Source of the DNA: Crocinitomicaceae bacterium TMED16
GTDB taxonomy: Bacteria; Bacteroidota; Bacteroidia; Flavobacteriales_D; Crocinitomicaceae
Assembly (NCBI GenBank): GCA_002167775.1
Contig: NHBV01000011.1
Span: forward strand, 36,599-75,357
Reading direction: 5' to 3'
DNA: 38,759 nucleotides
Both the position numbers and the translations under genes were made by a program. Position 1 is the first letter of the stretch; each line of letters starts with the position of its first letter. A model generated the notes under the pieces. It was not told the origin of the DNA. It saw only the letters and a program-made list of their open reading frames with translations, and searched no databases. Below, in pieces: positions 1 to 38,759 of the stretch.

Positions 1-821
1 AGCTTACGAAGCGGCCGTTTAGCTCGTTTAACGTCGACAAAGAGCGTAGCATCGACATGAAAGGTGGTAGGTTCACCCAGCTCACATCAGATAATGAGGA
101 AATTATCGTTGATATCATTATTAATGAAATTGAGTCTGACACTGATGAAACCGAGTATATCGCGCTGATTATTGATAAGACGAAAGAACTAGAATTCGAG
201 AAGCATAAGTTTGATTTGATTTCACAGGCTGAGGAGTCGGAAAAGAAAAAAATTGCGAGAGAGCTTCATGATGGATTAGGACAGCAGATGGTTCTTCTAA
301 ATTTGCTTTTTCAAAACTTCAATCCGACGGAAGGGCAAAAAGAGAACTTCAAAGACCTAGAGAACTTACTTCAAAATTGTATTCGCGAGGTTAAGGAAAT
401 TGCCTATAATCTTTTGCCCCCTGAATTAGAGAAAGGTTTTTTGAATGCCATAGAAAGGCTCGCACATCGAATTAGTTCAATAGGCCAAATTCAGTTCGTT
501 ATTGATATTGAAGATGAAATTCAAGAGGATGATTTAAACCATGTGGATAAATTTAACCTCTACAGAATTATTCAAGAGCTTTTTAATAATTCCTTGAAGC
601 ATGCAAAAGCAACAGAATTTACAATCAGAGTCAAAAAGCACAATGGAGGTATTCTTATTATGGCAATGGACAACGGGATTGGATTTGAAATAGATGAGGT
701 TGAAAAAGGCTTAGGTATTGAGAACATTCAATATCGAATGAATATGGCCGGGATAGAGGGTAGGTTTGAATCCTCAAAAAATCAAGGTACCTCAGTTACG
801 ATGCAGCTTAGATCAAATTAG
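1..821 (+). CDS. Sensor histidine kinase, HisKA_3 type (5' end outside window)
   Basis: This is the C-terminal part of a two-component sensor kinase of the NarX/DegS type, which phosphorylates a response regulator. The frame is open from base 3 with no stop, so the ATG at 57 is an internal methionine and the real start lies upstream. The first ~65 residues read like the end of a PAS domain (IALIIDKTKELEFE). The phosphoacceptor H-box ARELHDGLGQQ has its His at bases 267-269. The ATPase domain shows an N-box (NNSLKHAKA, near 590), a G1 box (DNGIGFE, near 668) and a G2 box (GLGIENIQYR, near 710). Kinases of this class normally pair with a LuxR-type regulator, but none is visible here. The gene ends 7 bases before the convergent glycosyltransferase gene. 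Family assignment is firm; the signal sensed cannot be told. Confidence 0.9.
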   Translation, partial: LTKRPFSSFNVDKERSIDMKGGRFTQLTSDNEEIIVDIIINEIESDTDETEYIALIIDKTKELEFEKHKFDLISQAEESEKKKIARELHDGLGQQMVLLNLLFQNFNPTEGQKENFKDLENLLQNCIREVKEIAYNLLPPELEKGFLNAIERLAHRISSIGQIQFVIDIEDEIQEDDLNHVDKFNLYRIIQELFNNSLKHAKATEFTIRVKKHNGGILIMAMDNGIGFEIDEVEKGLGIENIQYRMNMAGIEGRFESSKNQGTSVTMQLRSN

Positions 822-828
822 TGCATAT

Positions 829-1824
829 TTAGGCATCTAATAATCTATTTACTGATGCGAGGATGGTTTCAGGTTGAATGTCTTCAATACAGTTTTTCTT
901 TTTCGATTTACATCTATTACCAAGCTTTGAACAGGGTGCTGCATGTGTATTACTCACTATTTCCAATGAGCCACTAGCAGACTGATACGGTGACATGCCG
1001 AGGCTCGGTTTTGTACAGCCCCAAAATGAGATTATTTTTTTTCTAAATGCAGATGCAATGTGCATTAGCCCCGTGTCATTAGATAAAACAAGACAAGATT
1101 TTTTTACGATAAAAGCTGATTCCATGAGGCTGAGCTGCCCACATAAATTGTGAATATTTTGATGATTTACAGCGTCAATTAATTGCTGTCCATTTGATTC
1201 ATCTCCCGGACCTCCTAAAATCGCAATCGGAAGCTTAATTTCATTGCACGTCCTAATGATGTGCTCCATCGGTAATATTTTTTTTGGATAGGAGGCTCCA
1301 ATTACCCAGGCAATATATGGTTTTGAAAGGTCAAGTGGGATAGATTCAGCATCTATTTTGAAATCATCAGGGATGAAAAAGTCAAGGCCTTTTCCGTCGT
1401 CTTCTAAACCCAAATCATGGATAGCTTTGAAATACCTTTCCACGATATGCTGATTGTGTAATAAATCGATTCCTGTCCGGACCAATAATAGCTTTTTAAT
1501 ATTTTCTTTATTGACTACGCGAATGTTTTGAGACAATCCTTTTCTCAGTCTTAATGACTTGAGGTTGTTCTGCAAATCAACTACTAAGCTGTATTTTTGA
1601 GTCAATAACTCTTCCTTCAAAGCTTCTTGCTCAAGTGTAAATAGTTTGTCAATATTTTGGTTGTTTTCAATAGCATTTTTAAATTTTTCTTTGACAACAT
1701 AGTCGACCTGAAATCCAGCTAATTTTAATGCGCGAATAATTGGACTCGTTAATACGACATCTCCAATAGCACTGAATCGGATGACCAGAACCTTTTTCCC
1801 TTCGTCTTGATTTACTCCTCCCAT
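829..1824 (-). CDS. Glycosyltransferase family 9 (ADP-heptose:LPS heptosyltransferase-like)
   Basis: This is a cytoplasmic GT-B glycosyltransferase of 331 residues, the usual size for family 9, whose known members (WaaC/WaaF) add heptose to the LPS inner core. The N-terminus carries the family opening VLVIRFSAIGDVVLTSPIIR (residues ~12-31). The second Rossmann half has AILGGPGDE and the donor-site signature SNDTGLMHIA, followed by a Cys-rich stretch (CSKLGNRCKSKKKNC) common near the C-terminus of this family. The chosen ATG overlaps the 3' end of the upstream hydrolase gene by 13 bases, suggesting translational coupling in a leftward operon with the hydrolase and thioesterase. The family is certain. 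Heptose as the donor is inference from the family, since Bacteroidota GT9 enzymes may use other sugars. Confidence 0.85.
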   Translation of the reverse strand: MGGVNQDEGKKVLVIRFSAIGDVVLTSPIIRALKLAGFQVDYVVKEKFKNAIENNQNIDKLFTLEQEALKEELLTQKYSLVVDLQNNLKSLRLRKGLSQNIRVVNKENIKKLLLVRTGIDLLHNQHIVERYFKAIHDLGLEDDGKGLDFFIPDDFKIDAESIPLDLSKPYIAWVIGASYPKKILPMEHIIRTCNEIKLPIAILGGPGDESNGQQLIDAVNHQNIHNLCGQLSLMESAFIVKKSCLVLSNDTGLMHIASAFRKKIISFWGCTKPSLGMSPYQSASGSLEIVSNTHAAPCSKLGNRCKSKKKNCIEDIQPETILASVNRLLDA

Positions 1825-3215
1825 ATTGTCTTAAGAAAAGAACGTATTTCTTCAAGTGCTATTGTAGAAAACGTTTCTTCAAGCTGTCCATACTCACTAA
1901 TCGTACAGGTTTTACAGCTTTGAAATAAATGATTAAGCCCTTTCAGCTCCTTTACCAAGTGAAGTTTTCCGTTTTTAGGAAGTAAATTATTATAGCCTTT
2001 TATGTTCTCTTCGCTTGTTACCTGAATATCTCGGGAACCAATTAAAACCAAAACATCACAGTTTATATTCGGAATATCCGTACTGGGTGAATATCTAATA
2101 AATTCATACATCCAAGGATTAAGTACAGAGTTTTTTACAGCATTTATTATGTCTTCCTCTTCACTTTTTTTAATGAATTTTTTCTTCCGAAATTTTTTCA
2201 AAAAACTTTTTGAAATTGAGGCCAGTTCCTTTTCAAACCCCTCCATGTTCGTAGATGATATTGCAGCATCCCAAACTGCGTCATTAAAGGCATTCGTTAA
2301 TTCCAATTGCGCACCTTTTTCTCCAATACTTTCCGCCAGTAATCTTGTTTGAATCTTTAATATCGAATCCCCTCTAATTGAGGTTCCTGCAAGTGAAACA
2401 ATGCCCGATAGATTTGGGACGGTTGCACCTAAAATATTTGCAATAAGTCCCCCTTCACTATGTCCCATAATTACAATTTTAGTGGAATCCACTTCCGGAC
2501 GTTTTTTCAAATAGGAAATTGCAGCTGACGCATCACTAGCAAAATCAAGTGTGGTTGCAGTGCTAAAGTCTCCTCCAGAATCAAAAGTACCTCGGTCATC
2601 ATAGCGCAGTACAGCGTATCCCAAATTAGTTAGAAAATCTGCGATTACCCAGAATGGTCGATGTCCCATCATTTCTTCGTCTCTATTTTGAGGTCCGCTG
2701 CCGCTCACCAATACGATGGCTGGAACATTATTTTTATCTTTTGGTAATGTTAGCGTTCCCGCCAGCGAGAATGAACCTTGTATATTTTTAAACTTAATAT
2801 CTTCCCGTACATAGGAGTATGGAGCTTTTGGGTTTTGAGGTCTATTTGCTTTTTTAGGTTCTGTTTTTTTTGGGTAAAAGGTCAATTTTTCAACAATTGG
2901 CCCTTGTTTAAATACGCCGCTGATTGAGTCCGAGTAATATGTTCCTTCATAAGTAACGCCTAATGTTTGCATCTCAACTTTAAGCATGTTGTCTTTCATA
3001 ATAGATATTTCCGCAGGCATATCAAATGCAAATTGCTCTGGGGAATCAACCGTAATTTGGTTTCTTTTTCCATCCTTGTTAATATGAAAAACCAAAGGTA
3101 AATTTGCCGCTTTTAGGGTTGCATACCAATCTCCATAAGGTGATTGACAGAAACTCATGTTAGCAAAAAGGAGCAAAAGAAAAGTTAAACAAGTCCTGTA
3201 ATTAAGCCAGCGCAT
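1812..3215 (-). CDS. Exported alpha/beta hydrolase (serine esterase/peptidase-like)
   Basis: This is a 467-residue secreted or periplasmic alpha/beta-fold hydrolase. From the ATG at 3215 it begins with a clean signal peptide (MRWLNYRT, a hydrophobic LTFLLLLFA core, then a likely cleavage near SFCQ). The first ~120 mature residues form a beta-rich domain of unknown role. The hydrolase domain follows, with oxyanion-side motif VLVSGSGPQNRDE, the nucleophile elbow GHSEGG (Ser ~253), a likely acid in LIGSRD (Asp ~395) and a likely catalytic His in GLNHLF (~429). The frame remains open to an ATG at 3269, which adds an 18-residue polar extension in front of the signal peptide. I prefer 3215, although a one-mismatch -7 box near 3273-3280 leaves the longer form possible. 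Substrate is unknown. Confidence 0.8.
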   Translation of the reverse strand: MRWLNYRTCLTFLLLLFANMSFCQSPYGDWYATLKAANLPLVFHINKDGKRNQITVDSPEQFAFDMPAEISIMKDNMLKVEMQTLGVTYEGTYYSDSISGVFKQGPIVEKLTFYPKKTEPKKANRPQNPKAPYSYVREDIKFKNIQGSFSLAGTLTLPKDKNNVPAIVLVSGSGPQNRDEEMMGHRPFWVIADFLTNLGYAVLRYDDRGTFDSGGDFSTATTLDFASDASAAISYLKKRPEVDSTKIVIMGHSEGGLIANILGATVPNLSGIVSLAGTSIRGDSILKIQTRLLAESIGEKGAQLELTNAFNDAVWDAAISSTNMEGFEKELASISKSFLKKFRKKKFIKKSEEEDIINAVKNSVLNPWMYEFIRYSPSTDIPNINCDVLVLIGSRDIQVTSEENIKGYNNLLPKNGKLHLVKELKGLNHLFQSCKTCTISEYGQLEETFSTIALEEIRSFLKTIWEE

Positions 3216-3305
3216 AGCATTATAATAGATTGTAATGCAATTACGCAAGGAGGGATTCGTTTTTTTCATACCCTAATATAGATTGTATCTTGTTAAAAAA
3301 GAACT

Positions 3306-3815
3306 TTAGGCGAATAGTCGTTTCAGTTCACTTGCCTCAGAAGGCTTCATTTTTTCGGCGAGAATCAATGAAAGTTGTTTGCGCCTTAATGCAGCCTCGA
3401 ATCGTTCTTTTTCTTCGTCAGATTCGGGAACTAATTCTGGTACTTGAATAGGTCCTCCATTTTGATCAACTGCGACAAATGTATATATCGCATCATTGCA
3501 TTTTTCGCGTGCTCCTGTTACTTGGTTTTCAACAAAAACATCAATGATTATTTCCATAGACGAATAAAAAGACCTTGAAACCTTCGCTTCAAGGGTCACA
3601 ATAGATGCCTCTTTGATCGGTTTTTTAAAGGAAACATGATTTACTGAGGCCGTTACAACGACGCGACGGCAATGACGCTGTGCTGAAACGCTAGCAATGA
3701 CATCCATCCAAGCGAGCAGTTCCCCTCCAAAAAGGTTTCCGAGTGTATTGGTGTCATTTGGCAACACCACTTTTGTAGCGATGGAGAGCGTATCTATTGC
3801 TTTTCTTTTTTTCAT
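3306..3815 (-). CDS. Acyl-CoA thioesterase, hotdog fold (YciA/BACH family)
   Basis: This cytoplasmic thioesterase hydrolyses acyl-CoA to free acid and CoA. Its 169 residues fit a single-hotdog bacterial enzyme that works as an oligomer. The family signature is clear: PNDTNTLGNLFGGELLAWMD (residues 19-38), containing the Asn and the terminal Asp expected at the active site. VNHVSFKKPI follows in the next strand and HCRRVVVTASV precedes it. It is the first gene of the leftward group with the hydrolase and glycosyltransferase; 90 bases separate it from the preferred hydrolase start at 3215, or 36 from the alternative start at 3269. A perfect -7 element ends only 4 bases before its ATG, suggesting a leaderless transcript. 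I considered PaaI because paa genes occur in this window, but the motif is of the YciA/BACH type and the gene lies 20 kb away. Confidence 0.87.
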   Translation of the reverse strand: MKKRKAIDTLSIATKVVLPNDTNTLGNLFGGELLAWMDVIASVSAQRHCRRVVVTASVNHVSFKKPIKEASIVTLEAKVSRSFYSSMEIIIDVFVENQVTGAREKCNDAIYTFVAVDQNGGPIQVPELVPESDEEKERFEAALRRKQLSLILAEKMKPSEASELKRLFA

Positions 3816-3819
3816 ACTT

Positions 3820-3827
3820 CAAAATTA
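3820..3827 (-). promoter_or_regulatory. -7 promoter element of the thioesterase operon (leaderless candidate)
   Basis: Read on the minus strand this is TAATTTTG, a perfect TAnnTTTG. Its last base lies 4 bases before the ATG at 3815, so transcription should begin at or next to the start codon. I see no TTG at 17-23 bases upstream. Confidence 0.55.
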
Positions 3828-3990
3828 AGCATAACTTATTACCTGAATTATAGAATTGTTCTTTTTATATTTCATTCAAAACTGCACTGTTTTGAACATT
3901 AAAGCTTAAAAGAAGGTTATGTAAAGAACAAATAATTGGTTATTTTAGCAAACCTTAAACCGATACCATCGTCATTCTAAAAAAAAACCT

Positions 3991-6183
3991 ATGAAGATTA
4001 CATTATTTCTCCTAACATTTTCCTTTTTAATTGTCAGTTCTGTCAGCGCTCAAAATAAAAGAGTATTTGACCCGAAGAATGCGCGTGATGGAGAGACGGT
4101 GGAATATTGTCATCAGCATATTAAAATGCAGGAGCTCAGAAAAGATGAGCACTTTATACTGCACAATGCGGCAGGAGAAGCAGAGGCAGAGGCAGAGGTT
4201 CAAAAGAAACTCAAAGAGCCCATGGAAAAGGATGTGGTTTATACGATACCAATCGTATTCCATGTGCTTCATAATGAAGGGGCAGAGAATATTTCAGATG
4301 AGCAAATTTACGATGCATTGTTTTTACTAAATAGAGATTTTAGTCTCGGTAATGCCGATGCGGCCAACGTTCACCCTGATTTTCAAGGCATGCCAGCAAA
4401 CTCAGAAATTGAATTTGTTTTGGCAACAAAGGCTCCAAATGGTGTTTGCTTCAAGGGAATCACGAGAACGGCTTCCGTTCTTAGTGTTCAAGGAGAGGAT
4501 GGAGGAGATCAGATCAATGCCATTGTTTCCGGAAATAATGTTTACAATGGGTCATGGCCGGGCAATAGATATCTTAACGTTTTTGTCTGTGGGGATATTG
4601 GAGGTGCTGCAGGATACACCTATAATCCCGGAAACTGGAATGCAAATAGCATGGGGAATGGAATATGGCTCCTGCACAATTATACAGGCTCAATAGGAAC
4701 GAGTTCTGTCGGTACAAGCCGAACGCTTACGCACGAAGTAGGCCACTGGTTAAACTTGAGCCATACTTGGGGTGGCGATAACAATCCAAACGTTTCTACA
4801 AGTTGTGGTCAGGATGATGGTGTTCAAGATACCCCGTTGTGTATCGGCGTTACTTCTTGTAACATGAACTCTAATGGTTGTAGTGGGGATAATGGCTACT
4901 GGGGTTTTGATATTCGGGATAATGTTGAGAATTATATGGATTACTCCTACTGCTCAAAAATGTTTACAGAAGGGCAAAAAACAAGAATGCGCGCGGCGCT
5001 TCAAGTGCAAAGCACAGGAAGAAAAAATTTGTGGCAAACAAGTAATCTTAATGCAACGGGGGCAACTGGTGTTTTGGTGCTGTGTAAGGCTCAGTTTGAA
5101 GCAGATAGAACAACACTTTGCGCGGGAGATGAAATACAATTTACAGATGACTCATACAATGCAGTCTCAACTTGGGATTGGTCTATATCACCAGCTACAG
5201 GTTGGTCTTTATCCAATGGTACTGACCTCTCTTCTCAGAATCCAAGCATCGTATTTTCGGATGAGGGATTATATACGATAACCCTTACTGCTTCTGACGG
5301 TTCTAGTACTGATGTGGAAACTAAGAATAATTATATTAGGGTATTGCCATCTGCAGCAGGACTGCCATTTTGGGAAGGTTTCGAGGAATACTCCTCTCTA
5401 CAAAACTTGACCAATTGGGAGGTTGTAAACGTAAATAACAACAACGCGTTTACATTAGAGTCAAGCTTTGGTTATTCAGGAACAAAATGTGTTAGGTTGC
5501 CTAATTTTGGTCAGCAAGGATCGAATGTAGATGAACTAATTTCTCAGTCTATCGATGTCTCTTCAGTGCCCGAGACAGAAGATATCACATTAAGCTTTCG
5601 ATACGCATACCGCAAGAGAACATCTTCTGACTATGAGCTTTTAAAGGTTTTTGTTTCAAATAATTGTGGGGATTCATGGTCTCAGAAAAAAACCTTGGGA
5701 GGTAGTCAATTGGGTTCCACTGCATCTAATTCAAGTTGGTACCCAACATCATTGAACGATTGGAAAACGGTGCACATGGTGAATATTAATGAGTCGTATT
5801 ATACGCCTACCTTTAGAATGAAATTTAGGTTTGAAGGTGAGGGTGGGAATAATTTTTATCTGGATGACATTAATCTATACCAAGGCGATCCTTCAGATGA
5901 TCTTGTCACGGGATTATTCGATAGTCCTCAAATGTTGGGCTTGACTGTATATCCCAATCCAGCTGAAGCAGAACTGTCGGTAGATTTTGATTTGAGTTCA
6001 AATCAATTGCTCAAGATTGAAATAGTTGATCTTCTTGGTAAAGTTGTTGGTGCTTATGGTTTGCAAGGGAATGAGGGCAAAAACACTGTGCTTTTAAATA
6101 CGCAGTCTCTTTCTAACGGGACTTATATACTTCAGTTGACTAGTGAGACAATTTCGTCTTCGATGCCGTTTGTAAAACTATAG
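3991..6183 (+). CDS. Secreted M43-family (cytophagalysin-like) zinc metalloprotease with PKD domain and T9SS sorting domain
   Basis: This is a 730-residue secreted endopeptidase. A signal peptide (MKITLFLLTFSFLIVSSVSAQ) precedes a propeptide-like stretch. The protease domain (~80-345) contains the zinc site THEVGHWLNLSHTW, with His248, Glu249, His252 and His258, and a Met-turn NYMDYSY (Met316), which is the metzincin M43B pattern. Paired cysteines occur around 272-321. A PKD-like Ig domain (~365-452, ending GLYTITLTASDG) and a MAM/jelly-roll-like domain (~455-635, with FWEGFEE and DDINLYQGD) follow. The last ~85 residues form a type A T9SS sorting domain (VYPNPAEAELSV, IVDLLGKVV, LSNGTYILQL), so the protein should pass through the T9SS and be released or anchored at the surface. 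The stop interlocks with that of convergent uvrC. No strong promoter box was found; TATTTTAG at 3941-3948 is one mismatch away. Confidence 0.92.
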   Translation: MKITLFLLTFSFLIVSSVSAQNKRVFDPKNARDGETVEYCHQHIKMQELRKDEHFILHNAAGEAEAEAEVQKKLKEPMEKDVVYTIPIVFHVLHNEGAENISDEQIYDALFLLNRDFSLGNADAANVHPDFQGMPANSEIEFVLATKAPNGVCFKGITRTASVLSVQGEDGGDQINAIVSGNNVYNGSWPGNRYLNVFVCGDIGGAAGYTYNPGNWNANSMGNGIWLLHNYTGSIGTSSVGTSRTLTHEVGHWLNLSHTWGGDNNPNVSTSCGQDDGVQDTPLCIGVTSCNMNSNGCSGDNGYWGFDIRDNVENYMDYSYCSKMFTEGQKTRMRAALQVQSTGRKNLWQTSNLNATGATGVLVLCKAQFEADRTTLCAGDEIQFTDDSYNAVSTWDWSISPATGWSLSNGTDLSSQNPSIVFSDEGLYTITLTASDGSSTDVETKNNYIRVLPSAAGLPFWEGFEEYSSLQNLTNWEVVNVNNNNAFTLESSFGYSGTKCVRLPNFGQQGSNVDELISQSIDVSSVPETEDITLSFRYAYRKRTSSDYELLKVFVSNNCGDSWSQKKTLGGSQLGSTASNSSWYPTSLNDWKTVHMVNINESYYTPTFRMKFRFEGEGGNNFYLDDINLYQGDPSDDLVTGLFDSPQMLGLTVYPNPAEAELSVDFDLSSNQLLKIEIVDLLGKVVGAYGLQGNEGKNTVLLNTQSLSNGTYILQLTSETISSSMPFVKL
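4181..4198 (+). repeat. Hexanucleotide microrepeat inside the M43 protease propeptide
   Basis: Three tandem GCAGAG units encode alternating Ala-Glu (part of AEAEAEV, residues ~64-70). The unit is in frame, so slippage would change only the length of a charged linker in the likely propeptide. Confidence 0.7.
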
Positions 6184-7983
6184 TCTAGTTTTTTCGAAAT
6201 ATTGGTGAATGAGCTTTGCCTTTTGTTTGCCAACTAATCTCTCGAGTTCAGATATTTTGGTCCTTTCTATCCGCTCAATTGTTTTGAATTCTTGAAATAA
6301 AAGCTGGATTGTTTTGGGGCCTACACCCTGAATGTTTTCAATCTCAGAGTGGATTGCTGCACTGCTTCTTTTGTTTCGATGGTGCTCTATGCCAAATCGA
6401 TGAGATTCATTTCGCATGAATTGAATGACTTTTAGGCTTTCACTTCGTTTGTCTAAATAAATGGGATATCGGTCTCCCGGGAAAAATATTTCTTCCAAAC
6501 GTTTCGCAATACCTACGATAGGTACTTTACCGCGTAAATCTAGTTCTTCTAATGCTGAAACAGCAGCGCTAAGCTGGCCTTTCCCTCCGTCTACAATAAC
6601 GAGATCAGGCATGCTTTTTTTTTCATCTTGCAGTCTTTTATATCTTCGGTACACAACCTCTTTCATTGTTGCAAAATCGTCGGGTCCATCCACCGTTTTG
6701 ACATTAAAATGCCTGTAATCTTTTTTTGAGGGGCGACCATTTCTGAAAACAACGCATGCGGAAACTGGAAAGCTTCCCTGGAAATTAGAATTGTCAAAAC
6801 ATTCCATATGGACGGGTAGCGATTTTAATTTAAAGTCTTTTTTGATGGTTTCTAGAACTCTTTTCTCGTTGCTGTTTTCAGTTTGAAGAATTTCTTTTTT
6901 TCTTTGATTTAAAATATAGGCCTGAACATTTTTTAGTGATAAATCGATGAGCTGTTTTTTTTCGCCCCGCTGCGGATATTCAAAGCTATAACTAGGATGC
7001 TCAAATTCAAGTGTTTCATTTACCAGAACAATGCGATTTGAGCTATTGAATTTCTCCTTAAGAAGATCAATTTGAACCGCACAAATTTCTTCGGGTGTTT
7101 TGTCTAATAGATTTTTAATCTTGTTGCTGTAGGCATAAACAACGGCTCCCTCATTGATGACCATAAAATTGATGTAAAAAGCTTTTTCTTTTTTTACAAT
7201 GGTAAATACATCGAGGTTCTTTAGGTTGGATACAATGATTGATTTAGCCGTATACTTTTTGATACTCTCGATATTCTTCTTGATTTTTTCCGCTTCCTCA
7301 AATTCATATTTTTCAGCTAGAGACTTCATTTTTTGCCCGAGCAACTGAAGCAAGGATTTAGTTTTTCCTGAAAGCAATAGCTTGGCTTCGGATATAATCG
7401 ATTGGTATGCTTTTTCGGATTGTTTTTGTTCACATGGGCCTTTACATTTTCCGATATGGAAATCAAGACAGATGGAATATTTTTCCTCCATAATTTTTGA
7501 CTCAGATAAGTCAAGCTTACAACCTCTAATTGGGTAAATCTCATTGATGAGGTTCAATAATATGTTCATGTGCCTAACACTTGTATATGGTCCGTAATAT
7601 GCAGAGCCATCTTTAATTTTTTTTCGTGTAGAAAATATTCTAGGAAACGCTTCGTTTTTGACAACAATCCAAGGGTAGGTTTTGTCATCTTTTAGCAGCA
7701 CATTGTATTTGGGTTGGTGAGATTTTATTAGATTATTCTCTAATAATAAGGCGTCCTTTTCTGAACCAACTACAACATGCTCAATTCCTTGAATTGATTT
7801 AACAAGTGTTCTAGTTTTGAAATTATTGCTGTTCTTTGAAAAATAAGAGGATACTCTTTTTTTTAGGTTTTTTGCCTTCCCAATATAGATTATACGATCT
7901 TCTTTGTCTAAGAACTTATAGATGCCAGGAGAGGTGGGCAGTACCTTTAAAGAATTTTTAAGCGCTCCTGATTCCAGATTCAT
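6178..7983 (-). CDS. uvrC: UvrABC system protein C (excinuclease subunit)
   Basis: UvrC makes the dual incisions on either side of a DNA lesion in nucleotide excision repair after UvrA/UvrB loading. The 601 residues match the family length. The N-terminal GIY-YIG nuclease domain shows GIYKFLDKE (20-28) and IIYIGKAKNLKKR (31-43). A four-cysteine region is visible around CKLD...CLDFHIGKCKGPCEQ, then the UvrB-interacting UVR motif (EKYEFEEAEKIKKNIE), the RNase H-like second nuclease (MECFDNSNFQGSFPVSA; PDLVIVDGGKGQL) and C-terminal helix-hairpin-helix motifs (IENIQGVGPKTIQLLF). The 3' end overlaps the convergent protease gene by 6 bases at CTATAG. Divergent from nadC with 55 bases between them. 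Everything expected is present and nothing appears damaged. Confidence 0.97.
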   Translation of the reverse strand: MNLESGALKNSLKVLPTSPGIYKFLDKEDRIIYIGKAKNLKKRVSSYFSKNSNNFKTRTLVKSIQGIEHVVVGSEKDALLLENNLIKSHQPKYNVLLKDDKTYPWIVVKNEAFPRIFSTRKKIKDGSAYYGPYTSVRHMNILLNLINEIYPIRGCKLDLSESKIMEEKYSICLDFHIGKCKGPCEQKQSEKAYQSIISEAKLLLSGKTKSLLQLLGQKMKSLAEKYEFEEAEKIKKNIESIKKYTAKSIIVSNLKNLDVFTIVKKEKAFYINFMVINEGAVVYAYSNKIKNLLDKTPEEICAVQIDLLKEKFNSSNRIVLVNETLEFEHPSYSFEYPQRGEKKQLIDLSLKNVQAYILNQRKKEILQTENSNEKRVLETIKKDFKLKSLPVHMECFDNSNFQGSFPVSACVVFRNGRPSKKDYRHFNVKTVDGPDDFATMKEVVYRRYKRLQDEKKSMPDLVIVDGGKGQLSAAVSALEELDLRGKVPIVGIAKRLEEIFFPGDRYPIYLDKRSESLKVIQFMRNESHRFGIEHHRNKRSSAAIHSEIENIQGVGPKTIQLLFQEFKTIERIERTKISELERLVGKQKAKLIHQYFEKTRL

Positions 7984-8025
7984 AAGTTAAATTTAAAAAC
8001 TAATCCTTAGAATAAGTCAATACTT

Positions 8026-8033
8026 TATCTTTG
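8026..8033 (+). promoter_or_regulatory. -7 promoter element of nadC (leaderless candidate)
   Basis: TATCTTTG is a perfect TAnnTTTG ending 5 bases before the nadC ATG at 8039. The encoded N-terminus MIDDIILNALKEDIG is standard for NadC, so the start is unlikely to lie further downstream. I see no TTG at the expected upstream spacing. Confidence 0.55.
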
Positions 8034-8038
8034 TAGTT

Positions 8039-8872
8039 ATGATTGATGATATTATTTTAAATGCCTTGAAAGAGGATATCGGAGCGGGGGATCATTCTTC
8101 CCAATCTTGTTTGCAAGATTCGGATAAAGGAAACGCCAAGTTGATTGTAAAAGAGAATGGTGTTGTAGCAGGTGTAGAGATAGCGAAGCGCGTTTTTGAA
8201 TTGTATGATTCAAACTTAGTAATTGAGGTTTTTATTGATGATGGAGCAAAGGTTGAGGTTGGAGATGTTGTACTCGAGGTAAGTGGTAAAGCTAAATCAA
8301 TACTAAGCACAGAAAGACTAGTATTGAACATTATGCAACGTATGAGTGGTATCGCAACTAAGACGAGTAATATTGTCCACCAAATCAAAGGCACTGGAGC
8401 ACGCCTATTAGACACTCGGAAAACTACACCAGGAATCCGTCAGCTGGAGAAAATGGCTGTGGTAATCGGGGGCGGGATGAATCATCGATTTGGATTATAC
8501 GATATGATTATGCTGAAAGACAATCATATCGATTTTGTTGGAGGAATTCGCAATGCTATTGAGAAAACTAGATCCTATGTTCAAGCTATGGAAACCCCTA
8601 TTGATATAGAGGTAGAGATTCGTACCAAAGAAGAACTTATTGAGGCAGTATCTACGGGTGGAATACAGCGCATATTATTAGATAATTTCACGCCAGAGGC
8701 ATTGAAAGAATTAGTGCCTTTAATCCCAGATTCAATAGAGTCTGAAGCATCTGGAGGTATTACAGAATCCACTATACGTGCATTTGCAGAAACAGGTGTT
8801 GATTTTATCTCAATGGGCGCATTAACGCACTCAGTGAAGAGTTTAGACCTAAGCTTGAAGGCCTATTTTTAG
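8039..8872 (+). CDS. nadC: Nicotinate-nucleotide pyrophosphorylase (quinolinate phosphoribosyltransferase)
   Basis: NadC condenses quinolinate with PRPP to give nicotinate mononucleotide, CO2 and pyrophosphate in de novo NAD synthesis. The 277 residues span the full enzyme: an N-terminal alpha/beta sandwich (start MIDDIILNALKEDIGAGDHS) and the phosphoribosyltransferase barrel with LLDTRKTTPGIRQLEKMAV (123-141), GGGMNHRFGLYDMIMLKDNH (144-163) and the C-terminal EASGGIT and DFISMGALTHS stretches that bind substrate phosphates. No nadA or nadB lies next to it. It is monocistronic: the next gene is convergent and overlaps its stop by 4 bases (TTAG serves both stops). Confidence 0.96.
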   Translation: MIDDIILNALKEDIGAGDHSSQSCLQDSDKGNAKLIVKENGVVAGVEIAKRVFELYDSNLVIEVFIDDGAKVEVGDVVLEVSGKAKSILSTERLVLNIMQRMSGIATKTSNIVHQIKGTGARLLDTRKTTPGIRQLEKMAVVIGGGMNHRFGLYDMIMLKDNHIDFVGGIRNAIEKTRSYVQAMETPIDIEVEIRTKEELIEAVSTGGIQRILLDNFTPEALKELVPLIPDSIESEASGGITESTIRAFAETGVDFISMGALTHSVKSLDLSLKAYF

Positions 8873-9591
8873 GCTTTCATATAGCTTTTAAGGTCCAACA
8901 AGAAATCGATATCTTCTTCTAATTTGTTTCCGATTACAACAAGGTTTGCACCAGACTCGTGGGCTTCCCGTATGCCCTTTATAGTCTTTAATCCGCCGCC
9001 TATAATGAGGGGGGAATTTACGGTTGAAAGCGCTTTAATCATCGCAGAAGATATTGGATGAATGGCTCCGCTTCCAGCATCGGCGTAGATTAACTTTTGA
9101 CCAAGATGTTTGCCGGCAAGTGCTGTTTTTTTAGCGATCGAAATTTCGTCTTGAGGTATTGGTTGTGTTCTAGAAATATATTGCACCGAAGTCATTTTAC
9201 CACCATCAATTAAGAGATATGAAGTGGGGATGGTTTCAATATCTAGTTTTGCCAGCTCGTCTGTAGCCTCGACGTGTTGACCAATTAAAAAGTCTGGATT
9301 TCGCCCGGAGATTAGCGAAAGAAACAGAAGTGCATCTGCATGATTAGAAAGGTGGTGTGAAGCACCTGGAAAGAGCACTATTGGTATCGAGAGCATACTT
9401 TTTACCACACTAACGCATCGATCAAAATCTGATTTAGCAACAGAACTCCCGCCTATAAATATAAAATCAGGTTTTGCGACTTCAATTTTTCTCAAAAAAG
9501 GCTCTAGCTCCTCATTGGTTTTAAATTTGTCTGGGTCAATTAAAACGGCAATACCTTTAGAAAGAGATTTAATCCTATCGAATATATTCAT
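8869..9591 (-). CDS. Geranylgeranylglyceryl phosphate synthase family protein (PcrB-like)
   Basis: This TIM-barrel prenyltransferase joins sn-glycerol-1-phosphate to a polyprenyl diphosphate to form the ether bond of archaeal-type lipids. The 240 residues show the family landmarks in order: VLIDPDK (16-22), FIGGSSV, VLFPGASHHLS, SLISGRNPD, SYLLIDGG, IYADAGSGAIHP and LIIGGGLKTIKGI near the C-terminus, where phosphate binds. In Bacteroidota the family is widespread, and reported members use geranylgeranyl diphosphate, whereas the Firmicutes PcrB form uses heptaprenyl diphosphate. Product specificity here is inferred. The gene follows the phosphopantetheinyl transferase by 4 bases and is probably co-transcribed. 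The physiological role of such lipids in this phylum is poorly understood. Confidence 0.9.
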   Translation of the reverse strand: MNIFDRIKSLSKGIAVLIDPDKFKTNEELEPFLRKIEVAKPDFIFIGGSSVAKSDFDRCVSVVKSMLSIPIVLFPGASHHLSNHADALLFLSLISGRNPDFLIGQHVEATDELAKLDIETIPTSYLLIDGGKMTSVQYISRTQPIPQDEISIAKKTALAGKHLGQKLIYADAGSGAIHPISSAMIKALSTVNSPLIIGGGLKTIKGIREAHESGANLVVIGNKLEEDIDFLLDLKSYMKA

Positions 9592-9595
9592 TAGG

Positions 9596-10183
9596 CTATG
9601 TTGTGTAGGTTAATATCTGTCCATGAATTTCTTCATGGGCTAAATTGAATTCAGTCATCTCAATGTCACTATTCACTCTACACAAATGCTTGTTTTCTCC
9701 TCGTTTGATGATTTGTATTTCGTTTTTAAAGTCCAATCCAGGCACATCCGATTTTTTATATGCTGCTTCTTTTAAGGTCCACAAAAGTGTCATGTCATGA
9801 ATACATTGTTCATTGAATAATTTGGCTTCTTCCCGAGAACAAAATTTTGATGTAATTCTTAAAATCCGATTTTTTGGCACTTCGATATCTATGCCAATAT
9901 TTAGTTTGGATAAACCCAAACAAATTGTATGCTTTGAATGTGAAATTGATATTTGAAAATGGCTTTCTTTTAAAGTAGGTTTACCCGAAGGGAGATAAAT
10001 AATCTCATGTTTGGGCATCATTTTATTTCTGAGCTGCCGAACACCAATAAATTCGCTTCGTCTCGTCGGATGCTTAACTTTTTCTAAACCAAGCATTTCG
10101 GCAGGAAATAAAAATGCATTCTCGGAAATATCAGCTTTTGAGACCAATCCAAACTGCGTTGAAGAACGATTGAAAAACATCAT
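9596..10183 (-). CDS. 4'-phosphopantetheinyl transferase superfamily protein
   Basis: This enzyme transfers the 4'-phosphopantetheine arm of CoA to a serine of a carrier protein. At 195 residues it resembles the two-lobed Sfp type more than the short AcpS type. Visible signatures are SGKPTL and QISISHSKH (~66-85), the Mg-binding GIDIE (Asp99, Glu101) and WTLKEAAYKK (135-144, with Glu139 and Lys143). Translation starts at the double ATG at 10183/10180. A -7 box lies 20 bases upstream. Its target is not evident: no polyketide or nonribosomal peptide synthase is present, so it may act on the fatty-acid acyl carrier protein. Tight coupling with the GGGP synthase gene suggests a link to membrane-lipid synthesis, which is inference. 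Confidence 0.87.
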   Translation of the reverse strand: MMFFNRSSTQFGLVSKADISENAFLFPAEMLGLEKVKHPTRRSEFIGVRQLRNKMMPKHEIIYLPSGKPTLKESHFQISISHSKHTICLGLSKLNIGIDIEVPKNRILRITSKFCSREEAKLFNEQCIHDMTLLWTLKEAAYKKSDVPGLDFKNEIQIIKRGENKHLCRVNSDIEMTEFNLAHEEIHGQILTYTT

Positions 10184-10203
10184 GATAACCTATTTTTTTT
10201 AAC

Positions 10204-10211
10204 CAAAAATA
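10204..10211 (-). promoter_or_regulatory. -7 promoter element of the PPTase-GGGPS pair
   Basis: On the minus strand this reads TATTTTTG, a perfect TAnnTTTG, ending 20 bases before the ATG at 10183. That predicts a short leader of roughly 15 bases. Confidence 0.45.
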
Positions 10212-10294
10212 TGTTGTAAATTTAAGGGAAATGTAGAGAGTCTTGTGTTTCATTAAATTCTTTTTAACAATTCTTTAATGACCGTGTTTTTTTC

Positions 10295-10302
10295 TATATT
10301 TA
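10295..10302 (+). promoter_or_regulatory. Possible -7 element of the TonB receptor operon
   Basis: TATATTTA matches TAnnTTTG except for the last base and lies 44 bases before the ATG at 10347. No TTG is found at the right upstream spacing, so this is only a candidate within the 163-base gap. Confidence 0.3.
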
Positions 10303-10346
10303 CCCTCTTAAAACTACAGAATTTTAAACAACTGATTTAAATCATT

Positions 10347-13300
10347 ATGGTTCGTAAAATATTATTTATTTCCCTAAGTATCTTGTTAACAGGTTTTTAT
10401 GGGTTTGCACAAGGTGGTCTTGGTACCTTGAAAGGTTCAGTTAAGGACGGTGAAAGTGGTGAGCCTTTGCCATTTAGTAAAGTCCTCATTAAGCAGAATG
10501 GAACCATTAAAGGTGGTAAAAACACTGATATAGATGGTAAATTCCAGATCAATGCTATCCAGCCGGGTTCATATACTGTTGAGCTTCGTGCTACTGGATA
10601 CCAAACACAAGCCGTAGAAGGAGTGGTTATTTCTTCAGATAAAATTACATTCTTAGATGACTTAGAAATGGTTAAGCCGAAAGACGTCCAAGAATTGGGT
10701 GAAGTAACGGTGATTAAATATGTTGTTCCCCTTATTGACAAGGATGGGGGTGCATCCGGTAAAACAGTAACAAGAGAGGATATTTCGCGATTGCCTGTTA
10801 GGTCGGCAGCTGGAGTAGCAGGAACCGTAGGTGGTGTAAATGCAAATGAAAGCTCTGGAGCATTGTCTGTAAGAGGTTCACGTTCTGATGCGACATACTA
10901 CTATATTGATGGTATTAAAGTCCGTGGTTCATCAAATCTTCCTAAGTCAGCACTTCAAGAAGTCGCAGTAATTACAGGTGGTGTACCCGCCAATTACGGT
11001 GACGTTACAGGTGGTATTATATCAATTACGACTCGAGGTCCTTCAAAAACTTATTTTGGAAGCTTCGAGGCAGTTTCTTCAGGTTTTTATATCAACGGAG
11101 AAGATCCGGATGGTTATGACGGTAAAGTTTATGGTTTAGATAAATTTGGTTACAACCTATTCGAGGGTATGTTATCAGGACCTTTACTTATGAGACGGGA
11201 TTCATTAGGAAACAAAACAAATCCAATTCTAGGATTTTTGATTTCGGCAAACTTTTCTGACCGACTAGATGCACGTCCCCTCGCAGGTGGAACCTATCGT
11301 ATTAAGAAAGATGTTCGTGATGATCTATTAGAGAATCCATTGCGTCCGACCTCTACAGGTTTTGGTACTTTTCACAATGCACTGTTTTTAAGAGAGTCTG
11401 ATTTTGAGAAGACTCCTTGGAGAATGAATGCACGAGCAATGACAGTTGCTGGTCAAGCCAAGATTGATGTAAATACAGGGCCTAGTGTGAATCTTCAGTT
11501 TGGTGGTTCTTTGAATTATAGTAACGGCTCAAGCTATTCTTATACAGGCTCCTTGTTGAATTTTGGGAATTTTGGTGTCTCTGAATCTCTTGACTACAGA
11601 GTCTTTGGACGATTTACGCAAAGATTCACCAATGAAAGAGAAGGAAGTAGCTCAAAAATCAAATCTGCCAACTACAATTTAATGGTTGATTACTCGAAGT
11701 CAAGAAGAGATGTATACGATCCAAAGCATCAGTACAACATTTTCAATTATGGTCATGTGGGTCGTTTTCAAACCTCACGAACTCCATCATACGAGTTTAA
11801 TCCAATTACCAATACATATGTGCACAATGGATTTAGAGATTTAGAGGTTGCCTTCACGCCTTCTGAAACAAATGCCGCTTTGGCAGCGATTACAAGTCAG
11901 TACTATGATATCTATGCAGATGATCCAGACGGCCATTATGAAAATTTATTTCAGATTCAGCAGGGTAATGCGCTTAGAAATGGAGATGCACCGGGGAGTG
12001 TTTACAGTATTTGGAGCAACATAGGTTCTCCTTATAATTATTTCGGTAAAACAGAAAATGATCAGTTTAGGGTAACGGGTGCAGGATCCGTTATTATAGG
12101 AGATCATTCGATTTCTTTAGGTTTTGAGTATGAGCAGCGTGTTGACCGCGGTTGGACATCAGGTACAACGACGGGTGGAGGGACACAAGGGCCTTTGGGT
12201 ATATGGACGATTGCGAGACAACTTGCGAACTTTCACATAACGGAGCTTGATTTAAATTCAGGTGTGATTTCGGATTCAGGTTCATTCAAAGCAATTACCT
12301 ATGAGAGGTTAAATTCAGGTTATGCAGCACAGTCTGGAACAGGAGAGTATGGGGGTCAATTAAATGACGATAACCAATCTTTCTTTGATTTTAACTTGAG
12401 AAACAAGCTTGGTTTGGATGTGGCAGGAAATGATTTCATAGATATTGATAATTATGACCCGAACTTATTCCAGTTTGACATGTTTTCGCCGGACGAATTG
12501 TTAAATAGTGGAAATTCCTTTGTTTCCTATTGGGGATTTGACCATACGGGTCAGAAGGTAAAGGGCGCTACTGATATCAACAAGTATTTCAATGAGTTTG
12601 ATGAAAATGGAAATTATAAAAGATTTGTAGGTGCATTCCAACCAATTTATATGGCAGGATACATCATGGATAAGTTTGCATTTAAAGATATTGTTTTCAA
12701 TGTTGGTTTGAGAGTAGATGTATTTGACGCCAACCAACCGGTTCTTAAAGATCCTTGGCTGTTTTATAATGCGAGAACAGTTAGTGAAGCTCAAGCCTTG
12801 AAAGAGTCAGATCCTGACCAATATGCATGGGTGAATTTACCTGAAGGTATGGGAGATGACTATGTAGTATATGTTAACGACGTGAACAGCCCATCTGCGA
12901 TAAATGGTTTCCGAACTGGTCAAGAATGGTACAATGCTGATGGAACGCCAATAGAAGATCCTTCAGTATTGCAAGGTGCTGCGGGTATCGCTCCATGGCT
13001 CTTGAATCCAGGGCAAGAAACTCCGGATGCAAGCGCATTTGAAGATTATAAAGCACAAGTAAACTTTATGCCTAGGGTTGCTTTCTCTTTCCCAATTTCA
13101 GATGAAGCTTCATTCTTTGCACATTACGATATACTTACGAAGCGTCCTACTTCTGGTTTTAGATTTGACCCATTTGAGTATCAATTCATTCAATCACGAA
13201 GCTCAATCATTAGCAACTCTAACTTGAAACCTGAAACGACAGTAGATTATGCCTTAGGTTTCCAGCAGGTTTTAACGAGAACATCAGCACTTAAAATTGA

Positions 13301-14126
13301 GGCGTTCTATAGAGAACAAAGAAATAATGTTCAATTAATCAATGTTTTCCAAGCGCACCCTGCAACCTACAAAACATTTGGAAACCGTGACTTTGGTACA
13401 ATCAAGGGTCTTACTATTGAGTATGATTTGCGTAGAACCGGTAATATTCGAATGACGGCAAACTATACGCTACAATTCGCGGAAGGAACAGGTTCTGATG
13501 CCACCTCTGCGAGTGCATTGATTAATGCAGGATTACCTAACCTGAGAAATATTTTCCCTTACTCCTATGATCAGCGTCATGCCATCAACGTGACTTTTGA
13601 TTATCGATATGGTTCAGGAAAAGATTATAATGGTCCGAGTATAGGTAAAGTAAATCTATTTGAAAACACGGGTTTGAACCTTATTTCTAACATCTATTCT
13701 GGTTCTCCTTATTCATCGCAGACTTTCATTACCAATGACGCTCAAAGTGGTGCTTTAGTTGCTGGTCTTGATGGTACGCTGAACGGATCGAGACTTCCGT
13801 GGTCTTACAGATTAGATCTTCAATTGGACAAAACAATTAACATAAGCTACGGTGGAAAAGAAAAAGGGGATAAGAAAAAACAAGCGTTTTTGAATATTTA
13901 TGTCAGGGTTACCAATTTATTGAATCAATTTAACCTTCTAGGTGTATATCGTGCAACTGGAAACTGGGATGATGATGGTTTCCTTGCGGCAGCAGCTAGC
14001 CAAACTTCAATTCAGAATCAAATTGATGAGCAGGCATTTAGAGACTACTACATGATGAAGGTACAGAACCCTTACAATATTAGTGCTCCTAGACAAATTC
14101 GTTTAGGACTCAATTTTAACTTTTAA
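10347..14126 (+). CDS. TonB-dependent receptor with N-terminal carboxypeptidase-regulatory-like domain
   Basis: This is a 1259-residue outer-membrane active transporter. After a signal peptide (MVRKILFISLSILLTGFYGFAQ) comes a CarboxypepD_reg beta-sandwich (~27-108: GTLKGSVKDGESGEPLPFSK, GSYTVELRATGYQ). A segment resembling a TonB box follows (ELGEVTVIKYVVPLID), then the plug domain (~140-232: ISRLPVRSAAGVAGTVGGVN, LSVRGSRSDATYYYIDG, GGVPANYGDVTGGIISITTR). The rest is barrel, ending PRQIRLGLNFNF with the C-terminal aromatic expected for BamA recognition. It resembles SusC in layout but no SusD follows. Instead it is followed 38 bases later by a large T9SS-like exported protein and then a PorV-family barrel, apparently one operon. 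The ligand is unknown; it could be a protein, peptide or glycan fragment rather than a siderophore. Confidence 0.9.
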   Translation: MVRKILFISLSILLTGFYGFAQGGLGTLKGSVKDGESGEPLPFSKVLIKQNGTIKGGKNTDIDGKFQINAIQPGSYTVELRATGYQTQAVEGVVISSDKITFLDDLEMVKPKDVQELGEVTVIKYVVPLIDKDGGASGKTVTREDISRLPVRSAAGVAGTVGGVNANESSGALSVRGSRSDATYYYIDGIKVRGSSNLPKSALQEVAVITGGVPANYGDVTGGIISITTRGPSKTYFGSFEAVSSGFYINGEDPDGYDGKVYGLDKFGYNLFEGMLSGPLLMRRDSLGNKTNPILGFLISANFSDRLDARPLAGGTYRIKKDVRDDLLENPLRPTSTGFGTFHNALFLRESDFEKTPWRMNARAMTVAGQAKIDVNTGPSVNLQFGGSLNYSNGSSYSYTGSLLNFGNFGVSESLDYRVFGRFTQRFTNEREGSSSKIKSANYNLMVDYSKSRRDVYDPKHQYNIFNYGHVGRFQTSRTPSYEFNPITNTYVHNGFRDLEVAFTPSETNAALAAITSQYYDIYADDPDGHYENLFQIQQGNALRNGDAPGSVYSIWSNIGSPYNYFGKTENDQFRVTGAGSVIIGDHSISLGFEYEQRVDRGWTSGTTTGGGTQGPLGIWTIARQLANFHITELDLNSGVISDSGSFKAITYERLNSGYAAQSGTGEYGGQLNDDNQSFFDFNLRNKLGLDVAGNDFIDIDNYDPNLFQFDMFSPDELLNSGNSFVSYWGFDHTGQKVKGATDINKYFNEFDENGNYKRFVGAFQPIYMAGYIMDKFAFKDIVFNVGLRVDVFDANQPVLKDPWLFYNARTVSEAQALKESDPDQYAWVNLPEGMGDDYVVYVNDVNSPSAINGFRTGQEWYNADGTPIEDPSVLQGAAGIAPWLLNPGQETPDASAFEDYKAQVNFMPRVAFSFPISDEASFFAHYDILTKRPTSGFRFDPFEYQFIQSRSSIISNSNLKPETTVDYALGFQQVLTRTSALKIEAFYREQRNNVQLINVFQAHPATYKTFGNRDFGTIKGLTIEYDLRRTGNIRMTANYTLQFAEGTGSDATSASALINAGLPNLRNIFPYSYDQRHAINVTFDYRYGSGKDYNGPSIGKVNLFENTGLNLISNIYSGSPYSSQTFITNDAQSGALVAGLDGTLNGSRLPWSYRLDLQLDKTINISYGGKEKGDKKKQAFLNIYVRVTNLLNQFNLLGVYRATGNWDDDGFLAAAASQTSIQNQIDEQAFRDYYMMKVQNPYNISAPRQIRLGLNFNF

Positions 14127-14164
14127 TAGATTATTTCAACAACACAAGAATAAACGTTACATAT

Positions 14165-17100
14165 ATGAAAAAGCAGTTATTCGCTACATTAATAGGAATA
14201 GGCATGACTATGCCAGCATGGTCATATCTCGGTCCTGACGACAAGAAAGGCTCTTCAGACAACAATCCAAAAGGTGCCAATTGTAGTCCAGCTACAGCCA
14301 AATTAACCCTAGAGTTCAATGATGTTGCGGCATTAATTGAGCAAGGTGGAAGTATGTTTCAGAACAGGACAGATGGTACGGCTGCATATGAGGTTCCAAA
14401 AGGAAGTGGCTTGAATGCAATTTATGCAGGTGCGCTTTGGATGGGTGGTACAGATGTAAATGGTCAGCTGAAGCTTGCTGCACTTCGTTATCGACAAGGG
14501 AATGACTTTTGGCCAGGTCCATTAACGGTAACTCCTGGTACAGGGACTTATAATCCATTGTTCCCGGTAGGAGATGATGCTACGCGTGATTTTGGAGAGG
14601 CAAATATTGACCCGGACCAATGTCAAGCCTATGATAAGATTTACACTATTCGCAAGGCAGAAGTGATCCGCTTCAACATATGGTGGTCTTGTTCAAGTGG
14701 AGAAACAACCGAGGGTTGTGATGACATTACAGAGCCAACCAATGACGAACTTCAACGTATTTATGGATGGCCAGCCCATGGAGACGTATCAAGAGGTCAA
14801 GATTACTTTTTAGCTCCATTCTATGACAGAGATGAGGATGGTAACTATAATCCAGATGCAGGTGACCACCCGTGGTATGATGATATTTTGGGTCGTGATG
14901 ACATCGAATGTGGTATTGACCGTCGTATTTCTTTATTTGGTGATGAGACACACTGGTGGGTGTTCAATGATAAGGGGAATATCCATACAGAAACCAATGG
15001 TGACCCCATTGGAATGGAGATTAGAGCTCAAGCTTTTGCATTTGCTACAAATGATGAGGTGAATAGAATGACATTCTATAACTATGAATTAATTAACAGA
15101 GGTACGCAAACACTATACAATACCTATTTTTCGCAGTATCTAGATGCGGATATTGGAAACTACACGGATGATTATGTGGGGTGTGATGTATCGCGAGGTT
15201 TAGGATATGCCTTGAATGGAGATTTAATTGACCAAGCAGATGGTGGTAAGCCTGGATATGGTGAAAATCCTCCTGCCATCGGTTGTGATTTCTTTGAAGG
15301 TCCTTACCAAGATGCAGACGAATTAGATAACCCCGGTCCTTATTTCAACGAAGAGACGGGGCAAATGGTCGTGCCTTCTGTTACCGATGCATTGGCAAAT
15401 AATGGTATCGTATATAAAGGTGTAGGAATTGGTTATTCAGATAGTATAATTGATAACGAACGTTTTGGAATGAGAAGATTTACGTATTACACGTCAACGT
15501 CAGCGCCACCTTACAATGACCCTTCAAATGCAGCAGAGTATTACAATTTCATGCAGGGGAACTGGGCAAATGGTTCTGATATGTTCTATGGAGGTTTAGG
15601 TTATACTGGTTCTACCGGAGCTTCTACTGTATTGTCTGACTATATGTTCCCAGGTTTGTCTGACCCATTGAATTGGGCGACCGGAGGTGTCGACATGTCA
15701 TCAGCTTTTCCTGACGGATGGTTTGAAAGTACGAACAATAATCCTCCTGCTGACCGTCGATTTGTGCAGTCTGCCGGACCATTTACACTGAGACCAGGAG
15801 CCATAAATAATATTACAGTCGGTATTGTATTCGGAAGATCGACAGATGGAGATTTATATGCTTCAGTAGAAGCGATGAAGCAGGCAGATACGAAAGCTCA
15901 GGCTTTATTTGATGCGTGTTTTAAAATTCTATCTCCACCGGATGCACCAAGATTGACAATCCAAGAATTGGAAAATGAATTAATTCTTACGATTGACAAT
16001 CCATCTTCTTCAAATAATTTTGAAGAAGCCTACGAAGAATTAGACGAAATTAACATCGCGGATCCAACCGTTGATCGATATTACAGATTTGAAGGGTATC
16101 AAATTTATCAATTGAAGGATGTTGAAACTTCTGTTGCGGATATCTCTGACCCTGAAAAGGCTCGATTGGTCGCACAATGTGATATTGAAAATGACATTGA
16201 TAGAATTATAAACTTCGATTTTGATGAGGCATTAGGATTTTCAATTCCTGTAGAGATGGTTGACGGTTCTAATAACGGAATTCGTCATTCATTTAAATTA
16301 ACGGAAGATAAGTTTGCACAAGGTAGTCCTACTTTAGTGAACCACAAGACATACTACTATGTCGCTGTAGCATACGCTTATAATCAATTTAAGGAATATA
16401 ACCCTGAAGACCCTACGCTACTTGATGGGCAAAGAAAACCTTATATTTCTTCTCGTTTGAATTTTGATGGAACGGCAATCAGTAGTACGCCAGCGGTTCC
16501 TCACGCACCAATTCCAGAGGCAGGAGGAACGCTTCAATTGATTGAATACGGTTCATCTCCACAAATCACACGCTTAGATGGTTATGGAAATGGAAATCGT
16601 GAGTTGGAGCTGACACAAGAAAGTGTTGATGAAATTTTAGCTGAAGGATCAATGCTAACGCCAACCTATGATTATGGTAAAGGACCTATAAACGTTAAGG
16701 TAGTTGATCCATTGAATCTGGCGAGCGGTTATTTCGAATGTAAATTTAGAGACTATACGGTTCAGAATTCTGGTAATGCAGCAGATACGGCAAGTTGGGT
16801 GATTTATCGCTATGCTTCTGAAGACGATGTAACACCGCTAGATTCAGCTACATCTCAAAGAACCATTGCGTTTGACAATGAACAGATTGTTCCTGAGTGG
16901 GGTATTTCGGTTCAAATCAAACAAGAAAAATATTTCGTTCCGGCAAGTGGAAATTCAGGAGGACCTGAGACAAAGACAACAACAATGATTTCTTCATCTA
17001 TTAATTTTGCAGATTCTTCAAAGCAATGGTTAACAGGAGTCAATGACAATGACGCTTATTACCCAACAAATTGGGTTATTTGTGGTGAATACGACCCAGA

Positions 17101-18340
17101 TGAGGATACAGAATGTTTGGACGATGGTCCAAGTTATCTGAATCCATGTAACTATCAAGATGAAATCACGAAAGACCAAAGCCCAGTTTGGGAAGGTCTT
17201 CTTGAAGGAATTATTGCACCACATCAATTGGTCGGATACCAAGCTGATTATGCACCAATGGCTTATCTTGGAACCGTAGCTACAAATGTTCGTAAAAACG
17301 CTGCGATTAGCTTTGCACCAAGTGTAGATATTGTATTTACAAGCAATCAAGATTTATGGACGCGTTGCCCAGTATTTGAGACAGGCCGCGATGCAGGTCT
17401 GAACATCGGTGGAGTTGCTGCTGGTAAATTACGAATGAGTCCTAGCGTTGGTAAAGATGGTCTTGAGGACAACTCTGGAACAGGTATGGGATGGTTCCCT
17501 GGTTATGCGATCGATTTGGAGACAGGAGCTAGGTTGTATATGGCATTTGGAGAGAATTCTTTCTTAGGCGGCGAGAATGGTGCCGATATGATTTGGAACC
17601 CAACCTCTAACTTGGTAAGTAACGTTGGTACTCCTTTGATGGGAGGTGTACATCCAATATATGTGTATAGTAAAGATATAAAGACTGTAAATGGATATAG
17701 CCAGTCATATGATTTACCAGCATATAACCCGGTTCAGGCAGAAACCTCTGGAGGTCATCAATTGAAAATTCTTATCGATGCAGCGGAGTCAAGTCCAACG
17801 ACTGCGAATTGCAGACCTATTTATGCAACACTTTCTTGGGTTTGTTACCCTATGTTGGCAGAGGGACAAGAATTACTTTCCACTGATGTTACTATGAAAC
17901 TTCGCATTAATAAGGAATATAAGAACTATGTTGCTTCGGGACAGAATTCTGGAAAACCTATGTATTCGTGGAGTATGGATGATATTGCAACTGTTACAGC
18001 TTCCCAGGATCAATTGAAGGAGGCTTTGGATATAATTAACATCGTGCCAAACCCTTACTATGCCTTCTCTGAATATGAGAGAAATAGATTAGAAACGAAG
18101 GTTAAGATTACAAATCTGCCTGAGCAGTGTACAGTGAAAATTTTCACCGTTAACGGTAAGCTAGTTAGAGAATTCAAGAAAGACAGTCCGATTACTTCAT
18201 TGGATTGGGATTTAACGAATTTCAAAGCTATACCCGTAGCTTCGGGAATTTATTTGATTCATGTCTCCGTTCCTAATGTTGGCGAACGTGTATTGAAATT
18301 CTTTGGAGGAATGAGACAGGTTGATTTACAGGGTATATAA
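14165..18340 (+). CDS. Large exported protein with T9SS-like C-terminal domain, partner of TonB receptor and PorV-like barrel
   Basis: This 1391-residue surface protein has no assignable enzyme activity. A signal peptide (MKKQLFATLIGIGMTMPAWS) is followed by a charged linker and the conserved-looking opening GSMFQNRTDGTAAYEVP and AIYAGALWMGGTDVNGQL. An acidic motif DRDEDGNYNPDAGDHPWYDD (221-240) looks like a Ca-binding loop. GYGENPPAIGCDFFEGPYQD and several aromatic-rich stretches follow. Fibronectin III-like beta segments appear in the middle (VDRYYRFEGYQIYQ; NHKTYYYVAVAYAYNQF). The last 100 residues (1292-1391) resemble a T9SS/FlgD-type Ig domain: IVPNPYYAFSEYE, VKIFTVNGKLVREF, PVASGIYLIHVSVP. 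It ends unusually with a further FFGGMRQVDLQGI. It lies between the receptor and PorV-like genes (38 and 28 bases apart). Export and surface location are inferred; function is unknown. Confidence 0.8.
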   Translation: MKKQLFATLIGIGMTMPAWSYLGPDDKKGSSDNNPKGANCSPATAKLTLEFNDVAALIEQGGSMFQNRTDGTAAYEVPKGSGLNAIYAGALWMGGTDVNGQLKLAALRYRQGNDFWPGPLTVTPGTGTYNPLFPVGDDATRDFGEANIDPDQCQAYDKIYTIRKAEVIRFNIWWSCSSGETTEGCDDITEPTNDELQRIYGWPAHGDVSRGQDYFLAPFYDRDEDGNYNPDAGDHPWYDDILGRDDIECGIDRRISLFGDETHWWVFNDKGNIHTETNGDPIGMEIRAQAFAFATNDEVNRMTFYNYELINRGTQTLYNTYFSQYLDADIGNYTDDYVGCDVSRGLGYALNGDLIDQADGGKPGYGENPPAIGCDFFEGPYQDADELDNPGPYFNEETGQMVVPSVTDALANNGIVYKGVGIGYSDSIIDNERFGMRRFTYYTSTSAPPYNDPSNAAEYYNFMQGNWANGSDMFYGGLGYTGSTGASTVLSDYMFPGLSDPLNWATGGVDMSSAFPDGWFESTNNNPPADRRFVQSAGPFTLRPGAINNITVGIVFGRSTDGDLYASVEAMKQADTKAQALFDACFKILSPPDAPRLTIQELENELILTIDNPSSSNNFEEAYEELDEINIADPTVDRYYRFEGYQIYQLKDVETSVADISDPEKARLVAQCDIENDIDRIINFDFDEALGFSIPVEMVDGSNNGIRHSFKLTEDKFAQGSPTLVNHKTYYYVAVAYAYNQFKEYNPEDPTLLDGQRKPYISSRLNFDGTAISSTPAVPHAPIPEAGGTLQLIEYGSSPQITRLDGYGNGNRELELTQESVDEILAEGSMLTPTYDYGKGPINVKVVDPLNLASGYFECKFRDYTVQNSGNAADTASWVIYRYASEDDVTPLDSATSQRTIAFDNEQIVPEWGISVQIKQEKYFVPASGNSGGPETKTTTMISSSINFADSSKQWLTGVNDNDAYYPTNWVICGEYDPDEDTECLDDGPSYLNPCNYQDEITKDQSPVWEGLLEGIIAPHQLVGYQADYAPMAYLGTVATNVRKNAAISFAPSVDIVFTSNQDLWTRCPVFETGRDAGLNIGGVAAGKLRMSPSVGKDGLEDNSGTGMGWFPGYAIDLETGARLYMAFGENSFLGGENGADMIWNPTSNLVSNVGTPLMGGVHPIYVYSKDIKTVNGYSQSYDLPAYNPVQAETSGGHQLKILIDAAESSPTTANCRPIYATLSWVCYPMLAEGQELLSTDVTMKLRINKEYKNYVASGQNSGKPMYSWSMDDIATVTASQDQLKEALDIINIVPNPYYAFSEYERNRLETKVKITNLPEQCTVKIFTVNGKLVREFKKDSPITSLDWDLTNFKAIPVASGIYLIHVSVPNVGERVLKFFGGMRQVDLQGI

Positions 18341-18368
18341 TTAGATTGGAATAAAGAAATAATTAGTT

Positions 18369-19418
18369 ATGAAGAATAGTATAAAAATTGCATTTGTCCT
18401 TTTGTTTTTGTCTCCTATACTTTTTGCGGGAAACGAGGATAGAGTTGGTTCCGCAGGAGCATCACATTTGTTAATTAATCCATGGGCGAGAAGCTCTGCT
18501 TTAGGTGATGCAGGTATAGCCAGTGCAAATGGATTAGAAGCTTCTTACATGAACATCGCAGGTTTAGCTTTTACGGATCAAACGCAAATGAAGTTCAATT
18601 ACAGCAACTGGATGGGAAGTGCAGGAATCTCTTTTAACTCTGCGGGTATTGCGCAAAGGGTATCTGAATCTAGTGTGATTGCAATAAGCATTCAGTCTAT
18701 GAATTATGGTGACATTCCAATTACGACAGTTGAAAATCCAGAAGGGAATATTGGTTTCTTTTCTCCTAGAACCAACGTCTTCAACATTGGTTATGCTAGA
18801 ACATTCTCTTCAAGTATTTATGGAGGAATTAATTTCAAGGTCATTTCTGAAAACATCTCTAACCTCAAAGCGACGGGTATAGCCATTGATGCTGGTATTC
18901 GCTATGTAACTGGAGAGCAAGAGCAGGTTAAATTTGGAATTACATTGAAAAATGTAGGTCCGGTAATGAAGTACAAAGGTGATGGTCTTGCGCAGCAGGC
19001 GGCTTATGTAACTACTGGCTTTATTGCTTCTCTTGAAGAACGCTCTTCTGCTTTTGAGATGCCATCCTTATTATCTATCGGAGGTTCCTATGATTTCATT
19101 TTGAACGAAAGCAACAAACTAAACCTAGGTTTAGGATTTACAGCAAATTCTTTTTCGAATGACCAATACAGAATAGGATTAGACTATGGAATGACCAATG
19201 AAAGAATGGCATTTAATGTTCGAGGTGGTTATGTTTACGAAAAGAATTTATTGGATGTTGAAAATCGTTCTAACGCTTTGGTTGGTCCTACTGCTGGTTT
19301 TTCAATTGATGCCTTAGTGGGTAAAAGTAAGAACGCCTTAGGCGTTGAATATTGTGCTCGATTTGCGGGTATTTTTGGAACCATACATACTATTGGAGCA
19401 ACGATCAGCTTAAAATAA
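18369..19418 (+). CDS. PorV/PorQ family outer-membrane protein (UPF0164)
   Basis: This is a 349-residue beta-barrel of the FadL-related PorV/PorQ family. PorV is the T9SS shuttle that carries cargo from the translocon to the attachment complex; PorQ and other paralogues have related roles. The signal peptide (MKNSIKIAFVLLFLSPILFAG) is followed by the family signature at the mature N-terminus, GSAGASHLLINPWARSSALG and ASYMNIAGLAF. Alternating strands run to the C-terminus, which ends IHTIGATISLK. It is shorter than canonical PorV. Because it is the third gene of the receptor/large-protein cassette, it may serve that cargo specifically. That is inference; the housekeeping PorV is probably encoded elsewhere. 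A hairpin lies just downstream. Confidence 0.85.
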   Translation: MKNSIKIAFVLLFLSPILFAGNEDRVGSAGASHLLINPWARSSALGDAGIASANGLEASYMNIAGLAFTDQTQMKFNYSNWMGSAGISFNSAGIAQRVSESSVIAISIQSMNYGDIPITTVENPEGNIGFFSPRTNVFNIGYARTFSSSIYGGINFKVISENISNLKATGIAIDAGIRYVTGEQEQVKFGITLKNVGPVMKYKGDGLAQQAAYVTTGFIASLEERSSAFEMPSLLSIGGSYDFILNESNKLNLGLGFTANSFSNDQYRIGLDYGMTNERMAFNVRGGYVYEKNLLDVENRSNALVGPTAGFSIDALVGKSKNALGVEYCARFAGIFGTIHTIGATISLK

Positions 19419-19445
19419 CTCAAATATTTATTTATAACAATTGGA

Positions 19446-19466
19446 TTAGGCCCTTCCGGGGCCTAA
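19446..19466 (+). terminator. Perfect 8-bp hairpin after the PorV-like gene
   Basis: TTAGGCCC, a five-base loop TTCCG, then GGGCCTAA form a perfect GC-containing stem in the 67-base gap before greA. No uninterrupted T run follows (ctacttatatat), so it could be an intrinsic terminator of reduced quality or a 3'-end stabiliser that separates the long receptor transcript from greA. Confidence 0.5.
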
Positions 19467-19485
19467 CTACTTATATATATTCATC

Positions 19486-19959
19486 ATGTCGAAGATTAAT
19501 TATTACACGCCAGAGGGTCTTCAGAAATTAAAAGATCAACTTGAAGAGCTCAAAACAGTTCAAAGGCCTTCAATTTCTCAACAAATAGGTGAAGCCCGCG
19601 ATAAAGGAGATTTATCCGAAAATGCAGAATATGATGCAGCTAAGGAAGCTCAAGGTATATTAGAGATGAAAATATCTAAACTTCAAACTGTAATATCTAA
19701 TGCAAGATTAATTGATGATTCGAATATTGATAATTCAAAGGTCTATATCTTATCTAAGGTTAAAATCAAGAATGTTGGTAACGGTATGGAGATTGATTAC
19801 ACACTCGTAGCCGAAAATGAGGCTGATCTGAAAGCGAGAAAGATTTCTGTTGAGTCACCAATAGGAAAAGGTTTGCTTGGAAAATCTGAAGGCGACATAG
19901 CTGATATCGTTACTCCTGGTGGAATCATGCAATTTGAAATCGTTGAAATTTCAAGGTAA
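19486..19959 (+). CDS. greA: Transcription elongation factor GreA
   Basis: GreA enters the RNA polymerase secondary channel and stimulates cleavage of backtracked transcripts. The 157 residues match the family. The N-terminal coiled coil begins YYTPEGLQKLKDQLEEL and contains the family signature ARDKGDLSENAEYDAAKEAQ (~38-57), including the acidic tip residues (D, E) that hold the catalytic Mg. The C-terminal FKBP-like domain ends SPIGKGLLGKSEGDIADIVTP and FEIVEIS. Its stop overlaps the start of the HIT gene by one base (TAATG), so the two are translationally coupled. I found no clear promoter in the gap upstream. Confidence 0.96.
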   Translation: MSKINYYTPEGLQKLKDQLEELKTVQRPSISQQIGEARDKGDLSENAEYDAAKEAQGILEMKISKLQTVISNARLIDDSNIDNSKVYILSKVKIKNVGNGMEIDYTLVAENEADLKARKISVESPIGKGLLGKSEGDIADIVTPGGIMQFEIVEISR

Positions 19960-20351
19960 TGTCTAGTGTCTTTTCAAAAATCATTGATGGTATAATCCCG
20001 TGCTATAAAATCGCAGAGAATGATTCTTTTTTAGCTTTCTTGGATATTCAACCCCTAGTTCAGGGACATGCTTTGGTTATTCCTAAAAAAGAGATTGATT
20101 ATATTTTCGATCTAGATGATTCAACCTTAAAGGAAATGATGGTTTTTTCTAAGTTGGTAGCGGCAAAAATAAAATCTGCTTTTCCTTGTAACAGAATAGG
20201 AGTATCAGTAATTGGACTTGAAGTTCCTCATGCCCATATTCATTTGGTTCCCATCAATGACATTGATGATATGAATTTCAGTAAACCGAAATTAGATTTA
20301 TCAAAAACTGAAATGTTAGCAATTCAGGAACAAATTATTAAGCAAGGTTAA
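19959..20351 (+). CDS. HIT family nucleotide hydrolase/transferase
   Basis: This is a small histidine-triad protein of 130 residues, a cytoplasmic nucleoside-phosphate hydrolase or transferase. The defining motif HAHIHLV gives His91, His93 and His95, the middle one being the expected nucleophile. The usual N-terminal IIDGIIPCYKIAE, FLAFLDIQPLVQGHALVIPK and the GVSVIGLEVPHAH approach to the active site are all present. It is coupled to greA by a one-base stop/start overlap. The next gene is convergent and begins 6 bases after its stop. The substrate cannot be told from sequence; Hint-type aminoacyl-AMP or AMP-lysine hydrolysis is the usual activity of this size class. Confidence 0.92.
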   Translation: MSSVFSKIIDGIIPCYKIAENDSFLAFLDIQPLVQGHALVIPKKEIDYIFDLDDSTLKEMMVFSKLVAAKIKSAFPCNRIGVSVIGLEVPHAHIHLVPINDIDDMNFSKPKLDLSKTEMLAIQEQIIKQG

Positions 20352-20357
20352 AACCCG

Positions 20358-22607
20358 CTATTCGAGTTCAAAGTTGGTGTAAAATGTCATCTCTCCTGCG
20401 TAATCTTTTACAGAAATAGTAAATGATATCGATTGGTGACCAGTCATTCCACGAGTATCATAAATTAGGGTTATATCAGTAATTTCGTTTGGAAGTAACT
20501 CTAGTTTTTCACTACTAATCTTTTTAACCGTTGTGTTTTCTGGTAAAGTAATCTTGATTTTTTCGCTAGACGTGTTCTTCACTGAGAATGAATTCGACAA
20601 AACCACTCCACTTTTTTTATTGCCGAGATTCTGAATCAATCCCTCAGCTTTTAACGGTAAAGTTGATTTATCTCTATAAATGTTAATGCGTTCGACCTGA
20701 ATTCTCCGTTCCATTCCTGCTGCTTTAGAAAACACGGATTCATTTTGTGCCAAAGCATCATCACTAATACTTTGGTCAGCAGCATATTCACCAAACGGGA
20801 GATATACAAAGCTTAATATTGGTCGTTTATTATCTAAATAAGGCCGGAATACCCCATTATCAACGGATTTGAAATAGTTAATCAACGATGAGATTCTCCG
20901 TTTGGTAAGATTTACGTTATACGCTGTTTTCGCGATAGGGCTGGCAAATCCTTTAATGCTTAATTCTATTTTTGACCCTGATTTAAGCTCTTTGAGTAAA
21001 ATGGATTTTAACGAGTCCAACATCACGGCGCCGAAATCAACTTGGGCCCCAAAAAATTCTGTGAGGTCTTTTAGATCATTTTCTGCTTGCTCTGTTGAAA
21101 TACCCTTAATTACCTCTGTTTTGTATAAAGGATAGTTCTCTACATATTTCTCATATGTCTCGAGATATGTTTGCTGGGTTGTTGTTTTCAAGGTCCTGGC
21201 GTCCGGTTCATCATTTCTAAAATAGAGTGTAAGAGGCAATAAGGTTTCAATTTTCTTTTCAAGAACCACTGTGTCTTTGATTTCTTCCTGGGTAATGAGC
21301 TCAATTAAAGGGTAGGATGCGTATATATCGCTGCAGCACGTAGGGTTTTTTGAGAAATACCCACCTTTTTTGTTTGATGAGACATAAATGCTATCATGAT
21401 GGCTAAAATAGTAGAGGTCATTGGCAGGACTGTTTATCGGATTCCCCACATTTAATGGGCTTGAGAATAATCCATCTATATAATTACTGAAATGTACGTC
21501 ATGACCACCAAAACCGTCGTGCCATGTAGATGAAAAAAACAATTGATTTCTCGTGGTGTCATAAAACGGAGTGACCTCATTTTCGACCGAATTTACTACA
21601 CCAATATTTGATGCTTCTTTAAAATTTAGCCCATCAATACTTTCAGCATACCATATATCCATTCCTCCAACTCCTCCCTTCCGATTGGAGGCAAAAAACA
21701 ATACCTCATTATCTTTAATTTTAGTAAAGAATGGCATTGTACTGTTTGCTCCTTTTTCATTGATCTCAAAACCCAATGTGTCCGTTACGACCCATGCACT
21801 ATCATTTTTTTGTGCCACAACAATTCTACAATCGTATTTGAAACCGTCATCTTCACAAACACTGAAATAGTATTTTGACCCGTCCAAAGAGAAGCTCCCA
21901 TTTCCATAGTTCAAATTTGCATGAAAAAGGTCAGTATTCATTTCTGATTGTTGAAATTCACCTAAGTCATTTCTGTCACTGTAATATAACTTTGTTCTGT
22001 AGGCCGGATCGTATACCTCTTCCGCATTATTGGAGGAGTCAGCTTTTAACGCTGAGAAAATTAATCGATTGTCTTTAATTGTATGACCAAATTCTGCGTC
22101 ATACGTATTTACTGTTTCCGGAAGGTGAATTAAAGGAGTGAATTCTGACGAGTCTAATCGGTTTTCAATGGCCCATGAACAAGATTCGATTTCTCTTAAA
22201 GATTTGCTGTAAAAAGCACTATTTTTCTTTTTTTCTAGCTTTTTTGCACTCAATTTAAACGTCTTTAAAGCCTGTTGATATCGACCATTCTGTTTTTGCA
22301 TTAAAGCAAGGTTTAATAGACTATTAGGAAAGATGGTTGTTTGCTCGCGGGCATATACTTTTGCATAGTAACTCTCAGCTTCTGAGTAATACTTGTACGC
22401 GCGAAGTGTTTCAGCATATTTCCACAATAACTTGATGGAATTAGAATCTTTCGCTAGTGCTTTCTTGTAATATTCTAATGCATAGTAATAATCTCCTTTA
22501 TCATACTGCTCATCTGCAAAAGCTATAATCTTTTTTAGCTTCTGTTGTGTGTTCCCCAATATGGAGAAACCGATGCAAAAAATGACAACTAAATATAGTC
22601 TGGACAT
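20358..22607 (-). CDS. PorE-like TPR / PD40 propeller / OmpA-type protein
   Basis: This 749-residue envelope protein probably links the outer-membrane T9SS apparatus to peptidoglycan. The signal peptide (LYLVVIFCIGFSILGNTQ) is followed by TPR repeats (~24-125: YDKGDYYYALEYYKKALAKD, YYSEAESYYAKVYA). A PD40-type propeller occupies ~165-430 (FFASNRKGGVGGMDIWYAES; LFFSSTWHDGFGGHDVHFS). An OmpA-like domain spans ~515-660, with IKGFASPIAKTAYNVNLTKR in place of the usual GHTD motif but with the NxxLTxRR tail that contacts peptidoglycan. The C-terminal ~90 residues form an Ig-like, DUF1573-like domain. Its start overlaps the preceding porP-like gene by 19 bases. Known PorE has TPR, propeller, a carboxypeptidase-regulatory domain and OmpA, so this is a variant layout rather than a certain orthologue. 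Confidence 0.8.
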   Translation of the reverse strand: MSRLYLVVIFCIGFSILGNTQQKLKKIIAFADEQYDKGDYYYALEYYKKALAKDSNSIKLLWKYAETLRAYKYYSEAESYYAKVYAREQTTIFPNSLLNLALMQKQNGRYQQALKTFKLSAKKLEKKKNSAFYSKSLREIESCSWAIENRLDSSEFTPLIHLPETVNTYDAEFGHTIKDNRLIFSALKADSSNNAEEVYDPAYRTKLYYSDRNDLGEFQQSEMNTDLFHANLNYGNGSFSLDGSKYYFSVCEDDGFKYDCRIVVAQKNDSAWVVTDTLGFEINEKGANSTMPFFTKIKDNEVLFFASNRKGGVGGMDIWYAESIDGLNFKEASNIGVVNSVENEVTPFYDTTRNQLFFSSTWHDGFGGHDVHFSNYIDGLFSSPLNVGNPINSPANDLYYFSHHDSIYVSSNKKGGYFSKNPTCCSDIYASYPLIELITQEEIKDTVVLEKKIETLLPLTLYFRNDEPDARTLKTTTQQTYLETYEKYVENYPLYKTEVIKGISTEQAENDLKDLTEFFGAQVDFGAVMLDSLKSILLKELKSGSKIELSIKGFASPIAKTAYNVNLTKRRISSLINYFKSVDNGVFRPYLDNKRPILSFVYLPFGEYAADQSISDDALAQNESVFSKAAGMERRIQVERINIYRDKSTLPLKAEGLIQNLGNKKSGVVLSNSFSVKNTSSEKIKITLPENTTVKKISSEKLELLPNEITDITLIYDTRGMTGHQSISFTISVKDYAGEMTFYTNFELE

Positions 22608-23584
22608 ACTCTATGAAGGATTCTTTTGGGTTTGAATTTTTTTATAATATAGCGTACTGCGAATTCTATTCCTCCTCTTGCTTGGCTGGCAGGAATCAGC
22701 TTTGAGAAGTTGATATCGTAACTAATCCCTACAAATAGATCAGCAAAATCATACCCAAAACTAATATATGCGGCATCTCTATTTCGGTACCACAAACCGC
22801 CATAAAGTGCTGCGTAAATCTTTTTAGGGTGGTTTAAGTAATATTTACCCGATGCGCCAATAACAAGCTCTCTATACACGTCCTGGGCGCTATATTGTGC
22901 ACTGGGAATGAGGTCCCATTTTTCATTGAGCTTAAAGGTTCCTTTCACAAAGGAATTACTTCGTATTGCTCTTTTGACCTCTGCATCGTAAAAGCCCTGA
23001 TTTGGTCTGTTTAAATTAAAAGCACTTGTTCCCAATATCACCTTAAACCGCTCATCTCTTCTCCATTCGTATATGAATCCTGCACCCAAGCTAGCATTTG
23101 TCTTTCGGTCATTTTGGTAGCTCTCAAAATTGGGCGCTGAAGGATCAAAAACATATCCAGTGTATTGTGTGTCAAAGTAAAGGGCATCCCAGTTGATCTG
23201 TCTATGGTTCATCCCAAAGTTAATTCCAGGGCGAATAACATGTGTTGAGTCGCTGTCTAATTTGATAGCATAAGACAAATTACCTTGTATTTCAACGGTT
23301 CGAAAGCGACCATCCCCAGCTTGGTCATTGAACATACTTAATCCGAAACCAAGGTTTTTATATTTTGAATCAACAGACAAGGCCATTGTACTAAAGGGTA
23401 CCGTAACACTTCTCCATTGATCTCGATAATTTCCAATGAATCGATAGTCACCATCAAAGTGTCCGGCATTTGCTGGATTTTGAAAAAGTTGATTGTCATT
23501 GTATTGAGACCAATGTATGTCTTGTGCAATTGAAATATTTTCAATTAAAAAAGACAAAAGAACAATCCAGAGAAACTTGTGCAT
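22589..23584 (-). CDS. Type IX secretion membrane protein, PorP/SprF family
   Basis: This is a 331-residue outer-membrane barrel protein of the PorP/SprF family. PorP works with PorK, PorN and PorE in the T9SS envelope complex, and SprF-type paralogues are needed for export of type B cargo such as gliding adhesins. The signal peptide (FLWIVLLSFLIENISIAQ) is followed by the family opening DIHWSQYNDNQLFQNPANAG, then FIGNYRDQWRSV, LGFGLSMFNDQAGDGRF and a C-terminal GGIEFAVRYI. It ends with a basic tail RILHRVCPDYI, characteristic of the family. The gene is upstream of, and overlaps, the PorE-like gene. No large SprB-like adhesin gene is adjacent, so which cargo it serves is not clear. Confidence 0.92.
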   Translation of the reverse strand: MHKFLWIVLLSFLIENISIAQDIHWSQYNDNQLFQNPANAGHFDGDYRFIGNYRDQWRSVTVPFSTMALSVDSKYKNLGFGLSMFNDQAGDGRFRTVEIQGNLSYAIKLDSDSTHVIRPGINFGMNHRQINWDALYFDTQYTGYVFDPSAPNFESYQNDRKTNASLGAGFIYEWRRDERFKVILGTSAFNLNRPNQGFYDAEVKRAIRSNSFVKGTFKLNEKWDLIPSAQYSAQDVYRELVIGASGKYYLNHPKKIYAALYGGLWYRNRDAAYISFGYDFADLFVGISYDINFSKLIPASQARGGIEFAVRYIIKKFKPKRILHRVCPDYI

Positions 23585-23635
23585 ATAATTTTAGTTCGAC
23601 ACTCTAAGATACAACAAAAAATATTGAAAACTAAA

Positions 23636-24325
23636 TCAAGGTGTACTCTGTGAAACAGGAATGATTTTCCCATTCATAAAATCACCTTGTGTTGTTGCAA
23701 AAGTGTAGATAAAAGAGGCCATTTCTTCAGGAGAATGGGGTGCTTCGAATCCTGGAAACGCTTCTTCTAGCATTTCAGTTTGAACGGCACCTAGACACAA
23801 GCAATTCATCTTGATTCCAGAATCTTTATATTCTTCCGCAAATAGCTCTGTAAAGGAGCATAATGCAGCTTTTGAAGTGCTGTAAGCGGTGAGGCCTGGG
23901 AATTTAACGGAGCCTTGAAACCCACCCATAGAACTGATGTTCACAATGTGGCTCCCATTCGGATTCATCTTAGGAATAATAACCTGTACGGCTTGCATAA
24001 TTCCAATAACATTGATTTGATAGGACTTAAGTAAATCCTCATGACTGAGCTTGACAAAGTTGTTTTTCACCAAATAACCTGCATTGTTAATCAAGATGTC
24101 AATTTCTCCGATATTCGCTATGGCATCAGAGATTTTTTTTTCATCGAAAAACTCCAGATCTAAATGGTATGTAGATACATTATCAAGTGCTTTAAAGTTT
24201 TCCTTCATGAGGTCACTCTTTCTTGCAAAAGCAACAATCTTATTTGAAGGCTCTTTGGCGGCCTCTTCCACCAACGCTTTTCCTATTCCAGTGCTTCCTC
24301 CAATAATGATAATTGTTTTATTCAT
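23636..24325 (-). CDS. Short-chain dehydrogenase/reductase (SDR)
   Basis: This is a 229-residue classical SDR, an NAD(P)-dependent oxidoreductase with a Rossmann fold. The cofactor motif is IIIIGGSTGIGKALV (GGSTGIG at 9-15), the NNAG motif is at 80-83, the catalytic Ser lies in NISSMGG (131/132) and the Tyr-Lys pair is YSTSK (Tyr148, Lys152). Its start overlaps the 3' end of the upstream reductase gene by 8 bases, so it belongs to the leftward paaE-type operon. That context suggests a role in phenylacetate or acyl-CoA metabolism (for example a 3-hydroxyacyl oxidation), but the motifs alone do not fix the substrate. Confidence 0.88.
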   Translation of the reverse strand: MNKTIIIIGGSTGIGKALVEEAAKEPSNKIVAFARKSDLMKENFKALDNVSTYHLDLEFFDEKKISDAIANIGEIDILINNAGYLVKNNFVKLSHEDLLKSYQINVIGIMQAVQVIIPKMNPNGSHIVNISSMGGFQGSVKFPGLTAYSTSKAALCSFTELFAEEYKDSGIKMNCLCLGAVQTEMLEEAFPGFEAPHSPEEMASFIYTFATTQGDFMNGKIIPVSQSTP

Positions 24326-25376
24326 CGTAAGAAACTTTTAATGAATCACTTGTTGGGAATGCCTGACAGGTTAAAATATAGCCCTCTTGAACTTCATCAT
24401 CCGTTAAAGAGTAATTGAGCTTCATATTCGCGCTACCTTCCAATACCTTTGCTTTACATGAGCAACAAACTCCGCCTCTGCATGAGTATGGAGCGTCCAT
24501 GCCTTCTTCTTCAACAGCATCCAAAATAGACCGAGAACCATCTTCTATCGTAAATTGAAAATCTTCATCATCTAGAGTAACCGTCACTTCAGATCTTCCC
24601 GAATAGCTTTCTTTTTTCTCTTCAACACCTAAAGAGATTGGCGTTGTAAATAGCTCATAAATGATTTTGTTTTTTGCAACGCCAAAAAATTCTAAGGCTT
24701 CAATACAGGTAAGAATCATTTCTTCAGGACCGCATATTAAAAAAGCATCGTTTTTTAAAAATGTAAGATCATTCTTTATGAATTTAACTAAGTTGTCTTT
24801 GTCAATCCTACCACTTATGGCATTTTCGTCATGATTCGTATCAAAGAAAAAAGAGGTTTTAATATTGTTTATTTGCTTTATTTCCTCCAAAAACATCGTT
24901 TCTTCTTTAGATCTATTTCCATAAAGAAGATGCATGCCTTCAACATTTGATTTAGACTTTAGAATTGAGAGGATGGGTGTGATTCCACTTCCTGCAGCAA
25001 TGGTAGCCACATGTTTCGCTCCGCTTGGAATTTTAAAATTTCCTTGAGGTTCGGAGATAAAAAGCTTAGTACCTTCTTGTGCTTCTAGATTGAACCAATT
25101 GGAAACAATTCCGTTTTTCACACTTTTGATTCCTATCGCTAGTTTTTCATCTTTAGCACTACAAATGGAATAAGACCTCCGCTCTTCTTTACCTCCAATC
25201 TCCGCAAGTATATTGATGTATTGTCCGGGAGCATAGTTGAACTTTTCCGATAGTTTTTCGGGGATATCAAATGCAACTTTTACAGCATTGTTTGTTAGCC
25301 GAGAAATAGATGAAATTTCAATTTCAAAATATCCTTTGCGTTTAGCTTTTTTAAAAAGACCTCCTAATAAACCCAT
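24318..25376 (-). CDS. PaaE-type ferredoxin reductase, second copy (FAD, NAD(P), C-terminal 2Fe-2S)
   Basis: This 352-residue flavoprotein transfers electrons from NAD(P)H through FAD and a 2Fe-2S centre to an oxygenase. The FAD-binding motif is RRSYSICS (66-73), the NAD(P) part has ATIAAGSGITPILSILKS (124-141) and the CGPEEM motif. The plant-type 2Fe-2S domain at the C-terminus has Cys299, Cys304, Cys307 and Cys337 (SCRGGVCCSCKAKVLEG). It differs from its neighbour mainly by a basic N-terminal extension (GLLGGLFKKAKRKGYFE). It lies 3 bases after the neighbouring paaE and overlaps the SDR gene by 8 bases. It is a tandem paralogue and might serve a different oxygenase, such as a desaturase or another Fe-S dependent enzyme. 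Which of the two serves PaaABC cannot be settled here. Confidence 0.85.
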   Translation of the reverse strand: MGLLGGLFKKAKRKGYFEIEISSISRLTNNAVKVAFDIPEKLSEKFNYAPGQYINILAEIGGKEERRSYSICSAKDEKLAIGIKSVKNGIVSNWFNLEAQEGTKLFISEPQGNFKIPSGAKHVATIAAGSGITPILSILKSKSNVEGMHLLYGNRSKEETMFLEEIKQINNIKTSFFFDTNHDENAISGRIDKDNLVKFIKNDLTFLKNDAFLICGPEEMILTCIEALEFFGVAKNKIIYELFTTPISLGVEEKKESYSGRSEVTVTLDDEDFQFTIEDGSRSILDAVEEEGMDAPYSCRGGVCCSCKAKVLEGSANMKLNYSLTDDEVQEGYILTCQAFPTSDSLKVSYDE

Positions 25377-25379
25377 AAT

Positions 25380-26456
25380 TTACTCGTCAAATGTTACTAT
25401 TACTTTTTCTGATGTCGGATGTGCTTGACATGTCAATATATAACCCCTATCTAGCTCATCTTGTTCAAGGGAATAATTTACATCCATCTCTACGGAACCA
25501 TCTAAAACTTTGGCTTTACAGGTGCAGCAAACGCCTCCTTTACACGCGTAAGGGACATCTAGACCTGATTTTTGAGCGGTATCGAGTATAGTCTCACCTT
25601 GATTATTTAGCTTGAATTCAAATTCATCTCCGTCCATGTACAGAATCACTGTGCTGTCGTTAGGGTTGGGGGTTGATTTTTTAATTTTTTGTACTTTTTT
25701 ATCATAGTCTGTTCCAAACAACTCCAAATGTATTTGGCTAGATTGAAGCCCTTTGGACAGCATTACCTCTCTGATGTCTAAAGTCATTTTTTCAGGTCCA
25801 CAAATAAATACGTCATCTATCGTGTTTTCTCGGAAATATGCATCCAATAAGCGTATGCATTTTTCTTTGTCAATGCGACCTTTTTGGAGATCATTTCCTA
25901 GGTTTTCTCTTGACAATATATGTACAACACTAAATCTGTGTAAATATTTATTTTTAAGCGCCTCTATTTCTTCCCTAAAAATAATGGTGTGCACACCTTT
26001 ATTTCCATAAACGAGATTGACATTACTATCTGGCTCATGTCGAAGAATACTCTTGACAATCGATAGAATTGGTGTTATACCACTTCCTGCAGCAAAAAGT
26101 ACATAGTTCTTTTTTGCTCCATAATCTGGGATGTGTTGGAAATTCCCTGAGGGAGGCATAACCTCCAATACATCTCCTCTTTTTACATGGTCATGGGCGA
26201 ATGTAGAAAATAAGCCATTCTCAATTTTCTTAATGGCAATTTTGTGCTTGTTTGACGAGGGTTCTGAACACAAAGAATAGGAGCGACGTACCTCTTCATC
26301 CTTGACCTTGGTTTTTAAGGTTAAATATTGGCCAGCTTTAAATGTAAAATCTTGCATGTGTCCCTCAGGAACATCAAAGGAAATTGATATACAATCCTCT
26401 GTTTCTTTTATGATTTCTTTAACCTGAAGTTTATAGAAATTCGTTTTTGTAGCCAT
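25380..26456 (-). CDS. paaE: Phenylacetyl-CoA epoxidase reductase subunit PaaE
   Basis: PaaE feeds electrons from NADPH to the di-iron epoxidase PaaABC. Its 358 residues show FAD-binding RRSYSLCS (57-64), the NADP part LFAAGSGITPILSIVKS (120-136), CGPEKM (219-224) and a C-terminal 2Fe-2S domain with Cys305, Cys310, Cys313 and Cys343 (ACKGGVCCTCKAKVLDG). It is the first gene of the leftward operon, back to back with paaA across 124 bases, which makes it the better candidate for the true epoxidase reductase than the second copy downstream. A TTG-N19-TAAATTTG promoter lies just upstream of its ATG. Confidence 0.88.
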   Translation of the reverse strand: MATKTNFYKLQVKEIIKETEDCISISFDVPEGHMQDFTFKAGQYLTLKTKVKDEEVRRSYSLCSEPSSNKHKIAIKKIENGLFSTFAHDHVKRGDVLEVMPPSGNFQHIPDYGAKKNYVLFAAGSGITPILSIVKSILRHEPDSNVNLVYGNKGVHTIIFREEIEALKNKYLHRFSVVHILSRENLGNDLQKGRIDKEKCIRLLDAYFRENTIDDVFICGPEKMTLDIREVMLSKGLQSSQIHLELFGTDYDKKVQKIKKSTPNPNDSTVILYMDGDEFEFKLNNQGETILDTAQKSGLDVPYACKGGVCCTCKAKVLDGSVEMDVNYSLEQDELDRGYILTCQAHPTSEKVIVTFDE

Positions 26457-26464
26457 TTCAAAGT

Positions 26465-26520
26465 TTGTTCAAATTTAAGCAATCTATTTTTCAAGGCAAG
26501 GTATTCTAAACATTGTTCAA
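26465..26520. promoter_or_regulatory. Two TTGTTCAA direct repeats, candidate paa operator
   Basis: TTGTTCAA occurs at 26465-26472 and again at 26513-26520, 48 bases apart. The first copy overlaps the paaE -7 box; the second partly overlaps an AACATTGTT near-palindrome (26509-26517). They sit between the divergent paa promoters, a natural place for a regulator such as a PaaR/TetR-type repressor. No regulator gene is adjacent, so this is speculative. Confidence 0.3.
26470..26499 (-). promoter_or_regulatory. Promoter of the paaE operon
   Basis: On the minus strand, TTG (26497-26499), a 19-base spacer and TAAATTTG (26470-26477) match the Flavobacterium consensus TTG-N17-23-TAnnTTTG. The box ends 13 bases before the ATG at 26456. 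Confidence 0.6.
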
Positions 26521-26526
26521 TTTCTT

Positions 26527-26561
26527 TTGTTTTTATTCAGTCTCAGTATTGAGTATATTTG
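26527..26561 (+). promoter_or_regulatory. Promoter of paaABCD
   Basis: TTG at 26527-26529 and a perfect -7 box TATATTTG at 26554-26561 are separated by 24 bases, one more than the usual range. The box ends 19 bases before the paaA ATG at 26581. Confidence 0.5.
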
Positions 26562-26580
26562 TAAAATAAACCAGTGAAAA

Positions 26581-27528
26581 ATGATGAAAGTTGACATCCA
26601 AGATTTAGAAAAGAAATTTCAAGACAGAATCGATCAGGATATAAAAATCGAGCCCAATGATTGGATGCCTGATGCCTACAGAAAGACTTTGATTAGGCAG
26701 ATTTCGCAGCACGCACACTCTGAGGTGGTTGGAATGTTACCTGAAGGTAATTGGATTACAAGAGCGCCAAACTTAAGACGTAAGGCTGTTTTATTAGCAA
26801 AGGTTCAAGATGAAGCCGGTCACGGTTTGTATTTGTATAGTGCCGCAGAAACCTTGGGTGCAGATCGAGAACAGACAATTGACGACTTACATTCGGGCAA
26901 AGCTAAATATTCTTCGATTTTTAATTATCCGACCTTGTCTTGGGCGGATATGGGAGCAATTGGATGGCTTGTCGATGGTGCAGCAATCATGAATCAAGTT
27001 CCTCTTTGCAGATGTTCTTATGGTCCATATGCAAGGGCGATGATTCGAGTATGCAAAGAAGAATCTTTTCACCAAAGACAAGGCTTTGAAATCATGACCA
27101 AATTAGCATCAGGAACTACAGAACAAAAAGAAATGGCACAAGATGCCTTGAATAGGTTTTGGTGGCCAGCGCTAATGATGTTTGGTCCAAGCGATGCTGA
27201 TTCAAGCCATACAGAGCAGTCGATGCGCTGGAAGATCAAAAGACATACCAATGACGAATTGCGTCAAATGTTTGTAGACGTAACAGTTCCTCAAGCCGAG
27301 TCTATCGGTTTGACGGTTCCCGATCAAGATATAAAATGGAATGAATCCAAACAGGGTTATGATTATGGTCCGATCGATTGGGATGAGTTTTGGCAGGTAG
27401 TTGGTGGGAACGGGCCTTGCAACAAAGAACGTGTGGAGACTAGAAAAAAAGCAAAGGAAAATGGTAAATGGGTTGTAGAAGCGGCAATGGCATTCACTGA
27501 GAAAAGAAATTCAAAGAAATCTGCGTAG
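26581..27528 (+). CDS. paaA: Phenylacetyl-CoA epoxidase catalytic subunit PaaA
   Basis: PaaA is the di-iron oxygenase subunit that epoxidises the aromatic ring of phenylacetyl-CoA with O2, the key step of aerobic phenylacetate degradation. The 315 residues match the family. Ferritin-like helices carry the ligand motifs: HSEVVGM (Glu48), VQDEAGHG (Glu78, His81) and [12 protein letters not shown] (Glu160/161, His164). [11 protein letters not shown] and [20 protein letters not shown] are further conserved blocks. It opens with a double ATG; the second is equally possible as start. It is the first gene of paaABCD, with the paaB start immediately after its stop. Confidence 0.97.
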
Positions 27529-27819
27529 ATGGAAAAATCAAAGGAATGGCCTCTTTGGGAGGTTTTTATTAGAAGCAAGCAAGGGTTAAACCACAAACAT
27601 GTTGGTAGCCTAAGAGCTTCTGACTCAACGATGGCAATAAAAAATGCTCGAGACGTATATACGAGAAGGGCAGAGGGTATTTCAATATGGGTTGTTCCAT
27701 CCAATAATATTACGGCCTCAGATCCAAACAAGGAGGATTCACTTTTTGAGCCATCGCAATCAAAGGTTTATCGACACCCAACTTTTTACGATGTCCCTGA
27801 TGGGATTTCACATATGTAA
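27529..27819 (+). CDS. paaB: Phenylacetyl-CoA epoxidase subunit PaaB
   Basis: PaaB is a small structural subunit that bridges PaaAC heterodimers in the epoxidase complex. The 96 residues are the usual size. The characteristic N-terminus WPLWEVFIRSKQGLNHKHVG is followed by LRASDSTMAIKNARDVYTRR and the C-terminal DPNKEDSLFEPSQSKVYRHP. Its ATG directly abuts the paaA stop, and paaC begins 3 bases after its own stop, so stoichiometric expression with its neighbours is likely. Confidence 0.96.
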   Translation: MEKSKEWPLWEVFIRSKQGLNHKHVGSLRASDSTMAIKNARDVYTRRAEGISIWVVPSNNITASDPNKEDSLFEPSQSKVYRHPTFYDVPDGISHM

Positions 27820-27822
27820 GCA

Positions 27823-28581
27823 ATGACAGAAAAACAAGCTTTGTATAAATACCTCCTAAGAATGGGAGATGATAGTTTAATTTTAGGTCAAAGACTATCA
27901 GAATTGTGTGGTCACGGACCAATACTTGAAGAAGATATTGCATTGACCAACATTTCATTAGATTTAATAGGTCAGGCGACATTATTGCTCGAGTATGCTG
28001 GTGAATCAGCGCCTGAAAAAAAGACAAACGACGAACTTGCTTATCTGAGAATTGAAAAAGAATATGTTAATGCCTTATTAGTTGAGCAACCAAATGGACA
28101 TTTTGGAGATACAATTATGCGTCAATTCTTATTTGACGCATATAGAAAGCCGCTTTTAGAGCAGCTTTTAGATTCAACTGATAAGCGGCTTGCAGGAATT
28201 GCAGAAAAAGCGCTAAAAGAAACAAAATATCACCTGAGGCATTCCTCAGAATGGATCATTCGACTTGGTGACGGAACGCAGGAGTCTCATCAAAGAATTC
28301 AAAACTCATTAGAAGCGCTTTTGAGATATGCATATGAATTGTTTTTTGAGAATGAAGTCGATGAACTATTGATTGCTCAAGGAATTATCCCTGCAGCTAA
28401 CTCTATCTTTCCTATCTGGGAAAAAACACTCCATGATGTATTTGAAGAAGCCACCTTATTACTGCCTAAAAACAAGTGGAAATTTCAAGGAGGTCGAGAA
28501 GGAAGACACTCTGAACATATGGGCTATTTACTAGCAGAAATGCAATACATGCAGAGAACCTATCCAAACATGGAATGGTAA
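27823..28581 (+). CDS. paaC: Phenylacetyl-CoA epoxidase subunit PaaC
   Basis: PaaC is the non-catalytic ferritin-like partner of PaaA; the heterodimer forms the substrate pocket. The 252 residues show LLRMGDDSLILGQRLSELCG near the N-terminus, EDIALTNISLDLIGQA, and KYHLRHSSEWIIRLGDGTQE in the position corresponding to the PaaA ligand helix. The C-terminal GGREGRHSEHMGYLLAEMQY is typical of PaaC. Its last 7 bases overlap the start of paaD, implying coupled translation. Confidence 0.96.
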   Translation: MTEKQALYKYLLRMGDDSLILGQRLSELCGHGPILEEDIALTNISLDLIGQATLLLEYAGESAPEKKTNDELAYLRIEKEYVNALLVEQPNGHFGDTIMRQFLFDAYRKPLLEQLLDSTDKRLAGIAEKALKETKYHLRHSSEWIIRLGDGTQESHQRIQNSLEALLRYAYELFFENEVDELLIAQGIIPAANSIFPIWEKTLHDVFEEATLLLPKNKWKFQGGREGRHSEHMGYLLAEMQYMQRTYPNMEW

Positions 28582-29060
28582 ATGAATCTAAAATATGGGA
28601 GCATTTAGAGGATGTTTTTGATCCTGAAGTACCCGTTTTATCTATAGTTGACCTTGGAATAGTACGCGGTGTTCAAGTTGTTAAAGACCACGTGAGTATC
28701 ACAATAACACCTACTTACAGCGGATGTCCTGCGATGCATACAATCGAGAAGGATATTGAGTTAAAGTTGAAAAAAGAGGCGATTTCATCATACGAAATAC
28801 ATACGTCTATCGCACCAGCATGGACTACAGATTGGATGTCTGAAATAGGTAAAAAAAAGCTTAAAGCTTACGGTATCGCTCCCCCTCAAGATGAGGTGGA
28901 TAAGTCTGTTTTGTTTGCAGATCCGCTTGTTGTTCCTTGTCCTAAGTGTAACTCTTCAGATACAAAGCTTGTGAGTCAATTTGGAAGTACTGCATGTAAG
29001 GCGCACTATCAATGCAGCACATGTAAGGAGCCTTTCGATTATTTTAAATGCCTGAGATAG
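28575..29060 (+). CDS. paaD: PaaD, MIP18-family maturation factor of the epoxidase
   Basis: PaaD belongs to the MIP18/DUF59 group and is thought to help mature the Fe-S or metal centres of the PaaABCE system. The 161 residues divide into an N-terminal DUF59 domain (EDVFDPEVPVLSIVDLGIVR, ITPTYSGCPAMHTIE) and a C-terminal zinc-ribbon-like tail with CPKC, a lone Cys in STACKAHY, CSTC and a last Cys three residues from the end. The start ATG lies inside paaC, giving a 7-base overlap. Its 3' end runs 17 bases into the convergent DUF5916 gene. The window also carries a second MIP18 domain fused to the Mrp ATPase at 37965. Confidence 0.94.
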   Translation: MVNESKIWEHLEDVFDPEVPVLSIVDLGIVRGVQVVKDHVSITITPTYSGCPAMHTIEKDIELKLKKEAISSYEIHTSIAPAWTTDWMSEIGKKKLKAYGIAPPQDEVDKSVLFADPLVVPCPKCNSSDTKLVSQFGSTACKAHYQCSTCKEPFDYFKCLR

Positions 29061-31497
29061 TTTTTTTCTTAAGATATTGGCTGTCTAACCAATAAATAAC
29101 TTTTAATGACAACGTGTTGATTGGGCCATTCTGGAGTGTATTATTCAAAGTTTCCCAATAGCGTTCATTCACACTAGAATTGGAGGTGAAAATAGAATTT
29201 TTCCAAACGAAATTCAACTCACTTCCGGGAAGGAATACCCATCTAAGCAGCATATCAATCGTAAATGCATTATAGTTGATGTCATAGGCAGACATCCCAG
29301 TGTTATCATTTCCTGAATAATCTTCTAAAGGATTCAGTAATCCGTTGTCTAACAATTCATAAAAGCTATTGTATTTTATTTTCGCATTGTAGTGTCTTAA
29401 CCTAAATGTCATTCCCAATCGATTCGTGATTGTATAATCAATACCAAGTGATTGTTCATTGGTAAGTCGATCTCGATTTCCAAATAGGATACCGTCAAAT
29501 GAATCAATGGGGTCACCAAAATCTACAGCATAACCCTCGCTATTAAATTGGAATTTTTGTTCCCATTCATGAATTAAAAACAGCTGATTGCTTAATCTAA
29601 ATCGAAATTCAAGATTGTAATTCCACTCCCGCCAATCTCCTCTTTGCACATCAACATATCCCACGCGTGCGTCTACCGCAATTCTCTTTTGGTAGTTTGA
29701 CGAGAACCATGCACCCATATTGGTCCATATAGGCCTTATATATTTATATTCTCCAATATTTTGTCCTCTCGGTTCAAAAAAGTCATTGTTCTCCATTAAG
29801 GCACCATTGAAGTTAATTCCCCAAGCGTTAAATGATTTAGAAACCATTACTGCTCTACCGTTCCAGAAAGCGCCTCCGAAAAGGTTGGGCGCATACAGCC
29901 GTTCATAATTAACTGAAAAGTTACTTTGAAACTTGTTTAAATTCCAGAAGTTTGGTTTAAAATTTCGATAACCGATATTTGCTTCTGCAACCCGGCTATT
30001 ATTTGCTCTTAAAAAGCCAAGATCATTTGGGTCATAAGTATCAGACTCTTCATAGTATTCCGCACGAAATGTAAAATCCCCTCTTTGTTTCCCAGTTTCT
30101 ATTCCCCAGGTATGACCCAATGAGGTTTCTGTGCTTTCTAGAATAGCTGACAAAACTCCCTGTCCAGAGATATAATAGTCATTGTTTTTAGTGTTGAAGC
30201 TTGCCTTCAGTCCCGATACATTGGCATCGTAGAAGTCTCCAGAACGCCATACATTCGTATTCGTAAAGGTTAAAAAGCTGTTGTTTTTTAGGTTTTGGTC
30301 CAAAACCAATACATTATAATTGCTTAATGGGCTAATTGTAAAGTCCCGCTCTGTATTTGTTTCACTATCAATTGCCTTTCCTGTTTGTGCAGCGGTAATT
30401 CCATTGAATACCGCTATTCCTAGTCCGTTATTAAGCCGTCCAGAGACTTTACTTGCATTGATTAATGGCACCGAATTAGGAATTTCTTCTAGGTATTCAT
30501 TATTGTTCAATTGACTTTCATAGACCCTTGACGGTGTTTGCACTCCAATACGTCTGCTATAAAAAAGCTCTGATTTTGTAAAAAGTTCTGTTCCTTCTGT
30601 AAAAAATTGTCTGTTTTCATTGAATTCTATTTCAAATGGACTAATATTCAAAACTTGATTGTCAAAAACAACTTGCCCAAAATCCGGAAGCAATGTAACA
30701 TCGAGTGTAAAAGCTTCATTGATGCCATATTTGATATCCATTCCCCCATTGAAAGAAGATAACGTTTCCGAGTCTTTTGAGAAGTTAACATAACTTGAAA
30801 GAAAGGGTATGAAGGCGAGTCTTAATGGTGGAGAGATATTGTTGACCCCTTTTACTTTTCCACTTTCTAATAAATAGTTTTCCAAATCTGGATTCACAGG
30901 GTTCCATGTATTTTCCTCTCGAAGTCGGCTGATTTGTCGTCCAAAATTAATGTTCCAATCTTGTATACTTGAATTTGGGAACCGAAGCGCTGAATATGGA
31001 ATCTTAAGCTCAGCGAACCAACCTTCAGCGTTTATTTTGGTTTTACTTCGCCAAACAAGGTTGAGAAGCTCATTATACTCACCATCAAATATTTTTGAAT
31101 CGATCTGTACACCTCGGCTTGTGATTCCGAATGAAAATCCATTCTGCCGATCATCGTACGTATCAATGAAAATTGCGAACACATCTAGGTTTGGATTGAA
31201 GTCATCTCTTGCGGATAAAACGCGTGAAACTGAATCTGGATGATCAAAGCATTTTACCCCGACATAAAGCGCCTCTTGGTCGTAAAGAATAGCTACTTCT
31301 GTTGGTTTTGAGGGTTTATTACCTGGGACTGGTTTGAGTTGTGTGAAACCTGTTGTCCAATTTGCATTATGCCATGAATGTTCACCAAAATTGGCATCTA
31401 ATATGATATTTTGCTTTATTCTTTTAGCTTCTATTGTTTTTTGCCCTATACAGCATTGCATTAGGGTCAAAGAGAGCGTTAGTAAGAGCCAATTCAT
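29044..31497 (-). CDS. DUF5916 outer-membrane protein with CBM9/DOMON-like N-terminal domain
   Basis: This is an 817-residue outer-membrane protein of unknown function. From the ATG at 31497 it has a signal peptide (MNWLLLTLSLTLMQCCIGQ). The next ~190 residues form a family 9 carbohydrate-binding-like sandwich (ILDANFGEHSWHNANWTTGF, ALYVGVKCFDHPD, FAIFIDTYDDRQNGFSF, WFAELKIPYSALRFP). The remaining ~600 residues follow the DUF5916 pattern and look like a large barrel (FDNQVLNISPFEIEFNENRQ, QFFTEGTELF, FYSRRIG). The frame extends to a methionine at 31518, but a perfect -7 box at 31502-31509 lies inside that extension, so 31497 is the better start. It is monocistronic and divergent from the DUF493 gene. 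Members are widespread in Bacteroidota and often described as carbohydrate-binding, which remains unproven. Confidence 0.85.
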   Translation of the reverse strand: MNWLLLTLSLTLMQCCIGQKTIEAKRIKQNIILDANFGEHSWHNANWTTGFTQLKPVPGNKPSKPTEVAILYDQEALYVGVKCFDHPDSVSRVLSARDDFNPNLDVFAIFIDTYDDRQNGFSFGITSRGVQIDSKIFDGEYNELLNLVWRSKTKINAEGWFAELKIPYSALRFPNSSIQDWNINFGRQISRLREENTWNPVNPDLENYLLESGKVKGVNNISPPLRLAFIPFLSSYVNFSKDSETLSSFNGGMDIKYGINEAFTLDVTLLPDFGQVVFDNQVLNISPFEIEFNENRQFFTEGTELFTKSELFYSRRIGVQTPSRVYESQLNNNEYLEEIPNSVPLINASKVSGRLNNGLGIAVFNGITAAQTGKAIDSETNTERDFTISPLSNYNVLVLDQNLKNNSFLTFTNTNVWRSGDFYDANVSGLKASFNTKNNDYYISGQGVLSAILESTETSLGHTWGIETGKQRGDFTFRAEYYEESDTYDPNDLGFLRANNSRVAEANIGYRNFKPNFWNLNKFQSNFSVNYERLYAPNLFGGAFWNGRAVMVSKSFNAWGINFNGALMENNDFFEPRGQNIGEYKYIRPIWTNMGAWFSSNYQKRIAVDARVGYVDVQRGDWREWNYNLEFRFRLSNQLFLIHEWEQKFQFNSEGYAVDFGDPIDSFDGILFGNRDRLTNEQSLGIDYTITNRLGMTFRLRHYNAKIKYNSFYELLDNGLLNPLEDYSGNDNTGMSAYDINYNAFTIDMLLRWVFLPGSELNFVWKNSIFTSNSSVNERYWETLNNTLQNGPINTLSLKVIYWLDSQYLKKKTISGI

Positions 31498-31501
31498 GGT
31501 G

Positions 31502-31509
31502 CAAAAATA
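31502..31509 (-). promoter_or_regulatory. -7 element of the DUF5916 gene (leaderless candidate)
   Basis: On the minus strand this reads TATTTTTG, a perfect TAnnTTTG ending 4 bases before the ATG at 31497. It supports that start over the upstream in-frame ATG at 31518. Confidence 0.55.
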
Positions 31510-31523
31510 GCTTTTCAATTTTA

Positions 31524-31543
31524 ATGTTCTTTATAATGAACAT
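31524..31543. promoter_or_regulatory. Inverted repeat ATGTTC-N8-GAACAT between divergent promoters
   Basis: Perfect 6-base half-sites separated by 8 bases sit between the two opposed -7 boxes (31502-31509 and 31565-31572). The position suits a dimeric regulator controlling either gene. A chance palindrome in AT-rich DNA cannot be excluded. Confidence 0.35.
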
Positions 31544-31564
31544 AGAAGTTCAACAAATAAGAAT

Positions 31565-31572
31565 TAATTTTG
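31565..31572 (+). promoter_or_regulatory. -7 element of the DUF493 gene (leaderless candidate)
   Basis: TAATTTTG is a perfect TAnnTTTG ending 3 bases before the ATG at 31576. It overlaps the in-frame TTG at 31570, which therefore cannot be the start if this promoter is used. Confidence 0.55.
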
Positions 31573-31575
31573 TGC

Positions 31576-31839
31576 ATGGAAGAATTTGAAGGCCTCAAAG
31601 TGCAGTTGGAACAAACTGATTTCCCTCAGGTTTATTTTTTTAAATTTATTGTTCCAAACAAGAATGATAATGTAGCTCGTGTCAGTGCTTTATATTCATC
31701 TGATACGCAGGTGCAAATGAAACCTTCTTCCAGTGGAAAATTCATCTCGATGAGCGCAAAGCAGGTGATGCTATCAGCGGATGAAATAATTAGTATTTAC
31801 AAAAAAGCCTCAGCCATTGAGGGTATAATTTCTTTATAA
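31576..31839 (+). CDS. DUF493 family protein (YbeD-like)
   Basis: This is an 87-residue cytoplasmic protein of the DUF493 family. E. coli YbeD has an ACT-like ferredoxin fold and no settled function. Visible family features are the opening EEFEGLKVQLEQTDFPQVYF with FKFIVPNK following, then YSSDTQVQMKPSSSGKFIS and the C-terminal SADEIISIYKKASAIEGII. The frame can also be opened from a TTG at 31570, but the ATG at 31576 is preferred because the -7 box covers the TTG. The next gene starts directly at the following base (TAA then ATG), so the two form a pair. In E. coli ybeD lies between dacA and lipB; nothing of that neighbourhood is present here. Confidence 0.8.
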   Translation: MEEFEGLKVQLEQTDFPQVYFFKFIVPNKNDNVARVSALYSSDTQVQMKPSSSGKFISMSAKQVMLSADEIISIYKKASAIEGIISL

Positions 31840-32205
31840 ATGGAACTTATTTCGATTCTTTATATTACACTATTTATTCTTTTGATTATAATCGCTTATC
31901 GTTTTTTGATTCGAAGATTGAGCAATGACCGTGTTCGCTTGGAAGAGTTCTGTACCTTGTACAGTACAGAAACGTACGAAGTCAATGGAGAGGTTGAATT
32001 TTACTTTCAGTGTCCCGAAACCATTGAGGTTCATTTTTGTATTTGGTCAAATGACAAAATTGTTGTTGAGCTCGCGAATAAAGAATTTGATTCTGGAGGT
32101 CACATCCTAAGGTATGATACAAAGCAATTAGAAAATGGGGGGTACACTTTTGGTCTAGTTACAGAAAAACAAAAAACAATCAAGAAATTTGGCGTAAAAA
32201 ACTAG
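31840..32205 (+). CDS. Small membrane-anchored protein of unknown function
   Basis: I do not recognise this 121-residue protein. It begins with one strongly hydrophobic helix (ISILYITLFILLIIIAYRFL, residues 4-23) followed by basic residues (IRRLSNDRVR), which suggests an N-out, cytoplasm-facing anchor. The remaining ~90 residues look like a small beta-rich soluble domain (EVNGEVEFYFQCPETIEVHF, LENGGYTFGLVTE). Its ATG follows the DUF493 stop with no gap, so it is probably co-translated with that protein. The stop interlocks with the stop of the convergent outer-membrane gene (CTAG). Coding status is supported by the tight packing and a normal amino-acid composition. Confidence 0.7.
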   Translation: MELISILYITLFILLIIIAYRFLIRRLSNDRVRLEEFCTLYSTETYEVNGEVEFYFQCPETIEVHFCIWSNDKIVVELANKEFDSGGHILRYDTKQLENGGYTFGLVTEKQKTIKKFGVKN

Positions 32206-32900
32206 GTGTCTTTTCGACCTTTCTTTTTCCCTCCGTATTTTATTTTCTTTCTCTTTTTGGAAACTTTGTACTTCGACTTATTAAAGCTATTGTCTGATTT
32301 TTCGAGTTGCTCAAACCTGAACACTAAGCCAATGTTATGTTGCATGTAATCAGATGATTTAAAAAAGTCAGTTAAGCCAATTTTTGCTGTGCTCCGAAGC
32401 TGAAGACCAATTTGTTTTGTAATCCAAAAGTTCAATCCTAGACCAAAGTTAAATGTAGGACTCAATGCTCTCGCCATTGTATCGTTATTGTTTCTCAGGG
32501 ATACGCCAAGACCAGAAGTCACATAAGGGTCAATTACTCCGCTATTGAGCAATTTGTAGAGTGAATATTTTCCGTTGAAATCCATCGAGAACATACTTCC
32601 TGAAATATCCGTCGAACCATTTGTTATTTTTTCTGGGTTATATTTTGAGTAGGTCAATGCACACTCTGCGCTCCAACCATTATAAATATATTTATCAATG
32701 ATCAGTTGAGTCGGGAACAAATGACCATGAAGGTTTTCAAATAAGAATGGGTTAAAAGATTCACCATCATCATCTGTCAGAATCCAAGATGTTCCAAACA
32801 TCCAGTTATATGTGTCCTTATTTGATATCGCCTTCTCTGGCTGAGCGGATATTGAAATGACAAGGATGAGAGAAAGACAAAGGGCACTGAATGATTTCAT
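32202..32900 (-). CDS. Small outer-membrane beta-barrel protein with lysine-rich C-terminal tail
   Basis: This is a 232-residue barrel protein of the OmpA/OMP_b-brl type. From the ATG at 32900 it has a signal peptide (MKSFSALCLSLILVISISAQ). Alternating beta strands follow (WMFGTSWILTDDD, LGVSLRNN, FNFGLGLNFWITKQIGLQLR), ending in a strand NIGLVFRFEQL. Unusually, ~40 residues then extend beyond the last barrel strand and become very basic (YKVSKKRKKIKYGGKKKGRK). The frame is open to 32954, but a perfect -7 box at 32923-32930 lies inside that stretch, so 32900 is the better start. Its stop interlocks with the opposite gene. Function is unknown; resembling proteins are often annotated only as outer-membrane beta-barrel. 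Confidence 0.75.
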   Translation of the reverse strand: MKSFSALCLSLILVISISAQPEKAISNKDTYNWMFGTSWILTDDDGESFNPFLFENLHGHLFPTQLIIDKYIYNGWSAECALTYSKYNPEKITNGSTDISGSMFSMDFNGKYSLYKLLNSGVIDPYVTSGLGVSLRNNNDTMARALSPTFNFGLGLNFWITKQIGLQLRSTAKIGLTDFFKSSDYMQHNIGLVFRFEQLEKSDNSFNKSKYKVSKKRKKIKYGGKKKGRKDT

Positions 32901-32922
32901 TTTTATCTTCAATTGGATGGGA

Positions 32923-32930
32923 CAAAAGTA
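32923..32930 (-). promoter_or_regulatory. -7 element of the small barrel gene
   Basis: On the minus strand this reads TACTTTTG, a perfect TAnnTTTG, ending 22 bases before the ATG at 32900. It argues against the longer reading frame that starts at 32954. Confidence 0.45.
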
Positions 32931-33011
32931 AGAAATAATAGATGTTTTATTCATATAAACGATACCTTATTTTATATTTTCGATTTTGACACACATTGTT
33001 CGCGATTACTA

Positions 33012-33043
33012 TTGATGCATTAATCTATTAATGCTTAGTTTTG
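33012..33043 (+). promoter_or_regulatory. Promoter of the IPExxxVDY-pyk operon (leaderless candidate)
   Basis: TTG at 33012-33014, a 21-base spacer and TAGTTTTG at 33036-33043 match the full Flavobacterium consensus. The box ends 5 bases before the ATG at 33049. This is the best promoter in the window and it fixes the start at 33049 rather than the ATG at 33031. Confidence 0.65.
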
Positions 33044-33048
33044 TTTCT

Positions 33049-33480
33049 ATGTCTCGCGTTAAAAAAATAAAGCTAGAAATTGATGATGAAATAGAGTTTC
33101 CAATTTTGGGCTTGTCCACTGCATTGGGAGATTATCGTCTTGCCTGGGAACTGAATTCTAAATTAAATCTAAAATTCGAGCGTTCCGTTGAGGGGACCTA
33201 CTTTTCTATACCAGATAAGTCCAAGAAAACAGTTGATTACGATTATTATTCATACGTCTCTGAGGAGGATATGTCCAAGTTTTTTTTGGTGAAAAATAAG
33301 CAAAAGGGTTCAACCTTGTTTAGTGATCGAGATAGATTAGATTTCTTTTTAGTTTTGCGAGACAATTTTATTTACGACATTGAAGATTTAATTCTTGATT
33401 TGAGAAAAATCAGAGGCGTAATTGCTGTTTTTTCCTTTTCAAGCTCAGAATTTGAATTTTCCGAATACCTAAACGACTAA
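33049..33480 (+). CDS. IPExxxVDY family protein
   Basis: This 143-residue cytoplasmic protein belongs to a Bacteroidota-specific family named for a motif seen here as IPDKSKKTVDY. The opening SRVKKIKLEIDDEIEFPILG and SDRDRLDFFLVLRD further on also fit. Function is unknown. It lies directly upstream of pyk (one base between stop and ATG); I recall this pairing as common in Flavobacteriia, hinting at a role tied to glycolysis or to pyruvate kinase itself. The ATG at 33031 is in frame, but the promoter box lies between it and 33049, so the shorter form is preferred. Confidence 0.82.
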   Translation: MSRVKKIKLEIDDEIEFPILGLSTALGDYRLAWELNSKLNLKFERSVEGTYFSIPDKSKKTVDYDYYSYVSEEDMSKFFLVKNKQKGSTLFSDRDRLDFFLVLRDNFIYDIEDLILDLRKIRGVIAVFSFSSSEFEFSEYLND

Positions 33481-33481
33481 G

Positions 33482-34900
33482 ATGAAAAGAACTAAAATAG
33501 TAGCCACAATTGGCCCATCTTCAGCTTCAAAAGACATTCTCAAGGAGATGATTTCTTCCGGTATGAATGTTTGTAGAATTAATTTTTCTCATGGTTCGTA
33601 TTCAGATCATGCGAAAGTGATTGAGTCTGTAAGAGAGCTAAATGAAGAATTGAATACCAATGTTGCTGTTTTGGCCGATCTGCAAGGTCCTAAGATTCGG
33701 ACAGGTGAGATGCAGGAGGGTAGTGTAGAGTTGGAGGTAGGAGCAAGTATCTTAATTCAAACCGTTGACGTTCTTGGCTCCAAAGATTCATTTTCTATTA
33801 ATTATGCGGGACTTCCTCAAGATGTTCAACGGGGAGAGTCAATCCTCTTAGATGATGGTAAGTTGATGCTTGAGGTAGAAAGTACAGATGGGAAAGCGAA
33901 GATTGTCTGTAAGGTCATACAGGGAGGTGTCTTATCTTCAAAGAAAGGAGTGAATTTCCCCAACACAAAAATATCTATGCCGAGTTTAACTCAGAAAGAT
34001 GAAAGTGATTTAGATTTTGCCATTGCCCAGGATGTGGATTGGATTGGATTGTCTTTTGTTAGGACCGCTGAAGATATTGTTGATTTGAAGCAGCGGATTT
34101 CAACGCAAGGTGGAAAGGCTAGAGTCATTGCAAAGATTGAAAAACCTGAAGCCTTAGCTTGTATTGATGAAATCGTTGAAGTTTCCGATGGATTGATGGT
34201 TGCGCGTGGAGATTTGGGAGTTGAGATTCCATATCAAAATGTTCCTTTGACCCAGAAAATGTTAATTAACAAAGGAATTCGATATGCGAAGCCAGTGATT
34301 GTGGCAACCCAAATGATGGAATCAATGATTACACAAATGACACCGACAAGAGCCGAGGTGAATGATGTTGCCAATGCTGTTCTAGATGGTGCAGATGCTG
34401 TTATGCTTTCAGGTGAGACCTCTGTCGGTAATTATCCCGTAGAAGTAATTAATGCCATGTCTAAAATTATCAAAGAGATGGAATTAGATGAGAAAATATA
34501 TTCCAAAGAGCAGCCAGCACAAAAAAACCAAGAGCGGTTTATTTCTGACTCAATTTGTTACAATGCTTGTAGGTTGGCCCAGCGGGTTGAGGTAGATGCA
34601 ATAATAACGATGTCTTTTTCAGGATATACAGCATATAAAATAGCTTCTCAAAGACCAAGGGCAGGTATTTATATTTTTACAAGCAATAGAAAAATATTGA
34701 CACAGCTCAATCTTGTTTGGGGGGTGCGCGCTTTCTATTACAATAAGCAAATAAGCACGGACCATACAATTTCCGATATCAAAGATTTTATGATTTCAGA
34801 GGCTTATCTAAAAAAAGGAGATTTATTCATCAATATTGCCTCTATTCCTCTCGAAGATTTGGGGAGCTCAAATATGTTAAAACTGAGCCAAGTTGACTGA
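33482..34900 (+). CDS. pyk: Pyruvate kinase
   Basis: Pyruvate kinase transfers phosphate from phosphoenolpyruvate to ADP, the last step of glycolysis. The 472 residues match the bacterial enzyme. The barrel begins MKRTKIVATIGPSS; substrate and K+ ligands lie in CRINFSHGSYSDH (31-43). The B domain follows, then the catalytic IAKIEKPEAL, the signature MVARGDLGVEIP, and MMESMITQMTPTRAEVNDVA and DAVMLSGETSVGNYPVEVI. The C-terminal domain (~350-472) contains ITMSFSGYTAYKIASQRPRA, the allosteric region. It sits in an operon with the IPExxxVDY gene upstream and the nuclease-like gene downstream, whose TTG start overlaps its last 8 bases. Confidence 0.97.
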   Translation: MKRTKIVATIGPSSASKDILKEMISSGMNVCRINFSHGSYSDHAKVIESVRELNEELNTNVAVLADLQGPKIRTGEMQEGSVELEVGASILIQTVDVLGSKDSFSINYAGLPQDVQRGESILLDDGKLMLEVESTDGKAKIVCKVIQGGVLSSKKGVNFPNTKISMPSLTQKDESDLDFAIAQDVDWIGLSFVRTAEDIVDLKQRISTQGGKARVIAKIEKPEALACIDEIVEVSDGLMVARGDLGVEIPYQNVPLTQKMLINKGIRYAKPVIVATQMMESMITQMTPTRAEVNDVANAVLDGADAVMLSGETSVGNYPVEVINAMSKIIKEMELDEKIYSKEQPAQKNQERFISDSICYNACRLAQRVEVDAIITMSFSGYTAYKIASQRPRAGIYIFTSNRKILTQLNLVWGVRAFYYNKQISTDHTISDIKDFMISEAYLKKGDLFINIASIPLEDLGSSNMLKLSQVD

Positions 34901-36332
34901 TAACCGAGTCTGTTATGACGCCTTATTCGTTCAAGATTCCGCCAATTATCCAATATGTAGAATTCCAAAAAAAGGAACGATTGTCCGTTCTCATCGGTTT
35001 GATAAGTATATACAAAGTTATGCCGATTTCTCTAAGTTTAAATATGAATTAGAGCAGTTTTTTAGCCGAGACTATATTGTATCATGCGATGTGCGTATAA
35101 ATACGGGCGGGGTAAATAGGCCTTTCGACCTAGACTTGGCTCTTATCCATAGAAAAGACGCTGGTATCCGAATCAATATTGAAGTTGATGCGCCCTATTC
35201 ATTTTTTTCAAGAGAGGCAAAACATTGTAAAGGAGAGGATATTCTTCGTGATGACTATTTTTTAGATAGAGGATGGGTCGTAATTCGTTTTTCTGAAATC
35301 CAAGTGCATCGAAATATTGAAGGTTGTTTGAGGTATGTTGCTGAACTTATGAGCCAAATCGACACTAATTTTGAGGTTCCATTATCATTTTTGAATTATT
35401 CAAGAATCAAAGATGATCCTTTATGGGACCTTGTTCAGGCACAAAAATGGGAGAAATCTTCATACAGAGAGACATATATAGAGCGAGAATTGCCCGCTTT
35501 ACCAAAGCCTAATAATGAACTTGATCGTTCTTTAAATGCGCAGGAGATTTATGAGGAGAAAGCCGTTGTAGCAAGTTTTTCAGGTTATATGGAATTTATA
35601 AAAGACCATAGAAATAGACATATTCGAGACCAAAGGATTCAATTCAATGCAGAGCAACATAAATATTTTATTGATGGGATACCTGTTCCGTCCGCGAGTT
35701 CATTAATTAGAAAGTTCTTTCCCGAATTTGATGCTTTCGGAGCTGCGCGCAAACTTCGTCCAAGTAACCCGCTTTATGGGATGTCTGTGGATGAGATTGT
35801 TACCAAATGGAATGAAAAAGGAAAAGAAGCAGCGGATAAGGGTACCATTTTACATGAGCAAATAGAAAATTTTTATTTGGGAGATGAATACAATCCAACG
35901 GAGGAATTTTCATTTTTTGAGGATTTTTCAAAAGACCATTCGTTTTTAGAACCTTACAGGTGTGAATGGCGCATTTTCGATGAAGAATTTGGTCTTGCAG
36001 GAACAATAGATTTTGTTGCTAAAAATGAGGGTAAATTGGAGCTGTATGATTGGAAACGTAGTAAAAAAGTTATTAATCCAGTAAATGGGAAACCCATTGA
36101 GACTGACAAATGGGGCAAACGAGGTATAGGTAAATTAGCCAATATAGATGATACTAGCTACAATCATTATTGCTTGCAGCAAAGCCTTTATCGGTTCATA
36201 TTAGAGAAAAACTATGGGCTCGAAGTTTCTAAGATGTTTTTAGTTGTGATTCATCCAGATTATCAACAGTATTATAAGGTTGAGGTTCCTTATTTGAAAA
36301 ACTATGTATTGTACATGTTGAACACTTTGTAA
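34893..36332 (+). CDS. Two-domain PD-(D/E)XK nuclease-like protein
   Basis: This 479-residue protein appears to join two nuclease-fold domains. The N-terminal part (~25-155) resembles Vsr/DUF559 endonucleases: FDLDLAL (Asp79, Asp81), RINIEVDAPYS (Glu97, Asp99) and ILRDDYFLDRGWVVIRFSE (118-135). The C-terminal part (~250-465) carries RecB/Cas4-type exonuclease motifs: a His motif GTILHEQIE (His321), AGTIDF (Asp373), LYDWKRSKK (Asp386, Lys388) and QQSLYRF (Gln430, Tyr433). The start is a TTG overlapping the pyk stop by 8 bases; no ATG occurs in frame until about residue 153, so the TTG and translational coupling are likely. No methylase, helicase or CRISPR gene is nearby. A role in DNA repair or processing is inferred; I do not recognise a named family. 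Confidence 0.75.
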   Translation: MTDNRVCYDALFVQDSANYPICRIPKKGTIVRSHRFDKYIQSYADFSKFKYELEQFFSRDYIVSCDVRINTGGVNRPFDLDLALIHRKDAGIRINIEVDAPYSFFSREAKHCKGEDILRDDYFLDRGWVVIRFSEIQVHRNIEGCLRYVAELMSQIDTNFEVPLSFLNYSRIKDDPLWDLVQAQKWEKSSYRETYIERELPALPKPNNELDRSLNAQEIYEEKAVVASFSGYMEFIKDHRNRHIRDQRIQFNAEQHKYFIDGIPVPSASSLIRKFFPEFDAFGAARKLRPSNPLYGMSVDEIVTKWNEKGKEAADKGTILHEQIENFYLGDEYNPTEEFSFFEDFSKDHSFLEPYRCEWRIFDEEFGLAGTIDFVAKNEGKLELYDWKRSKKVINPVNGKPIETDKWGKRGIGKLANIDDTSYNHYCLQQSLYRFILEKNYGLEVSKMFLVVIHPDYQQYYKVEVPYLKNYVLYMLNTL

Positions 36333-36393
36333 ACGGCAGGTGTTTAGCTCTTTTGATTAAATTTATCAATCATTGGATTAAAATGAGATTATC

Positions 36394-36978
36394 ATGTTTA
36401 CAGGAATTATTGAAGAAATAGGCGAGGTTACTGCCATTGAAAGAGAGAAGTCCAATGTGCATTTCACTTTGAGGGCAAAAATGGCTGGACATTTAAAAGT
36501 TGACCAGAGTCTTGCGCACAATGGCTGCTGCTTAACGGTCGTGGAACAGAGTGATAAGGAATATAAGGTCACTGCTATTCAGGAGACATTGGATAAAACA
36601 AACCTTGAGGATTGGGTGATTGGAACGCGCATAAATCTTGAGCGTTGTATGAAAGCAGATGGACGTTTTGATGGCCATATTGTTCAAGGCCATGTTGACT
36701 GCATAGCGACTTGCATTGAGGTTTTAGATTTGGACGGGAGCTGGAAGTATACTTTTCGATACAAGGCAGACCATCAAACGGTAGAAAAAGGTTCAATTAC
36801 CATTAACGGCACAAGCCTTACAGTCGTGGATAGTTTAGATGATGTTTTTTCTGTTTGTATCATTCCTTACACCTATGAGCACACAAATTTCAATGAATTT
36901 CAGGCCGGTACAAAGGTCAATATCGAATTTGATGTTTTCGGAAAGTACATTCAAAAGTATTTGAAAAAAATAGGCTAA
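36394..36978 (+). CDS. ribE: Riboflavin synthase, alpha subunit
   Basis: Riboflavin synthase dismutates two molecules of 6,7-dimethyl-8-ribityllumazine to riboflavin and a pyrimidine, the final step of riboflavin synthesis. The 194 residues form two similar lumazine-binding barrels: the first opens MFTGIIEEIGEV and contains HNGCCLTVVE (~46-55); the second contains GHIVQGHVDCIA (~89-100) and INGTSLTVVD (~133-142), ending in a trimerisation helix (FGKYIQKYLKK). No other rib genes are adjacent and no FMN riboswitch is evident in the 61-base gap upstream. Its stop interlocks with that of the DUF423 gene on the other strand (CTAA). Confidence 0.95.
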   Translation: MFTGIIEEIGEVTAIEREKSNVHFTLRAKMAGHLKVDQSLAHNGCCLTVVEQSDKEYKVTAIQETLDKTNLEDWVIGTRINLERCMKADGRFDGHIVQGHVDCIATCIEVLDLDGSWKYTFRYKADHQTVEKGSITINGTSLTVVDSLDDVFSVCIIPYTYEHTNFNEFQAGTKVNIEFDVFGKYIQKYLKKIG

Positions 36979-37364
36979 TTATTGGTTTTTGCTTTTGAAA
37001 TTTGAATAATTAGGTAAACCCAAGTTAAAATTAAAATCCCACCTCCAATGGGTGTGACTGGACCGAGGAAAGACAAATCTATCCCTATTGCTCTGTCCGC
37101 ACAAAGCGCGTAAATAGAGAACGAAAATAGAATTGTACCTATGGTGAAGCCCAAAAAATAATTTAAGTTTAATGAGATTTGTTTTGCATTTAATCCTAAT
37201 ATCAGCATCGTTATTCCATGATACATTTGATAGCGGACACCGACCTCAAACGAGTTGAGCTCATCGAGCGTTAAGATATCTTTCAAACTATGAGCGCCAA
37301 AAGCCCCAAGTATGATTCCCAAACAAATTAAAATTGCCCCTAAAATGGCGTACGTTTTATTCAT
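36975..37364 (-). CDS. DUF423 membrane protein (YgdD/YwdK family)
   Basis: This is a 129-residue inner-membrane protein with four predicted helices (AILGAILICLGIILGAFGAH; YHGITMLILGLNA; YFLGFTIGTILFSFSIYAL; GGGILILTWVYLIIQI). The family pattern is clear in GAFGAHSLKD near the N-terminus, VGVRYQMYHG before the second helix and LGPVTPIGGGILILTW near the end. Function is unknown; E. coli YgdD and B. subtilis YwdK belong here. It appears to be monocistronic, divergent from the lipoprotein gene with 52 bases between the starts. Confidence 0.9.
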   Translation of the reverse strand: MNKTYAILGAILICLGIILGAFGAHSLKDILTLDELNSFEVGVRYQMYHGITMLILGLNAKQISLNLNYFLGFTIGTILFSFSIYALCADRAIGIDLSFLGPVTPIGGGILILTWVYLIIQISKAKTNN

Positions 37365-37396
37365 ATCTTAAAGATGTAAAAAACCAATGAAAATGG

Positions 37397-37404
37397 TATC
37401 TTTG
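37397..37404 (+). promoter_or_regulatory. -7 element of the lipoprotein-mrp operon
   Basis: TATCTTTG is a perfect TAnnTTTG ending 12 bases before the ATG at 37417. It lies downstream of the in-frame ATG at 37387, so the shorter reading frame is preferred. Confidence 0.45.
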
Positions 37405-37416
37405 AAGCGGTGTTTT

Positions 37417-37968
37417 ATGAAATTAAAAATCTCTTTTTTATTGGTTCTATCTTTGGTTTTTTCATGTTCTGAAGGACGCTTTGAGGGCAATGAAGAAAAG
37501 GTGCAAATTGATTATTATCAATTCCGAGAGATGAACCTCGATTCTGTCGGCATTCCTGCAAGTATCATGATACCCAATGAAACAGCCGGTATAGGCGCTT
37601 CATTTGCTCCGAAAATATTACACGATGAAGGAGGCTTTAAGTGGCACATCAATGTTGGGCGTCACTTTAATGTTTTGATAGAAGATTATGGGGATTATCA
37701 ATACCTAATGCCCGAGTTTCTAAGGAGAATAAATACGAAAGATATTTTTAATATCGAAATCATAGAAGAGTCTTCAGACTATATTTTGTACAAGCGCGAG
37801 CTCAAAGCCGCCCCGAATCAACAGACGACCTATCATATCTATGGGGTTAAATATTTGAACGGGGTTTATTATGAGTTCACCAATCAAGAGGAAGGTGATT
37901 CTAAAAAAGTTATTGATTTCATTGTAAAATCATTTTTATCATTCAAAATTTTAAATAGTATTCAATGA
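37417..37968 (+). CDS. Putative lipoprotein of unknown function
   Basis: I do not recognise this 183-residue protein. From the ATG at 37417 it begins MKLKISFLLVLSLVFSCSEG, a lipoprotein signal peptide with Cys17 as the likely lipidated residue and Ser following. An upstream in-frame ATG at 37387 would add ten residues ahead of the signal peptide and lies upstream of the -7 box. The mature part looks globular and mixed alpha/beta (DSVGIPASIMIPNETAGIG; WHINVGRHFNVLIEDYGDYQ; YILYKRELKAAP). It is followed by mrp with an ATGA stop/start overlap, so the two are probably co-expressed. That association gives no clear functional clue. Confidence 0.75.
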   Translation: MKLKISFLLVLSLVFSCSEGRFEGNEEKVQIDYYQFREMNLDSVGIPASIMIPNETAGIGASFAPKILHDEGGFKWHINVGRHFNVLIEDYGDYQYLMPEFLRRINTKDIFNIEIIEESSDYILYKRELKAAPNQQTTYHIYGVKYLNGVYYEFTNQEEGDSKKVIDFIVKSFLSFKILNSIQ

Positions 37969-38759
37969 TTGAAAGGGAAAAAGTATTAGAGATTCTTTCT
38001 AATATCGTTGAGCCCGAGCTCAAAAAAGATATCATTTCACTAAACTTAGTAGAAGATCTAAGAATTGAAGAAAATGAAATCCATTTAACTGTGCATATTT
38101 CGAACCCTGCTATGCATGCAAGAAATCGGATGAAGGAGGCCGTGAATTTTAATTTAAGTTCCCGTTTGGGCAAAGAGATAAAAATCTTTTGTTCCGTCAA
38201 ACAAAAAGCTACAGAACTTAATGAGGTTCATCGTAAAATCTTACCAAGTGTTAAAAAAATAATTGCGATCGCCTCCGGTAAAGGCGGTGTCGGGAAATCA
38301 ACTGTAACAGCAAATATTGCTGGCGGCTTGGCTCAAAAAGGATTTAAGGTCGGAATTGTAGATGCTGATATATATGGGCCGTCAATGCCAACAATGTTTG
38401 ATTTGGTCGGAGAACGACCAAAGATGATTGAGGTGGATGGTGATTCTAAAATTGAGCCAATCCTTTCTCAAGGTGTAAAGATTTTATCTATTGGGTTTTT
38501 TACTGACAAAGAAAATGCTGTGGTATGGCGAGGCCCAATGGCCTCCAAAGCATTGCTTCAGATGTTCAATGATGCACATTGGGGAGAGTTGGATTATCTT
38601 TTTGTGGATTTACCACCTGGTACTGGAGATATACATCTTTCTTTAATTCAATCGATTCCTTTGGATGGAGTTGTCATCGTGAGCACACCTCAAGAAGTCG
38701 CATTGGCAGATGCGCGAAGAGGCGTTAATATGTTTAAGATGGACAATGTTAAAGTCCCT
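37965..38759 (+). CDS. Mrp/ApbC family Fe-S cluster carrier ATPase (3' end outside window)
   Basis: This is the first 265 residues of an Mrp/ApbC/Nbp35-family P-loop ATPase that binds and transfers Fe-S clusters in the cytoplasm. It begins at the ATG overlapping the lipoprotein stop (ATGA). An N-terminal MIP18/DUF59 domain (~1-90: ILSNIVEPELKKDIISLNLV) is followed by the deviant Walker A IASGKGGVGKSTVTANIAGG, then GIVDADIYGPSMPTMF, VVWRGPMASKALLQMF and the Walker B-like YLFVDLPPGTGDIHLSL. The reading frame is still open at the last base, so the CxxC cluster-binding motif expected near the C-terminus lies outside. Conservation of all visible motifs makes the family assignment firm. Confidence 0.95.
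   Translation, partial: MIEREKVLEILSNIVEPELKKDIISLNLVEDLRIEENEIHLTVHISNPAMHARNRMKEAVNFNLSSRLGKEIKIFCSVKQKATELNEVHRKILPSVKKIIAIASGKGGVGKSTVTANIAGGLAQKGFKVGIVDADIYGPSMPTMFDLVGERPKMIEVDGDSKIEPILSQGVKILSIGFFTDKENAVVWRGPMASKALLQMFNDAHWGELDYLFVDLPPGTGDIHLSLIQSIPLDGVVIVSTPQEVALADARRGVNMFKMDNVKVP

Follow-up and report, generated by a model that had tools for sequence, protein, structure and literature searches.

A conserved gene cassette of a TonB-dependent receptor, a large protein with a T9SS-type C-terminal domain and a PorV/PorQ-family barrel in Bacteroidota

Within the T9SS, type A C-terminal domains (CTDs) are reported to be recognised by PorV without exception, and orphan type B cargos of F. 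johnsoniae share one shuttle in trans (PMC12618676). The CTD of PorZ stays uncut and bound to PorQ (PMC10202324). Outside of this secretion system, the BAM complex of Bacteroidota contains a surface lipoprotein, BamH, that is held by the FadL-family protein BamG (PMC12578637, PMC12611786). In the open-licence literature we found no paper describing a cassette such as the one analyzed here, in which the gene for a TonB-dependent receptor is followed by genes for a large exported protein with a T9SS-type CTD and for a barrel of the PorV/PorQ family.

The window, by which we mean the whole stretch of DNA under analysis, comprises 38,759 nucleotides from Crocinitomicaceae bacterium TMED16 (contig NHBV01000011.1, positions 36,599 to 75,357). 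According to an earlier note on this DNA, a receptor, a large protein and a PorV-like barrel lie in order with gaps of 38 and 28 bases, and both the called open reading frames and the domain models agree with that description. The three genes, referred to here as P1, P2 and P3, all lie on the plus strand, with 38 bp between P1 and P2 and 28 bp between P2 and P3:

10347-14126, plus strand: P1 open reading frame, 1259 residues, TonB-dependent outer-membrane receptor
14165-18340, plus strand: P2 open reading frame, 1391 residues, large exported protein with a T9SS-type CTD
18369-19418, plus strand: P3 open reading frame, 349 residues, PorV/PorQ-family beta-barrel, probable dedicated paralogue

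There are no enzyme or glycan-utilisation genes beside the cassette. A scan for sigma-70 promoters and terminators gave promoter matches at or below chance level, with a consensus that is not applicable to Bacteroidota promoters.

The conservation of the arrangement was analyzed at loci chosen with P2 alone as the query, which are not phylogenetically independent of each other. P2 has a match in 100 of 296 genomes drawn from the whole phylum, and the complete, ordered trio is present in 35 of the 39 P2-selected loci, one of which holds two trios; of the remaining four, one ends at a contig end and three encode P2 without partners. The outcome named as refuting in the earlier note, a family whose members usually occur without the receptor or the PorV gene, was therefore not observed. 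Of 199 genomes sampled within the order, 197 contain P2, with 55 of 55 genera represented, and since it belongs to the core genome of the order, we set aside a reading of P2 as a phage or plasmid gene.

Among close relatives (those with names are MAGs and strains, for the most part under the labels Crocinitomicaceae, Fluviicola, Brumimicrobium and other Flavobacteriales), P1 lies directly before and P3 directly after P2 in 36 of the 50 P2 copies that have enough flanking sequence at either end, while nine copies have no adjacent neighbours and five have P1 only. Three of the nine neighbourless copies have a cassette upstream of them at a distance of a few kb. On P1-only contigs such as L039, the next gene after P1 and P2 is the superoxide-dismutase-like one known from the orphan locus, and the 3' end of P2 followed by P3 was recovered at another contig end in five genomes (G008, which corresponds to L039, and G013, G015, G024 and G031), so that repeat-driven assembly breaks or joins explain at least part of the P1-only copies. 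Loss of P3 in close relatives was also considered, and it is ruled out for the case that was checked (G008) by such a P2-P3 end. The genome of the window itself encodes a second, orphan P2 copy with the same C-terminal tail; P2 is thus not always encoded beside its partners. A gene-conversion check of the two P2 copies of a genome found the C-terminal two thirds more alike in some pairs, not uniformly.

We also approached the cassette from the side of the barrel, using 40 loci around PorV-family genes from ten distant genomes outside Bacteroidia, which were chosen without regard to their neighbours and with canonical PorV left out. Under strict rules, 29 of the 40 loci carry a contiguous trio of receptor, CTD protein and PorV-family barrel, and three more trios with overlapping open reading frame calls (L244, L254, L256) bring the total to at least 32 of 40. 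The co-occurrence of the three families, which the earlier note had proposed to look for in other genomes, is seen with either starting point. Among the other loci, L262 has a trio with one gene inserted, four consist of receptor and PorV, one ends at a contig end, L231 is permuted and L261 groups with PorQ. Genetic linkage of the trio is in other words strongly established. The large proteins of the PorV-selected trios mostly bear a remote likeness to P2, which makes the cassette of the window one member of a larger class.

In 14 genomes in which PorV-family genes were counted, the genome of the window has five and those outside Bacteroidia have 8 to 28. No SusD match was obtained in 55 of the 117 non-Bacteroidia genomes having at least seven PorV-family matches, an anticorrelation between SusD and PorV that is only a hint, as the counts per genome are lower bounds (at least seven) and follow phylogeny. 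Several genomes with multiple copies of the trio have no detectable SusD. The cassette system may have replaced SusD in lineages outside Bacteroidia.

The linkage data bear on a narrower reading of the locus, according to which P2 and P3 alone cooperate as cargo and shuttle while the receptor is just co-transcribed. PorZ with PorQ and type B CTD proteins with PorP are precedents for such two-component pairs; against it, the position of the receptor and its tight spacing are retained in the same 35 of 39 loci, and in four PorV-selected loci (L226, L234, L238, L255) it is the receptor and not the CTD protein that directly precedes PorV, so that its linkage is at least as tight as that of the cargo. 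We regard cooperation of P2 and P3 alone as improbable, and lean towards P2 and P1 acting together at the cell surface.

The N-terminal part of P1 contains the following elements:

10425-10646, plus strand: CarboxypepD_reg N-terminal extension, residues 27-100 (PF13620, 50.5 bits, cut-off 32.3)
10701-10721, plus strand: TonB-box-like EVTVIKY, residues 119-125, located by alignment, with a putative TonB-box function
10755-11015, plus strand: plug domain, residues 137-223 (PF07715, 33.9 bits, cut-off 23.9)

Directly after EVTVIKY follows a PLIxKD motif that occurs phylum-wide, the consensus in distant relatives being EVVVxYxxPLIxKD, and a profile of the P1 family returns matches to TonB-dependent transporter (TBDT) structures. 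The SusC/RagA model TIGR04056 gives 45.3 bits with P1, below its cut-off of 368.25 and over the N-terminal part only, and the SusD Pfam domain has no match in P2 at E values up to 1. The resemblance to a SusC/SusD pair pointed out in the earlier note consequently holds as an analogy of layout, but not as an assignment of P1 to SusC or of P2 to SusD.

The CarboxypepD_reg N-terminus followed by a Plug domain is the layout of Oar-type transporters, and P1 might accordingly be a TonB-dependent exporter that moves P2 across the outer membrane, with P3 acting as an anchor only. That the genes for receptor and cargo adjoin in nearly every cassette speaks for such a role. The receptor barrel model PF00593, however, which Oar matches, finds no match in P1 at E values up to 1, and the C-terminus of P2 points to another exit route:

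18035-18298, plus strand: T9SS-type CTD of P2, about residues 1291-1378, ending at the invariant Lys1378
18299-18337, plus strand: P2 C-terminal tail FFGGMRQVDLQGI, 13 residues after Lys1378

The CTD is the sole recognisable domain of P2. It scores 20.7 bits against TIGR04183, just below the cut-off of 23, and the only PDB match of its profile is the CTD of PorZ (5m11, E value 1.9e-4). Lys1378 is invariant in 42 of 42 phylum members, a near-C-terminal lysine as in type A cargo. In type A cargo the chain ends a few residues after this lysine, whereas in P2 it ends exactly 13 residues past it in all 42 phylum members and in 75 of 75 close relatives. Most orphan P2 copies are included in these 75. 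Other cassettes encode CTD proteins with a shorter end, five residues past the lysine in 37 of 38 cases and six in one, and PorU of the same genome likewise ends five residues past its CTD lysine. Neither type B CTD models (TIGR04131/PF13585) nor the PorP/SprF barrel model (TIGR03519) match P2 or P3 at E values up to 1.

SprA is encoded in 228 of the 296 genomes and in 100 of the 100 that contain P2, and P2 occurs in none of the 68 SprA-negative genomes, which largely belong to one family and hence do not amount to 68 independent observations. We consider P2 very likely to be a T9SS cargo. The restriction of P2 to SprA genomes, its T9SS-type CTD with the invariant lysine and the membership of P3 in the T9SS shuttle family all argue against Oar-type export, which we regard as quite improbable.

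P3 belongs to the PorV/PorQ family (NF033709, 149.7 bits, cut-off 90), and its scores stay below the cut-offs for canonical PorV (NF033710, 78.6 bits, cut-off 250), for PorQ (NF033711, 87.5 bits, cut-off 220) and for the PorV2 equivalog. As canonical PorV (381.5 bits), PorQ (251.4 bits) and PorV2 (476.5 bits) are all encoded elsewhere in the same genome, each above its own cut-off, P3 is an additional family member. The best structural match of a P3 orthologue model is PorV in the CTD-bound translocon (8gl6_F, Z 33.6, 4.1 Å, 292 residues); FadL follows with Z about 29 and BamG with Z 24-26. A phylogenetic tree of 97 PorV-family proteins, constructed with FastTree, rooted at midpoint and including one PorQ and one PorV2 reference, unites the canonical PorVs in one clade (support 0.997) and the window-type P3 proteins in another (1.0). 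The barrels of the other cassettes form the sister clade of P3 (0.875), both being joined with a support of 0.941, and the PorQ of the genome pairs with L261 (0.938). The cassette-linked barrels in this FastTree analysis are thus a clade separate from PorV, PorQ and PorV2, which supports, together with the scores, the proposal of the earlier note that P2 has a PorV paralogue of its own.

The length of the tail tracks the barrel clade, with 13 residues after the lysine where the barrel is of the P3 type and five where it belongs to the other cassette clade, and the longer tail of P2 would fit a recognition or retention element. As a docking probe for CTD and P3 we used an artificial read-through fusion from an orthologous locus (L050) in which each stop codon was translated as glycine. 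The resulting model, which comes without an inter-domain error matrix, has a pTM of 0.70, with CTD and barrel each predicted confidently and the tail poorly ordered; this pTM is higher than the value expected with a freely placed CTD and may weakly suggest docking. P3 is in our judgement likely to be the cognate shuttle or anchor of P2.

The part of P2 that precedes the CTD was annotated as follows:

14165-14224, plus strand: predicted Sec signal peptide, read from the sequence, without a lipobox, the first cysteine being residue 40
14282-16144, plus strand: conserved core, about residues 40-660, supersandwich-like (GH94/GH116-type) with insertions, from fold comparison of a model
14825-14866, plus strand: calcium-loop-like DRDEDGNYNPDAGD, residues 221-234, located by alignment, with putative calcium binding
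15254-15304, plus strand: P2 family signature GYGENPPAIGCDFFEGP, residues 364-380, kept across the phylum

The signature, which the earlier note had picked out as conserved-looking, has the phylum-wide consensus YGxxPPAxGxDFFQGP. The calcium-loop-like motif of the earlier note was recovered as a DxDxDG-type loop at residue 221, the conservation of which is looser than that of GYGENPPAIGCDFFEGP, and the Ig/FnIII-like parts that the note had listed as well are only weakly supported, FlgD_ig being matched in 12 of 33 members and fn3 in one of 33. An assignment of P2 to a known domain family was rejected, as the window copy has no match in Pfam and sequence matches in the PDB are confined to the CTD.

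For residues 21-1200 of P2 a structural model of modest quality was obtained (pLDDT 69, pTM 0.53), and fold comparison bears mainly on its residues up to about 746. The first 640 residues of this model superimpose on 8rf9 (VIA-align Z 19.2, rmsd 2.8 Å, 248 aligned residues), and the core shows a tentative supersandwich likeness to GH94/GH116-type proteins and to cyclic glucan synthase, for which Foldseek gives an E value of 2.9e-3 at best. In the predicted secondary structure, no (alpha/alpha)6 catalytic barrel is visible after the putative supersandwich of P2, so binding rather than catalysis is the simpler reading. The GH94/GH116 likeness of the modelled core suggests that the ligand may be a glycan.

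A carbohydrate-binding scaffold, which the P2 core may be, could also belong to an outer-membrane complex with a structural or biogenesis role (as an anchor, a surface layer or a BamG/BamH-like assembly helper), in which P1 would be a signal- or force-transmitting barrel without any part in nutrient import. That nearly every genome of the order has P2 in single copy suggests a housekeeping function rather than a dispensable nutrient system, and the BamG-BamH pair is a precedent (PMC12578637, PMC12611786), the P3 orthologue model being also similar to BamG. Yet the many different cassettes per distant genome are typical of ligand-specific uptake and not of one machine, and P1 retains its plug and TonB-box-like motif. 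We hold a structural or biogenesis complex to be unlikely; for import as the activity of the cassette, we put the chances at about even.

In the route that we infer for import, P2 would cross the inner membrane via Sec and then, guided by its CTD, would likely be exported across the outer membrane by SprA, the T9SS translocon. P3 instead of the general shuttle PorV would take over the CTD with its eight extra tail residues, a hand-over for which we rely on the genetics, the tail and the barrel clade. P3 may then keep P2 on the cell surface without removal of the CTD, in the way that PorQ keeps PorZ (PMC10202324), and P3 could also serve orphan P2 copies in trans, just as one shuttle is shared by orphan type B cargos (PMC12618676). 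Held in this way, P2 would be the ligand-catching surface subunit for P1, as SusD is for SusC, and P1 would by the same analogy import the ligand, probably a glycan or a glycan-bearing molecule, with energy from TonB. For this reading as a whole, a T9SS-exported P2 held by P3 and partnering P1 as a SusD-like subunit for TonB-driven import, we put the chances at about even; the CTD score just below the cut-off, the orphan P2 copies, the near-universal single copy and the lack of enzyme or glycan-utilisation genes beside the cassette count against it.

If it holds, some type A-like T9SS cargo bypasses the common shuttle PorV, and TonB receptors have their cargo sorted and held by dedicated PorV paralogues. 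The many PorV/PorQ-family genes outside Bacteroidia that are so far unexplained would thereby gain a function, the outer-membrane systems for secretion and for uptake would be joined in one assembly, and the additional eight residues of the tail would offer a handle on how a CTD selects its shuttle.

Compared to the known systems, the cassette shares with SusC/SusD (RagA/RagB) a CarboxypepD_reg-bearing TonB receptor encoded beside a large exposed surface subunit, as well as the many paralogous sets in some lineages; P2, however, carries a T9SS CTD instead of a lipobox or SusD domain, and a PorV-type barrel is added. One true SusC with an adjoining SusD is encoded in the genome of the window. 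With PorZ/PorQ the cassette has in common that the CTD of PorZ is the best match of the P2 CTD and that PorQ is a barrel of the same family as P3, but PorZ and PorQ function in the attachment of LPS and lack a neighbouring receptor, the P2 tail is longer and P3 groups apart from PorQ. Type B CTD proteins with PorP/SprF likewise have the gene for a cargo-specific shuttle barrel after that for the cargo (PMC12618676), whereas the CTD of P2 is type A-like and P3 is of the PorV/PorQ and not the PorP/SprF family; given the rule that type A CTDs go to PorV (PMC12618676), the P2/P3 cassette would be an exception.

Oar TonB-dependent transporters share the combination of CarboxypepD_reg, Plug and TonB box (PMC6434023), while P1, unlike the transporter of the Oar/PopC system, has no PF00593 match and is linked to T9SS components. 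BamG/BamH resembles the assembly proposed for the cassette in that a surface protein is kept above a partner barrel by a barrel of the FadL type (PMC12578637, PMC12611786); there, the surface protein is the lipoprotein BamH and its partner is BamA, in contrast to a T9SS CTD protein and a TonB receptor here. We are evenly divided on whether these cassettes constitute a separate, phylum-wide class of uptake machine, composed of a TonB receptor and a T9SS-secreted surface subunit held by a barrel of its own from a dedicated PorV clade, which outside Bacteroidia is multiplied and may take on the role that SusC/SusD pairs have in Bacteroides-like bacteria, and whose one member in the order, part of the core genome, would be the cassette in the window.

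The window's genome (G000) harbours a second copy of P2, the large exported protein of the cassette, located on contig C44 (locus L002), in which ambiguous bases are numerous:

L002, 1058-5110: orphan P2 copy, 65% identity

Beside this orphan copy lie genes for a superoxide-dismutase-like and an MgtE-like protein; like the P2 of the window, it has kept the 13-residue tail. When the loci L039, L045 and L046 are compared against L084, as well as in L112-L118, the two copies behave as repeats, which break MAG contigs inside P2. Contigs with apparent loss of P3, the PorV/PorQ-family barrel, seem to be chimeras produced by these two repeat copies.

A variant layout of the cassette recurs in three genomes (loci L226, L234 and L238), where the gene order is short CTD protein, proteins of ~700 aa and ~510 aa, receptor and PorV.

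The window additionally encodes:

3991-6183, +: metalloprotease-like protein with type A sorting domain
20358-23584, -: PorP/SprF-family barrel and PorE/CHU_0125-like TPR-OmpA protein
25380-27528, divergent: PaaE and PaaA, phenylacetyl-CoA epoxidase
29044-31518, -: 824-aa protein
34893-36332, +: 479-aa protein

The 824-aa and 479-aa proteins gave no NCBIfam match at E-values up to 1e-10. The metalloprotease-like protein, with its clear sorting domain (46.3 bits), is ordinary T9SS cargo. The PorP/SprF-family barrel scores 178.9 bits against a cut-off of 90.55, while the PorE/CHU_0125-like protein, at 145.6 bits, stays below its cut-off; their genes overlap, forming one operon near the P1-P2-P3 cassette. 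No type B cargo was identified adjoining this pair; elsewhere, pairs of PorP/SprF and PorE-like proteins serve to anchor such cargo.
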